In this document: positions 1 to 64,000 of the stretch, piece after piece
Layout: each line of letters opens with the position of its first letter
Numbering within the stretch: position 1 is the stretch's first letter
Origin: Ascidia mentula
Lineage: Eukaryota > Chordata > Ascidiacea > Phlebobranchia > Ascidiidae
Direction: 5' to 3'
Assembly: GCA_947561715.1 (NCBI GenBank)
Contig: OX387198.1
Coordinates: 248,001-312,000 of the forward strand
Length of the DNA stretch: 64,000 nt
Position numbers and translations under genes: made by a program
Notes under the pieces: model-generated
Told to the model about the DNA's origin: nothing
The model's input: the letters and a program-made list of their open reading frames with translations, nothing else
Database searches by the model: none

Positions 1-2450
1 TCGTTTGGTTTAACATCCGGTTCGCGTGCGACGATTCGACACCATCGAAAAGGCTTCATATGACGATAGAGGCAAACCGATATCATTTCAAGCGGGTGAC
101 GTTCACTTTCGCAAGAAGTCGTTACGCCTTTTACCATGTCTTGCCAAAAGCCGTACAACGCCGAGGCCGACATTGATTGGGCGGATTGTTCGCGAGTTTG
201 GGGCGCGCCGTGTTGCCTGTTCTGAAGTCGAGCGCGCGGCAAGTAGGAAAACAGTTTTTAGTTTTTCTTCGGCTTCTTGTAGGGGAAACACCCAATGAAA
301 GCGATTGCGCATTAGTTGCGCCGCTTTGTAATGTATTTGACCAAGGTAATCTGTGAACCTGTCAATCAACTCTTGCGGTTGGCCTGTTGTGACGAAACAC
401 TCACCTTGTTCGAACTCAGGTACGTCACTGCACACGGAAACGTTGAGAGGAATGTGTACAGCTTGGCATTCCGTATTATCCGTTCTTCCGTGTAAATTAT
501 GCTGACTCAGCATCGCCTCGAAGTCATAGCAAATCACAAATGAATAAAAGCGATGTTGCGGCGGTAAGTCAATGCCGCACAGTTTCAAGCGTTCGAAAAT
601 CGTTGGTCTGATGGAAAATGCGCCACTTGAAAATATCTCACGTGTGACAAGAAAACACGTTTTCTGGTGTTGTGTACAGCGGTCAGCCCAAGTAAAGGTT
701 ACTTTGCACATCGGACAAGCAAAGGTCGATGCGTACGTAGAAAAAGAGACAGAAATGATCGTTTGTTAAATCCAGGTTCATGATCGTTGTGCGCTTTTTC
801 TTAGCCGTTGAAAACTTCGGTTCAAAATATCGCACGCTCCCAGCCCCTTTAGCCTGAAGACGTTGATATTTAAACCAAAGCACATTTCCCGCCTGTGAAT
901 TTCAGTCATAACTCGGTGGCGATGCGACCAAGGCTACCGCCCTATGGCATCTTCAGGTGCGATACATCGAAAAACACATAGGTTGTCTGTGATCGGTCGA
1001 CCGTCAATCGTTTCATGAAATGTGATGAGACCCGTGTTGAGCGTGAGAAACCTCGGTGAATTGACTGGATTTCTTATCCAGGCGTGTGGTGTGTAAAAAA
1101 CGTAGAAAGCAAGGTTTGTCAACGCTTCCACTGTCCATTTTGAATCGGGACGCTTTTGCCTGATGATTTCCAAATGATCTGCTCCAGCGAGCTTTTGAAA
1201 GAACGCGAAACATCATCCCGTGAGCGGATCAGAAAAGGTGTGGGGAATTGCATTGTTATCCGACGCATGAAAATATCGTCGTTCCCCAGAATGGTTTCTA
1301 ACGTGAAACCGAAACTGCAATAAATTTTGAAAGTTCTCTGGCCGTCGCCTAATGTGACGTGGACCATGTGATCAACACGTGACCAAACGATCGACAGCGA
1401 AAAATTGTACAATGACGTCACACGTCCAATTCGGGCGTCTGCCGGCGGTTGCTCAACGGAAACATATAATTGCCAGTTCGAACCGCCGTCTGCTTGCAAA
1501 GCAATCGGTGATTTTGGAGATCTGCGACAAATGCAATGACTTCATTCAAATGTAGTAATTATGTGAAACGAGTACTACCTGAAGTCGCTCACGTGTGAGG
1601 TCTCCGCGGACGACGGTTCGTTTCGCGTTTTTGGCAACGCGTTTGACAAACCAAGATTATTCAATGCGTCATTGTATGCCCACTAATAGATTCCATTGCC
1701 CCGAATCCCGGAAACGTGTGACTCTGATTCCGTTCCGAGTAGTCCCCGATACAGCGATCTGGTTTGAACTTTTCTCTTCCAAGTTTACGATTTCCACCTC
1801 ATGTCGTCGCGTTTAAAATTACACGCCCGTAACCCGCACACGACAAGGTCAAACTGATAATGGTACGAATCGGTAATTGAACCCAATTATACCAACATGA
1901 ATTTCCCACGCCGAGATCAGCTTCAAAAAGCGATACGCGAAATAATTTTCACCGAATGGCATAATTTACGCATGCGACATCAAAAACATTGACGAATCAC
2001 ATTTTTATTGCCACTGAGCGGCGAACATAATTCACGCAATTACGACCTTTGTAATGATATTAATCACGACGCCGTTTAGACGTCGTCCGAATCATACAGG
2101 AATCAATTCAACCGCCATTAAAACGATTTAGCTTTGCAATGGCCGAGATCAAACAAGCTTATGCACACCGAGACGAAAACGGCTAACAACTTGTTGGACA
2201 AGGGTCAGACCGGGGTCATGACTAATAATAGTGTCTCTCTCTCTGCGCTCTCGTTCCGGTTCAGTGAGAATTGTGACGTACTCCCAATCAAGACCGGAAA
2301 ACAGAGAGTACCTGTGAGTGTCTCCCTAAGATATTTCGCCCTTTACAATGCATACGTAAGAAATTGAGAGAGTACTCTTTCCTGTCTCCTAAAGGGAAAT
2401 AGAATCTCAGAGACAGGAAGAAAGTCTCAGAGATTCTCTCCTCTGTCACT
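1..2450. mobile_element. Polinton (Maverick) fossil, unit 1 copy, cut by window edge
   Basis: This is a remnant of a Polinton, the capsid-bearing self-synthesising DNA element. Parts seen: the tail of a capsid-family reading frame on the plus strand (about 1-130), then pieces of the protein-primed family B DNA polymerase on the minus strand (about 103-1,499), recognised by an NLCVFRC segment and a YDFEAML segment typical of the N-terminal and exonuclease regions. A terminal inverted repeat lies near 2,362-2,410 and matches, inverted, the left end at about 29,957-30,005 of the unit 2 copy. The element is internally much shorter than a full Polinton (15-20 kb) and is broken in several places. 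It predates the duplication because both units share it. Confidence 0.8.
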
Positions 2451-2460
2451 TATATACTAC

Positions 2461-2607
2461 TAACGTTAAATTCAACGAAAACCCTTTTTACACTGATAGC
2501 ATGTTGTAAATTAACGTAACGCACTCCTAAGCTCAGAGAAAACAGTGGTTTCTGCATGTCAAGGTGATTTTACAGGGGGTGTGTGCGTTTCTCACGACCA
2601 TGAACTT
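2461..2607 (+). repeat. Dispersed repeat beside the Polinton end
   Basis: About 145 bp here is nearly the same as 29,817-29,956, which abuts the opposite end of the unit 2 Polinton fossil. A related but more diverged stretch occurs at about 27,545-27,615 and 63,355-63,425. The core reads as a GCATGTTGTAA block followed by CAGTGGTTTCTGCA. No coding potential is seen. It is probably an older dispersed element that served as the insertion target, but no element ends can be defined. Confidence 0.5.
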
Positions 2608-2901
2608 TCCAAAACTGACTGCAAATATTTTTTCGTGCGTCATTAGACGATGTATGTGATTAGGCGAAATATATATCGAAGACGTTTCAATTAACCAAAC
2701 ACTTTACACATGAAAGTAGTTCAACCTCATACATAAGTTTTGTCATCTCAAAGTCATCAACAAGCGTAGATTAAATATTTAAAAACTGGTGTAATATCAG
2801 TGCATTCAGGAGTAATGTAAGACTGTCATTAAAAATTAACATTTCGCACAAATTGTTACCGATATCAACAACACATGAACCCAAAATTTAAAATATTATC
2901 T

Positions 2902-2966
2902 GTAGTGACGTAGTACTGTAGTGACGTAGTACTGTAGTGACGTAGTACTGTAGTGACGTAGTGTTG
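2902..2966 (+). repeat. 16-bp tandem repeat, four copies
   Basis: Four head-to-tail copies of the 16-bp unit TAGTGACGTAGTACTG lie about 80 bp upstream of the TPR exon acceptor. Unit 2 has three copies at about 33,886-33,932, one carrying a GTGGCG variant. Copy number differs between the units, as expected of a minisatellite. Each unit contains a TGACGTA half-CRE-like string, but in an intron that is probably incidental. Confidence 0.85.
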
Positions 2967-3044
2967 TATCAGAGTATTTGAAAAGAATGGGAATTTTTTT
3001 TATCTTTACATAATTTTTCATAATTTCCAATGTTTTAATTTCAG

Positions 3045-3796
3045 ATGAAAACATCGAAATTTATGTGGATTTGTTGAAAAAGCAAAAATATTCCGAAGCA
3101 AGTAAAACAAAAAAACAACTTTCAAGGTCACTTGAAGGTCTTGGGGCAACTGCAGGAGAGTTGAAAACAACTGGAGATAAAAAGAGAGAAGAGGGAAAAT
3201 GTTTGGAATCGATTTTATTTTACGAACTTGGAGGTGAATTTTATTCAAGGCATCACGATGGCGTGAGAGGGGTGGAAGGTGTGAAGGATTGTGTTTGGGG
3301 TTTGAGTCTGACATGCCAAGATTTGATGAAAACATCGGATTTGTATCAAAAACTTGAAAACAAACGAATAATTCGTGATCGCGTGATCCCACTGATGGAA
3401 ACGATGAGACTCAAAATACAAAATATTAAAAACGTGGAAGAAGAAATAATAGGCATAAATGAAGTGTGGAGTTTGCACTGGATTGGATGGAGTCAACTTT
3501 TAATCGGAGATGATTCGTCGAGGGAATCAACAATTAAACTTGGACTTGAAATGATGAGGAAACAGTTTGGTGAAAACTCAGCAAAGCATCGAGTGGTCGG
3601 AGATTTGTTAAACAACCTTGGTTTTGTTTGCGAGGAAACAAATCGACTGAATGAAAGCGTGGATTTGTGTAAAAAAGCAATCCAAGCCAAAAGAATGGCA
3701 ACAGACATAACTGAAGAGATAAGAAAGGAGTGGATCGAAGGAAGTGAAATCAATTTACGACTTCTTCAACCAATGTTGAGTCAGTGCAATTATTGA
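3045..3796 (+). CDS. TPR terminal exon A, unit 1
   Basis: The exon starts after TTTAATTTCAG and opens in phase 1 (G|AT GAA AAC), reading DENIEIYVDLLKKQKYSEA and on for about 250 codons to TGA at 3,794-3,796. The C-terminal half has a clear TPR signature: LLNNLGFVCEETNRLNESVD with the expected small and aromatic positions, followed by a KAIQA helix. An earlier helical pair surrounds SILFYELGGEFYSR. There is no signal peptide or membrane segment. It ends LLQPMLSQCNY. The reading frame is open throughout, in contrast to the hybrid exon in unit 2. The family is not one I can name; the TPR fold assignment is from the motif spacing alone. Confidence 0.75.
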
Positions 3797-6700
3797 TACA
3801 TTTTTTGAGAATTACTAAATCGTTAGTTTGTATATTCACTCACTAATTTCTTTTTTAGTCCATGAATGCTTTATGTTAAGAATGTGGGAATTTTTAAACA
3901 TGCTTTGAGACAGGGATTTGTCAAATACATAAATTTTTGTTACCAAGTCCAACATTGTCCTCCACAGTAATTTTCATGCCTGATAATTTGCCACAAGAAT
4001 TTGTTGATCTGTTGAACGGCATAAACAGGGGTTGATTTGAAATATTTGGTATATGGTGTTGTAACTATGACATAACTTCATATGATGAAAGTTGTCCTAT
4101 TATAGGTAAAATAATTTCTTGTTGCAGCAATTCGAGGTACTGAAGAGCTTGCAACCACCTCCCATGACGTCATTAGGCCATCTAGCGGTGAAACATACGA
4201 ACAGATCGTGCAGAGAACGGTTCACCAAACAGGTAACCAGAGATTTCTATTATGAAGTAAAATGTTTTTATACTGACTCCGTGTATTTAAATTTGGGTCA
4301 TCACCTTAAGCTTGCCTTAAATCAGTGACAGCCACTCTAACCACTAGTGGTAAGTCTTCCACGTTATACAAAGTAGAACTGGGTTTGGGATCGCTTTCGT
4401 AAACAAATCAAAATGAGTGGCGTCGTTAAAAATGTATAGGGACAACCTTAAGGCTGCAACAAAATGTCCAAATATGTAAATAAAGTTAGTCATGCTTTGT
4501 CCCAAGTCCATCCCATGTATTATAATTACTATTGACTAAAACAAGGGTTGGGATCGTATAAGCCAGGGGAGAAGAACATCCTCACTAGGCTCAATTCCCA
4601 CGCTGCCGAAATAATTCCGTAACAACTTTGCGAGCACGCCTGGACCCTGTCACCATACCCGCTGGTTTCGCTATAGCAACACTCAGGTGTAGTGCCTTTT
4701 CATAAATGTGTCTTTTAACAATGAGTTTTGACTTTTAATGCAACCGCCGCCACTGGGGCCTGGTGATGATCTTGTTGAGTATTTCAATACTTTTGAATCG
4801 TACTGCGAAAGTATCGAAGCGACGGACCAGGTTAAACAGCATTTGTTCCTGGCAGCCATAACAACGTTATGAAATGGGCAATAGAGAATGGTGATGGCAA
4901 CCTCTATGCAATCGAATATAAAGAACTTAAGAAACTTGCCTTGCGCCATAAGACCAGTGCTGGACGATCAGAGAGGCAACGTGAAGCACTCACAAGATGC
5001 GTGCATTTGCACTGGAAAACGAGACGCTTATTTGTTTACGTTCGCTCAGTAATACGACACAGCAGTAATTCGAAGGCTGTCCTGAATAACGAAGTACTAT
5101 ATAACACTACTACGAGGCTACATGGCCGGTGTTTGGCGGATACCAACCCGGCATTAATCAGGTACGAGCAAAGCTTGGTTGCAGCCGCTCAAGTCGACTT
5201 GGACTCGGTGCTCAGCCCAGAGGTCACGTTGCAATCAAAAGAACCTGGAATGGGAGCGGTATTAAATAAGGTGGGAAGAATTGAGATGCAACCAAACAAC
5301 ATGTCTAAGAACTGACAACCTGAGGCCGGAATCAAAGAACTGAAACACGTAAATCTGTCGCTGTTCCGCCCAGACCATACATCTGAACCTAACAGCCGCA
5401 ACTGCGGTGGTCGTGTTGGGCTGTCCTTGGTAAATATGCTATTAACCATCGGCCGAAAGGACAAAGAGAGCGTGTGGTTTTGTTTCCAGATGTGCAGATG
5501 TCGGGACAGTTGACGGAACACCGACGAAAGTTTGAACCACATGTAACACATCACCAACCAGCAGCAACAGAGCTCGTTGTCCCGCGTTTCCTTCCACGTT
5601 TTGTGACCTTCACAATCGTCAAAGAATTGGTGTTTCTATGCTTGACGTCATATCATCGCAAATATGTACAGAGTTATCCGCATATCGCTACCCCTCTTCA
5701 CCGACTTACGGAAAGGGAAGGAGTTTCGTATGGGATAAAAGTTACCAGAAAGGTTTTGGTGATCTCAAGGAACCTGCGGCGCCCATTTTGCAATACCCAG
5801 ATTTCGCACGGCCGTTTGTGGTCGATACAGACGCGTCCGATACCGCTGTTGGATGTGTTTTGTCACAGAACGTGGACGGTAAGGAGAGCGTAATTGTCTA
5901 TGTGAGTAGATCCCAAAGCCGTGCCGAAAGAAACCATTTCACGACGCGAAAAGAGTTGCTTGCTGTCTGCGACCAAACTGTATCGATGTTATCTTCTAGG
6001 TAGGAAGTTTTTCCTGTGAACCCAGATCTTTCTTATCTTCTACGTTGGTTGCGGCGGTCGAAGGAACTTTACTGACAATGCGGGTGGAATATCTTTCCGC
6101 GTTTGACTTTGACCTTGAACACAGGCCGAGAGTAAAACATCGAAACGCTGATGCGCTGTCACGTGTACACGACAGTGACGTAGACCCAAACTTCCCATAC
6201 AAGTTGACGACAGAAGCGGTCGAGATGCAGGTGGTGGAGTTTAAGACATAATTTTGCTACAGCCTGGAATACATTGCGGCAGATCAAGAAAACTACAATG
6301 ATTTCTCCGTTGTGATGGATTGGTTAAAAAAGGTGTGCGCTCCAAATTCAAAACCATACGACGTCACCCCCCCTTCAATTCGATATTTGGTGGTCGCTCT
6401 TCCCTCGCCTGAGGAAAAAGGGATAGGTTTTGTGCGTGGAAACTGATTCTGGGGTAAAGATCGTACTTAAATAAGTTCTCCCTCTAAGTTAAAGGCAAGG
6501 GTTATGGTTGCACTACACGATGACGTGCTCGGAAGTTGGCATCTAGGCATCTCGAAGACCCTCTCGAAAGTCACCGAAAGGTTCTACTGGTACAGGTGGC
6601 GCGAAGACGTAGAACAGTTTTGTCGAAGATTCAGCGATTGTCAATATATAATAAAAACCCGCACAAAGGCCACAGACACCATTGTCCACTCGACGGAAAG

Positions 6701-9395
6701 TAGCCCAATGTAGCGAGTGGAGGTCGATGTGGATGATCTTCTACCACTCACGCGACCGGGGTACGAATTTCCAAAGTAATTTGTTTTCCGAGTTATTGAG
6801 ATTATTGGGATCAAAGAAAACCCGAACAACAGCATCTCGACCCTCGTGCAACGATGGAGTCGAGCGCAACAATAAAACCATTATAACTTTGCTATACGCA
6901 AATATGTGTAACGAGACGAACACAACTGGGACGAAGCACTGTCTGTGGTGGTCGCAAACGCCCATGAAAGTACCGGCTTCCCATCCCACACGATTTTGAC
7001 AGAGCGACCACTACGACTGCCCGTAGATTTGGTCGGGGAACGTCGCGAAGGAGAATGAGATATCTGAAGCTGAAATCCATCGGTTACGCGATTGTTTGGA
7101 GCTGACGGAGAAATTTGTGCGAGAAAGTCTCTGACTCCACTGCCAGCGAATGAGAAGTCGATCGGAGACAACATTGGACACCACATTCAGTCGGTGATCG
7201 CGATTTAATCCAGCGGTCCCTGTAGGAAAACACAAAAAGCTTCAACTCGCTTCCGAAGGACCCTACTACCCGTTGTTGAAGTGTTCGGCCCCTTTAACTA
7301 TATCATCGAGGACGCAGATAAAAAAAAGCAAACGTTTCACTTGAATAGGATGAAGCCGACAACCGATATCTTCCCGGAAGTGGACGAAAGTGTGCGATCT
7401 AATCAGGAAGATGAAGTCGGGAGGGTCGGCCTACCTGCATGTGGTCGCGTTTATGTTCTAAAAAGGAAAGCTTGGATACCGAGCAAGCGTACCGCCGATT
7501 GGACGACCCTTAGTATACTAACCTACCAAGCTGGCCGGTGCGGGAACGCAGCCAAACAAAGTTTTGTCCATCGCCAGATACATAATCCCAGCGTAGTGGT
7601 ACAGTCTTTAGGTTGGAGGGAATATTGCGAAAAACGACCCACCACACTAATACTTCTCTTCATTCTTACTTTTGTTTTGGGAATTTTTTATTTGAACTTT
7701 ATTGTAAATGCACACAACGCACCGCACTATTGCTTGTTATGTCGGTTTTCTTCACTTGCGTTTCATCCAATTTCCCTTCGGTTGATGATTATTTTTGCAC
7801 TGTACAGTGGATGTTTGTCACGTAACGTAACGCCCTAGTGATTACGTTCCGCTCGTTGATTGGTTAATTGGCTTGTGACATGAGGCGACTAAAAAGTGGA
7901 TGACTTGCTAGTCTTGGGCATTGTGTTGCGATTTGTTGGTGTTTGGAATGCGATTTAATTGAAGTAAGTCGCCCATTTATTCAAACCAGTATGAGGTATT
8001 TAGGTTTTGGTGGTGAGCCGTTATTTCAGGGTCCGGGCCTTTTACGAATTAGGAATGCAGCGTTGGGGTAAAGATCTTATTTGAGGTTCCAGGGTTGTGT
8101 TTGGGGGTCGCTCAAATCCTCACTAGGCTCAATTCCCGCCCTGCCGAAATAATTCCGTAACAATTACATGAAATACAAACCATAGATATCGTAGTGCTCT
8201 GCTAAGGGTTTTTCTAGAATAACCTCCCATTTAAAACATTCTTACCTTGTAATACTACAGATTATGCTGCATCGTTTTATTGACAAAAATATACATACGT
8301 CAGCTACATGAAGCAAATACTTTAACCTTCAGTGTTTATTGATGCAGGTTATTTAGTAAACCTACATAAGTGATGTATCTACGGTATAATAGTGAAAAAA
8401 TACGGCTGCAAACGAAAACGGTAATCTACCAGTTCTTACCAACATAAGTTAGAATGTAATTTAACGAAAACCCCACATTTAAAATATATATTTTTACAGC
8501 TCTCTAGCGCCACTATTGTTTTCCGCCATAACAATGACCTTTGGCATGAACGCCAGGAAACAAAGTTGCAAAAATATTTTCATGTTAGGAATTAAATTGT
8601 TTTGCGTTGTTTAATTAAATTGTTTCTGTTTCAGATGAAAACATCGACATTAATTCCCTGATAAAAAAATACGCGGATTTGTTGGGAGAGCAAAAATATC
8701 CTGAAGCAAATGAAACAAGAAACCAACTTTCAAGGTCACTTGAAGGTCTTGGGGCAACTGCAGAAGATTTGAAAACAACTGGAGATAAAAAGAGAGGAGA
8801 GGGAAAATGTTTGGAATCGATTTTATTGTACGAACTTGGAGGTGAATTTTATTCAAAGCATCACGATGGCGTGAGAGGGGCGAAAGGTTTGAAGGATTGT
8901 TTTTGGGGTTTGATGCTGACATGCGAAGATTTGATGGAAACATCGGATTCGAATCAAAAACTTGAAAACAAACGAATAATTCGTGATCATGTGATCCCAC
9001 TGATGGAAACGATGAGACTCAAAATACAAAATATTAAAAACTTGGAAGAAGGAATAAAATGTCTAAATGAAGTGTGGAGTTTGCTCTGCATTGAATTGAG
9101 TCAACTTTCAATGGGAGATTATTCGTCGAGTGAATCAACAATTAAACTTGGACTTGAAATGATGAGGAAACAGTTTGGTGAAAACTCAGCAAAGCATTAT
9201 GTGTTCGGAGGTTTGTTACACAACCTTGGTGATGTTTGCAAGGAAACAAATCGACTGAATGAAAGCGTTGATTTTTATCAAAAAGCAATCCAAGCTTACA
9301 GCATGGCAACAGACATAACTGAAGAGATAAGAAAGGAGTTGATTGAATTAAGTGAAAACAATTTGCGAGAAGTTACAGAATTGTTACAACAGTAG
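3045..9395 (+). CDS. TPR gene, copy 1: 3' exons only (5' part outside window)
   Basis: These are the 3' exons of a gene whose 5' exons would lie left of the window. Exons seen: 3,045-3,796 (TPR, own stop codon), 4,128-4,232 (35-codon linker) and 8,635-9,395 (TPR, own stop codon). All acceptors accept phase 1 (G|AT or G|CA), and the linker is symmetric 1-1, so the first TPR exon and the linker-plus-second TPR exon look like alternative 3' ends. The intron between linker and second TPR exon is filled by a Ty3/gypsy fossil. The same layout in unit 2 is preceded by visible 5' exons (23,635 onward). The function is unknown; TPR proteins act as protein-protein scaffolds. Confidence 0.7.
4128..4232 (+). 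CDS. 35-codon linker exon, phase 1-1, unit 1
   Basis: This small exon lies between GTTGCAG and GTAACC. With a phase-1 start it reads AIRGTEELATTSHDVIRPSS and then GETYEQIVQRTVHQT, with no stop. It is a polar, threonine/serine-rich linker. Copies at 35,090-35,200 and 37,861-37,971 are 37 codons long, still in frame, and keep the same splice sites, which supports it as a real exon rather than chance. It would splice past the first TPR terminal exon to the next one downstream. Confidence 0.7.
4570..8164 (+). mobile_element. Ty3/gypsy LTR retrotransposon fossil, unit 1
   Basis: This is a Ty3/gypsy (Metaviridae-type) fossil in the intron between the linker exon and TPR exon B. Parts recognisable on the plus strand, in order: a gag-like segment with EYFNTFESYCESIEATDQVK (about 4,740-4,880), a region with no clear match, the RNase H part of reverse transcriptase with a DTDASDTAVGCVLSQ motif (about 5,730-6,000), the ADALSRV tether region (about 6,140-6,170), the zinc-binding start of integrase (about 6,500-6,700) and an integrase tail. 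A stretch of about 47 bp at 4,579-4,626 recurs at 8,117-8,163 and marks the outer repeats. It is broken in many places and is not active. Confidence 0.85.
8400..8510 (+). repeat. Dispersed repeat fragment upstream of TPR exon B
   Basis: This intronic stretch resembles 29,740-29,860 and has its unit 2 counterpart at about 42,020-42,135. Shared words include CAAACGAAAACGGTAATCTACC and the following AACATAAGTTAGA. It appears to belong to the same dispersed repeat as the block at 2,461-2,607, because at 29,740-29,956 the two parts are contiguous. No ends or coding capacity are visible. Confidence 0.4.
8635..9395 (+). CDS. TPR terminal exon B, unit 1
   Basis: The exon begins after TGTTTCTGTTTCAG and opens in phase 1, reading DENIDINSLIKKYADLLGEQ, and stays open for about 253 codons to TAG at 9,393-9,395. 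It is closely related to exon A (shared RNQLSRSLEGLGATAEDLKT-like block, RKQFGENSAKH and a TPR repeat around LLHNLGDVCKETNRLNESVD) but has a longer N-terminal helix and a different C-terminus (NNLREVTELLQQ). Downstream, 9,396-10,320 has no gene that I can see and presumably holds the 3' UTR. In the unit 2 counterpart a 2-bp change just before the stop lengthens the tail. Confidence 0.78.
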
Positions 9396-10320
9396 GCATT
9401 GTGACGTCACATAGCCATGGTGTGAAGTAAACATGATGGAAAACTTTGTACAGTTTTACTTGAAGTAAAAACAAATATTGATGATTTGTGCAAATATTGT
9501 GTCACTAAATGTGAATTATATCCATGGAATGATTTGTAAATAATGAAAACTGTTATGATATCATTTGAGAATGGGAATACATTAATTTTGTTGAGAAAAA
9601 GTGAGTAAGATTGTTTTCCTTTGTAAGAAACAAGGAAGTTTCATATTGTTTATAACTTGGGATTGTTGGTGGAAATCCTGCCAGGTCAGTTTTCTGCTTG
9701 TTCGAGTAAGTTTTCATCATTTGCCTGCAAAACATGGAAGTGTTGGTTGCGTTTTCTATTAAATAGATGGCTGTTTGTCAAACAGAGATTGAAATACAGA
9801 ATATTCATAACATTTTCAGCCACAAAATAAGAAAGTTTTTCAGAAAAAAGTTTTAAGCTATTAAATTATCAAAGATTAACAAACCCAGGGGATCATGAGA
9901 GGAAAAAATGTTCCAATGAAAAACCCCCAGACCCAGTGGTGGGTCTCAAATATTTTAACATCTGGTTTTCTCATTAGCAGCATGTCATAGTAACCGCGGG
10001 ATTACAATGCAGAAGTGAAACATAGGCCTACACATACACTGGTTAACAACCGGTTCACTTAGGTCGTTAAATATGAAGAACCGGTTTCGACGAACCAGAT
10101 GCATCCCACCACTGCCCGGACCAACATTAGCTCAGGGGCCACAGAGCCATGAAAATCCCTTTAAACAACTACATTAATATTCTTGCAAAAAAACACAGGG
10201 GTGAATGTGGTGTCAGGTATGTTATCTGTTGTTCACCTAAAAATTGTCACTAAAATGTTAGCAAGCAAAATTCCGCGAGGTAATTTTAAACGTAGGGTTG
10301 GACTCATTCTGCCACAAGTG
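9396..10320 (+). other. Non-coding stretch downstream of TPR exon B
   Basis: This is probable 3' UTR and intergenic sequence. It is collinear with 43,068-44,119 of unit 2, except that unit 2 carries a 137-bp hammerhead-bearing insert. No convincing reading frame, RNA gene or inverted-repeat element was found. Confidence 0.5.
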
Positions 10321-10324
10321 TTAA

Positions 10325-11003
10325 GGCCGCATATCAGCATTAAATCCCCAAAATCTAGTTTTGAAGGCTATCACCATTAATACCCATATTGAGTGATTTG
10401 CTTTTTTGCCAACAACAATTCCTGTGGTCAGTGACCCATGAAGATTTACTGGTACTATTCATAGAGAAAAAAAATTGATTACAGCTGCATCCGCCAAAAC
10501 ACAACAAGGATCTGAGGAGCCTCCAGGAGGATCTTTTGTCCTATAGGATAGCAAAAACAGTCCCAGGGGGCAACCAAAGCAACTTTCCTGTGACAATTTT
10601 TTTTGCCATTGCGTAGAAAAGGGTTAGGGCCAACATTAAATTGCAAATTGGATGAGGTTTTTGTGATTCATTTTTTCACAAAACCATCTTACATTTTTTT
10701 GCATCCTTGAAAAGCTACATCCCCTTGAACATTTTGATGGTTTTTCAACTAAACTTTTCACAGCACCCTGCACCAAACGTCTGACTGACTGAGAAGAGCA
10801 AAAAATGCACTAAAACTGCACCAAACATGCTGAAAATTGCCCTGGCTACACCATGTGACTTCTTGCTCATTCAACCAGAAAATTGACCCCAATGCATCAC
10901 TGGTTGCCTTGTGACGGAACTGAGACTCTCTATGACGCAGGAGTACAAGACTGACATTCCCCCGCGGGCAAAACTTTTTTCATAGAATTACTGATATGCG
11001 GTC
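10325..11003 (+). mobile_element. Left MITE-like unit of the composite transposon
   Basis: This 679-bp unit has its own inverted ends (GGCCGCATATCAG and CTGATATGCGGTC) and TTAA on both sides (10,321 and 11,004). It has no coding capacity. It is a direct repeat of 14,937-15,549, with an extra stretch of about 150 bp near 10,655-10,805 that the right copy lacks. Diverged relatives occur near 17.5-17.9 kb, 48.3-48.7 kb and, inverted, near 25.7 kb. Confidence 0.85.
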
Positions 11004-12194
11004 TTAAATAGTGGATTTTTTCACCAGAATCCCAAACGGCCTATGCGATGCAATGCATGGGACATTCACCTATCACACTGTGAAGTTTCACACCCATTCT
11101 ACTACCAGGCCCAGAGTTGTTGCTGTTTCCATAACACCCCCTTGTCTGCCAGAACTGGGCATGACAGTCAGTCTGGTAAGCATGTGCACGGCAGCCAAAA
11201 ATGAAACAGTCAATGCCAAACACTACTTTCTTTCAAATAAAAACAGCAGTGCTGTTACCAGCTAGCTTCTACAAGATAACACAGGTGCTAATTACCCAGT
11301 TGATAATTAATTAATTAGTGCAATTAAGAAAAAAATGCCAATTATTTGTCAAATCTATTCTATAAAATGCCAATACTGGACACAATAGAAATGCCAATAT
11401 TGCCCAGGCCACAAACCCCAGCAGCCCACCATTACATGCCTGCTGGGAACCAAAAAATGACAAATGTGTTTATACCTGTCCTGTCATTTGTGGTGCTTGC
11501 CGAACACTTGCAAGGAGTACACTGCCTGTTGATGCAGCCTTAAAAGAAAGCAATAAATAGTAAAGGTGGTGCGCGACCATGTATATATTTCAGTATATGT
11601 ATTTATATATATTTATTATATATTATCTTGCCAGTGAAATAAAGTGTTTACAACTGAAGGAGGTTTAATATCTTTTTTGGCCTTGAATAACACTACATGC
11701 AGGCAAGCACAAAATTATGTGTGCAGAAGTGTTGCCATGGCAATATGTGTTAAGATGCAAAGGAAAAAGCAGCAATTCTGGGAATATTGGAAGTGCTAAT
11801 AGCCATGAAATGGTCAATGGAACAAGCAACATTGTTGCATGCACATACAAAAGAACAGCAAGAGCATGCGACCCAGTGCCAGATATCAACATATAGGGTG
11901 ATGATGTAGTTCTGTTTCTAGCAGAGCATGCCTAATGCATTTTTTTACACCTCAATTCAATCCACTGTATGGATGCTAAAAAAATGGGTTTATATACCGC
12001 AATGGATCCGCAGCAAGTCATCATGTTAAACCAACCTTCAGTATGGGTTGTAAAGAAAAACACTCATTTGCCCATGGTAATGATGCTTGGAAACTGCGAT
12101 GTGTTGGTTCGGATTCTGATGGCGAAGTTGCCTCTTCTTCTCAGCTGCCGGCCTGGCGCCGCCTTCCAGGTATGGAATTGATTTTGTTTGTCTG

Positions 12195-12330
12195 TTGGTT
12201 GGTTGGTTGCTTTGTTGGTTGGTTGGTTGGTTGGTTGGTTGGTTGGTTGCTTTGTTGGTTGCTTTGTTGGTTGGTTGGTTGGTTGGTTGGTTGGCTGGTT
12301 GGTTGGTTGGTTGCTTTGTTGGTTTGTTTC
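12195..12330 (+). repeat. TTGG tetranucleotide tract
   Basis: A TTGG-rich microsatellite is interrupted by a GCTTTG variant in several places. All three plus frames and the minus frame are open through it and give artificial WLVG or NQPT repeats; these are not genes. It lies inside the transposon, upstream of the transposase exon. Confidence 0.9.
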
Positions 12331-12648
12331 TTTGTTTTTTAAAAGCTATAGAAACAAATTGGTTAATGTTCTTAATTTTACATGTGCAAAGACAAAAGCT
12401 GTCAGTGTGCATATAGTCAGTAGTGTAGGCTGAGTTAACTTCATTTTTTACCATTAACTCTGTTATTTCATGTAAATTAATGTGTAATACCGTGGAAAAC
12501 GTTAACTAAAAGTAATTTAGTATATTGTGTTGCTTTATTCTAATCATATAATTTGCATGCATGTATAAAACTGTTGTTTTGATGAAATTGTAATAATTAA
12601 GGGCATGAAAAAATAGGAACTTACAGTGGTGTTATTAATATTTCCAGT

Positions 12649-14127
12649 TAATCAAATGAGGAAGTTGCATGATCCAGTTGGGGGCGACTTGAAGGCAGTC
12701 CATGTGTTGAGGCCCACAGAGCGCGATGTGCGACCAATTGAAGAGCTGAAAGCAGACAATAGTTCATGTTCAATGCCCACTGGAAACCGAATAGTCAATT
12801 TAGACATGCTTAATTGTTTTATCGAGGACATTTGCCATGAACACTATACTTTTAACAGACAAGGGGGGCGTAGGACATGTCCTGGTACACCTGTGATCAC
12901 TGATGAGCGCAATGTTGGGTGTGGTTTTACTGCAAGAGCTGCATGTTCAACATGCCTGTTTTCGTCTGCATTCAAGCCTTGAAGAATGTCAACGGCCTGC
13001 TGACCTGAAGCAGACAGGTAGAAAAACTTGTGCTGTTAATGCTCAACTGGGTCTAGCAATTTGTGCCACTGGAATAAGTGTAATAACTGCGCAAGTGTTT
13101 CTCAGCTACCTTGACCTGCGCCAGCGCAATTGTTGAATTGACCAGAAATGCCTCTGTACACTTTGAGCTGGTGAATGAAAGCAATATGCAAGCATTGCGC
13201 AATGATTGCATCCGAAGAAATGAACAATGTGGTCTTCCAGTTGAGCACCCAATCAATCTACAGTCTGACTGTCGCTACAATCTGCGCCAAGGCACAGGCA
13301 AGGCACACCTGGGTCAAGCAGCAAGCCAAATTGTGGGAATAGCAGCAGAAAATAGCAGTCCCGCCAAGGATGTTCTGGCTGTTTCAACCATGACAAGAAA
13401 GTCCAGGAACCCACGTTACACAAAGTCAAGGCAATTACTTTTTGATGAACATTTGCCAATTGGCAACTTGGAATGGGACATCGGGCCTGAGTTGGAAGCC
13501 ATTCTTTCCTGTCACAACTTGCAAGTTGGAGAAATTACCACTGATACCAACAGCAAGCTATTCGATGAGCTTTCTACTGACACAGACTATTCAGACATCA
13601 GCAGAAAGATGAAGGCGATTGTGAATGCTGCCATTAATTGCTTCCATGGAAATCACCCAGGCTACAAGGTCCACTCCTACGTTTGCAGAAGAAAAAAACG
13701 CAAACATGGGTTTTCTGCAAGGCACATGGGATTGAAGATGACCCAAGAAGATTAGCTAAAATGGAAAAAAGAAGTCAGCAAGTTTTTCACCACAGCAAAT
13801 GTCTCCAGGATGAGGCCTCAACTTGACACGAACAAATGTGAAAGTGTCAATTCAACCTTCAGCTATGTCATGCCCAAGGGTAGGACATACTACTCCACCT
13901 GTAGTGGTCGGGCTCATGCAGGAGTCCTATGCAGGAACAATGGAATTGGTTCAGCATATGCTTTGACTAGCAATTATGGTGGATGCCCATTGGAGAAGGG
14001 GTCCCCTGCCTCGCAAATGTTAGCATCAGTGGAAGCACAGCAACGGCGGAGAAGCTCCATTGCAGCTACTACAGCATCGCGGAAACGAAGGAAATTGAAC
14101 AGAATGCAGAGGTTTAAAGTCTATTGA
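12649..14127 (+). pseudogene. Mutator/Kolobok-like transposase, interrupted
   Basis: This is a transposase of the Mutator-like domain family used by Kolobok elements. Visible parts: an N-terminal GNRIVNLDMLNCFIEDICHE segment with a following Cys-rich stretch (12,770-12,980), a middle VNAQLGLAICATGISVITAQ segment (about 13,035-13,095), a helical region with MKAIVNAAINCFHGNHPGYK (about 13,605-13,665), and the diagnostic NKCESVNSTFSYVMPKGRTY then GRAHAG and NNGIGSA blocks (13,830-13,960). These fall in different frames: the reading changes near 12,960-13,110 and again near 13,755, so the copy is interrupted. A likely splice acceptor (TATTTCCAG) precedes 12,649. The basic C-terminus (SRKRRKLNRMQR) may be a nuclear signal. 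I am confident of the class, less of the exact superfamily. Confidence 0.65.
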
Positions 14128-14281
14128 GAAAAGGCCCTTAACATTAAGGAAACCTACCAGCCATCATCATCATCATCATCACAATAAAAACAACAACTTT
14201 TGGACATACCTAACTCTCTAGCAGACAGTCTTCATAAATACCATGGCCCTCACAAGGCTGCCCAAGTGTGCACCCCAGCCT

Positions 14282-14560
14282 CTACATATTAATGTTTCTT
14301 GGCTCTAGGCTGAGGTGGTCGGGGTTGATGCACAGTTTTGTGTGACACAAGTGGCTCACGTCCAGTCCCACAGGCAATTTCACTGCCACCGTCCTGATTT
14401 TTACCATGTAGGCAAGGCGGTGAACAGAGAAATTTTGCCCGAGGAACCAGACTGAGCCATAGCCATTCCCCGACACCGCTCCTATCCAAATCATGCATCT
14501 TCCTTCTTGCACTGTTCTGCGAGAGAGCTTCGCTCTAGCTTGGTCAACTAAATTTTCCAT
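14282..14560 (-). CDS. Zinc-loop (His-Me/HNH type) endonuclease ORF in transposon
   Basis: This is a 92-residue open frame on the strand opposite to the transposase. It matches the zinc-binding-loop pattern of His-Me finger homing endonucleases: CMIWIGAVSGNGYGSVWF, then HRLAY, then VSHLCHTKLCINPDHLSLEP, that is C...W.G...GYG, an H-R-x-A/S-Y helix, and S-H-x-C-H...C-x-N-P-x-H-L. All the expected Cys and His are present. Such enzymes cut or nick DNA; in phages and introns they promote spread. The ORF lies entirely within the composite transposon, between the transposase 3' end (14,127) and the right MITE-like unit (14,937). The true start could be the Met used here or an upstream exon. No promoter was recognised. 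Confidence 0.65.
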   Translation of the reverse strand: MENLVDQARAKLSRRTVQEGRCMIWIGAVSGNGYGSVWFLGQNFSVHRLAYMVKIRTVAVKLPVGLDVSHLCHTKLCINPDHLSLEPRNINM

Positions 14561-14936
14561 ATATTTTTTTTGCTATATTGCGCTGCAATAAAAATAACCT
14601 GTAACTTTGTACAGCCTGCCATATTACAGCCATTACAGTTAAAATTGATTCACAGAAGCAAAATGTGTAACTTTGCATAATAATCTAATTCAGTTCACCA
14701 ATAGGAGCTTTAATTTGGGCTTTGGACTGTCATTTTGCATGCTTTAATAGGGGGAAATGTGGGAAATTAAAGAAATTGTCAAATTAAAAAAAAAAAAAAA
14801 ATTGTCACTAGGTGGCGACCAATGCTTGGAGCTGCTTAAAAATCATTGTAAGTCCTTCCAAATACCTAAAGGAACAAATTTAAGCACAAATTTGAGGTAG
14901 ATTTTAGTGTTTGAAAAATGGCATATTTCCCCTTAA

Positions 14937-15549
14937 GGCCGCATATCAGTATTAAATCCCAAAAATCTAGTTTTGAAGGCTATCACCATTAATACCCATA
15001 CTGAGTGATTTGCTTTTTCGCCAACAACAATTCCTGTGGTCAGTGACCCATGAAGATCTACTGGTACTATTCATAGAGAAAAAAAAATTGATTGCAGCTG
15101 CATCCGCCAAAACACAACAAGGATCTGAGGAGCCTCCAGGAGGATCTTTTGTCCTATAGGATAGCAAAAACAGTCCCAGGGGGCAACCAAAGCAACTTTC
15201 CTGTGACAATTTTTTTTTGCCATTGCGTAGAAAAGCGTTAGGGCCAACGTTAAATTGCAAATTGGATGAGGTTTCTAAAACTGCACCAAACACGCTGAAA
15301 ATCGCCCTGGCTACACCACATGATTTTTTGCTCATTCAACCAGAAAATTGACCCCAATGCATCACCGGTTGCCTTGTGACGGAACTGAGACTCTCTAATG
15401 CATCACCGGTTGCCTTGTGACGGAACTGAGACTCTCTAATGCATCACCGGTTGCCTTGTGACCGAACTGAGACTCTCTATGACGCAGAAGTACAAGACGG
15501 GCATTCCCCGCGGGCAAAACTTTTTTGATAGAATTACTGATATGCGATC
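14937..15549 (+). mobile_element. Right MITE-like unit of the composite transposon
   Basis: This 613-bp direct repeat of the left unit is also bounded by TTAA on both sides (14,933 and 15,550). It contains a 41-bp segment (TGCATCACCGGTTGCCTTGTG and following) repeated three times at about 15,356-15,480, where the left unit has one. It has no coding capacity. Confidence 0.85.
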
Positions 15550-16378
15550 TTAAGGACAAGTACTGTATACATCGGTCATTGGGCACTAAGTGCACTATAT
15601 TTGAAAACTACAAATAATTACCTTCTAACTTGGGAATTACAAAATGAACCAGTTTGTGTTTGGATAATAAACATCACAATGCAGTTCACATTCAGTTTGA
15701 CAACATTTGTAACAACTTTTAAAAAAAATAGACTGATCTTCTGGCATAAAGTTAACGTACTTTCTTCATTTAATATTTGGTCTGCCACACAGCAAGACTT
15801 GATCAGGGTTTGGTGCCAATCTCATTCAGTTTGACAACATCAACCATCCTTGCATGAAAATTATCTGCAGCAAAAATATAAGTGACAAGTGTTGAACGAA
15901 TGATAACAAATATGACAACGGATATGACTGACATGAGTGGTGATAATTTACCAATTTATATATCTTTGCAAAGTCAATTCAAATAATGTTTATTTTGCGC
16001 AAAAAAACAACTACTCAGATGAACAATATACAAAGAAATTAAATGGCATGGGCACCGATAAAACCACAAAGGTTATTGAGTCAAGCGCGCATAGAAGTAA
16101 TTAACATTATGACTCAATTTGTGTAAACTGACCTGCTGTGTTCAAAAGCAGTCCTGAAGGTAACTTGCATGTTTAAACGGAAAACGCTTGAACGGCTTGA
16201 TCATGGATCATGTTTGGGACAAAGCCGTCTGCTTTTTTGAAGCAAAAGTTCAATCAAATATGTGCTTTAATTTTAATTTTCATATTAGCAATTTAAAACA
16301 CAAAACATTAATTTTCTGGAATACCAAACAAAAAAAATTAACTGTTTCTACAGGAAAGATATTATACATACATACATA

Positions 16379-17072
16379 GGCGTATCCATGATTTTTAAAG
16401 GGGGGTTCAAGATTTTTTGGGAATCCACCGATTTTCAGGTGTAAACCAAGGTTAATTGTGGTCGAGAATCGCAAAATACGAACGCCCGTGTTCGCGCAAA
16501 TCGTCACATAAACGATCGCTTGCGCAATTGTGTAACGCTATGAATACTCGATGCGAGTTTTTGCGATAATGCTTGCGCCGTAGTTTTATTGCTGTCACTT
16601 TCAAAGAAAGGCTTCAATATATTTGTAACCAAAAGGGATCAAACGTGAGCTTACGTTATCTAGAAAACATACAAATAAAAACTATTTTTCAAGCATTAGC
16701 CTTATATTCCTCTTTGCACCTATGCGAGCGCTAACAGTTGTTTTCAACAAGCGAAATATTGGCAACGTGTTAAACAATTAAACAGATTAACTTTCACGCA
16801 AGTAAACCGCTTGCCATTACGACAACATGACCACTAAAAAACGACGTTTAGTCCTTAGCTTAGACTGACAAAAAATGACACTTATTTCGTAACAATGCAA
16901 CATGTTTGGTAACAATGCCAAGTGTTCTATACAATGCTTCCTGTTTGGAAACAATGGCGAATGCAAGCACGATGCGGTTTTTAGGTCAACGTTAAAGAAA
17001 ATTTCAGACCAAAATATTTCATAAAAGGGTGAGGGGGGTCCGGACCCTCAACCCCCCCCCCCTGGATACGCC
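16379..17072 (+). mobile_element. hAT-like MITE, 694 bp, unit 1 only
   Basis: Perfect 10-bp inverted ends (GGCGTATCCA and TGGATACGCC) are flanked by the 8-bp direct repeat CATACATA at 16,371-16,378 and 17,073-17,080. The ends run on into a G-rich tract on one side and a C-rich tract on the other. Unit 2 lacks it (around 45,580-45,620). An 8-bp duplication fits hAT, though P and other groups also make 8 bp. There is no transposase frame, so it is non-autonomous. Confidence 0.85.
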
Positions 17073-17519
17073 CATACATATATAAGTTGCATACGCAACA
17101 TTGATAGAAGAGGCTCTTCGTGTACTCGAGTAATTAGTACCTAAAGTATTGATGCGCTAATAGAATATTTAACACAATAGCAATAAATTAAGTTAATTTA
17201 TCGTGTACTAATTTGTCAACTACTAACTCTTTACACAAACGCAAACTTTTAAACAAGGGGGCCATCTTACCTGAATAGCTTTGGGGAAACCCCACCTAAA
17301 TTGTTGGAATTGGTGAAGGGAACTAACATCATTAAAAGTGGGCATTTTTTCGCTCTTAACTCTTTTCACAACTTTGCGGACCAAACTAAGCCTATACCAT
17401 CAGAAAACTTGTATAATATCTTTCAAACCACACCAAGATTGGTAAACAGGCTTCAGGACTTATACGGCAATTAAACCAAAAGTAATTCTGTTTTCAAGTT
17501 CCTCTGTAATAATGCACCT

Positions 17520-17946
17520 TCCAAACTTTTCGCTTGTTTCCCAAAAACTGTTACTGGGTCTTGTGACTTACACAGGGACCAAATATTCTTCAATAAGAAT
17601 TATTGCCCATGGATGAGACAGTACATGGCATGGATTTGTGGAGCCTCCTGGAAGATCTTGTGACTTACAGGGGGGCATAAACAGCCCTGGGGGGTTGCAA
17701 CTAACTTTGGTGTTGGATGGGTCTTGTGACTTACATAGGGACCAAATATTCTTTAATAAGAATGAACTAAAACTGGCTTAAATTCGCCCTAGCAACAAGA
17801 CATGCACATGTGCTCATTCAACCGTAAAATTGACCCCATTGCATCACTGGCTGCTACCTACCATTGTGACAGAGGATTGAACACAAGGTGGGCATTTTCC
17901 ACCGGGGAAACTTATTTTAATAGAAATACCAATATGCGTCCTTAAG
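17520..17946 (+). mobile_element. Diverged relative of the TTAA MITE, unit 1
   Basis: The right part resembles the composite transposon's MITE-like unit: GAGCCTCCTGGAAGATCTTG, CTCATTCAACCGTAAAATTGA, TTGCATCACTGGC and an end ACCAATATGCGTCCTTAA. The left limit is uncertain. The unit 2 counterpart is at about 48,340-48,745, so it is older than the duplication, unlike the 5.2-kb element. Confidence 0.55.
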
Positions 17947-18095
17947 TGTGGGGGAATGGGTAGATGGTAAACTCAGGTCAATTCCACATAACGGCAGCGA
18001 AGAATTTATTTGCATTTCTACACAATACCACGACACTTTTGTGTGCAAATATACGACATTATAAACCCACGTGACTCTACACACACGTGCACCGA

Positions 18096-19338
18096 TGACG
18101 TCACAATGACGTAATAAACGATTCGACAATTAGGTTGGTGGAAAAACTCTGCAGAAAGATTTCACAGTCGGAAAAGTTGTGTTGATTTCGTAAAGATTTA
18201 TGTTCAGTGCTTTCAAGTGTGGAGAATTGCAAGAAAAGTCATGAAATGAGGAATTGCACGAAATAAATTGCACTCACCAACAATTACCCTAAAAATTTAA
18301 ATATTATTCATCTTCTATATTTCTTATAAAAATATAACACAATATTTGCCATCCCCCGATAACGTGCAGATAATAAAAACGTTCTACATCTATTGTGACG
18401 CTTAAATATGACGTCACGGGGTAAGTTGAAATTATTCGTAAAAAAAACGAAAGTAACAAAAAAACGTCAAAATGGACGACCACCGAATTTGTATGAGGTA
18501 AGAACGTATTCCCACCAAACACTACCCAGATCGACATAAACCGTGACGTCACAACATGATCACGTGATCGTTTGTCACGTGGTTGGTTGAACACAGAATA
18601 CACAGTGAGCTATCGATGAAATTACACAAGAACAAGGAAACTATACAAAGAGTTGGGGGAGAAGCAGATTCAACAAAGTTTCCACTGTTTATCTCGAGTT
18701 TACAAAACAGAAACTCCACGAACATCTTCTTTTACAACAACAAGTTATTTCAAAAACCTGCACGTCAACAACAATAGGTTGGTGAAGTTTAACAAACTGT
18801 CTTCACATAAACATATTTCTAACAACACGCAAACCGACTTACTACCACAGCACCAATCTATATGCGTCGCGGCACGATCAACAGCACCATCCAGCGGTAG
18901 GTATAATCGTATCAAACCAACCGCATGGTGGGGCTTCATCTGTCCGCGCGTCTCGCAGCAGCAACGTAAGAGAAGAGACAGAGCACAGCGTAACAAATCT
19001 CATTTGCGAGCGACGACTTGAATTTGTGTATCGTCACCTCGTCGGTGTTGCGGTCTGTGACGTAACAATAACACATTCAGCGTTTGAAGAAAACCTTACG
19101 ACGCAACAAAGGATTCTTACTGTATTCTTCGAGAATAAATATTCCCTTTACTGTGTTGCATTTGCGGATCGTTTTCAACCCGAGGAAAACCTGGAAAAGA
19201 AAACACGATTTCTATGCGAGTCCACGTGCTTTTCAAGGTCATTTATCTCAAGGTTAATTACAACAACTTTAAACAAATAAAAACAAGTACGAGCGGATTC
19301 CACAGGATTAAAAATAAATAAAATATGCAGTGACGTCA
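18096..19338 (+). promoter_or_regulatory. Cluster of CRE-type palindromes near the MADD 3' end
   Basis: Full TGACGTCA palindromes occur at 18,096, 18,409, 18,544 and 19,331, with CACGTG-type E-boxes nearby (about 18,069, 18,562, 18,578 and 19,221). They are kept in unit 2 (for example 48,894). TGACGTCA is the CREB/ATF consensus. No gene start is recognised here, so a regulatory role is only a suggestion; part of the block is MADD terminal exon and 3' UTR. Confidence 0.3.
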
Positions 19339-20123
19339 CAACAACATGCAAACATTCATTTGTGAAAAAAGAAAATCTTCAGCAAAAAAATATAAACTTC
19401 TGTCCACCCATTATCATCACAAACAACAAACAAAAAGACACAACAACAACAACAGGAATAATCGAGTCATGCTATACCTTGTTAACTCCCTGAAATACAA
19501 AAAAGCCGGGAAATTAAACAATAAAAATCACTCACAATTGAAGCAGTTTATCGCGTAATAATTTTACCGCAAAGCTGGAAACAACAACAGGTTTTCAACA
19601 GTTTTCGGTTGTAATGTTACAGATTCGGAACACAATTATACTGGTTTGTAGCGTCGTACAACTGCACGCACTGCATCATTTAAATACAATCAGATAATTA
19701 TGTGAGAACTTTAAGGTGGAAACTCCAGTGAATATTTAGCAAAGCAACACAAACAGCTCGATTCAATACAGAGGCAGCATTGGATAAAATGACCTCAAGT
19801 TACCTGACTGTTGATGAACTTTAGATTCACCCCATCCAAAGTGACCTGGAGTAACCCACATTCACCTGCTGCTGTGTAATAACCCAAACCCCTCACACGA
19901 CTGAATAACAGGAGACTCACACAATAAATTATAAAAGTGTGAAGAAATATAAACAAATGTGATGAAATGTGAGTAAACAATATCAACTCATAACAGAAAA
20001 ACTATTTTATTTATGTTAGTTGTACCTTAAGTTCAAGTCACCAATATAGGAAATAATCTAACCACCAATAAACATTTATAATTATTAACATTGATTGAAA
20101 GATTTGACAATATTTGAACTTAC

Positions 20124-20286
20124 CAACATGTCGGGTGGGAGAAGTTCAATCAAAACTTTATTCTTGCCAGGAATCGGAACGGGACAGGCGATCAAGCGTG
20201 AAATCCAATTTTCTATTTCTCGGACGTCATGAAGAACCACCCCAGATACATTGTTGCTACGGCAACTGCTCAGCACAGACCACACA
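20124..20286 (-). CDS. MADD: MADD DENN-region exon, unit 1
   Basis: This is one of the best preserved exons of the unit 1 copy: 163 bp, acceptor AATTTAG, donor GTAAGT. It encodes VWSVLSSCRSNNVSGVVLHD and then VREIENWISRLIACPVPIPG, which follows the human order of an [20 protein letters not shown]-like segment. Compared with the unit 2 exon (56,967-57,129) only a few residues differ (SCRS versus GCHS). It would be spliced to an exon that unit 1 has lost. Confidence 0.85.
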
Positions 20287-22569
20287 CTAAATTATTGAAA
20301 TGGTTATGAATCACAACAAGGCCAGCATAATGGGAAATGAATACAACTAAAGTTGACTTTTTGTTGTTTTAACATTAAATCAGCGTACAATTTGATTAAC
20401 ACAATAGATGTGATTGTGAAGGTTGCAACAGATTGTGGCAAACCACATTCTAATCCACTTCCTTACTCACAAATGATCATTATGACAGAACAATACAACA
20501 ATTGTTAAATGTCAACTCCACCTGTCACTGTGTTTTCCTCCCTTTCCGTTACGAGCGTTCGTTCGTTGATAGCAAGCCTCGATCACTCGTTTCAACGTTA
20601 ACAAACATCTAAATGAGAAAAACAAACTATTTTCACAGCACTTCAAACAATATATCTAACATATACAGCTTTTTATTTGGAATGTGTTAACCAATTTAAA
20701 GTAATATTGCAAGCTTGTAATCACAAGTTTTGGTGAAACATTATTCGGAAAGTACATGAGGTCGGTGAGCTCAAGAGAAAAGAAATCAATGTCGTTTTAA
20801 ATGATGCATTAAAATTATTGATCCAGGTCAGCAGGATGGAGTCAAGCTACTCATGTTGATGTAAAACATGTTGAATTGCCGTGAGTGAACAGAAAGTTAC
20901 AGACTCTGTATAATGTCACGCTCTTCATGTAAACAGTGCCATGCACTTAAATGCATTGTATGCAGATTTTGAACAGTTAACTGAAAGCTATGATAAACCA
21001 ACACCATTGTGATAACTAAAGTTTAGTTCGGACACATAATAAAACAGGTTTGATCGCTTCCACAAGATATAAAGTGTAATTGTATATTCATCATGTGAAA
21101 ATGGTGATTAAAACCCAAAACAAACTTCTTCTATGATGAAAACAATGCATATTGATGTCAGACAAACATTTTAGTTAAACACGGGTGGTACCTCCTGAAT
21201 GTTGATATAAATGGGTGTCGACTGATGATACAGAGTGACGTTAAACTGTGGGTTCTGAATGCTCGATGTTTCCGTTTGTGAGGACTCGAGTGGACGGAAC
21301 CTGGGAATAAACAGAGACAGCTTAGATGGAAGTTTCTTGCATGTGAACTTGTTACAAAATAACAATGACAACGCTTTTAGTATATGTGAAAAAAGATGTC
21401 TAAATATGATCTAAAGTTATATTAAGTGTAAAGGATCATTTTGTGCAACCTTCAGGAACAGAATAATGTATTTGAAATAATTTGGATTTTCGTCACAGTG
21501 AAGATATTACACCAGCTGTTATTGTAATGACCTCTGCTCTTGTCCAAAGAAGAAAGTTTTCCACTTCCTCCTGAAGCATCCGAGTTTGTCTCCACATCAC
21601 GGATGTTGCTCTCCACGCTTCCAACAGATCTTGGAGATTGAGCAGTAGCACTCAAACTCTTTCCTCCTGAAAGCTGATCATCATCATCAGCTACATCATC
21701 ACTCCTGGTAGCAAAAGTAACACTTTGCATTCACACACAACGATAACAAACCAAATAAAGCAAGTGTTGCTCTGATAAGTCTTAAAACCTTGTTGTTGTG
21801 TTTAGCTGTGATACTTGGTTATAACATATATAGATGTCAGTACAATACTTACTAATGGATATTTACATGCATGGAAAGTATTGATCCAGGTTAATTACAG
21901 GGAGCAAGCCTATTTACTTAAATGTGAGACATGACGACCAGATACTGAATGTGACATTTGCACATAAGTTCACAATCCTATGGTTACAATGTGCTTTAAT
22001 TGTGTATAGGATTAAGGTTTGTTGTGTTTCTATACAATGCACAAACCCTTTCGTTTTAATCAAAGGTAAGATAGTAATGCACATCCATCAATTTTAATTA
22101 CTTTGGGGTAGTAAAACGATTTATTTTGGGTTTTCAATTCCATAAATTTAAACTTCACACTCCTAAGCTGGAGCCTAAATTAGTTTTTCCAGGCAGTTCT
22201 ATTAATCAATAATTTAAAGCTTGCATGGTTTGTAATGGATGAAGATGGTTCACAGTGAATTGCTTTCAATATGACAAGTTTAGAAACGGGAAACATATGA
22301 TAAATTGCTCTTACTTAACTTGTTTTCTTCTAGATTTATTTCTCAGCTTTTCTAAATCTCTTTTCTCTAAAGGACGATAAAAGTTGACACAGACGCCATA
22401 TCGAACATGGCCGCTGTCTTTCTCAGTCAGTGTGAAAACAAACGACGATGTGTCTTCATGGAGAATCTGATTAGGTCTGTGGAAATACAAGATGTTAAAA
22501 TTGTTACTCTTCGTTTAAAAATGAAATAAATTTCACTGCAACGATAATCATAATAAATATAAATAAATT

Positions 22570-22835
22570 GTTACTGATGCCGATAGACATTACGCACTTC
22601 AAAAACCGTGATAAAACCGTGCGGTTAGTGATAAGTATACTGTGCAGGTGTGTTCGCCCTTATCGCTTTTTCGTTGTTTCACTTCTTCTTTCTTTTTAGC
22701 GTTTCTGTTTATGTGCCTCAAATCGTCCACTGTGGTAGACTTAGATACTTCCTCCTGATGAAGGCTGTTGCATAATAGCCGAAACGTCGAGAAACGTAAA
22801 TACAATAAAGTTTGCCAGAAGAGCAGTATTAAGCA
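22570..22835 (+). mobile_element. SINE-like insertion, 266 bp, unit 1 only
   Basis: The insert sits in a MADD intron and is flanked by an imperfect 20-bp direct repeat (ATAATAAATATAARTAAATT) at 22,550-22,569 and 22,836-22,855. Unit 2 has one copy and no insert (about 59,280-59,300). A long target duplication with no inverted ends points to an RT-primed insertion (SINE, truncated LINE or Penelope-like). Near its 3' end is CTGATGA, a hairpin and GAAAC (22,754-22,785), resembling a hammerhead core, but the outer stem does not pair. No tRNA-like promoter boxes were recognised. Confidence 0.65.
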
Positions 22836-23299
22836 ATAATAAATATAAGTAAATTTGCACGTTTACCTTCTGCATACATTAACACAACCTTCCAGGTTGG
22901 CAGAAGTAACAAACATCATCAGAAAAGGTAAAATCAGAATAATCTTTCTCTGGATATCTGGAACACAAGTTGTAATACAGCTTGACCTTTTCAAACAGAA
23001 TTGTAATTGATTGTACAAGCATAAGTGTCTACATGATCTAATAACAGGACAGTGTCAGAAAAATACCTAAAATGAATTACAAGTTTGTAAATACAAGCAA
23101 TTCAATATATTCAGAATAAAACTTTCCAAATTTGTTTCTTCCCGGGTCACATGTTTATTTGTTCCGCTTCATTGACTTCGTTTATTATTTCTATATTTTC
23201 GTTATTTTAAGGACAAGTTTGGTATAAAGTGACCATTTTTACCAAACTAGTTTATAATCTTAAATAAATTTGAATTGGTAGCTTTGAATTGAAAAAGAA

Positions 23300-23634
23300 A
23301 GAATTGTAATCAGTATTCTACAGCAATGCCTAACTCCGTCTGCGTCCTTTGTTCCGTTTCCAGTTGTTTTGGGAATTTGGTCTGGAAATACGCGTGCTAC
23401 ACTTTATACAGCGAAAAACTTAACAATACCACACACAAAAATCCTCGGACGTTCGCTTGTCCTTGAGGTGGAATGTAAACGGAGGGAATTCGATATACCT
23501 CCTAACGACGGAAGCTCGAGAACGATTGAGTTCCACAAGAGAGTTTGCGTAGCGTACGTGTAGACTGCTTTGATGTTACAAGTCTGAAAGTTACATTTGC
23601 ATATTTGTAAACAGATTACTCGGCTCACACAATC
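23300..23634 (+). promoter_or_regulatory. Conserved block upstream of the TPR-gene start, unit 1
   Basis: This stretch lies between the first seen MADD exon (minus strand) and the ATG at 23,635 (plus strand) and is almost unchanged in unit 2 (59,780-60,113). It contains short open frames on both strands, but the differences between units change amino acids as often as not, so I do not call a gene. It is the natural place for a promoter or 5' UTR. No TATA box stands out. Confidence 0.35.
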
Positions 23635-26600
23635 ATGGAAATTCATTCAGATGTAAGTAATGCATGCTTACAAATATAGAAATCCTTGTATACATTACCT
23701 AACTCTTACAATACTTGTAGTTAACGTCTAAGCAAAGTTCTTGCGAATTTATAACTTAGGCTACCTAATACGTAAAAATGTGAATTGTCTGCTAATTTCA
23801 ACAGATACCTATGTTGACTTAACTTAATAAGCAGATCCGTGATTAGTTTTTCCAGCGCATACCCAGCCAATTCATCAAAACATATAACTGTGCATATTGG
23901 ATTGCTTGACTAACGTTTGTAGTTATTTTCTCATTCAAATACGGTAATTCGAACGTGCAATGCTATACGCATATACTTTATAATAAAGGAAAAAATTCTG
24001 TCGCTTGTTTTGTAACAAACTGTGCTGGTTTGAATTAAGATTGGTAAAGACTTATTTCAACACTAGCAATATAAGACAGAGGTCAAATCAATGAGACAGA
24101 ACGCAGTGAAATCAGATGCTTCGTATTAAGTTGCCGCTGCCGACGCAAGGCTTTTGTGCACCCTGTGGAAAAATACAATTGTTTCCAACTTTTTTCTTTT
24201 TCTCTTGTGTCGATAATTTCGTGTGATCCAATCGTATCTGGAATCGCCATTGTTGACGTCACTGAATGAAAGCGAAGATATTCGAATGTGTTTGTCGTTT
24301 GGTGAATTGAGACGCCGTATTGTTGTTTGTCGCGTTCCGCTAAACTGTCTCTGGTTTCTTAATCACCATTTTGAGCGCATCCAAGATAATAATTATTAAG
24401 TCCTTGCATTCTCCCCTACCGAGTTTGTCAGCCTTGAACAATAAACGTTGTGGGTTAAGAAAGGGTGAAAAAGAGAACGAACGACACGAGAAGTTTCTGG
24501 AAAGATAGACTGAGGAACAACGCACAAAAAAGCACACGGAAAATACACGATGACGTTTTGCATATTTGGTGGTTTAAACTTTTTTGTAAAGTTGTTTATA
24601 CTTTGTGCGCATTTGAAAACACAATCTGAGGCATGCAAGAAATACACAAACATAAAAAATGCGACATTCATTTTTCATGGTAAAAAGTAGCAAGACGTTC
24701 GTGAACACCACCTGGCAACAACGTTTGTTTTGTTAGGTTTGGCTGTGACGTGTTTATGGGCGTCGTTTAGTTCGACAGTCTCTGCGGGAGCTACTGGAGC
24801 TGAGAGGTGCTGTAGCGGGCGCGAAACTGCACATATCATTGTCGCAGTGTCACCGTATCGAAACCAAATAACAAAGAAAGTATTTTTAGTACTCGATGTT
24901 GTGGGACGTAGAATAGGATTTGGACTAAGACGAATAAATTAAACTGTGACATAAAATTACACCCAAGCAAGGGTTATGACCGAATCCACAACCGAGATAA
25001 CATAACAAGAATAGAATGTGTGCATCATTTTCGATAGAATTGAAGGGACGCTCATGTCGGCGGTTTTAGTTTGCTTAAAAAAATGTTCATCCGGACAATC
25101 ATAGTGTGGAATCGGTGGCCACACAAAATATCTGTCAGTTGACATGCATTTGCCTCATTGCACTTGATATGTTTCATGTTTTGGTGAAGCGTCCGCATTT
25201 GATGACTTATTGAATCATTAAGAGCTTGAACCGAGGTACAATAACTTACGACTTGGTAGTGACCATCTTTTGTTATGAACCACTTTGTTATTTGTCGTTA
25301 CGATTGTATCAATTAATTGATCAAATTTTCGTTGCTAAATAATGCTCTTCTGGTAAAATTTTCCTATCCACAGAAACGAACAATTTCATATGAGACATTC
25401 AGTTGCTGCAGGTTGTTTTTCATTTACGATATGTTGAAAATTTACTTAGGCTCCAAAGTAAGCCTGCCGGTGATCTCTTTCTTCAGCAGTTTTCGCCAAA
25501 TCAGGTCTGTACACTGTGAAGAGTGCTCTCACGTCTCCCTTCTTTGCTTTCTTCTTAGTCCAGATACATTTAGGCACAGCGCAGTAAGTTCCTGGCATTG
25601 TTATTAACTGTCTTTACTGAAAAGAAACAAAGCCAAAAGAATTTTCAACAACGTTTTGGTATTTTTAACATTTTTTCAACCACACTGACAACAAAACCGC
25701 ACCATGACTGCCAGTGTTTGGTTGAATGAGCAAAGATACACGGCTGTTGCCAGGGCGATTTTCAGCGTGTTTCAGGCAGTTTTAGTTTGGTTTTCAGGGT
25801 TTCTAGTCAGGCAGTCAATTGGTAGAGGGTGCTGTTGAAAATCTTTCAAAATATTGAGGTGGATTTTGTGGATAAATGAATTACAGAAAGTCCACTCTAT
25901 TTGTGATTTTCTGTTAGATTTTCACGTCTTATCAATATATTCTGGTCCAAATTATTTGAGCGACAACTACCTTAATCGCTCTATTTTTGGCTAAAAAAGC
26001 AGAAAAAAATGTAGGTTTGTTTTGTGAAAAAATGAATCACAGAAAGTACCCTCCATTTGCAACAAAGTAAAGTCACCAACCCTCCTCTACACAATGCAAT
26101 CAGAATTAGTTGTCTCATAACTGTTTTTGCCCAACCCAACTATTTTGATGACTTATTTTACATCTTAATTGAATAATGGAAATCAGAATCAGATAAAATT
26201 ATTGCAGAATAATTATGGGAGTAGTTTGTGTTATTAACACAGGACAGAATATTCGTGCGTTAATTTGAAATATAATTTGTGTTGATGTTGTATTTATTTC
26301 TGTGCAGAATCCGAAGCTTCAGTCGGACAAGTTTGGCGAACATGAACAAGTGGATGGATCAGAAAGCAATGGTAAAGTTTGGATATCACTGTGTGTTGTT
26401 TCTGTAAAACTCTACACTTGTGTGTACATCCTTTGGTCCGTATGTGTTCCAAATGCATGAAGAATTAAGTAGGAAAACATGCGTGTTACCACAATCCCCT
26501 AGGTAACTTTGAAACACTTCACTAGGTGGTACGCGTCGAAATTGTTCACCTCCAAGTGGTATGCAACCATATAAAGGTTGGGAATCACTGCACTACACAG

Positions 26601-29600
26601 TGGACCATGATCTAATATTTGTATTTTATTTAACTTTCACCACTTCATCTTACATTTTCCGAAAAATATTAAAACCGAATTAAATTTTAGAAGTGACAGC
26701 AAGAAATGGAGAGAGTGAAATTCCATCAGTTGTTGGCGCATCGCCCGAAACAACCACTGTTGATAAGGTACAACAGCAAGGAAATGTTGAGCAAAGTTCA
26801 CCACAGGAAACAGGTAAAATAATATAACTGAACCTCATGTAGTTTGTACATGCAAAAATGTTGGGTGTAGTTGATAATTGTAGAGCATGTGGTGGCGTAC
26901 GGCACAAGAGCAATGAAATAACAAACCTATGGTTGAACACTCACGCACTGTAGTTTAATACAAACTGAGCAGACACTAAATTGTTTTTAGGTTAGTTTAC
27001 TATTAACTTTAAAATTCCAACTCTCTATCTCTAAAATAGGTTTCTTTATCAAATTTTATTGCTGTTGTACTTTTTGCCGACATGCCTGTGCGTACAACCT
27101 CAGTCCGTGATGTCACAATGACGTCATTGATTGTGTGTTTGTGCGGCCTGTCCCAACTTTTATGGTGATGTATTTTGGTGGTTTCCCCACTTTGGGATAC
27201 TTTAAACACATATACTCTAGGGTTTTTCCACTTATACCCAAAATGTGTTCATATTAACCGTGAACTTGGTTAATTTGTATGGTAACTTGCTTCATGCTTC
27301 ACTGCCCATCTGAAAGATGTTTGCAGACCATGGTCGAAGGCATCATGTGGCTTCTGGTTGGGTTGTCCCTGGCGAAAAACATACATCGCTCTATTAACGC
27401 CACTGATTGAAACATCCACTTTTGCCACAAAATGTTTGAGTAAATGAAATATCAAGAAGTTTGGCATAACTGAGTCTGGGATTATTTTAATCTACACGTC
27501 CAACAAATTGCTCCATTATTTTGTTAAATAATCTGAGATAAGACAATGATAACATGTTGTAATTTAAACTAACGCCCACGTAAGTTTAGAGAAAGCAGTG
27601 GTTTCTGCACACCAAGTGTAAGTTCAGTACAAACATATAAATATGACAAGTCAGGTAAGACTTGCTTTTTTCTCATCTTTCTCTCTCTAACATGTTTGGC
27701 GGAAACTTACATGTGTTTAACTCATTTTCTTGAAAGTAAACCAACACAAACAAATGTTTAGTAGTTTGCACGTCATAGACAAAGGTTTATTTTTGCAACA
27801 AGAAACTTTTTGGTGTCCTACGCCAAATACGTTCCCACCAAACCATACCCGACTTGTCTACGTAAGTCTAAGAGAGAGAGACGAGAAAAAGGCGAGTCTT
27901 ACCTGACTTGTCTACGTAAGTATTTTTTCCAACTTTTCCTCAAAGTATTTATTCCCAGCATATGTTGGTGTTGCAGCAAGTCCATGGTTTCATTGACAAC
28001 AATTGTGTTTTAAAGAAACAAGTGGGAGAGATCGATCCTCAGCACTTGATGATGTCACCGACGACCAACTGAGTTCGGAATCTACATCGGGACAAACTGA
28101 TCATCTCCAACATACAGGTTAGGAAAACATTGAAATAATCTTGTGATTTTTACCAACCTTGCGGTTTTAGAAATTTATTCCAAATTAATAAGGTATTACA
28201 GAATGCCACAATAAGACACACAGATAATAATTATTCAATTTAGTTGTAATGGAGGAATGAGTGAATACAATAATGAGAGCTGCAGACCGGTTTGCACACT
28301 GTTTCTACCTATTATTTGCAGAACATATTCTTGGTAAAGTGTAATATTTGTCCTGACGACTGTTCAGCTTGCTTGCCAATAACGGTTGCTTGGTCTTGTT
28401 ACTTATGTTGGCTACAGTGGAGGGGGCATAAAAAGTCCTGGGGGATATTTAGGCAATTATTCAGTAATTCCTCGGTCCAAAACTTATTTTCATAGAAATA
28501 CAAATATGTAGCCTGTGACATTGGTTTAAACATTTGTGTAGATGCCAAAAAATCCAAGCCCAGTTTTTTGAGAAAGATCTTCCCTCGGTTTGGAAAGAAA
28601 GACTCCCCCAACCACCCAGGTAACATTAAGAATGACCACTCTACACTGGATGGTAATTCTAATTTATTATTGGCTGATGGCAATCCATTTTATAGTTGGG
28701 TAATTGGCAATAGATTCATTTAAGAATTTACATATACACTTTGTGGCCTTCAGATCATCATGCTTGCAGTCTTTACTGCAGTTTAAACTTGAAACAGACT
28801 TGTACCAAAAACTGTTGGTCTTTAAACTTTTATTCCAATAATCTTTCTTCACAAGGCCCTGATGGAGGTCAAAGTTCATCTGGTGTTAAAGTACAACAAC
28901 AATCCCATGCTACAGAGAATCGTCAACAAGAACAAGGTACATAACAGTAGCAAAATAGCAATAATAACAATTAAGCTGCAGACAGTAGTCCATTAGAGCT
29001 GTTTTGACCTGTAAGGATTTAAAAGTATCACAAAGTGGAAAATTCTCTGCTAGTTTAAAAGCTAGTTTTCTGTTACAGTCATTAGTTGCAGTGATGAGAC
29101 CTAACATGTGAAGCAGTTTGCACTACTGTCTGCATCTCATGGTAATGTGTCAGTCAAGCTGGTCAATTTATCCTAACGCTTTTAAACATATTGTGACTCA
29201 TCACAAGTCAGACAAAACTTCATGAAAATAGTTTAAATTTCTGTAAACTTAATCTTTTATAATTTGCATACCTTTTTTTGTTGTATTTGTAGAAAATAAG
29301 TTAATCTTTGCTGTCAAATTGAAATAACAACAATAACAACCTCCCACATGTTAGCTGTAGAAAATGAAACTATTTTCACCATAGACCAGGGGTCAACAAA
29401 CTACGGTTTACGGGTTTAATTAAAATTATTTACAAAACTAAACTTTGAGATAATTGATCTGTAACTATGGCAATTGTGCAGACTCAACTAGATCCAAGTC
29501 CAGTTTTTTGAGAAAGATCTTCCCTCGGTTTGGAAAGAAAGACTCCCCCAACCACCCTGGTAACATTAAGAATGTCCGCTCTACACTGAATGGTAATTCT

Positions 29601-32600
29601 AATTTATTATTGTCTGATGACCAAGTCATTATAACATTTATGTTTATGGCAATCAAATCTATGAAATTCAGTTTCCAAGGTCAACTGCAATATTGCATGT
29701 TGTGGAGGGGGCATGAACAGTCCTGGAGCGCTGCTTATGTATCTTTGGTATATTAGTGAAAACAGTAGGCCTGCAAAAGAAAACAGCAATCCACCAATTT
29801 TTTTAACCTAAGTCAGACGTTAAATTCAATGAGAAACCTATTTATACACTGATAGCATGTTGTAAATTAACATAACGCACTCCTAAGCTCAGAGAAAACA
29901 GTGGTTTCTGCATGTCAAGGTGATTTTACAGGGGGTGTGTGCGTTTCTCACGACTCTGAGATTCACTTTCCGATTAGGAGACAGGAAAGAGTACTCTCTC
30001 AGTTACTTACACACTGCACAAACCGCGCCGCAAGCATTTCAAACATTCACGTGTTGTTGTATCGGGTATCGTCGCTGTATGGCAAAGTGATCTGGTTGAT
30101 GTGCAATCACTGTCATCTCGAAACCGTGGTGAGCGTTATTTGGTGACCATCATCCATGTTTTTTCGGAATACGTTTGGGTTTGTTGGCATTAAAAGAAAA
30201 ACGGGTTCAAATCTTGTCCGTGTTTTCGACCACGTGATGCGAGCAAGCGGACGTCAACAGGATCTGTTACAAACCGATGCGGGTCGTGAGTTTTTCAACG
30301 GGGTCTTTCAGGCTTTCCAGGCATCGAATTCGATTTTACGTCACATACGATTAGGAAACGAAAGCGTCGGTCGTGGAACGATTTAATCGCACGCTGAAAG
30401 ATCGGGTGTGGCGATATTTGACGAGCGTCGACAGTGAAAAGTTTATCGTGACGCAAATACTGGCGAGTTACAATCACTTCCATCATCGTAGCAATGGCAT
30501 GACCCTGGTCGCGGTCAGTCATGCGAACGAGGAAGAAGTTTGGAATAATTTGTACGGTGAGCAGCCATGTCCGGATACCTGTGCGCTTCCCACCGATGCA
30601 CCTGTTCGCGTTACTTTCGCCACAGCTCGCTTTAAAAAGACTACGTTCGCCAGTAGAGTCAGGATATATTTTTTATCTATTAGCGGCGTAGTGGGCGCCC
30701 ACCGACTTACAAAGTGCGTGATCACAGCGGTGACATTATGAAGGGGAAGTTTTACGAGCAGGAATTACAGCATGTTCGTGACCCGTTTGATATTTGGCAC
30801 AGTGGAAGCACGCTTCGGTATACGCTCGAAGCCGGCCATTATGAAACGGGTCTAATTCTGGTGCAACGAATGCGACAGTAGAAGGATTACAAGATCAAGC
30901 GCCTGGCCGGTCACACTGCACACGTTCCTGAAGTTTTTGCAGTAACGCTTTCACCCCAACTCGCCTCTATGCTTGGTTTCGAGCGCACCGAACTGCCACC
31001 AGGCCAGCATACGAGCGTGCATCCATGCGAAGTTTCCTCGGATTTTTCGGCGATATTCGTCCACACAGACATCGTACAGTCGCGCTCTGTTGGTAATACC
31101 ATGAGCCCGCTGCTGGAGATCGTTCCGGCTGAGCGTGAAATCGGCAAAACGCATCGAGTGCGCTACACGCGTTTGGCTTAACATCCGGTTCGCGTGCGAC
31201 GATTCGACCCCATCGAAATGGCTTCATATGACGATAGACGCAAACCGATATCATTTCAAGCAGGTGACGTGATTGTGACGTTACACTTTCGCAAGAAGTC
31301 GTTACGCCTTTTACCATGTCTTGCCAAAAGCCGTACAACGCCGAGGCCGACATTGATTGAGCGGATTGTTCGCGAGTTTGGGGCGCGCCGTGTTGCCTGT
31401 TCTGAAGTCGAGCGCGCGGCAAGTAGGAAAACAGTTTTTAGTTTTGCTTTGGCTTCTTGCAGGGGAAACACCCAATGAAAGCGATTGCGCATTAGTTGCG
31501 CCGCTTTGTAATGTATTTGACCAAGGTAATCTGTGAACCTGTCAATCAACTCTTGCGGTTGGCCTGTTGTGACGAAACACTCACCTTGTTCGAACTCAGG
31601 TACGTCACTGCACACGGAAACGTTGAGAGGAATGTGTACAGCTTGGCATTCCGTATTATCCGTTCTTCCGTGTAAATTATGCTGACTCAGCATCGCCTCG
31701 AAGTCATAGCAAATCACAAATGAATAAAAGCGATGTTGCGGCGGTAAGTCAATGCCGCACAGTTTCAAGCGTTCGAAAATCGTTGGTCTGATGGAAAATG
31801 CGCCACTTGAAAATATCTCACGTGTGACAAGAAAACACGTTTTCTGGTGTTGTGTACAGCGGTCAGCCCAAGTAAAGGTTACTTTGCACATCGGACAAGC
31901 AAAGGTCGATGCGTACGTAGAAAAAGAGACAGAAATGATCGTTTGTTAAATCCAGGTTCATGATCGTTGTGCGCTATTTCTTAGCCGTTGAAAACTTCGG
32001 TTTAAAATATCGCACGCTCCCAGCCCCTTTAGCCTGAAGACGTTGATATTTAAACCAAAGCACATTTTCCGCCTGTGAATTTCAGTCATAACTCGGTGGC
32101 GATGCGACCAAGGCTACCGCCCTATGGCATCTTCAGGTGCGATACATCGAAAAACACATAGGTTGTCTGTGATCGGTCGACCGTCAATCGTTTCATGAAA
32201 TGTGATGAGACCCGTGTTGAGCGGGAGAAACCTCGGTAAATTGACTGGATTTCCTATCCAGGCGTGTGGTGTGTAAAAAACGTAGAAAGCAAGGTTTGTC
32301 AACGCTTCCACTGTCCATTTTGAATCGGGACGCTTTTGCCTGATGATTTCCAAATGATCTGCTCCAGCGAGCTTTTGAAAGAACGCGAAACATCATCCCA
32401 CGAGCGGATCAGAAAAGGTGTGGGGAATTGCATTGTTATCCGACGCATGAAAATATCGTCGTTCCCCAGAATGGTTTCTAACGTGAAACCGAAACTGCAA
32501 TAAATTTTGAAAGTTCTCTGGCCGTCGCCTAATGTGACGTGGACCATGTGATCAACACGTGACCAAACGATCGACAGCGAAAAATTGTACAATGACGTCA

Positions 32601-35600
32601 CACGTCCAATTCGGGCGTCTGCCGGCGGTTGCTCAACGGAAACATATAATTGTCGGTTCGAACTGCCGTCTGCTTGCAAAGCAATCGGTGATTTTGGAGT
32701 TCTGCGACAAATGCAATAACTTCATTCAAATGTAGTAATTATGTGAAACGAGTACTACCTGAAGTCGCTCACGTGTGAGGTCTCCGCGGACGACGGTTTT
32801 TGGCAACGCGTTTGACAAACCAAGATTATTCAATGCGTCATTGTATGCCCACTAATAGATTCCATTGCCCCGAATCCCGGAAACGTATGACTCTGATTCC
32901 GTTCCGAGTAGTCCCCGATACAGCGATCTGGACGCATGTAAAACCCGATGCGATTACAAAGCGTCCCCAAACAGTTAAACCAAGATAATAACACTGCTCT
33001 ACGCCAGTTCCATGCAGGCAATCACCACTTTCGTCGTACATTTATAGCGACAAAGCCATTTGTTTTTTGCTGGGTTTGAACTTTTCTCTTCCAAGTTTAC
33101 GATTTCCACCTCATGTCGTCGGGTTTAAAATTCCACGCCCGTAACCCGCACACGACAAGGTCAAACTGATAATGGTACGAATCGGTAATTGAACCCAATT
33201 ATACCAACATGAATTTCCCACGCCGAGATCAGCTTCAAAAAGCGATACGCGAAATAATTTTCACCGAATGGCATAATTTACGCATGCGACATCAAAAACA
33301 TTGACGAATCACATTTTATTGCAACTGAGCGGCGAATATAATTCACGCAATTACGACCTTTGTAATGACATTAATCACGACGACGTTTAGACGTCGTCCG
33401 AATCATACAGGAATCAATTCAACCGCCATTAAAACGATTTAGCTTTGCAATGGCCGAAATCAAACAAGCTTATGCACATCGAGACGAAAACGGCTAACAA
33501 CTCGATGGACAAGGGTCAGACCGGGGTCATGACTAATAATAGTGTCTCTCTCTCGGCGCTCTCGTTCTGGTTCAGGGAGAATTGTAACGTACTTCCAAAC
33601 TGTCTGCAAATATTTTTTCGTGCGTCATTAGACGATGTAAGTGATTAGGCGAAATATATATCGAAGACGTTTTAATTAACCAAACACTTTACACATGAAA
33701 GTAGTTCAACCTCATACACAAGTTTTGCCATCTCAAAGTTTCATCAACAAGCGTAGATTATATTTAAAAACTGGTGTAATAACAGTGGATTCAGGAGTAA
33801 TGTAAGACTGCCATTAAAAATTAACATTTCGTACAAATTGCCACCGATATCTACAACACATGAACCCAATTTAAAATATTATCTGTAGTGACGTAGTACT
33901 GTAGTGGCGTAGTACTGTAGTGACGTAGTGGTGTATCAGAATATTTAGAAATAATGAGAATTTTTTTTCTCTTTTCATAATTTTAAATGTTTTAATTTCA
34001 GATGTAAACACCAAAATTTATGTGGATTTGTTGAAAAAGCAAAAATATTCCGAAGCAAGTAAAACAAAGAAACAACTTTCAAGGTCACTTGAAGGTCTTG
34101 GGGCAACTGCAGAAGATTTGAAAACAACTGGACGTAAAAAGAGAGGAGAGGGAAAATGTTTGGAATCGATTTTATTGTACGAACTTGGAGGTGAATTTTA
34201 TTCAAGGCATCACGATGACGTGAGAGGGGTGGAAGGTGTGAGGGATTGTGTTCTGGGGTTGTATCTGACATGCAGAGATTTGATGAAAACATCGGATTTG
34301 AATCAAAAACTAGAAAACAAACGAATAATTCGTGGTCACGTGATCCCACTGATGGAAACGATGAGACTCAAAATACAAAATATTAAAAACGTGGAAGAAG
34401 GAATAAAATCTCGAAATGAAGTGTGGAGTTTGCACAGGATTGAATTGAGTCAACTTTCAATCGGAGATTATTCGTCGAGGGAATCAACAATTAAACTTGG
34501 ACTTGAAATGATGAGGAAACAGTTTGGTGAAAACTCAGCAAAGCATCGAGTGTTCGGAGTTTTGTTACACAACTTTGGTGTTGTTTGCATGGAAAAAAAT
34601 CGACTGAACGAAAGCGTCGATTTTTATCAAAAAGCAATCCAAGCTTACAGAATGGCAACAGACATAACTGAGGAGGGAAGAAAGGAGAGGATTGAAGGAA
34701 GTGAAAACAATTTACGACGAATTCAACCAATGTTGAGTCAGTGCAATTATTGATAGAATTTATTGAGAATTACTAAATCATTAGTTTGTATATTCACTCA
34801 CTAATTTCTTTTTTAGTCCATGAATGCTTTATGTTAAGAATGTGGGGTTTGGAATTTTTAAACATACTTTGAGACAGGGATTTGTCAAATACATAAAGTT
34901 TTGTTGCCAAGTCCAACATTGTCCTCCACAGTAATTTTCATGCCTGATAATTTGCCACAAGAATTTGTTGATCTGTTGAACGGCATTAACAGGGGTTGAT
35001 TTAATATATTTGGTATGGTGTTGTAACTATGACATAACTTCATATGATGAAAGTTGTGCTATTATAGGTGAAATAATTTCTTGTTGTAGCAATTCGAGGA
35101 ACTGAAGAGCTTGCAACCACCTCCCGTGACGTCACTCACCATCGGCCATCTAGTGGTGAAACAAACGAGCAGATCGTGCAGAGAACGGTTCACCAAACAG
35201 GTAACCAGAGATTTCTATTATAAAGTAAAATGTTATAATACTGACTCCGTGCATTTAAATTTGGCTCATCACCTCAAGCCTTAAATCAGTGACAGCCACT
35301 CTAACCACTAGTGGTAAGTCTTCCACGTTATACAAAGTAGAACTGGGTTTGGGATCGCTTTCATAAACAAATCAAAATGAATGGCGTCGTTAAAAATGTA
35401 TAGGGACAACCTCAAGGCTGCAACAAAATGTCCAAATATGTAAATAAAGTAAGTCATGCTTTGTCCCAAGTCCATCCCATGTATTATAATTACTATTGAC
35501 TAAAACAAGGGTTGGGATCGTATAAGCCAGGGGAGAAGAACATCCTCACTAGGCTCAATTCCCGCGCTGCCGAAATAATTCCGTAACAACTTTGCGAGCA

Positions 35601-38600
35601 CGCCTGGACTCTGTCACCACACCCACTGGTTTCGCTATAGCAACACTCAGGTGTAGTGTCTTTTTATAAATGTGTCTTTTAACAATGAGTTTTGACTTTT
35701 AATGCAACCGCCGCCACTGAGGTCTGGTGATGATCTTGTTGAGTATTTCAATACTTTTGAATCGTACTGCGAAAGTATCGAAGCGACGGACCAGGTTAAA
35801 CAGCATTTGTTCCTGGCATTCATAACAACGTTATGAAATAAGCAATAGAGGATGGTGATGGTAACCTCTATGCAATCGAATATAAAGAACTTAAGAAACT
35901 TGCCTTGCGCCATGAGACCAGTGCTGGACGATCAGAGAGGCAACGCGAAGCACTCACAAGATGCGTGTAATTGCCCTGGGAAACGGGACGCTTATTTGTT
36001 TACGTCCGCTCAGTAATACGGCGTACAGCAGTAATTCGAAGGCTGTCCTGAATAGCGAAGTACTATATAACACTACTAAGAGGGATACAGGGCTGGTTTT
36101 TGGTGGATACCATCCCGGTATTGACGTCACGTTGCAATCAAAAGAACCTGGAATGGGAGCGGTATTAAATAAGGTGGGAAGAATTGAGATGCAACCAAAC
36201 AACATGTCTAGGAACTGACAACCTGAGGCCGGAATCAAAGAACTGAAACACGCAAATCTGTCGCTGTTCCGCCCAGACCATACATCTGAGCGTAAAAGCC
36301 GCAACTGCTGTGGTCGTGTTGGGCTGTCCTTGGTAAATATGCTATTAACCATCGGCCGAAAGGACAAAGAGAGCGTGTGGTTTTGTTTCCAGATGTGCCA
36401 TGTCGGGACAGTTGACGGAACACCGACGAAAGTTTGAACCACATGTAACACATCACCAACCAGCAGCAACAGAGCCCGTTGTCCCGCGTTTCCTCCCACG
36501 TTTTGTGACGTTCACAATCGGCAAAGAATTGATGTTTCTATGCTTGACGTCATATCGCCGCAAATATGTACAGAGTTATGCGCATATCGCTACCCCTCTT
36601 CACCGACTTACGGAAAGGGAAGGAGTTTCGTATGGGATAAATGTTACCATAACGAATTCCTTTTACATGTGCGCCAGGAAACAAAGTTGAAAAAAATATT
36701 TTCATGTTAGGAATTAAATTTTTTCGCGTAGTTTAATTAAATTGTTTCTGTTTCAGATGAAAACATCGACCTAAATTCCCTGATAGAAAAATACGCGGAT
36801 TTGTTGGAAAAGCAAAAATATCCTGAAGCAAATGAAACAAGAAACCAACTTTCAAGGTCACTTGAAGGTGTTGGGGCAACTGCAGATGATTTGAAAAGAA
36901 CTGGAGATAAAAAGAGAGAAGAGGGAAAATGTTTGGAATCGATTTTATTGTACGAACTTGGAGGTGAATTTTATTCAAGGCATCACGATGACGTGAGAGA
37001 GGTTGAAGGTGTGGTGGATTGTGTTGGGGGTTTGAGATGGACATGCAAAAATTTGATGTAAACATCGGATTTGAATAAAAAACTTGAAAACAAACGAATA
37101 ATTCGTGATCACGTGATCCCACTGATGGAAACGATGAGACTCAAAATACAAACTATTCAAAACGTGGAAGAAGGAATAAAATGTGTAAATGAAGTGTGGT
37201 GTTTGCACTGGATTGAATTGAGTCAGGATTTCATAGGAGATGATTCGTCGAGGGAATCAACAATTAAACTTGGACTTGAAATGATGAGGAAACAGTTTGG
37301 TGAAAACTCAGCAAAGCATGAAGTGTTCGGAACTTTGTTACACAACCTTGTTGTTGTTTGCATGGAAACAAATCGACTGAATGAAAGCATGGATTTTTAT
37401 CAAAAATCAATCCAAGCTTACAGAATGGCAACAGACATAACTGAAGTGGACAGAAAGCGGGAGATTGAAAGAAGTGAAAACATTTTACGACGAATTCAAC
37501 CAATGTTAAGTCAGTGCAATTATTGATAGATTTTATTGAGAATTACTAAATCATTAGTTTGTATATTCACTCACTAATATCATTTCAGTCCATGAATGCT
37601 TTATGTTAAGAATGTGGGGTTGGAATTTTTAAACATGCTTTGAGACAGGGATTTGTCAAATACATGAAGTTTTGTTGCCAATTCCAACATTGTCCTCCAC
37701 AGTAATTTTCATGCCTGATAATTTGCCACAAGAATTTGTTGATCTGTTGAACGGCATAAACAGGGGTTGATTTAATACATTTGGTTTGGTGTTGTAACTA
37801 TGACATAACTACATATGATGAAAGTTGTCCTATTATAGGTAAAATAATTTCTTGTTGCAGCAATTCGAGGTACGGAAGAGCTTGCAACCACCTCCCATGA
37901 CATCACTCACCATCGGCCATCTAGTGGTGAATCAAACGAGCAGATCCTGCAGAGAACGGTTCACCAAACAGGTAACCAGAGATTTCTATCATAAAGTAAA
38001 ATGGTATAATACTGACTCCGTGCATTTAAATTTGGCTCATCACCTCAAGCTTGCCTTAAATCAGTGACAGCCACTGTAACCACTACTGGTAAGTCTTCCA
38101 CGTTATACAAGCTGGGTTTGGGATCGCTTTCATAAACAAAATCAAAATGAGTGGCGTCGTTAAAAATGTATAGGGACAACCTCAAGGCTGCAACAAAATG
38201 TCCAAATATGTAAATAAAGTAAGTCATGCTTTGTCCCAAGTCCATCCCATGTATTATAATTACTATTGACTAAAACAAGGGTTGGGATTGTATAAGCCAG
38301 GGGAGAAGAACATCCTCACTAGGCTCAATTCCCGAAATAATTCCGTAACAACTTTGCGAGCACGCCTGGACCATGTCACCACACCCACTGGTTTCGCTAT
38401 AGCAACACTCAGGTGTAGTGTCTTTTTATAAATGTGTCTTTTAACAATGAGTTTTGACTTTTAATGCAACCGCCGCCACTGAGGCCTGGTGATGATCTTG
38501 TTGAGTATTTCAATACTTTTGAATCGTACTGCGAAAGTACCGAAGCGACGGACCAGGTTAAACGGCATTTGTTCCTGGCATCCATAACAACGTTACGAAA

Positions 38601-41600
38601 TGGGCAATAGAGGATGGTGATGGCAACCTCTATGCAATCGAATACAAAGAACTTAAGAAACTTGCCTTGCGCCATGAGACCAGTGCTTATAACGGGACGC
38701 TTATTCGTTTACGTCCGCTCAGTAATACGGCGTACAGCAGTAATTCGAAGGTTGTCCTGAATAACGAAGTACTATAAACACTGCTACGAGGGCTACAGGG
38801 CCTGTGTTTGGCGGATACCATCCCGGTATTAATCAGGTACGAGCAAAGCTTGGTTGCAGTCGCTCAAGTCGACTTGGACTCGGTGCTCAGCCCAGAGGTC
38901 ACGTTGCAATCAAAAGTACCTGGAATGGGAGCGGTATTAAATAAGGTGGAAGAATTGAGATGCAACCAAACAACATGTCTAAGAACTGACAACCTGACGT
39001 CGGAATCAAAGAACTGAAACACGCAAATCTGTCGCTGTTCCGCCCAGACCATACATCTGAGCGTAAAAGCCGCAACTATGCCGTGGTCGTGTTGGGCTGT
39101 CTTTGGTAAATATGCTGACCATCGGCCGAAAGGACAAAGAGAGCGTGTGGTTTTGTTTCCAGATGTGCAGATGTCGGGACAGTTGACGGAACACCGACGA
39201 AAGTTTGAACCACATGTAACACATCACCAACCAGCAGCAACAGAGCCCGTTGTCCCGCGTTTTCTTCCACGTTTTGTGACGTTCACAATCGGCAAAGAAT
39301 TGATGTTTCTATGCTTGACGTCATATCACCGCAAATATGTACAGAGTTATGCGCATATCGCTACCCCTCTTCACCGACTTACGGAAAGGGAAGGAGTTTC
39401 GTATGGGATAAATGTTACCAGAAAGCTTTTGGTGATCTCAAGGAACGTTTACCTGCGGCGCCCATTTTGCAATACCCAGATTTCGCACGGCCGTTTGTGG
39501 TCGATACAGACGCGTCCGATACCGCTGTTGGATGTGTTTTGTCACAGAACGTGGACGGTAAGGAGAGCGTAATTGTCTATGTGAGTAGATCCCCAAGCCG
39601 TGCCGAAAGAAACCATTCCACGACGCGAAAAGAGTTGCTTGCTCTCTGCGACCAAACTGTATCGATGTTATCTTTTAGGTAGGAAGTTTTCCTGTGAACC
39701 CAGATCTTTCTTCTCTTCTACGTTGGTTGCGGCAGTCGAAGGAACTTTACTGACAATGTGGGTGGAATATCTTTCCGCGTTTGGCTTTGACCTTGAACAC
39801 AGGCCGAGAGTAAAACATCGAAACGCTGATGCGCTGTCACGTGTACACGACAGTGACGTAGACCCAAACTTCCTATACAAGTTGACGACAGAAGCGGTCG
39901 AGATGCAGGTGGTGGAGTTTAAGACATTATTTTGCTACAGCCTAGAAGACATTGCGGCACATCAAGAAAACTACGATGATTTCTCCGTTGTGATGGATTG
40001 GTTAAAAAAGTTGTGCGCTCCAAATTCAAAACCATACGACGTCACCCCCCTTTAATTCGATATTTGGTGGTCGCTCTTCCCTCGCCTGAGGGAAAAGGGA
40101 AAGGTTTTGTGCGTGGAAACTGATTCTGGGGTAGAGATCGTACTTAAAGTAGTTCTCCCTCCAAGTTTAAGACAAAGGGGTTATGGTTGCACTACACGAT
40201 AACGTGCTCAGAAGTTGTCATCTAGGCATCACGAAGACCCTCTCGGAAGTTACCAAAAGGTTCCACTGGTACAGGTGGCACGAAGACGTAGACCAGTTTT
40301 GTCGAAGATGCAGCGATTGTCAATATATAATAAAAAACCCGCACAAAGGACACAGACACCATTGTTCACTCGACGGAAAGTAGCTCAATGTAACGAGTGG
40401 AGGTCGATGTGGATGGTCTTCTACCATTCACGCGACCGGGGTACGAATTTCCAAAGTAATTTCTTTTCCGAGTTATTGAGATTATTGGGATCAAAGAAAA
40501 CCCGAATCACCGAATGTCGACCCGCGTGCAACGGTGGAAATACGCAACGATATAACCATTATAACAATGCTACGTAAATATGTAAACGAGACGAACACAA
40601 ATGGGACGAAGCACTACCTGCGGTGGTTGCGGCTTACAACGCCCACGAAAGTACCGGCTTCCCATCCCACACGATTTGACAGAGCGATCACTACGACTGC
40701 CCGTAGATTTGGTCGGGGGAACGTCGCGAAGGAGAATGAGATATCGGAAGCTGAAATCCATCGTTTACGCGATTGTTTGGAGCTGACGGAGAAATTTGTG
40801 CGAGAAAGTCTCCGACTCCACCGCCGGCGGATGAGAAGTCGATCGGAGACAACATTGGACGCCACATTCAGTCGGTGATCGCGATTTAATCCAGCGGTCC
40901 CTGTGGGAAAATGCAAAAAGCTGCAAAGCGCTTCCGAAGGACCCTACTACGTTGTCGAAGTGTTCGGCCCCGTTAACTATATCATCGAGGACGCGGCTGA
41001 AAAAAGCAAACGTTTCACTTGAATAGGATGAAGCCGACAACCGATATCTTCCCGGCAGTGGACGAAAGTGTGCGAACCGATCAGGAAGATGAAGTCGGGA
41101 GGAAAAGTTTGGATACCGAGCAAGCGTCCCGCCGATTGGAAGACCCTTTGTATAATAACCTACCAAGCAGGCCGGTGCGGGAACGCAGCCAAACAAAGTT
41201 CTGTCCATCGCCAGAAACATAATCCCAGCGGAGTGGGACAGTCTTTAGGTTGGAGGGAATGTTGTGAAAAACGACCCACCACACTAATACTTCTCTTCAT
41301 TCTTACTTCTGTTTTGTGAATTTTTTATTTGAACTTTATTGTAAATGCACACAACGCCCCGCACTATTCCTTGTTATGTCGGTTTTCTTCACTTGCGTTT
41401 CATCCAATTTCCCTTCGGTTGATGATTATTTTTGCACTGTACAGTGGAAGTTTGCCACGTTACGCTCTAGTGATTACGTTTCGCTCGTTGATTGGTTAAT
41501 TGGCTTGTGACATGAGGCGACTAGGCCTAAAAAGTGGATGACTTGCTAGTCTTGGGCATTGTGTTGTATGTAGCGATTTGTTGGTGTTTGGAATGCGATT

Positions 41601-43067
41601 TAATTGAAGTAAGTCGCCCATTTATTCAACCCAGTATGAGGTATTTAGGTTTTGATGGTGAGCCGTTATTTCAGGGTCCGGGCCTTTTACGAATCAGTAA
41701 GGCAGCGTTGGGGTAAAGATCTTATTTGAGGTTCTAGGGTTGTGTTTGGGGGTCGCCGCTCAAATCCTCAGTAGGCTCAATTCCCGCCCTGCCGAAATAA
41801 TTCCGTAACAATTACATAAAATACAAACCATAGATATCGTAGTGCTCTGCTATGGGGTTTTCTAGAATAACCTCCCATTTAAAACATTCTTAACTTGTAA
41901 TGCTACAGATTATACTGCATCGTTTTGTTGATAAAAATACACATACGTCAGCAACATGAAGCAAATACTTTTACCTTCAGTGTTTATTGATGCAGGTTAT
42001 TTAGTAAACCTACACAAGTGATATATCTATGGTATATTAGTGTAAAAAATATTGCTGCAAACGAAAACGGTAATCTACCAGTTCTTACCAACATAAGTTA
42101 GAAGGTAAATTTAACGAAAACCCCATATTTAAAAAATATATACTTGTTGTTCTCTAGCGCCACTAATGTTTTCCGCCATAACGATGACCTTTGACATGAA
42201 CGCCAGGAAACAAAGTTGCAAAAAATATTTTCATGTTAGGAATTAAATTGTTTCGCGTTGTTTAATTAAATTGTTTCCGTTTCAGATGAAAACATCGACA
42301 TTAATTCCCTGATAAAAAAATACGCGGATTTGTTGGAAGAGCAAAAATATCCTGAAGCAAATGAAACAAGAAACCAACTTTCAAGGTCACTTGAAGGTCG
42401 TGGGGCAACCGCAGAAGATTTGAAAACAACTGGAGATGAAAAGAGAGAAGAGGGAAAATGTTTGGAATCGATTTTATTGTACGAACTTGGAGGTGAATTT
42501 TATTCAAGGCATCACGATGACATGAGAGGGGTGGAAGGTGTGGTGGATTGTGTTTGGGGTTTGATGCTGACATGCATAGATTTGATGAAAACATCGGATT
42601 CGAATCAAAAACTTGAAAACAAACGAATAATTCGTGATCACGTGATCCCACTAATGGAAACGATGAGACTCAAGATACAAAATATTCAAAACGTGGTAGA
42701 AGATTTAAAATGCATAAATGAAGTTAATTGTTTGCACAGGATTGTATTGAGTCAACATTCAATCGGAGATTATTCGTCGATGGAATCAACAAATAAACTT
42801 GGACTTGAAATGATGAGGAAACAGTTTGGTGAAAACTCAGCAAAGCATAAAGTGTTCGGAATTTTGTTAATCGTTCTTGGTTTTGTTGGCGAGGAAACAA
42901 ATCGACTGAATGAAAGCGTGGATTTTTATCAAAAAGCAATCCAAGCTTACAGAATGGCAACAGACATAACTGAAGAGGACAGAAAGGAGTGGATTGAAAT
43001 AAGTGAAAACAATTTGCAACGAGTTACAGAATTGTTACAACACAGTAGGCATTGTGTCGTCACATAG
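23635..43067 (+). CDS. Multi-exon gene with polar N-terminus and alternative TPR 3' exons
   Basis: Exons (all GT-AG, phase-matched): 23,635-23,652 (MEIHSD, the start); 26,308-26,371; 26,691-26,813; 28,016-28,117; 28,542-28,652; 28,856-28,936; 29,482-29,592; then, after an intron with a Polinton fossil, 34,002-34,753 (TPR, stop), 35,090-35,200 (linker), 36,757-37,526 (TPR, stop), 37,861-37,971 (linker) and 42,285-43,067 (TPR, stop). After the second exon every junction is phase 1, so inner exons can be skipped or repeated without a frameshift. The N-terminal part is Ser/Gln/Glu-rich and probably disordered; the C-terminal part is a TPR scaffold. Each TPR exon has its own stop, so I infer alternative terminal exons. 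The function is unknown. Joining the 5' and 3' sets is an inference from phase and order; transcripts were not available. Confidence 0.62.
24988..26080 (+). other. 1.1-kb intronic segment absent from unit 2
   Basis: This lies inside the first intron of the TPR gene. Unit 2 joins the sequence matching 24,987 directly to that matching about 26,083 (near 61,466), with a 2-3 bp overlap (TCC) at the joint, so a deletion in unit 2 is the simpler reading. It includes an inverted, diverged relative of the TTAA MITE at about 25,650-25,830 (recognisable in reverse by the GCCAGGGCGATTTTCAGCGTG segment). No gene is seen. Confidence 0.55.
26308..26371 (+). CDS. TPR-gene exon 2, unit 1
   Basis: This is a 64-bp exon between TGTGCAG and GTAAAG, entered in phase 0 after MEIHSD and left in phase 1. 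It reads NPKLQSDKFGEHEQVDGSES plus N. The unit 2 copy (61,687-61,750) differs by one residue (K to E). It converts the frame to the phase-1 register used by all later exons. Confidence 0.6.
26691..26813 (+). CDS. TPR-gene exon 3, unit 1
   Basis: This is a 123-bp symmetric 1-1 exon between AAATTTTAG and GTAAAA. It reads EVTARNGESEIPSVVGASPE, then TTTVDKVQQQGNVEQSSPQE and T. It is acidic and Gln/Ser-rich with no fold recognised. Unit 2 (62,071-62,193) keeps the length and frame with three amino-acid changes. Confidence 0.62.
28016..28117 (+). CDS. TPR-gene exon 4, unit 1
   Basis: This is a 102-bp symmetric exon, acceptor TTTTAAAG, donor GTTAGG. It reads ETSGRDRSSALDDVTDDQLS, then SESTSGQTDHLQHT. 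An upstream AG (near 27,980) would run into a stop, which favours this acceptor. The unit 2 copy is 63,820-63,921. It is polar and probably disordered. Confidence 0.55.
28542..28652 (+). CDS. TPR-gene exon 5 (basic FLRKIF module, first copy)
   Basis: This is a 111-bp symmetric exon between TTTGTGTAG and GTAATT, reading DAKKSKPSFLRKIFPRFGKK, then DSPNHPGNIKNDHSTLD. The centre is a basic/aromatic SFLRKIFPRFGKK patch, which could be an amphipathic membrane- or partner-binding motif (inference). Exon 29,482-29,592 is a clear duplicate of it, including about 10 bp of the following intron (GTAATTCTAATTTATTATTG). Confidence 0.65.
28856..28936 (+). CDS. TPR-gene exon 6, unit 1
   Basis: This is an 81-bp symmetric exon between TTCACAAG and GTACAT, reading GPDGGQSSSGVKVQQQSHAT, then ENRQQEQ. 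It is Gln/Ser-rich and resembles the KVQQQGN...SSPQE part of exon 3, so it may be an old duplicate of that exon. It lies between the two FLRKIF exons. Confidence 0.58.
29482..29592 (+). CDS. TPR-gene exon 7 (basic FLRKIF module, second copy)
   Basis: This is a 111-bp symmetric exon between AATTGTGCAG and GTAATT. It reads DSTRSKSSFLRKIFPRFGKK, then DSPNHPGNIKNVRSTLN and is a near-copy of exon 5, differing mainly at its N-terminal end. It is the last exon before the Polinton-bearing intron; the next phase-1 acceptor on this strand is the TPR exon at 34,002. Confidence 0.63.
29957..33600. mobile_element. Polinton (Maverick) fossil, unit 2 copy
   Basis: This fossil lies in the intron between the last FLRKIF exon and the first TPR exon. 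Parts, left to right: a terminal inverted repeat (about 29,957-30,005), a retroviral-type integrase piece on the plus strand (about 30,100-30,740, with an ERFNRTLKDRVWRYL segment), a capsid-family piece on the plus strand (about 30,740-31,330, with an FVHTDIVQSRSVGN segment), and the N-terminal and exonuclease parts of family B polymerase on the minus strand (about 31,256-32,679). It is much shorter than an intact Polinton, is broken in many places, and is plainly not active. It is shared with unit 1, hence older than the duplication. Confidence 0.85.
34002..34753 (+). CDS. TPR terminal exon A, unit 2
   Basis: This is the counterpart of 3,045-3,796. It opens in phase 1 after TTTAATTTCAG and reads DVNTKIYVDLLKKQKYSEA to TGA at the end (RRIQPMLSQCNY). 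The frame is intact over about 250 codons. The TPR repeat VLLHNFGVVCMEKNRLNESV with YQKAIQAY is well formed. Many differences from unit 1 cluster in the middle (EVWSLHRIELSQLSIGDYSS versus the unit 1 sequence), hinting at exchange with exon B rather than simple drift. Confidence 0.75.
35090..35200 (+). CDS. 37-codon linker exon, first copy in unit 2
   Basis: This symmetric phase-1 exon between TTGTTGTAG and GTAACC reads AIRGTEELATTSRDVTHHRP, then SSGETNEQIVQRTVHQT. It has two codons more than the unit 1 copy, in frame. It would join 5' exons to the next TPR exon (36,757) or to the second linker. Confidence 0.68.
35530..36655 (+). mobile_element. Ty3/gypsy fossil, partial copy in unit 2
   Basis: This is the left part of the same Ty3/gypsy fossil found at 4,570-8,164 and 38,300-41,815. 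The gag-like part and the front of the pol region are represented; the right-hand part is missing and the next sequence is the intron just before TPR exon 36,757. It is broken. It is best explained as one product of the exchange that created the extra TPR exon. Confidence 0.82.
36757..37526 (+). pseudogene. Hybrid TPR exon (B front, A back), unit 2, with nonsense codon
   Basis: The start matches exon B (after TTTCTGTTTCAG, DENIDLNSLIEKYADLLEKQ), while the end and downstream flank match exon A (RRIQPMLSQCNY, stop, then the exon A 3' flank and a linker exon). It therefore looks like the crossover product of exons A and B. At 37,060-37,062 the frame has TAA where sister exons have AAA (TTGATGTAAACATCGG versus TTGATGAAAACATCGG), so the TPR part would be cut off. 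It is otherwise open. Splice sites are intact, so inclusion would give a short C-terminus. Confidence 0.78.
37861..37971 (+). CDS. 37-codon linker exon, second copy in unit 2
   Basis: This symmetric phase-1 exon between TTGTTGCAG and GTAACC reads AIRGTEELATTSHDITHHRP, then SSGESNEQILQRTVHQT. It is the linker that would join 5' exons to the intact TPR exon at 42,285, skipping the hybrid exon. Confidence 0.68.
38300..41815 (+). mobile_element. Ty3/gypsy fossil, longer copy in unit 2
   Basis: This is the counterpart of the unit 1 fossil and in the same intronic position. Recognised parts are a gag-like segment (EYFNTFESYCEST, about 38,490-38,580), the RNase H region (DTDASDTAVGCVLSQ, about 39,500-39,545), the DALSRV tether region (about 39,825), an integrase zinc-binding segment (about 40,185-40,380) and an integrase tail (to about 41,100). 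The short outer repeat recurs near 41,767-41,815. It is broken in many places. It was present before the large duplication because unit 1 has it at the matching site. Confidence 0.85.
42285..43067 (+). CDS. TPR terminal exon B, unit 2
   Basis: The exon opens in phase 1 after TTGTTTCCGTTTCAG and reads DENIDINSLIKKYADLLEEQ for about 260 codons. The TPR repeat is present (EETNRLNESVDFYQKAIQAY). Near the end a 2-bp difference from unit 1 (TTACAACACAGTAG versus TTACAACAGTAG) shifts the frame and replaces the LLQQ end by LLQHSRHCVVT before the stop at 43,065-43,067. This is the last recognised exon of the gene that begins at 23,635. A LLHNLGDV-type core residue run is altered here (ILLIVLGFVGE), so the TPR may be drifting. 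Confidence 0.75.
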   Translation, partial: DENIDINSLIKKYADLLEEQKYPEANETRNQLSRSLEGRGATAEDLKTTGDEKREEGKCLESILLYELGGEFYSRHHDDMRGVEGVVDCVWGLMLTCIDLMKTSDSNQKLENKRIIRDHVIPLMETMRLKIQNIQNVVEDLKCINEVNCLHRIVLSQHSIGDYSSMESTNKLGLEMMRKQFGENSAKHKVFGILLIVLGFVGEETNRLNESVDFYQKAIQAYRMATDITEEDRKEWIEISENNLQRVTELLQHSRHCVVT

Positions 43068-43880
43068 CCAATGTGTGAAGTAAACATGATTGAAAACTTT
43101 GTACAGTTTTACTTGAAGCAAAAACAAATATTGATGATTTGTGTAAATATTGTGTCACTAAATGTGAATTATATCCATGCAATGATTTGTAAATAATGAA
43201 AACTGTTATGATATCGTTTGACAATGGGAATACATTAATTTTGTTGAGAAAAAGTGAATAAGATTATTTCCCTTTGTAAGAAACAAGGAAGTTTCATATT
43301 GTTTATAACTTGGGATTGTTGGTGGAAATCCTGCCAGGTCAGTTTTCTGCTTGTTCGAGTAAGTTTTCATCATTTGCCTCCAAAACATGGAAGTGTTGGT
43401 TGTGTTTTCTATTAAATAGATGGCTGTTTGTCAAACAAAGATTGAAATACAGAATATTCATAACATTTTCAGCAACAAAATTAGAAAGTTTTTGAGAAAA
43501 AAGTTTCAAACTATTAAATTATCAAAGATTGACAAACCCAGGGGGCATGAGAGGAAAAAATGTTCCAATGAAACACCCCCAGACCCAGTGGTGGGTTTCA
43601 AATATTTTAGCATCTGGTTTTTTCATTAGCAGCATGTCATAGTAACCGCGGGATTACAATGCAGAAGTGAAACATAGGCCTACACATGCACTTGTTAACA
43701 ACCGGTTCGCTTGGGTCGTTAAATACCAAGAACCAGTTCCCACGAACCAGATGAATCCCACCAATGCCCAGACCAAAATTACCTCAGGGGCCACAGAGCC
43801 ATGAAAATCCCTTTAAACAACTACATTACTATTCTTGCAAAGAAACAGGGGTGAATGTGGTGTCAGGTATGTTATCTGTT

Positions 43881-44017
43881 TGTGTATAAGCTGCAGACAG
43901 ATGGCCACTGTTTCGACCTAAAAGGTCTCATCAGTGCAGCTGGTGTGACTATTAGACGAACTTTGCAGACCAAACGGCCAAGCAAAGACTTCCACAAGAC
44001 AGACCAAACGGCCAAGA
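43881..44017 (-). mobile_element. 137-bp ribozyme-bearing insertion, unit 2 only
   Basis: The insert is flanked by a perfect 12-bp direct repeat (ATGTTATCTGTT at 43,869-43,880 and 44,018-44,029). Unit 1 has the empty site with a single copy (about 10,217-10,228). No inverted ends and a 12-bp duplication suggest reverse-transcription-type insertion. It carries a complete hammerhead ribozyme on the minus strand. Penelope-like elements and retrozymes are known to carry type I hammerheads; 5'-truncated Penelope copies have duplications of this size (family knowledge). The CAAACGGCCAAG word occurs twice inside it. Confidence 0.8.
43889..43941 (-). ncRNA. Type I hammerhead ribozyme, complete consensus
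   Basis: On the minus strand the 53 nt read: stem I AGCUGCA; core CUGAUGA; stem II GACCU-UUU-AGGUC; core GAAA; stem III CAG-UGGCCAU-CUG; cleavage site UC; stem I UGCAGCU. Stem I pairs over 7 bp without mismatch, stem II over 5 bp with G10.1-C11.1, stem III over 3 bp plus the A15.1-U16.1 pair, and the cleavage triplet is GUC. Every conserved core position is satisfied. Stem I is the open one, so it is type I. It would self-cleave between C43,896 and the following U (minus sense, 43,895). Activity was not tested, and the short loops leave tertiary contacts uncertain. Confidence 0.88.
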
Positions 44018-44123
44018 ATGTTATCTGTTGTTCACCTAAAAATTGTCACTAAAATTTTAGCAAGTAAAATTTAGCGAGGTAATTTTAAACCTAGGGTTGG
44101 GCTCATTCTGCCACAAGTGTTAA

Positions 44124-45850
44124 GCACAAGTACTGTATACATGGGTCATTGGGCAATAAGCTACACTATATAATTAACAAACTACAAATAATTACCTTCT
44201 AACCTGGGAATTACAAAATGAACCAGTTTGTGTTTGGATAATAAACATCACAATGCTGTTCACATTCAGTTTGACAACATTTGTATATCAAGCATCCTTG
44301 CATGCAAAGAACCTGCAGCAAAAATATAAGTTACAAATGGTTGCTGAATAAGTTATGTTGATTCCAACAGAAAAACTATGCTCTTCAATTTAGAACAAAT
44401 ATGACAACAGCTATGGCTGGCACACAAGGTGATAATTTGATGAAACACCAAATAATTTATGAATTTATGTTTCAATGCCATATATCTGACCCCTGAAAAA
44501 AGGCTGCTGTCAAACCTAAGGTTACTCGATCAATTTAATTCCACATTAATAAAAGTACAACATAGTTTATGACTTCACAAAGTACATATAGAATCCGGTA
44601 CCACTTAACATACTGCGTCACACGATATCGCTTGGTTGCAAGCTTATGAGGTCCCAATTTGTGTTGTCTGATCTCAATGTTAAGGGTATGTCGTCTATAT
44701 AGAAAAATGTACAGAGTTAATTAGGTTTGAGCTCCACCTCACTAGGAAAAGAGGACTTACTGCAAAGAAGACGGTAATAAACATTACGTTACTGACAAAC
44801 ATATTACAATTTAAAATAGACTTCTTGCATAAAGTTAACGTACTTTCTTCTTCCAACGTTTGTTCTGCCACACAGAAAGACTTTATCAGGGTTTGGTACC
44901 AATCTCATTCAGTTTGACAACATTTGTATATCAACCATCCTTGCAAATAATCTGCAGCAAAAACATAAGTTCCAAAAGTTGAATAAAATGGTGGATTCCA
45001 ACAGAAAAACTATGTACTTAAAAACAAACTATGACAGGGTTATGGCACAAGAGGTGATAATTTACCAATTTATGTTTCTATGCGAAGTCAAATCAAATCA
45101 TGTTTATTTTGCGAAAAAAAGCAACTACGCAGATGAACAATATACAAGGAAATGAAATGGCATGGGTACCGATAAAACCATAAAGGTTATCGAGTCAAGT
45201 GCCCATAGAAGTCATTAACATTATGAGATAATTTGTATAAACTGACCTGCTGTGTTCAAAAGCAGTCCTGAAGGTAACTTGCACATTTAAACCGAAAACG
45301 CTTGATCATGTTTGGGACAAAGCCGTCTGCTTTTTTGAAGCAAAAGTTTTATCAAATATGTGCTTTGATTTGGAATATATAACCTCTCTTTCAAAGTTAG
45401 TGAAATATCCATTCTTACCCTAATGATTTAACATTGACTGCTCCCGATTTGCATTCTGAGGAAAAATGATGTACTCATCAAGTCAGTGCATTTATTTTCA
45501 TGTATATTAGCAATTTGAAACATAAAACATTATTTTTTTTGGAATACCAAATAAATCACAAAAAAGTATATAACTGTTTCAACAGGAATCATATATATGT
45601 AAGTTGCATATGATATGTATATGCACCATTGATAGAAGAGGCTCTTCTGGAACCCGAGTACTTAGTACCATAAAGTATTGATGCGCTAATAGAATATTTA
45701 ACACAATAACAGTAAATTAAGTTAATTTATCGTGTAATAATTTGTCAACTACTAACTCTTTACACAAACGCAAACTTTTAAACAAGGGTGCCATCTTATC
45801 TGAATAGCTTTGGGGAAACCCCACCTAAATTGTTGGAATTGGCGAAGGGA
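44124..45850 (+). other. Intergenic stretch, unit 2
   Basis: This is collinear with 15,554-17,320 of unit 1 but with about 550 bp extra near 44,280-44,830; the words CAGTTTGACAACATTTGTAT and CATCCTTGCA occur on both sides of the extra part (44,264 and 44,915), consistent with an internal duplication. No gene, RNA or bounded element was recognised. Confidence 0.45.
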
Positions 45851-45862
45851 ATGGATTTCTGT

Positions 45863-48125
45863 CACTGATCTCTATAAACACTGGATTGCGCATCTCACTG
45901 TGACGCATGAATGATTTTTGAAGCAAATTGAAAGACGCGGCCGCCATCTTGGAAGGTCCAACTTCCCGTGCAGAAGGCATTGGAGAGGGTGATTTTAGGA
46001 TTAGAAAAAGTAGTATAGCGGTAATTTACGGATTATCCCTAATTTCTACCGTAGAGGAGTATGTAAGCATTGTTCAAAAATATGGATTTCTAAAGTTGCT
46101 GTGCAGTTGGCTGCGGAAAAAGAAAACAGAAACAATCGTGGGGTAAGCACACATCACAATCAGCATTGGAAAGGTAGTCGAAAATATTTTAAAGTGGTTA
46201 AAATTGTACCATACATACTTTAAAAAGCTAGTTGGAAGTAAAATGATCGATTTTATTGTTAAAAACAGATTTCCCTCTAACGAAGTACAAAGAAATATGT
46301 TTTTTTTTACAAGACTGGATACATTCATTTATCAAGATGGCTAGAAGGAAAGAATATATTGTTCCTATAGGCTTATTATTTTTTTCCCCAAAAAAATTTA
46401 GAAAATAATTGGCTCCAGTCCACAATATCGTTATGCAGTATTCTAAATTTAAAAGGAAATTGGCAGGAAAAGGGCCAGCCTCCGCAATCTTTAACAAATA
46501 AGAAATGTCTAGGTGACTGCACAAAGTTCATGGCCTTGTTCTTAGACCACCATGTTTTAATCCAAACCAAACAGAAACAAGTCCTATAAAAACAACAGGT
46601 AATATTTACAGTTTTGCTTTAAAAAAACTAACTTGATGTATTTTTTTGGGTTAGGTTTTTATGTTTTACTTTAGTGAGCTACCCAAACATAGCCTACACT
46701 TAGCCAATATAGAACCTAAAGTTACAGAGAAATTGGTGTAGCCTGCTAAGATCAGAAATTGCTAAAAAAATGTAAAGCAACAATTTTTCACACTAATTTT
46801 GGGGATTTTAAGATTTATGATTCTCTTACTTTGCTATTGAATCTTCAGATTAAAAGGGCCTTGCGCTGGCCATGTACATTTTCTGGGAAAACTGCATTCA
46901 CGGGGCATGTTTGCTGTTGGCATTTTTGTGCAATAAAAAAATGTTTTTTGTTTATATCATAACATTCTGTGGAGATCTATCTGCAGCTCACACAATTCTG
47001 TGGGGATATTGTATTTTTTGTGCTTGGTGAACTGGATCATTTTCTTTTTGTATCATTCCTTCTGTAGCTGGTGGTTTTGTGAATAAACAAACAAGTCTGT
47101 AGTTGTTTCATTGCTTTCTTTTAATAGCCAGTAAAATATTACAAATTTATATCACAACTTTCAAGACGGGAAAAATCTGTTAGATAATGAAAGAGAATAT
47201 GTAAAACAATATATAGATAGATACAGTAAGTAGTGACTTGATGTTTAGCATGCTACCTTGCAGATACATGACAATGTATATTCTTTACATACAATGCTGT
47301 GGTTATGGATGTCATAGTTTTAAAAGGATTGCTGTTTCTTCGATACTACAAATCATTACCACAATGTTACAAACCTAAGAACATATAAATATACATGCAT
47401 TTACTGAAGATTGCCAAAAACAGCAGTTTAGTCAGATCTAGAACATGTAAATTGTAAAACACATCATCTTCTCAGAAGAAAAACAGCCATTCTTGTTGGT
47501 ATTCTTTTGCAATAGAACTAGTCCACAACAAAGTAAAATTCAAATATAATGCGATTACTTATAAATCCTAAATTGTCGTTTGGTACCAGTGCCGGTAGTA
47601 GAGGTATTAATTAGGTTTTGAAAAGGAATTTTTCTCAGTTGTTGTATTTCTGTCGTGGCCTACAGGTGCTTGATCTTGTTTGATCTAACTTCTGTCCTCT
47701 ACACTTGGACAGGATTCCGGTTGTTCAACAGGAATCGATTCAGTCCAAAATGGTCTCCAAAGTTTATTTTCCTGTAAACGGATGTAATTTCAATTACTAT
47801 TAGCTATTTCCTTACATACAAACCATAACCTGTTCTTCACGGTCACGACATAATACTGCAGTCCACAGCTTTGCGGATGTAAAATCACATTTGCAAACAA
47901 TTTTACATGCAACGAGCACTTGACGCATGAACAGCGAAGTCTTGTTTATTTTTCACACCTATCATTTTCATATTAAACAACCACAATGTCATTTACCCTT
48001 TCAAATTGACCGCACACTAATACTAACAAACCAGAAAGTTGGACCTTCCAAGATGGCGGCTGCGCCAATCAAATTGCTTCAATTTTGAGCGGAGTTGCGC
48101 TATCCAGTGTTCATAGAGATCAGTG
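45863..48125. mobile_element. 2.3-kb DNA transposon with ~110-bp inverted repeats, unit 2 only
   Basis: ATTTCTGT is duplicated at 45,855-45,862 and 48,126-48,133 (8-bp target duplication). The ends are imperfect inverted repeats of about 110 bp beginning CACTGATCTCTATRAACACTG. Both repeats contain GCCGCCATCTTGGAAGGTCCAAC, whose complement includes AAGATGGCGGC, a match to the YY1 consensus. Unit 1 has no element at the site (17,330). The interior has no transposase frame that I recognise; the plus frame at 45,928-46,146 starts inside the inverted repeat and is probably chance. An 8-bp duplication is shared by P, hAT and others, so the superfamily is open. Confidence 0.82.
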
Positions 48126-48339
48126 ATTTCTGTCGACCGAATATTAATCACTAACATCATTAAAAGTTGGCATTATTTCGCTCTTAACTCTTTTCACAAC
48201 TATGCGGACCAAACTAAGCTTATACCATCAGAAAACTTGTATAATATCTTTCAAACCACACCAAGATTGGTAAACTGGCTTAAGGACTTATACGGCAATT
48301 AAACCAAAGAAAATTCTGTTTTCAAGGTCCTCTGTAATA

Positions 48340-48745
48340 ATGCACCTTCCAAACTTTTCGCTTGTTTCCCAAAAACTGTTACTGGGTCTTGTGACTTACA
48401 TAGGGACCTAATATTCTTCAATAAGAATTATTGCCCCTGGATGAGACAGTACATGGCATGGATTTGTGGAGTCTCCTGGAAGATCTTGTGATTGCTTAGG
48501 CAATTTATATTCAGCAACTAACTTTGGTGTTGGATGAGTCTTAGTGATATGCCCAAAACTGGCTTAAATTCGCCCTAGCAACAAGACATGCACATGTGCT
48601 CATTCAACCGTAAAATTGACCACCATGCATCACTGACTGCTTTGTGACGTGCTACCTACCATTGTGACAGAGGATTGAACACATGCGTCCAAGTTTTCCA
48701 CCGGGGAAACTTATTTTAATAGAAATACCAATATGCGTCCTTAAG
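48340..48745 (+). mobile_element. Diverged relative of the TTAA MITE, unit 2
   Basis: This is the counterpart of 17,520-17,946, with the same right end (ACCAATATGCGTCCTTAA) and the CTCATTCAACCG block. The interior is shorter. It is present in both units, so it predates the duplication. Confidence 0.55.
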
Positions 48746-50597
48746 TGTGGGAGAATGGGTAGATGGTAAACTCAGGTCAATTCCACATAACGGTAGCGAA
48801 GAATTTATTTGCATTTCTACACAATACCACGACACTTTGTGTGCAAATATACGACATTACAAACCCACGTGACTCTACACACACGTGCACCGATGACGTC
48901 ACAATGACGTAATAAAGGATTCGACAATTAGTTTAGTGGAAAAACTCTGCAGACAGATTTCACAGTAGGAAAAGTTGTGTTGATTTGGTAAAGATTTATG
49001 TTCAGTGCTTTCAAGTGTGGAGAATTGCAAGAAAAGTCATGAAATGAGGAATTGCACGAAATAAATTGCACTCACCAACAATTACCCTAAAAATTCAAAT
49101 ATTATTCATCTTCTATATTTCTTATAAAAAATAAAACACAATATTTGCCATCCCCCGATAACGTGCAGATAATAAAAACGTTCTACATCTATTGTGACGC
49201 TTAAATATGACGTCACGGGGTAAGTTGAAATTATTCTCAAAAAAACGAAAGTAACAAAAAAACGTCAAAATGGACGACCACCGAATTTGTATGAGGTAAG
49301 AACGTATTCCCACCAAACACTACCCAGTCTTATTCACACAGATCGACAGAAACCGTGACGTCACAACATGATCACGTGATCGTTTGTCACGTGGTTGGTT
49401 GAACACAGATTACACAGTGAGCTATCGATGAAATTACACAAGAACAAGGAAACTATACAAAGGGTTGGGGGAGAAGCAGATTCAACAAAGTTTCCACTGT
49501 TTATCTCGAGTTTACAAAACACAAACTCCACGAACATCTTCTTTTACAACAACAAGTTATTTTAAAAACCTGCACGTCAACAACAATAGGTTGGTGAAGT
49601 TTAACAAACTGTCTTCACATAAACATATTTCTAACAACACGCAAACCGACTTACTACCACAGCACCAATCTATATGCGTCGTGGCAAGATCAACAGCACC
49701 ATCCAGCGGTAGGTATAATCGTATCAAACCAACCGCATGGTGGGGTTTCATCTGTCCGCGCGTCTCGCAGCAGCAACGCAAGAGAAGAGACAGAGCACAG
49801 CGTGACGACTTGAATTTGTGTATCGTCACCTCGTCGGTGTTGCGGTCTGTGACGTAACAATAACACATTCAGCGTTTGAAGAAAACCTTATGACGCAACA
49901 AAGGATTCTTACTGTATTCTTCGAGAATAAATATTCCCTTTACTGTGTTGCATTTGCGGATCGTTTTTAACCCGAGGAAAACCTGGGAAAGAAAACACGA
50001 TTTCTATGCCAGCCCACGTGCTTTTCAAGGTCATTTATCTCAAGGTTAATTGCAACAACTTTCAACAACTAAAAACAAATACGAGCAGATTCCACAAGAT
50101 TAAAAAAATAAAAAAATGTAGTGACGTCACAACAACATGCAAACATTCATTTGTGAAAAAATAAAATCTTCAGCAAAAAAATATAAACTTCTGTCCACCC
50201 ATTATCATCACAAACAACAAACAAAAAGACACAACAACAACAACAACAGGAATAATCGAGTCATGCTATACCTTGTTAACTCCCTGAAATACAAAAGGGC
50301 CGGGAAATTAAACAATAAAAATCACTCACAATTGAAGCAGTTTATCGCGTAATAATTTTACCACCAAGCTAGAAACAACAACAGGTTTTCAACAGTTTTC
50401 GGTTGTAATGTTACAGATTCGGAACACAATTATACAGGTTTGTAGCGTCGTACAACTGCACGCACTGCATCATTTAAATACAATCAGATAATTATGTGAG
50501 AACTTTAAGGTGGAAACTCCAGTGAATATTTAGCAAAGCAACACAAACAGCTCGATTCAATACAGAGGCAGCATTGGATAAAATGACCTCAAGTTAC

Positions 50598-50704
50598 CTG
50601 ACTGTTGATGAACTTTAGATTCACCCCATCCAAAGTGACCTGGAGTAACCCACATTCACCAGTTTTCATGTCTTGGATAGGGAATTCCCCGCCCAATTCC
50701 GGTT
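50598..50704 (-). CDS. MADD: MADD exon [13 protein letters not shown], unit 2
   Basis: This 107-bp exon reads [20 protein letters not shown], then [16 protein letters not shown], almost identical to the vertebrate C-terminal region. Its acceptor (TTGTCAACAG) and donor (GTAACT) are normal. The unit 1 deletion breakpoint falls inside this exon (50,660/50,661), leaving unit 1 with only the part after GEC. Confidence 0.88.
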
Positions 50705-51220
50705 CTGTTGACAATAATTAATGACGTCACTTTTTGTGATGTGGTTCGTTGGCATAGAAATCATATAAACTTAGTTCGCATCTTTATTGTTTTTGTGCCG
50801 GAACATTGAGAGGAAGTGACGTAATTAACAGACGACTCGTTTCAAATAGAAGAATAATGAAGGGGAATCACCGTTATGTCTCGCGGCAGCTTTTTCCATG
50901 GCTTCTTTGACGCAATGATACAACTCCCGACACTGAGTGAAAATAAGAACAAGGAAATTACACTGGGACACAAATTCGTCACCAAACCACAAGACTGTGT
51001 AACATAGAAATCTGTGCGAATGTTAACGGTTACGCATGATCAACCACCTGTTATTATTTGTTATATATTTGAACAGTTGCTAGACAACCTCCAGGGTATC
51101 CATGACAACACCACATTATTGCACAGATTTCTATGTTACATAAGCTTATATGTGGATGAAGTTTGGCGAGGACTCTGTGTTCTGATGTATTTTAACAAAA
51201 CACAAAACACTTGAACTCAC

Positions 51221-51385
51221 TTTCTTGGTGTAAAACTTGTTGAGTTGGGTTTCCTGACCTTTTCGTTGCCACAAGCAGAGAACTTTGGTTTTGGGGCAGA
51301 AAGTCATGTTAATCAACTTCTCCTACCACCACCGTTCACAAATCGTCCCAAACCCGCTTCGTAGGATGATCGCATCGTCGCATAC
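51221..51385 (-). pseudogene. MADD: MADD exon with in-frame stop, unit 2
   Basis: This is a 165-bp exon between GTTAAAAG and GTGAGT. It reads VCDDAIILRSGFGTICERWW, stop, [34 protein letters not shown]. Vertebrate MADD has Tyr at the stop ([20 protein letters not shown]). TAG at 51,323-51,325 is one base from a Tyr codon. The rest of the exon is well conserved, so the stop is recent, polymorphic or a sequencing error. The exon is absent from unit 1, so no second copy is available for comparison. Confidence 0.85.
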
Positions 51386-51575
51386 CTTTTAACATACAAC
51401 AAACTGGATGAGGGAAGCGTAAACATTTTGTGAATCTTTTGGTGAAAATTCGTGCAGGAATTCCTCGTTTACCCAAGAAATCCACAAGCGAAACAAAATA
51501 AACGTTTTGACGTGAAAAAAATTAGGAGATGACGTCACTATAGAATAAAGTCGACGTCATCAAGTAAATAGTAAC

Positions 51576-51752
51576 CTCCATAAACAAAACGTCTCCTGTT
51601 GTGTCGGTTCCAGCGTGGACCACGAATGATTGCTTCCTTATATGGCGACTTCCGATCGCGTTGCCATGGATACCCTGGAGGTTGTCTAGCAACAAATTCA
51701 CTTCCGCACTGTGGGACAACCCCACATGGGACTTCCCCAACAGACGTCGGAC
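51576..51752 (-). CDS. MADD: MADD exon [11 protein letters not shown], unit 2
   Basis: This 177-bp in-frame exon reads [20 protein letters not shown], then [20 protein letters not shown] and [19 protein letters not shown]. It matches the region following the death-domain-like part of MADD. Part of it (CAACCTCCAGGGTATCCATG) recurs at 51,078-51,107 in the intron as a short inverted copy. Confidence 0.88.
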
Positions 51753-51911
51753 CTGAACATAAGAGTTGGTGAAAAACTTGAAGTTGTTAATTTATTTTTC
51801 TACCTTCCGTTTAATGTCGTTGGTTGGGACGTTCATCATCACCATGTATGCGATGAGGTTGTAAAGCATTGTTGACAGAAGTCTGTCCTCGTCGTCCTCC
51901 AACCTCTCTCT

Positions 51912-52355
51912 AATATTTAGTTTTTTGCTTTCAACGAAAATATTTAAGACACAAAATATTCTGAAACTTTAAGCTGGTGTGTTGGTTTGTGTGCGGAACA
52001 CTCAACACCACAGAGTGGAACATGCCATGCTAGTGCGACACCAGGTGGCCATATTTACTCAGATTGAAGGTGGTTTCCAATGCAGCGCCCTCTAGCTGCA
52101 TGATGATTGAATGCTTTCCAGTCCCTTGGTGGCAGCAAAGAAAACAAGTAGGGAAACTTATTGGAAAAGTTTAAACAAATCAAATGTGGAATGGGAGATT
52201 CAGAAGCAAATTAAAAGTTTTCTAACTGGATTTCAGAGAATAAAGATAATAATAATAATAATTTAAATGCACTTATCCCTCACCAATACAAAGACTGCAT
52301 TTAAACAAAGTTTTAATATGAGCTTGTGACATCATAAGGATGCTGTGCACCAAAG
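51912..52355 (+). repeat. 444-bp perfect direct repeat, copy A
   Basis: Identical by eye to 53,028-53,471 (offset 1,116). It begins AATATTTAG immediately beside the 5' end of the MADD exon 51,804-51,909 and ends GTGCACCAAAG. It has no inverted ends, no TG...CA ends and no target duplication, so it is not an LTR. It lies where MADD exons are missing. It could be a very recent local duplication or an assembly error. Confidence 0.9.
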
Positions 52356-53027
52356 ATCATTGGATGAACTTCTTGTAAGAAGTGATTCAACTTAACTGAA
52401 CAATTTAATAAAATTGTGTGTTTTTACCACTGTGGAGAATTACACTCAAAACGTATGCTACAGTTTTAAAAGTTGGTATTTTTAACATTTAAAGCAGATT
52501 CATGCAGAATTATATTGAGTATCGAATATCGCATACACATAGTTTGCATCAACACTAAGCTGATTGTTTAAGTGCAAGAATCACTTTCATCCACATTCAC
52601 ATACTTCGCATTCAATAGTTCACAGTCTGTTAATTTCTACATGTCATGCACTTATGATTAGTTGGATGTTGTTTGCAAGCAGTTGCACAGATTCACAACT
52701 TACCATGTATTTAATCTATCAAAATTAGCTGGTTATCTATTATTGCAAGCTGGAGTATTAAATAAGATTTCCAGGTAGTGATTATGATGAAAGGTTGATT
52801 GATAACCTGTGGCTTGTGTTGCCAGGCAACCGATTAGTTTACAAACCCACATCGAGGCATACATCGGTAAAGTCACAAACAAATACATTGAACACATAAT
52901 GCTACTTGCACTTAATACACAAACATTTCAATTCTAAACTTGTATTTTAAGCAACTTTTTCCTATTCATTGGAAACATTTCATGTGGAAAATATTGTTGT
53001 CAACTTGAAAGGTTGTGATTATTTCAC

Positions 53028-53471
53028 AATATTTAGTTTTTTGCTTTCAACGAAAATATTTAAGACACAAAATATTCTGAAACTTTAAGCTGGTGTGTTG
53101 GTTTGTGTGCGGAACACTCAACACCACAGAGTGGAACATGCCATGCTAGTGCGACACCAGGTGGCCATATTTACTCAGATTGAAGGTGGTTTCCAATGCA
53201 GCGCCCTCTAGCTGCATGATGATTGAATGCTTTCCAGTCCCTTGGTGGCAGCAAAGAAAACAAGTAGGGAAACTTATTGGAAAAGTTTAAACAAATCAAA
53301 TGTGGAATGGGAGATTCAGAAGCAAATTAAAAGTTTTCTAACTGGATTTCAGAGAATAAAGATAATAATAATAATAATTTAAATGCACTTATCCCTCACC
53401 AATACAAAGACTGCATTTAAACAAAGTTTTAATATGAGCTTGTGACATCATAAGGATGCTGTGCACCAAAG
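53028..53471 (+). repeat. 444-bp perfect direct repeat, copy B
   Basis: This is the second copy of the repeat at 51,912-52,355, separated from it by 672 bp without recognised genes. Perfect identity contrasts with the few per cent divergence between the two large units, so it arose later than the units or in assembly. Confidence 0.9.
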
Positions 53472-54818
53472 TAATCTATATATTTGTCGGGAAATGCAGA
53501 CAGTTGCATTGATTGATGGACGAACTCAAATATGGAACGGTTTCTCAATAATTAGTTTTGTGAAAGTTTAAAGTTGTACCGAGCAATCCTTCGAAGAGAA
53601 AAACCCTCTCCTCATCCTCACTCATGTCCGAATCGATTTGGATCAACTTTCCGTTACGATATCGCAGGTCACATGACTTGTCATCGTTTAGTTCCGATGT
53701 AACACTTGTTTGTTCCTGCAAAGTTTATGATTTCCATAATTTGTTGGAATTTTAGAATAAATTATGAAAAAATCATTTTTATATTTGAAATGTTTCTAAT
53801 ATGTTTGAAACCTTTCTACTAAAAATTATGAAAAGTCAAATCCATCAGCAAACCTAAACAATTTGTGTTACATAAAAATCTTAGATTAAAAAATGTCAAT
53901 AATTTATCCATACATCTGTGAGTTGGGCTGGGACGCTATGAACACTGATGTTGTCACGGGAAGATTCACTTTTTTGTGTTGAGACTGAAATTGAACAAAA
54001 TATTTGAAGGCAGTTTCACCAAGATCCACAAATTACATCCAGTTAGCACAAGAATTACCACAACATATATTCAATCCCCAACATACAACAAATATGACTG
54101 AAGGTTTTACAACAATGGTTTCCAATCTTATTACGGCACCCCCTGGAGAAATTTAAAATATTTTGGTGGCAAACCAATGAACGAGGGCCACGAATGCAAC
54201 AATCAGCCTTTCTATCTGGTGGGGTTTTATCATAATAAGAATTTGATATAAAATTACATTGCTGGTAAGCACCTAGTGGCAGCATCCACTGAATCAACAT
54301 CATTCCCGTAAATCAAGGGATTAAAAGATTTGTCTTTTGATTCGTGAGATTTCATCCAAGGGGGAACATTTTCATTGCTTGTTTCGAAATTACGGAGATC
54401 GTGGATTGGGGGATTTAAACTCATGCTTGCAAGAGCCTGAAAACCAGAAGGTTTGAACACAAATTTCTGACAAGAGTTACAAGAAAAGAAAATCACCAAC
54501 TTAATCAACACAAGCTATAGCATAGTGTAATGGTATCACATGATTTTGACTGCAAAGTGCACAATGGTGTTATTCTATTTAACTTTATCCAAACCAGTTT
54601 AAAGTTAACTTAAATAAATCTCAACCTGTTTCAGATGAGTTTTAAGTGTGGTCGCTTCCGGTTCGGGCATTTTTGGCAAACTTTCCCCATTTTTCGGTGG
54701 AATCATCTGCATTTTAAGCACAAATATCCATTGTTTGTTTAAGTTTTCAACAAATGGAGAATTGTGACTTTATGTTAAAAATTCGGAAACATGTAAAGGA
54801 TCTTCATTCAAAACTTAC

Positions 54819-55064
54819 CTTATTAGCATCCAGATCAACTTTCCAAACGTCGGATGGAAAATGAAACTTTTTCTTTGCGCCAAAGAATGAACTTGGGACC
54901 CCGATGACGTACGGGGTCGGGGCAAGAAGAAGTTGCTCGGAACCTGGCATACACTGGGGTAGAAGGGGAATCACCGGAAACATGTATTGTAGGGGGTAGA
55001 GCATGCTGATGAGAGCCATGATGGACATCGAGAGTGCATTGTAATCCCGGGATACCAAGACAAC
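54819..55064 (-). CDS. MADD: MADD central DENN exon, unit 2
   Basis: This 246-bp exon reads [20 protein letters not shown], then [20 protein letters not shown] and [17 protein letters not shown], then [11 protein letters not shown]. It is the most conserved stretch of the DENN catalytic module and very close to human MADD ([20 protein letters not shown]-type). Acceptor and donor are normal. It is absent from unit 1, whose copy therefore cannot have exchange activity. Confidence 0.9.
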
Positions 55065-56441
55065 CTGAATATTCAAACTGTTAGTTAGGTGACGTTTGAC
55101 ATGCAACAATCGCACATGTCAAACTTTACTTGGACATTTGCCAACAAAAAAAATCAGAAAAAACAAAACAACTGTTGTTTGTAATGTTTGTTCATATATT
55201 CCCTGCTTCATGACCATCACAGGTGTTATAATATGAACCAGGGACACATTTTGTCAACAGCTTTAAACTAGACTTGCCATGGTTATGAATTATGCATAAA
55301 ACATAAAGGTGAGTGTTTGTGAGTTACCAAAGTTACAGCATTCACCTTGTAGTTTGGAACCTAAGACAGGTTTTTACTTTATATATGGGTGGATTTGATT
55401 TATATTTGATAAAGTGTTAATTTAAATTTTGGAAAACTTCATTTCATCCATAATTACACAAAAATTAAATTAATGTCAATAGAAAATCATTACAAGACGA
55501 TCTCAAAACATTATCTTAACGCAACTTTCTTGTTAATTTGTGACATTCTAAAAGTTCCCCCATCAAGTAAGACGTGGAACCTGACCATGTTAACATTAAT
55601 AATTGATGACAGAATATTCACTAATAGCAAGTACAAGTGCCTTTCATGAATCGCTTTCCTATAAAAAGTTAATACAAGTTGATCCGATAAGTTGAAACAG
55701 TGTACACTGCCCTAAATTCACTGAACATTTGCTTCTATGAAAAGTTAGGCATGACTTTTAAGTAATTGATTCATGTTCCACAATTGTAAACACTCAGAAT
55801 CGTGCGGTGTTGTCAAATACATTTTAGTTTCATCCAAATATGGATGGTGGTTAGTTGTGGGAAGTTATGTTGGAAATAAACCTTGCCAAGCTGTCGACAC
55901 CTGTGTTGGCAAACAGTGAAATGACGGCTGTTATGAGAAGGTTTGTTGAACAAACCAAACATTACATGGCAAATACTAGTTAACAAGCAATCCGGATACA
56001 ATCAACAGTTAAGATTGTGATGTCACAAAAGGAGGCAGTATTAGAACTATTAACTATTGATTATTGTTCATTCTTTGAGATTGACACAAAGCGCCTGTTG
56101 GCAAAAAATCAATAAAATTCTGTGTGTGGTGAATGCCATGCATTAGATTGTGCTTCACTGGTCAATAATCATTCCATCGCCTTTTACCAAGAAAACAAAT
56201 GCAAAATATTTAGAACAAAACGCTTGTGTCAATTCTGTCAGAGTAATACATGAAAAATCAAGCTCCTGGCTTGTTACGAAAATGTGGCTTCAATCAAGCT
56301 TGGCTGCGGTGCCACAGTAGCTTATGATCAAGATGAAGATTACCAAGTAAAAGTCTTGGATTAACAATGGGGTGATCTTGCAATGTCATTGGATACATTC
56401 CCTTAAATCAAAAAGTTATGTTTTTACAAATAAAGTCGTAC

Positions 56442-56573
56442 CTTATGCTCCAACATGACGGCTGAGATGACCTCCAAGCAGAGATCGATCCTGAGAAGTT
56501 CAAGAGGAAGATGAAGAGGAAAATCAAGGAGGGAGAGACGAGTTGGATCGGGAAGAGCGATCACCGATGGCGA
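56442..56573 (-). CDS. MADD: MADD exon [20 protein letters not shown], unit 2
   Basis: This 132-bp exon (44 codons, phase 0-0) begins [20 protein letters not shown] and continues HLPLELLRIDLCLEVISAVM, matching human [20 protein letters not shown]. It links the exon at 56,967-57,129 with the central DENN exon. The unit 1 deletion ends about 135 bp upstream of it, so unit 1 lacks it. Confidence 0.88.
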
Positions 56574-59500
56574 CTGCATCATAATAAACATTTTAATTTT
56601 CAGTTGATTTTCTTATGACACGAATATATTTTGTTAAAAACATCAATTTCAGTGTCTCTATAACTCAACACAACTGGAATATTCTAAACTTAGATCACTC
56701 TCTTAAGCCTGCTGCTGTGTAATAACCCAAACCCCTCACACGACTGAATAACAGGAGACTCACACAATAAATTATAAAAACGAGAAGAAATATAAACAAA
56801 TGTGATGAAATGTAAATAAACAATATCAACTCATAACAGAAAAACTATTTTATTTATGTTAGTTGTACCTTAAGTTCAAGTCACCAATATAGGAAATAAT
56901 CTGACCACTGTTAAAGATTTATAATTATTAACATTGATTGAAAGGTTTGACAATATTTGAACTCACCAACATGTCGGGTGGGAGAAGTTCAATCAAAACT
57001 TTATTCTTGCCAGGAATTGGAACGGGACAAGCGATCAAGCGTGAAATCCAATTTTCTATTTCTCGGACGTCATGAAGAACCACCCCAGATACATTGTTGC
57101 TATGGCAACCGCTCAGCACAGACCACACACTAAATTATTGAAATGGTTATGAATCACAACAAGGCCAGCATAATGGGAAATGAATACAACTAAAGTTGAC
57201 TTTTTGTTGTTTTAACATTAAATCAGCGTACAATTTGATTAACACAATAGATGTGATTGTGAAGGTTGCAACAGATTGTGGCAAACCACATTCTAATCCA
57301 CTTCCTTACTCACAAATGATCATTATGACAGAACAATACAACAATTGTTAAATGTCAACTCCACCTGTCACTGCGTTTTCCTCTCTTTCCGTTACGAGCG
57401 TTCGTTCGTTGATAGCAAGCCTCGATCACTCGTTTCAACGTTAACAAACATCTAAATGAGAAAAACAAACTATTTTCACAACACTTCAAACAATATATCT
57501 AACATATACAGCTTTTTATTTGGAATGTGTTACCCAATTTAAAGTAATATTGCAAGCTTGCAATCACAAGTTTTGGTGAAACATTATTTGGAAAGTACAT
57601 GAGGTCGGTTACCTCAAGAGAAAAGAAATCAATGTTTTTTTAAATGATGCATTAAAATTATTGATCCAGCTCAGTAGAATGGAGTCAAGCTACTCATGTT
57701 GGTGTAAAACATGTTGAATTGCCGTGAGTGAACAGAAAGTTACAGACTCTGTATAATGTCATGCTTTTCATGTAAACAGTGCCGTGCACTTAAATGCATT
57801 GTATGCAGATTTGAAACAGTTAACTGAAAGCTATGATAAACCAACACCATTGTGATAACTAAAGTTTAGTTCGGACACATAATAAAACAGGTTTGATCGC
57901 TTCCACAAGATATAAAGTGTAATTGTATATTCATCATGTGAAAATGGTGATTAAAACCCAAAACAAACTTCTTCTATGATGAAAACAATGCATATTGATG
58001 TCAGACAAGAATTTTAGTTAAACACGGGTGGTACCTCCTGAATGTTAATATAAATGGGTGTCGACTGATGATACAGAGTGACGTTAAACTGTGGGTTCTG
58101 AAAGCTCGATGTTTCCGCTTGTGAGGACTCGAGTGGACGGAACCTGGGAATAAACTGAGACAACTTAGACAGAAGTTTCTTGCATGTGAACTTGTTACAA
58201 AATAACAATGACAACGCTTTTAGTATTTGTGAAAAAAGATGTCTAAAAATGATCTTAAGTTATAATAAGTGTAAAGGATCATTTTGTGCAACCTTCAGGA
58301 ACAGAATAATGTATTTGAAATAAAAATAATTTGGATTTCCGTCACAGTGAAAATATTACACCAGCTGTTATTGTAATGACCTCTGCTCTTGTCCAAAGAA
58401 GAAAGTTTTCCACTTCCTCCTGAAGCATCCGAGTTTGTCTCCACATCACGGATGTTGCTCTCCAAGCTCCCAACAGATCTTGGAGATTGAGGAGTTGCAC
58501 TCAAACTCTTTCCTCCTGAAAGCTGATCATCATCATCAGCTACATCATCACTCCTGGTAGCAAAAGTAACACTTTGCATTCACACACAACGATAACAAAC
58601 CAAATAAAGCAAGTGTTGCTCTGATAAGTCTTAAAACCTTGTCGTTGTGTTTAGAAGTGATACTTGGTTATAACATATATAGATGTCAGTACAACACTTA
58701 CTAATGGATATTTACATGCATGGAAATTATTGATCCAGGTTAATTACATGGAGCCTATTTACTTAAATGTGAGACATGACGACCAGATACTGAATGTGAT
58801 ATTTGCACAAAAGTTCACAATCCTATGGTTACAATGTACTTTAGCATGTGTATAGGATTAAGGTTTGTTGTGTTTTTTCATAATGCACAAACCTTTCCTT
58901 TTTTATCAAATTAGTTTTTTCAGGCAGTTCTCTTAATCAATAATTTAAAGCTTGCATGGTTTTTAATGGATGAAGATGGTTCATGGTGAATTGGTTTCAA
59001 TATGACAAGTTTAGAAATGGGAAACATTTGATAACTTGCTCTTACTTCAAAACTTGTTTTCTTCTGGATTTACTTTTCAGCTTTTCTAAATCTCTTTTCT
59101 CAAAAGGACGATAAAAGTTGACACAGACCCCATATCGAACATGGCCGCTGTCTTTCTCAGTCAGTGTGAAAACAAACGACGATGTGTCTTCATGGAGAAT
59201 CTGATTAGGTCAGTGGAAATGCAAGATGTTAAAATTGTTACTCTTTGTTTTAAAATGAAACAGATTTCACTGCAACGATAATCATAATAAATATAAGTAA
59301 ATTTGCATATTTACCTTCTGCATACATTAACACAACCTTCAGGTTGACAGAAGTAACAGACATCATCAGAAAAAGTAAAATCAGAATAATCTTTCTCTGG
59401 ATATCTGGAACACAAGTTGTAAAACAGCTTGACCTTTTCAAACAGAATTGTAATTGATTGTACAAGCATAAGTGTCTACATGATCTAGTAACAGGACAGT

Positions 59501-60113
59501 GTCAGAAAAATACCTAATATGAATTACAAGTTTGTAAATACAAGCAATTCAATATATTCAGAATAAAACTTTCCAAATTTGTTTCTTCCCGGGTCACATG
59601 CTTTTTTTCCCGCTTCATTGACTTCGATTATAATTTCTATATTTTCGTTATTTCAAGGACAAGTTCGGTATAAAGTGACCATTTTTGCCAAACTAGTTTA
59701 TGATCTTAAATAAATTTGAAACCTTGAAAAATGTATCTCCTGTCGTAGTAATCTTGGTAGCTTTGTATTGAAAAAGAAAGAATTGTAAACCGTGTTCTAC
59801 AGTAATGCCTAACTCCGTCTGCATCCTTTGTTCCGTTTCCAGTTGTTTTGGGAATTTGGTCTGGAAATACGCGTGCTACACTTTATACAGCGAAAAACTT
59901 AACAATACCACACACAAAAATCCTCGGACGTTCGCTTGTCCTTGAGGTGGAATGCAAACGGAGGAAATTCGATATACCTCCTAACGACGGAAGCTCGAGA
60001 ACGATTGAGTTCCACAAGAGAGTTTTCGTAACGTACGTGTAGACTGCTTTGGTGTTATAAGTCTGAAAGTTACAGTTGCATATTTGTAAACAGATTACTC
60101 GGCTCACACAATC

Positions 60114-63100
60114 ATGGAAATTCATTCAGATGTAAGTATTGCTTAGAAATATAGAAATCCTTGTATGTGTTACCTAACTCTTACAATACTTGTGGTTAAC
60201 GTCTAAGCAAAGTTCTAGCGAATTTATAACTTAGGCTACCTAATACGTAATAATATGAATTGTTAAACATTATCTGCTAATTTCAACAGATACCTATGTT
60301 GACTTAACTTAATAAGCAGATCCGTGATTAGTTTTTCCAGCGCATACCCAGCTAATTCATGAAAACATATAACTGTGCATATTGGATTGCTTGACTAACG
60401 TTTGTAGTTATTTTCACATTCAAATACGGTAATTCGAACGTGCAATGCTATACGCATATACTTTATAATAGAGCAAAAATTCTGTCGCTTGTTTTGTAAC
60501 AAACTGTGCTGGTTTGAATTAAGATTGCTAAAGACTTATTTCAACACTAGCAATATAAGACAGAGGTCAAATCAATGAGACAGAACGCAGTGAAATCAGA
60601 TGCTTCGTATAAAGTTGCCGCTGCCGACGCAAGGCTTTTGTGCACCCTGTGGAAAAATACAATTGTTTCCCACTTTTTCTCTTGTGTTGATAATTTCGTG
60701 TGATCCAATCGTATCTGGAATCGCCATTGTTGACGTCACTGAATGAAAGCGAATATATTCGAATGTGTTTGTCGTTTGGTGAATTGAGACGCCGTATTGT
60801 TGTTTGTCGCGTTTCGCTAAACTGTCTCTGGTTTCTTAATCGCCATTTTGAGCGCATCCAAGATAATAATTATTAAGTACTTGCATTCTCCCCTACCGAG
60901 TTTGTCAGCCTTGAACAATAAACGTTGTGGGTGAAGAAAGGGTGAAAAAGAGAACGAACGACACGAGAAGTTTCTGGAAAGATAGACTGAGGAACAACGC
61001 ACAAAAAAGCACACGGAAAATACACGATGACGTTTTGCATATTTGGTGGTTTAAACTTTTTTGTAAAGTTGTTTATACTTTGTGCGCATTTAAAAACCCA
61101 ATCTGACGCATGCAAGAAATACACAAACATAAAAAATGCGACAGTCATTTTTCATGGTAAAAAGTAGCAATATCGTGAACACCACTTGGCTACAACGTTT
61201 GTTTTGTTTGGCTGTGACGTGTTTATGGGCGTCGTATAGTTCGACAGTCTCTGCGGTAGCTACTAGAGCTACTGGAGCTGAGAGGTGCTGTAGCGGGCGC
61301 GAAACTGCACATATCATTGTCGCAGTGTCACCGTATTGAAACCAAGTAACAAAGAAAGTATTTTTAGTACTCGATGTTGTAGGATGTAGAATAGGATTTG
61401 AACTAAGACGAATAAATTAAACTTTGACTTAAAATTACACCCAAGCAAGGGTTATGACCGAATCCTCCTCTACACAATGCAATCAGAATTAGTTGTCTCA
61501 TAACTGTTTTTGCCCAACCCAACTATTTTGATGACTTATTTTACATCTTAATTGAATGATGGGAATCAGATTCAGATAAAATTATTGCAGAATAATTATG
61601 GGAGTAGTTTGTGTTACACAGGACAGAATATTCGAGCGTTAATTTGAAATATAATTTGTGTTGATGTTGTATTTATTTCTGTGCAGAATCCGAAGCTTCA
61701 GTCGGACGAGTTTGGCGAACATGAACAAGTGGATGGATCAGAAAGCAATGGTAAAGTTTGGATATCACTGTGTGTTGTGTCTGTAAAACTCTACACTTGT
61801 GTTTGCCAACCTGTGGTCCGTATGTGTTCCAAATGTATGAAGAATTAAGTAGGGAAACATGCGTGTTGCCACAATCCCCTAGGTTACTTTGTAACACTTA
61901 ACTAGGTGGTACGCGTCGAAATTGTTCACCTCCAAGTGGTACGCAACCATATAAAGGTTGAGAATCACTGCACTACACAGTGGACCATCATCCAATATTT
62001 GTATTTTATTTAACTTTCGCCACTTCATCTTACATTTTCCGAAAATTTTTAAAACCGGATTAAATTTTAGAAGTGACAGCAAGAAATGGAGAGAGTGAAA
62101 TTCCATCAGTTGTTGACGCATCGCCCGAAACAACCACTGTTGTTAAGGTACAACAGCAAGGAAATGTTGGGCAAAGTTCACCACAGGAAACAGGTAAAAT
62201 AATATAACTGAACCTCAAGTAGTTTGTCCATGCAAATATGTTGGGTGTAGTTGATCATTGTAGAGCATGTGGTGACGTACGGCACAACAGCAATGAAATA
62301 ACAAACCTATGGTTGAACACTCAAGCACTGTAGTTTAATACAAGCTGAGCAGACACTAAATTGTTTTCAGGTTAGTTTACTATTAACTCCATCTCTAAAA
62401 TAGTTTTTTTACTGCTGTTGTACTTTTTGTCGACATGCCCGTGTGTACAACCTCAGTCTGTGGTGTCACAAATGACGTCATTGATTGTGTGTTTGTACAG
62501 CTTGTCCCGACTTTTATGGTGATGTATTTTGGTGGTTTCCCCACTTTAGGAGCATACTTTAAACACTTATACTCTAGGGTTTTTCCACTTATACCCAAAA
62601 TGTGTTCACATTAACTGTGCAGCAACCTAAGGTTTGCAGAACGAAACACTGCCGTTTATTTGACTCCTAACACTATTAAGAACATCTGTCAAAGAAAACC
62701 TTTGCGACTTTTAATCCAAACATGAAACGTTAAACAAACATACTTTGATTCAAAACAAACAACATAAAACGCAGCGTCCAGAGCGTGGTTCTATCGCTTC
62801 CCCAGTGTTCTCCCCTATACTAGCTTAAGGCTGTGTGGCGGTATTTATAACATTATCGAAAATGAGAAAAATGCGATATAGACGAATTATTAAGGAACGA
62901 CGATGAAAAATTAAAACCGATTAACACATCTATGCGAGATTAACCCATCTGGCGAATGGAAACGAAGCGATTGACCCAAATAAAATCACAGACGCGTAGA
63001 CGACTAATTGAATTGCACAATTAAACACTTAAAATGACGTTTAAATAAAACAGTTTCTCTGCAACTGTGAACTTGGTTAATTCGTGTGGTAACTTGCTTC

Positions 63101-63921
63101 ATGCTTCACTGCCCATCTGAAATATGTTTGCAGACCATGGTTGAAGGCATCATGTGGCTTCTGGTTGGGTTGTCCCTGGCTAAAAACATACATCGCTCTA
63201 TTAACGCCACTGATTGAAACATCCACTTTTGCCACAAAATGTTTAAGTAAATGAAATATCAAGAAGTTTGGCATAACTGAGTCTGGGATTATTTTAATCT
63301 ACGCGTCCAACAAATTGCTCCATTATTTTGTTAAATTATCTGAGATAGAACAATGATAGCATGTTGTAATTTAAACTAACGCCCACGTAAGTTTAGAGAA
63401 AGCAGTGGTTTCTGCACACCAAGTGTAAGTTCAGTAAAAACATATAAATATGACAATCAGGTAAGACTTGCTTTTTTCTCGTCTTTCTCTCTCTAACATG
63501 TTTGGCTGAAACTTACATGTGTTTAACTCATTTTCTTGAAAGTAAACCAACACAAATAAATGTTTAGTAGTTTGCACGTCATAGACAAAGGTTTATTTTT
63601 GCAACAAGAAACTTTTTGGTGTCCTACGCCAAATACGTTCCCACCAAACCATACCCGACTTGTCTGCGTAAATCTAAGAGAAAGAGAGAGAGACGAGAAA
63701 AAGGCGAGTCTTACCTGACTTGTTTACGTTTTCCAACTTTTCCTCAAAGTATTTATTCCCAGCATATGTTGGTGTTGCAACAAGTCCATGGTTTCATTGA
63801 CAACAATTGTGTTTTAAAGAAACAAGTGGGAGAGATCGATCCTCAGCACTTGATGATGTCACCGACGACCAACTGAGTTCTGAATCTACATCGGGACAAA
63901 CTGATCATCTCCAACACACAG
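60114..63921 (+). CDS. TPR gene, next copy: first four exons (3' part outside window)
   Basis: Exons match those of the copy at 23,635: 60,114-60,131 (MEIHSD), 61,687-61,750, 62,071-62,193 and 63,820-63,921. Lengths and phases are the same (18, 64, 123 and 102 bp) and all sites are GT-AG. Amino-acid changes are few and no stop appears. The first intron is 1.1 kb shorter than in unit 1, and the third carries an extra 443-bp insert. The FLRKIF and TPR exons should follow beyond 64,000. Confidence 0.6.
61795..61975 (+). mobile_element. Old hAT-type MITE relic in intron 2
   Basis: The stretch opens GCCAACCTGTGGTCCGTATG and ends GGTTGAGAATCACTGCA, the pairing of ends seen in many hAT-derived short elements. 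The unit 1 copy is about 26,425-26,595, more worn at its left end. Ends and target duplication are not clear. Confidence 0.4.
62620..63062 (+). mobile_element. 443-bp insertion of unknown type, unit 2 only
   Basis: The 7-bp word AACTGTG is present at 62,613-62,619 and 63,063-63,069; unit 1 has a single related site (about 27,258). The insert starts CAGCAACCTAAGG and ends GTTTCTCTGC, with no convincing inverted repeat and no reading frame. It lies in the third intron of the TPR gene. The class is undetermined. Confidence 0.6.
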
Positions 63922-64000
63922 GTTAGGAAACATTCAGATAATCTTGTGATTTTCACCATCCTTGTGGTTTTAGAAATTTTTTCAAATTATCAAGGTATTA

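What the first reader, a model, noticed from the sequence alone, without database searches (positions are those of the whole stretch)
43889..43941. Complete type I hammerhead ribozyme on the minus strand
All core positions (CUGAUGA, GAAA, GUC cleavage triplet, A15.1-U16.1, G10.1-C11.1) and three perfect stems are present in 53 nt. The chance of such a match at random is negligible. Unit 1 lacks the insert, so the ribozyme arrived recently. Hammerheads of this type are known from Penelope-like elements and retrozymes; the carrier here is only 137 bp, so it is either a truncated copy or a very small ribozyme-bearing retroelement.
Basis: partly seen in the sequence, partly recalled or inferred. 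Interest (0 to 1): 0.9.

Follow-up and report, generated by a model that had tools for sequence, protein, structure and literature searches.

The report
Sea-squirt retrozyme fragment with hammerhead ribozyme
This is a cut-short copy of a tiny mobile element with a self-cutting RNA motif in a sea squirt, and the way its many copies sit in the genome suggests that they are written from RNA circles by the enzyme of another retrotransposon family, Penelope-like elements.

Summary
The hammerhead at 43889-43941 (minus) is real in sequence. It lies in a 137-bp insert with a perfect 12-bp target-site duplication; the empty site stands at 10219-10230. The host is the ascidian Ascidia mentula. The insert is a truncated copy of a 285-nt unit of metazoan retrozyme type; its core motif occurs 2,376 times. 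Many insertions are tandem units in two arrays pointing apart. Of 29 two-ended insertions with a duplication of 11 bp or more, 28 start at site A on one side and site B, ~30 nt further, on the other; none is A/A or B/B. Penelope-like elements (PLEs) of the same genome show a like offset and 12-13-bp duplications in 7 of 9 two-armed insertions examined. Two adjacent internal start sites are the published signature of a PLE reverse transcriptase. Within an insertion, variants lie in every pass and both arms or in one pass, hardly ever in a subset, as expected of one circular template. A new member of a known kind, with genomic evidence on who moves animal retrozymes. Ribozyme activity, circles and helper are not shown directly; Rfam hits are sub-threshold and stem II shows no covariation.

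The parts
43889..43941 (-). type I hammerhead motif: stem I 43941-43935/43895-43889, CUGAUGA 43934-43928, stem II 43927-43924/43918-43915 with loop 43923-43919, GAAA 43914-43911, stem III 43910-43908/43900-43898 with loop 43907-43901, predicted cleavage between 43896 and 43895
   Evidence: read; scan and random control; unit positions u285=43896, u1=43895
43881..44017 (-). 137-bp insert, truncated retrozyme copy primed at site A (first templated base u15 = 43881)
43879..43995 (-). 117 bp identical to the 285-nt retrozyme unit (u186 to u17 through the cleavage junction); 43879-43880 are also part of the target-site duplication (2-nt microhomology)
43966..43982 (-). first copy of a 17-bp segment repeated at 44000-44016: read as the reverse transcriptase jumping back on its template and copying it twice (inference)
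44000..44016 (-). second copy of the 17-bp segment, last part of the cDNA
43869..43880 (.). target-site duplication, left copy ATGTTATCTGTT
44018..44029 (.). target-site duplication, right copy
10219..10230 (.). empty site in the duplicate segment

Best explanation
The finding is a one-ended, truncated insertion of a 285-nt non-LTR retrozyme of Ascidia mentula, moved by a Penelope-like reverse transcriptase. Cycle: genomic arrays are transcribed; the hammerhead cuts the transcript into 285-nt monomers (inferred from sequence); they are joined into circles (inferred from the insertions). A PLE protein (reverse transcriptase plus GIY-YIG nuclease) makes a staggered cut in AT-rich DNA, leaving 3' ends about 12 nt apart on the two strands (inferred from the duplications). 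One strand's 3' end primes cDNA at site A (u14-17 for most) and the other at site B (u40-49), both in one predicted hairpin just 3' of the cleavage site. Each cDNA runs along the circle, at times several times round, and the two are joined in the middle, mostly over a few shared bases. The result is a fold-back array with duplicated target. The window copy comes from A only: the enzyme copied u15 back to u186, slipped on the template and stopped.
For: Empty site and 12-bp duplication. Exact duplications of 11 bp or more in 44 of 64 elements against 1 of 380 mismatched-flank controls. End rule: of 47 elements (of 65) with a duplication of at least 11 bp, one mismatch allowed, 28 are two-ended A/B, 0 A/A, 0 B/B, 1 odd, 18 one-ended (9 A, 9 B); no 3'-inward layout in 65. 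First templated base u14-17 in 29 of 37 A ends and u40-49 in 37 of 38 B ends; microhomology mean 1.64 against 0.59 in swapped-flank control. PLEs of the same genome: of 9 two-armed insertions examined, 7 have a 12-13-bp duplication and one arm about 33-41 nt longer than the other; in 2 (L030, L031) no duplication was found. The main family's ORF carries RVT_1 and GIY-YIG. Neighbouring GIY-YIG matches within 6 kb are -,+ 19, +,- 0, +,+ 5, -,- 1 (from the 134 matches). Published in vitro work: a PLE protein of Anolis cuts and extends both strands and starts at two adjacent internal sites, the interval being the 'tail'. Single template: in 10 insertions of about two units or more, 20 variants fixed in all passes, 0 in a subset of more than one, 65 in one pass; in 23 insertions of 350 bp or more, 33 fixed (29 seen in both arms), 3 in a subset, 156 in one pass. 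Most arrays read across the cleavage junction, so self-cleaved linear monomers cannot be their template.
Against: Ribozyme activity is not shown: sub-threshold Rfam scores, non-native minimum-energy fold, no stem II covariation. Uncut multimeric transcripts could also be read across the junction, and the Anolis PLE inserts RNA without ribozyme cleavage in vitro. The helper is inferred: retrozyme and PLE share layout, not evident sequence at the start sites. The PLE hairpin is not better than shuffled sequence (z -0.75). One-ended insertions may hide a short second arm that my search missed. Both samples were chosen by sequence: C1 sites by an intact stem II motif, the others by best match. Outside the 47, one element is B/B by my cut (L074, 55/36, no duplication found).
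Confidence: 0.8

Rival explanations
1. Same retrozyme moved by PLE machinery, but the template is an uncut multimeric transcript of a genomic array, not a circle.
For: Templates with a dead hammerhead are still inserted by the Anolis PLE protein in vitro; reading across the cleavage site fits uncut RNA as well as circles.
Against: Variants are fixed through all passes and both arms or seen in one pass, hardly ever in a subset; older arrays carry many one-pass differences (29 in L086) that an uncut transcript would hand on. This is indirect: an uncut transcript of a young, uniform array would look the same.
Confidence: 0.2
2. Fold-back arrays arise by self-priming (snap-back) of one cDNA rather than priming from both target strands.
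For: Self-priming, on an antisense template, was proposed for head-to-head PLE copies of Adineta vaga (passages).
Against: Snap-back copying would end the second arm where the first began (A/A) or run into target DNA; instead the second end lies ~30 nt away at B in 28 of 29 cases, and ends of both classes show target microhomology.
Confidence: 0.07
3. The hammerhead is inactive and plays no part in present spread.
For: Rfam sub-threshold, alternative fold, no covariation.
Against: Core complete; 24 other matches are identical to the window copy over 117-118 bp in a list limited to 40 scored candidates; the 25-nt core pattern occurs 2,376 times with 0 in the reversed control. Identity alone shows youth, not selection on the ribozyme.
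Confidence: 0.08
4. Chance match to the hammerhead consensus.
For: None beyond the weak Rfam scores.
Against: 0 comparable matches in 30 random windows; it is part of a repeat family.
Confidence: 0.01

Closest known systems
Metazoan non-LTR retrozymes (Acropora millepora, Mytilus, axolotl; Cervera and de la Pena 2020, PMC7229834: abstract, results on coral, mussel and axolotl, and discussion read)
   Same: Type I hammerhead once per short tandem unit (285 bp), GC 0.467, no sizeable ORF, thousands of motifs, duplications longer than 4 bp, PLEs in the same genome
   Different: Fold-back arrays, two fixed cDNA start sites and the one-template pattern are described here; the words 'inverted' and 'rolling' have 0 occurrences in that paper's main text. 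Host is a tunicate; expression not tested.
Penelope-like elements with tail (Poseidon of Anolis, Frangieh et al. 2024, PMC11167929: parts 1 and 2 of 4 read, that is abstract, main text, start of methods; Penelope of Adineta vaga, PMC3846280: passages seen)
   Same: Two adjacent internal start sites 30-40 nt apart, both target strands cut and extended, AT-rich target, head-to-head inverted copies, hammerhead upstream of the start sites
   Different: The retrozyme has no reverse transcriptase or nuclease and a unit about ten times shorter; the published start sites did not differ between strands, while here each two-ended insertion uses one of each
Plant LTR retrozymes (PMC4918200: search listing only; features as described in PMC7229834)
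   Same: Non-autonomous, hammerhead, circular RNA intermediate
   Different: Type III hammerhead, LTRs, 4-bp duplications
Newt and salamander hammerhead satellite repeats (as described in PMC7229834)
   Same: Type I hammerhead in tandem units of about 330 bp
   Different: Amphibian stem III is weaker and works best as a dimer

Membership tests
Metazoan non-LTR retrozyme | type I hammerhead, core complete | tested here: met
Metazoan non-LTR retrozyme | match to a hammerhead covariance model at curated threshold | tested here: not met
   not named as a defining feature in the parts of PMC7229834 that I read
Metazoan non-LTR retrozyme | canonical loop 1-loop 2 tertiary contacts | not tested
   no 3D modelling; the published mussel retrozyme lacks most of the conserved nucleotides too
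Metazoan non-LTR retrozyme | tandem units of 150-450 bp | tested here: met
   285 bp; (the family, not the window copy)
Metazoan non-LTR retrozyme | GC below 50%, no coding capacity | tested here: met
   GC 0.467, longest ATG-to-stop 46 aa in the tandem unit
Metazoan non-LTR retrozyme | target duplications longer than 4 bp | tested here: met
Metazoan non-LTR retrozyme | no LTR, PBS or PPT | tested here: inconclusive
   the layouts show tandem units, no LTR-flanked body; PBS and PPT not searched
Metazoan non-LTR retrozyme | linear and circular RNA in tissue | not testable with these tools
   no RNA data
Metazoan non-LTR retrozyme | PLEs with hammerhead-like motifs in the same genome | tested here: met
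   the PLE motif has one extra base at the foot of stem II and no Rfam match, so its activity is open
Penelope-like element (autonomous) | reverse transcriptase with GIY-YIG in the element | tested here: not met
   no ORF over 46 aa in the unit
PLE-type insertion | two adjacent start sites / 30-40 bp tail | tested here: met
   A and B, median offset 30 over the 29 two-ended cases

The most novel reading that the evidence does not exclude
One RNA circle templates both strands of the target at once: the two 3' ends left by the staggered PLE cut dock on two fixed sites in one hairpin of the same circle, one strand per site, and two reverse transcriptases then chase each other round the ring. This two-sided, one-template priming would be the general mode of PLE insertion and would explain both their 'tail' and their head-to-head copies, with animal retrozymes as its minimal substrate.
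Probability: 0.45. Interest if true: 0.8.

Novelty: new member of a known kind. Interest (0 to 1): 0.6.

Why it matters
It was open which enzyme moves animal retrozymes: the 2020 paper names LINEs or PLEs, PLEs as a strong candidate, and a 2020 review states that the repeats show no conserved motif from which the helper could be deduced (passages). The end rule seen here is such a signature: it matches the biochemistry of a PLE reverse transcriptase and the layout of PLEs in the same genome, and the variant pattern points to a single circular template. It can be scored in any good genome assembly, so the question becomes testable by computation first.

Tried and rejected
Chance match: rejected. 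Rfam identification: weak only, and none for the PLE motif. Covariation of stem II on the 44 matches (33 distinct; 31 distinct of equal length tested): 7 fully paired, shuffles mean 7.1, 631 of 1000 shuffles reach 7, so no support. Divergent families as a covariation test: the variant at C71:13350726 (L093) shows no retrozyme beyond a 39-nt weak match and no clear stem I by eye; relatives in L048 and L030 have a broken stem I pair by eye. Helper by sequence: the unit finds related copies near some PLEs, not a shared priming sequence. Snap-back model: rejected by the A/B ends.

Rows and cases left aside: of 65 elements, 11 have no direct repeat of 7 bp or more and 7 have one of 7-10 bp; these 18 are outside the end-rule count of 47. 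One search used 64 of the 65 (one lies too near its locus end). The window copy itself is in the sample (L009, one-ended A). L060's first element (283/B) is counted as odd. L051 and L052 are one insertion duplicated, so 27 of the 28 A/B cases are independent; L056 and L057 also share a flank. Among PLE loci, L037 has an arm that runs off the locus, L032 (88% identical) and L029, L033, L035, L036, L038, L046 show no second arm and were not used; C67, C72, L039, L047, L048, L034, L091, L030 and L031 are the 9 counted. Neither the central-junction overlaps nor the PLE duplications have a random control.

Full report
WHAT IS THERE. The minus strand of 43889-43941 spells a complete type I hammerhead. 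My scan for the architecture finds only this one in the window and nothing as good in 30 random windows. Rfam does not recognise it at its thresholds; with relaxed settings it gives 19.5 bits to RF00008 and 18.0 bits to RAGATH-1-hammerhead on the right strand. The 53 nt alone prefer another fold by 2.3 kcal/mol, so activity must be shown by experiment.

THE CARRIER. The motif lies in 137 bp that interrupt one copy of a segment duplicated about 33.6 kb apart; the other copy has the empty site. The insert is bounded by a perfect 12-bp duplication. 117 bp of it equal a repeat found over the genome: one search lists 48 matches, with only 40 of 1,642 candidates scored. The 25-nt core with up to two mismatches occurs 2,376 times and 0 times in the reversed control. 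At other loci the repeat is a 285-bp unit in tandem. The window copy holds 117 bp of the unit plus 20 bp in which a 17-bp piece is copied a second time, which I read as a template slip.

THE HOST. In a 604-bp piece of the mitochondrial contig (19,461 bp), AGA and AGG stand where COX1 has conserved glycines by my own knowledge, which is the ascidian code. The contig C1 is 27,920,005 bp long, exactly the longest scaffold of Ascidia mentula kaAscMent1.1, whose mitochondrial genome is 19.46 kb and which has 9 chromosomes (passages of PMC11109543). The held genome has 195.8 Mb in 79 contigs, the published one 197.0 Mb in 95 scaffolds.

HOW COPIES SIT. I took 60 loci: 20 around best matches, the window copy among them, and 40 of the first 41 sites listed on C1 (the other one was already held as L023). 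They hold 65 elements. Exact target duplications of 11 bp or more occur in 44 of 64 elements with usable context, against 1 of 380 when left and right flanks of different elements are paired; the commonest length is 12. The 47 duplications of 11 bp or more are 76.9% A+T, flanks 61.9%. 33 of 65 elements are two-ended in layout: a left array in one direction and a right array in the other, with the RNA's 3' side outward (19 of 42 in the C1 sample, 14 of 23 in the other); the inward layout occurs 0 times in 65.

THE END RULE. Number the unit from the base after the cleavage site. Of 47 elements with a duplication of 11 bp or more (one mismatch allowed), 29 are two-ended: 16 have A on the left and B on the right, 12 the reverse, 1 is odd, none is A/A or B/B; 18 are one-ended, 9 from A and 9 from B. 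Two of the 28 are one duplicated insertion. Outside the 47 there is one B/B by my cut (L074, 55/36). The offset is 30 nt at the median, 20-40 in the 28. The first templated base is u14-17 in 29 of 37 A ends and u40-49 in 37 of 38 B ends; microhomology with the target averages 1.64 nt against 0.59 for swapped flanks. The arms overlap by 1-9 bases where they meet in 19 of 23 simple cases, without a control. A and B lie in the two arms of a predicted hairpin (z -2.79).

THE PLE LINK. The genome has many GIY-YIG genes (134 matches from 150 scored of 382 candidates). One family forms an array of 2,870-bp units, two pointing left and three right, nearly identical, with a 12-bp duplication. Its ORF carries RVT_1 and GIY-YIG. 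I examined 9 two-armed PLE insertions. Five are of this family (C67 array, C72:15016129/15020126, L039, L047, L048): all five start 36-41 nt apart on the two sides by alignment ends (up to 44 for C67), with 12-bp duplications. L091 and L034, not matching that family's sequence, have 12- and 13-bp duplications and one arm about 40 and 33 nt longer. L030 and L031 showed no duplication. Neighbouring GIY-YIG matches within 6 kb are -,+ 19, +,- 0, +,+ 5, -,- 1. A hammerhead-like motif with a palindromic stub for stem III lies about 60 nt upstream of the first start site of the main family; Rfam does not list it. Frangieh et al. found that the Anolis PLE protein cuts and extends both strands and starts at two adjacent internal sites, which define the 'tail'. 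The retrozyme shows the same signature. Its priming sequence is not evidently that of the PLE family examined, so the exact helper is open; most other PLE loci could not be fetched.

ONE CIRCLE. In 10 insertions of about two units or more, 20 variants are present in every pass, none in a subset larger than one, and 65 in one pass. In 23 insertions of 350 bp or more, 33 variants are fixed, 29 of them seen in both arms; 3 lie in a subset, in L051 and L052, which are one old duplicated insertion; 156 are in one pass, 57 of these within 15 nt of an arm end. The fixed variants say that both arms were read from one kind of monomer; the one-pass variants are read as later decay or end noise. As most arrays cross the cleavage junction, that monomer was joined end to end: a circle is the simplest reading, an uncut transcript of a very uniform array the rival.

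WHAT IS SHOWN AND WHAT IS INFERRED. Shown by sequence: motif, insert, duplication, empty site, repeat family, end rule, variant pattern, like layout in PLEs. Inferred: self-cleavage, circularisation, PLE protein as the enzyme, both strands priming on one RNA.

NOVELTY. Searches of the held literature show metazoan retrozymes, PLE tails and head-to-head PLE copies as known; no held paper has both 'retrozyme' and 'twin priming', and none of the 15 papers listed (of 3,224) for tunicates with hammerhead or retrozyme terms has 'retrozyme'. Subscription papers are not held, so this is no proof of absence. I file it as a new member of a known kind with new mechanistic evidence.

Noticed in passing
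window 2-10230 against 31170-43880 and 15550-28198 against 44120-64000: Large tandem segmental duplication, pieces 81-97% and mostly 90-97% identical, with four ORFs of 238-245 aa and a shorter one (LLNNLGFVCEETNRLNESVDLCKKAIQA...) that look like tetratricopeptide-type repeat proteins by eye; not searched against families.
   Followed up: partly
window 2900-2963 and 33883-33935: 16-bp tandem repeat CTGTAGTGACGTAGTA in both copies of the duplication.
   Followed up: no
window 15356-15479: Three copies of a 41-bp unit, 98% matches.
   Followed up: no
window 51912-52355 and 53028-53471: 444-bp direct repeat, 100% identical, 1116 bp apart; perhaps recent terminal repeats or a local duplication.
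   Followed up: no
window 28972-29140: Weak stretches (72-73%, E 0.6-2.2, so possibly chance) of retrozyme hammerhead and stem I in both orientations.
   Followed up: no
L048 499-729, L030 944-994, L016 9-132, L023 949-1077: Divergent relatives (70-86%) of the retrozyme unit; in L048 the part u13-56, the start-site region, is better kept (86%) than u83-282 (70%).
   Followed up: partly
G000:C71:6914075-6964445 and 16669063-16678477: GIY-YIG matches spaced by 4.6 to 21.5 kb, all on the plus strand, unlike the -,+ pairs of other PLEs; perhaps a different, longer element or a gene cluster.
   Followed up: no
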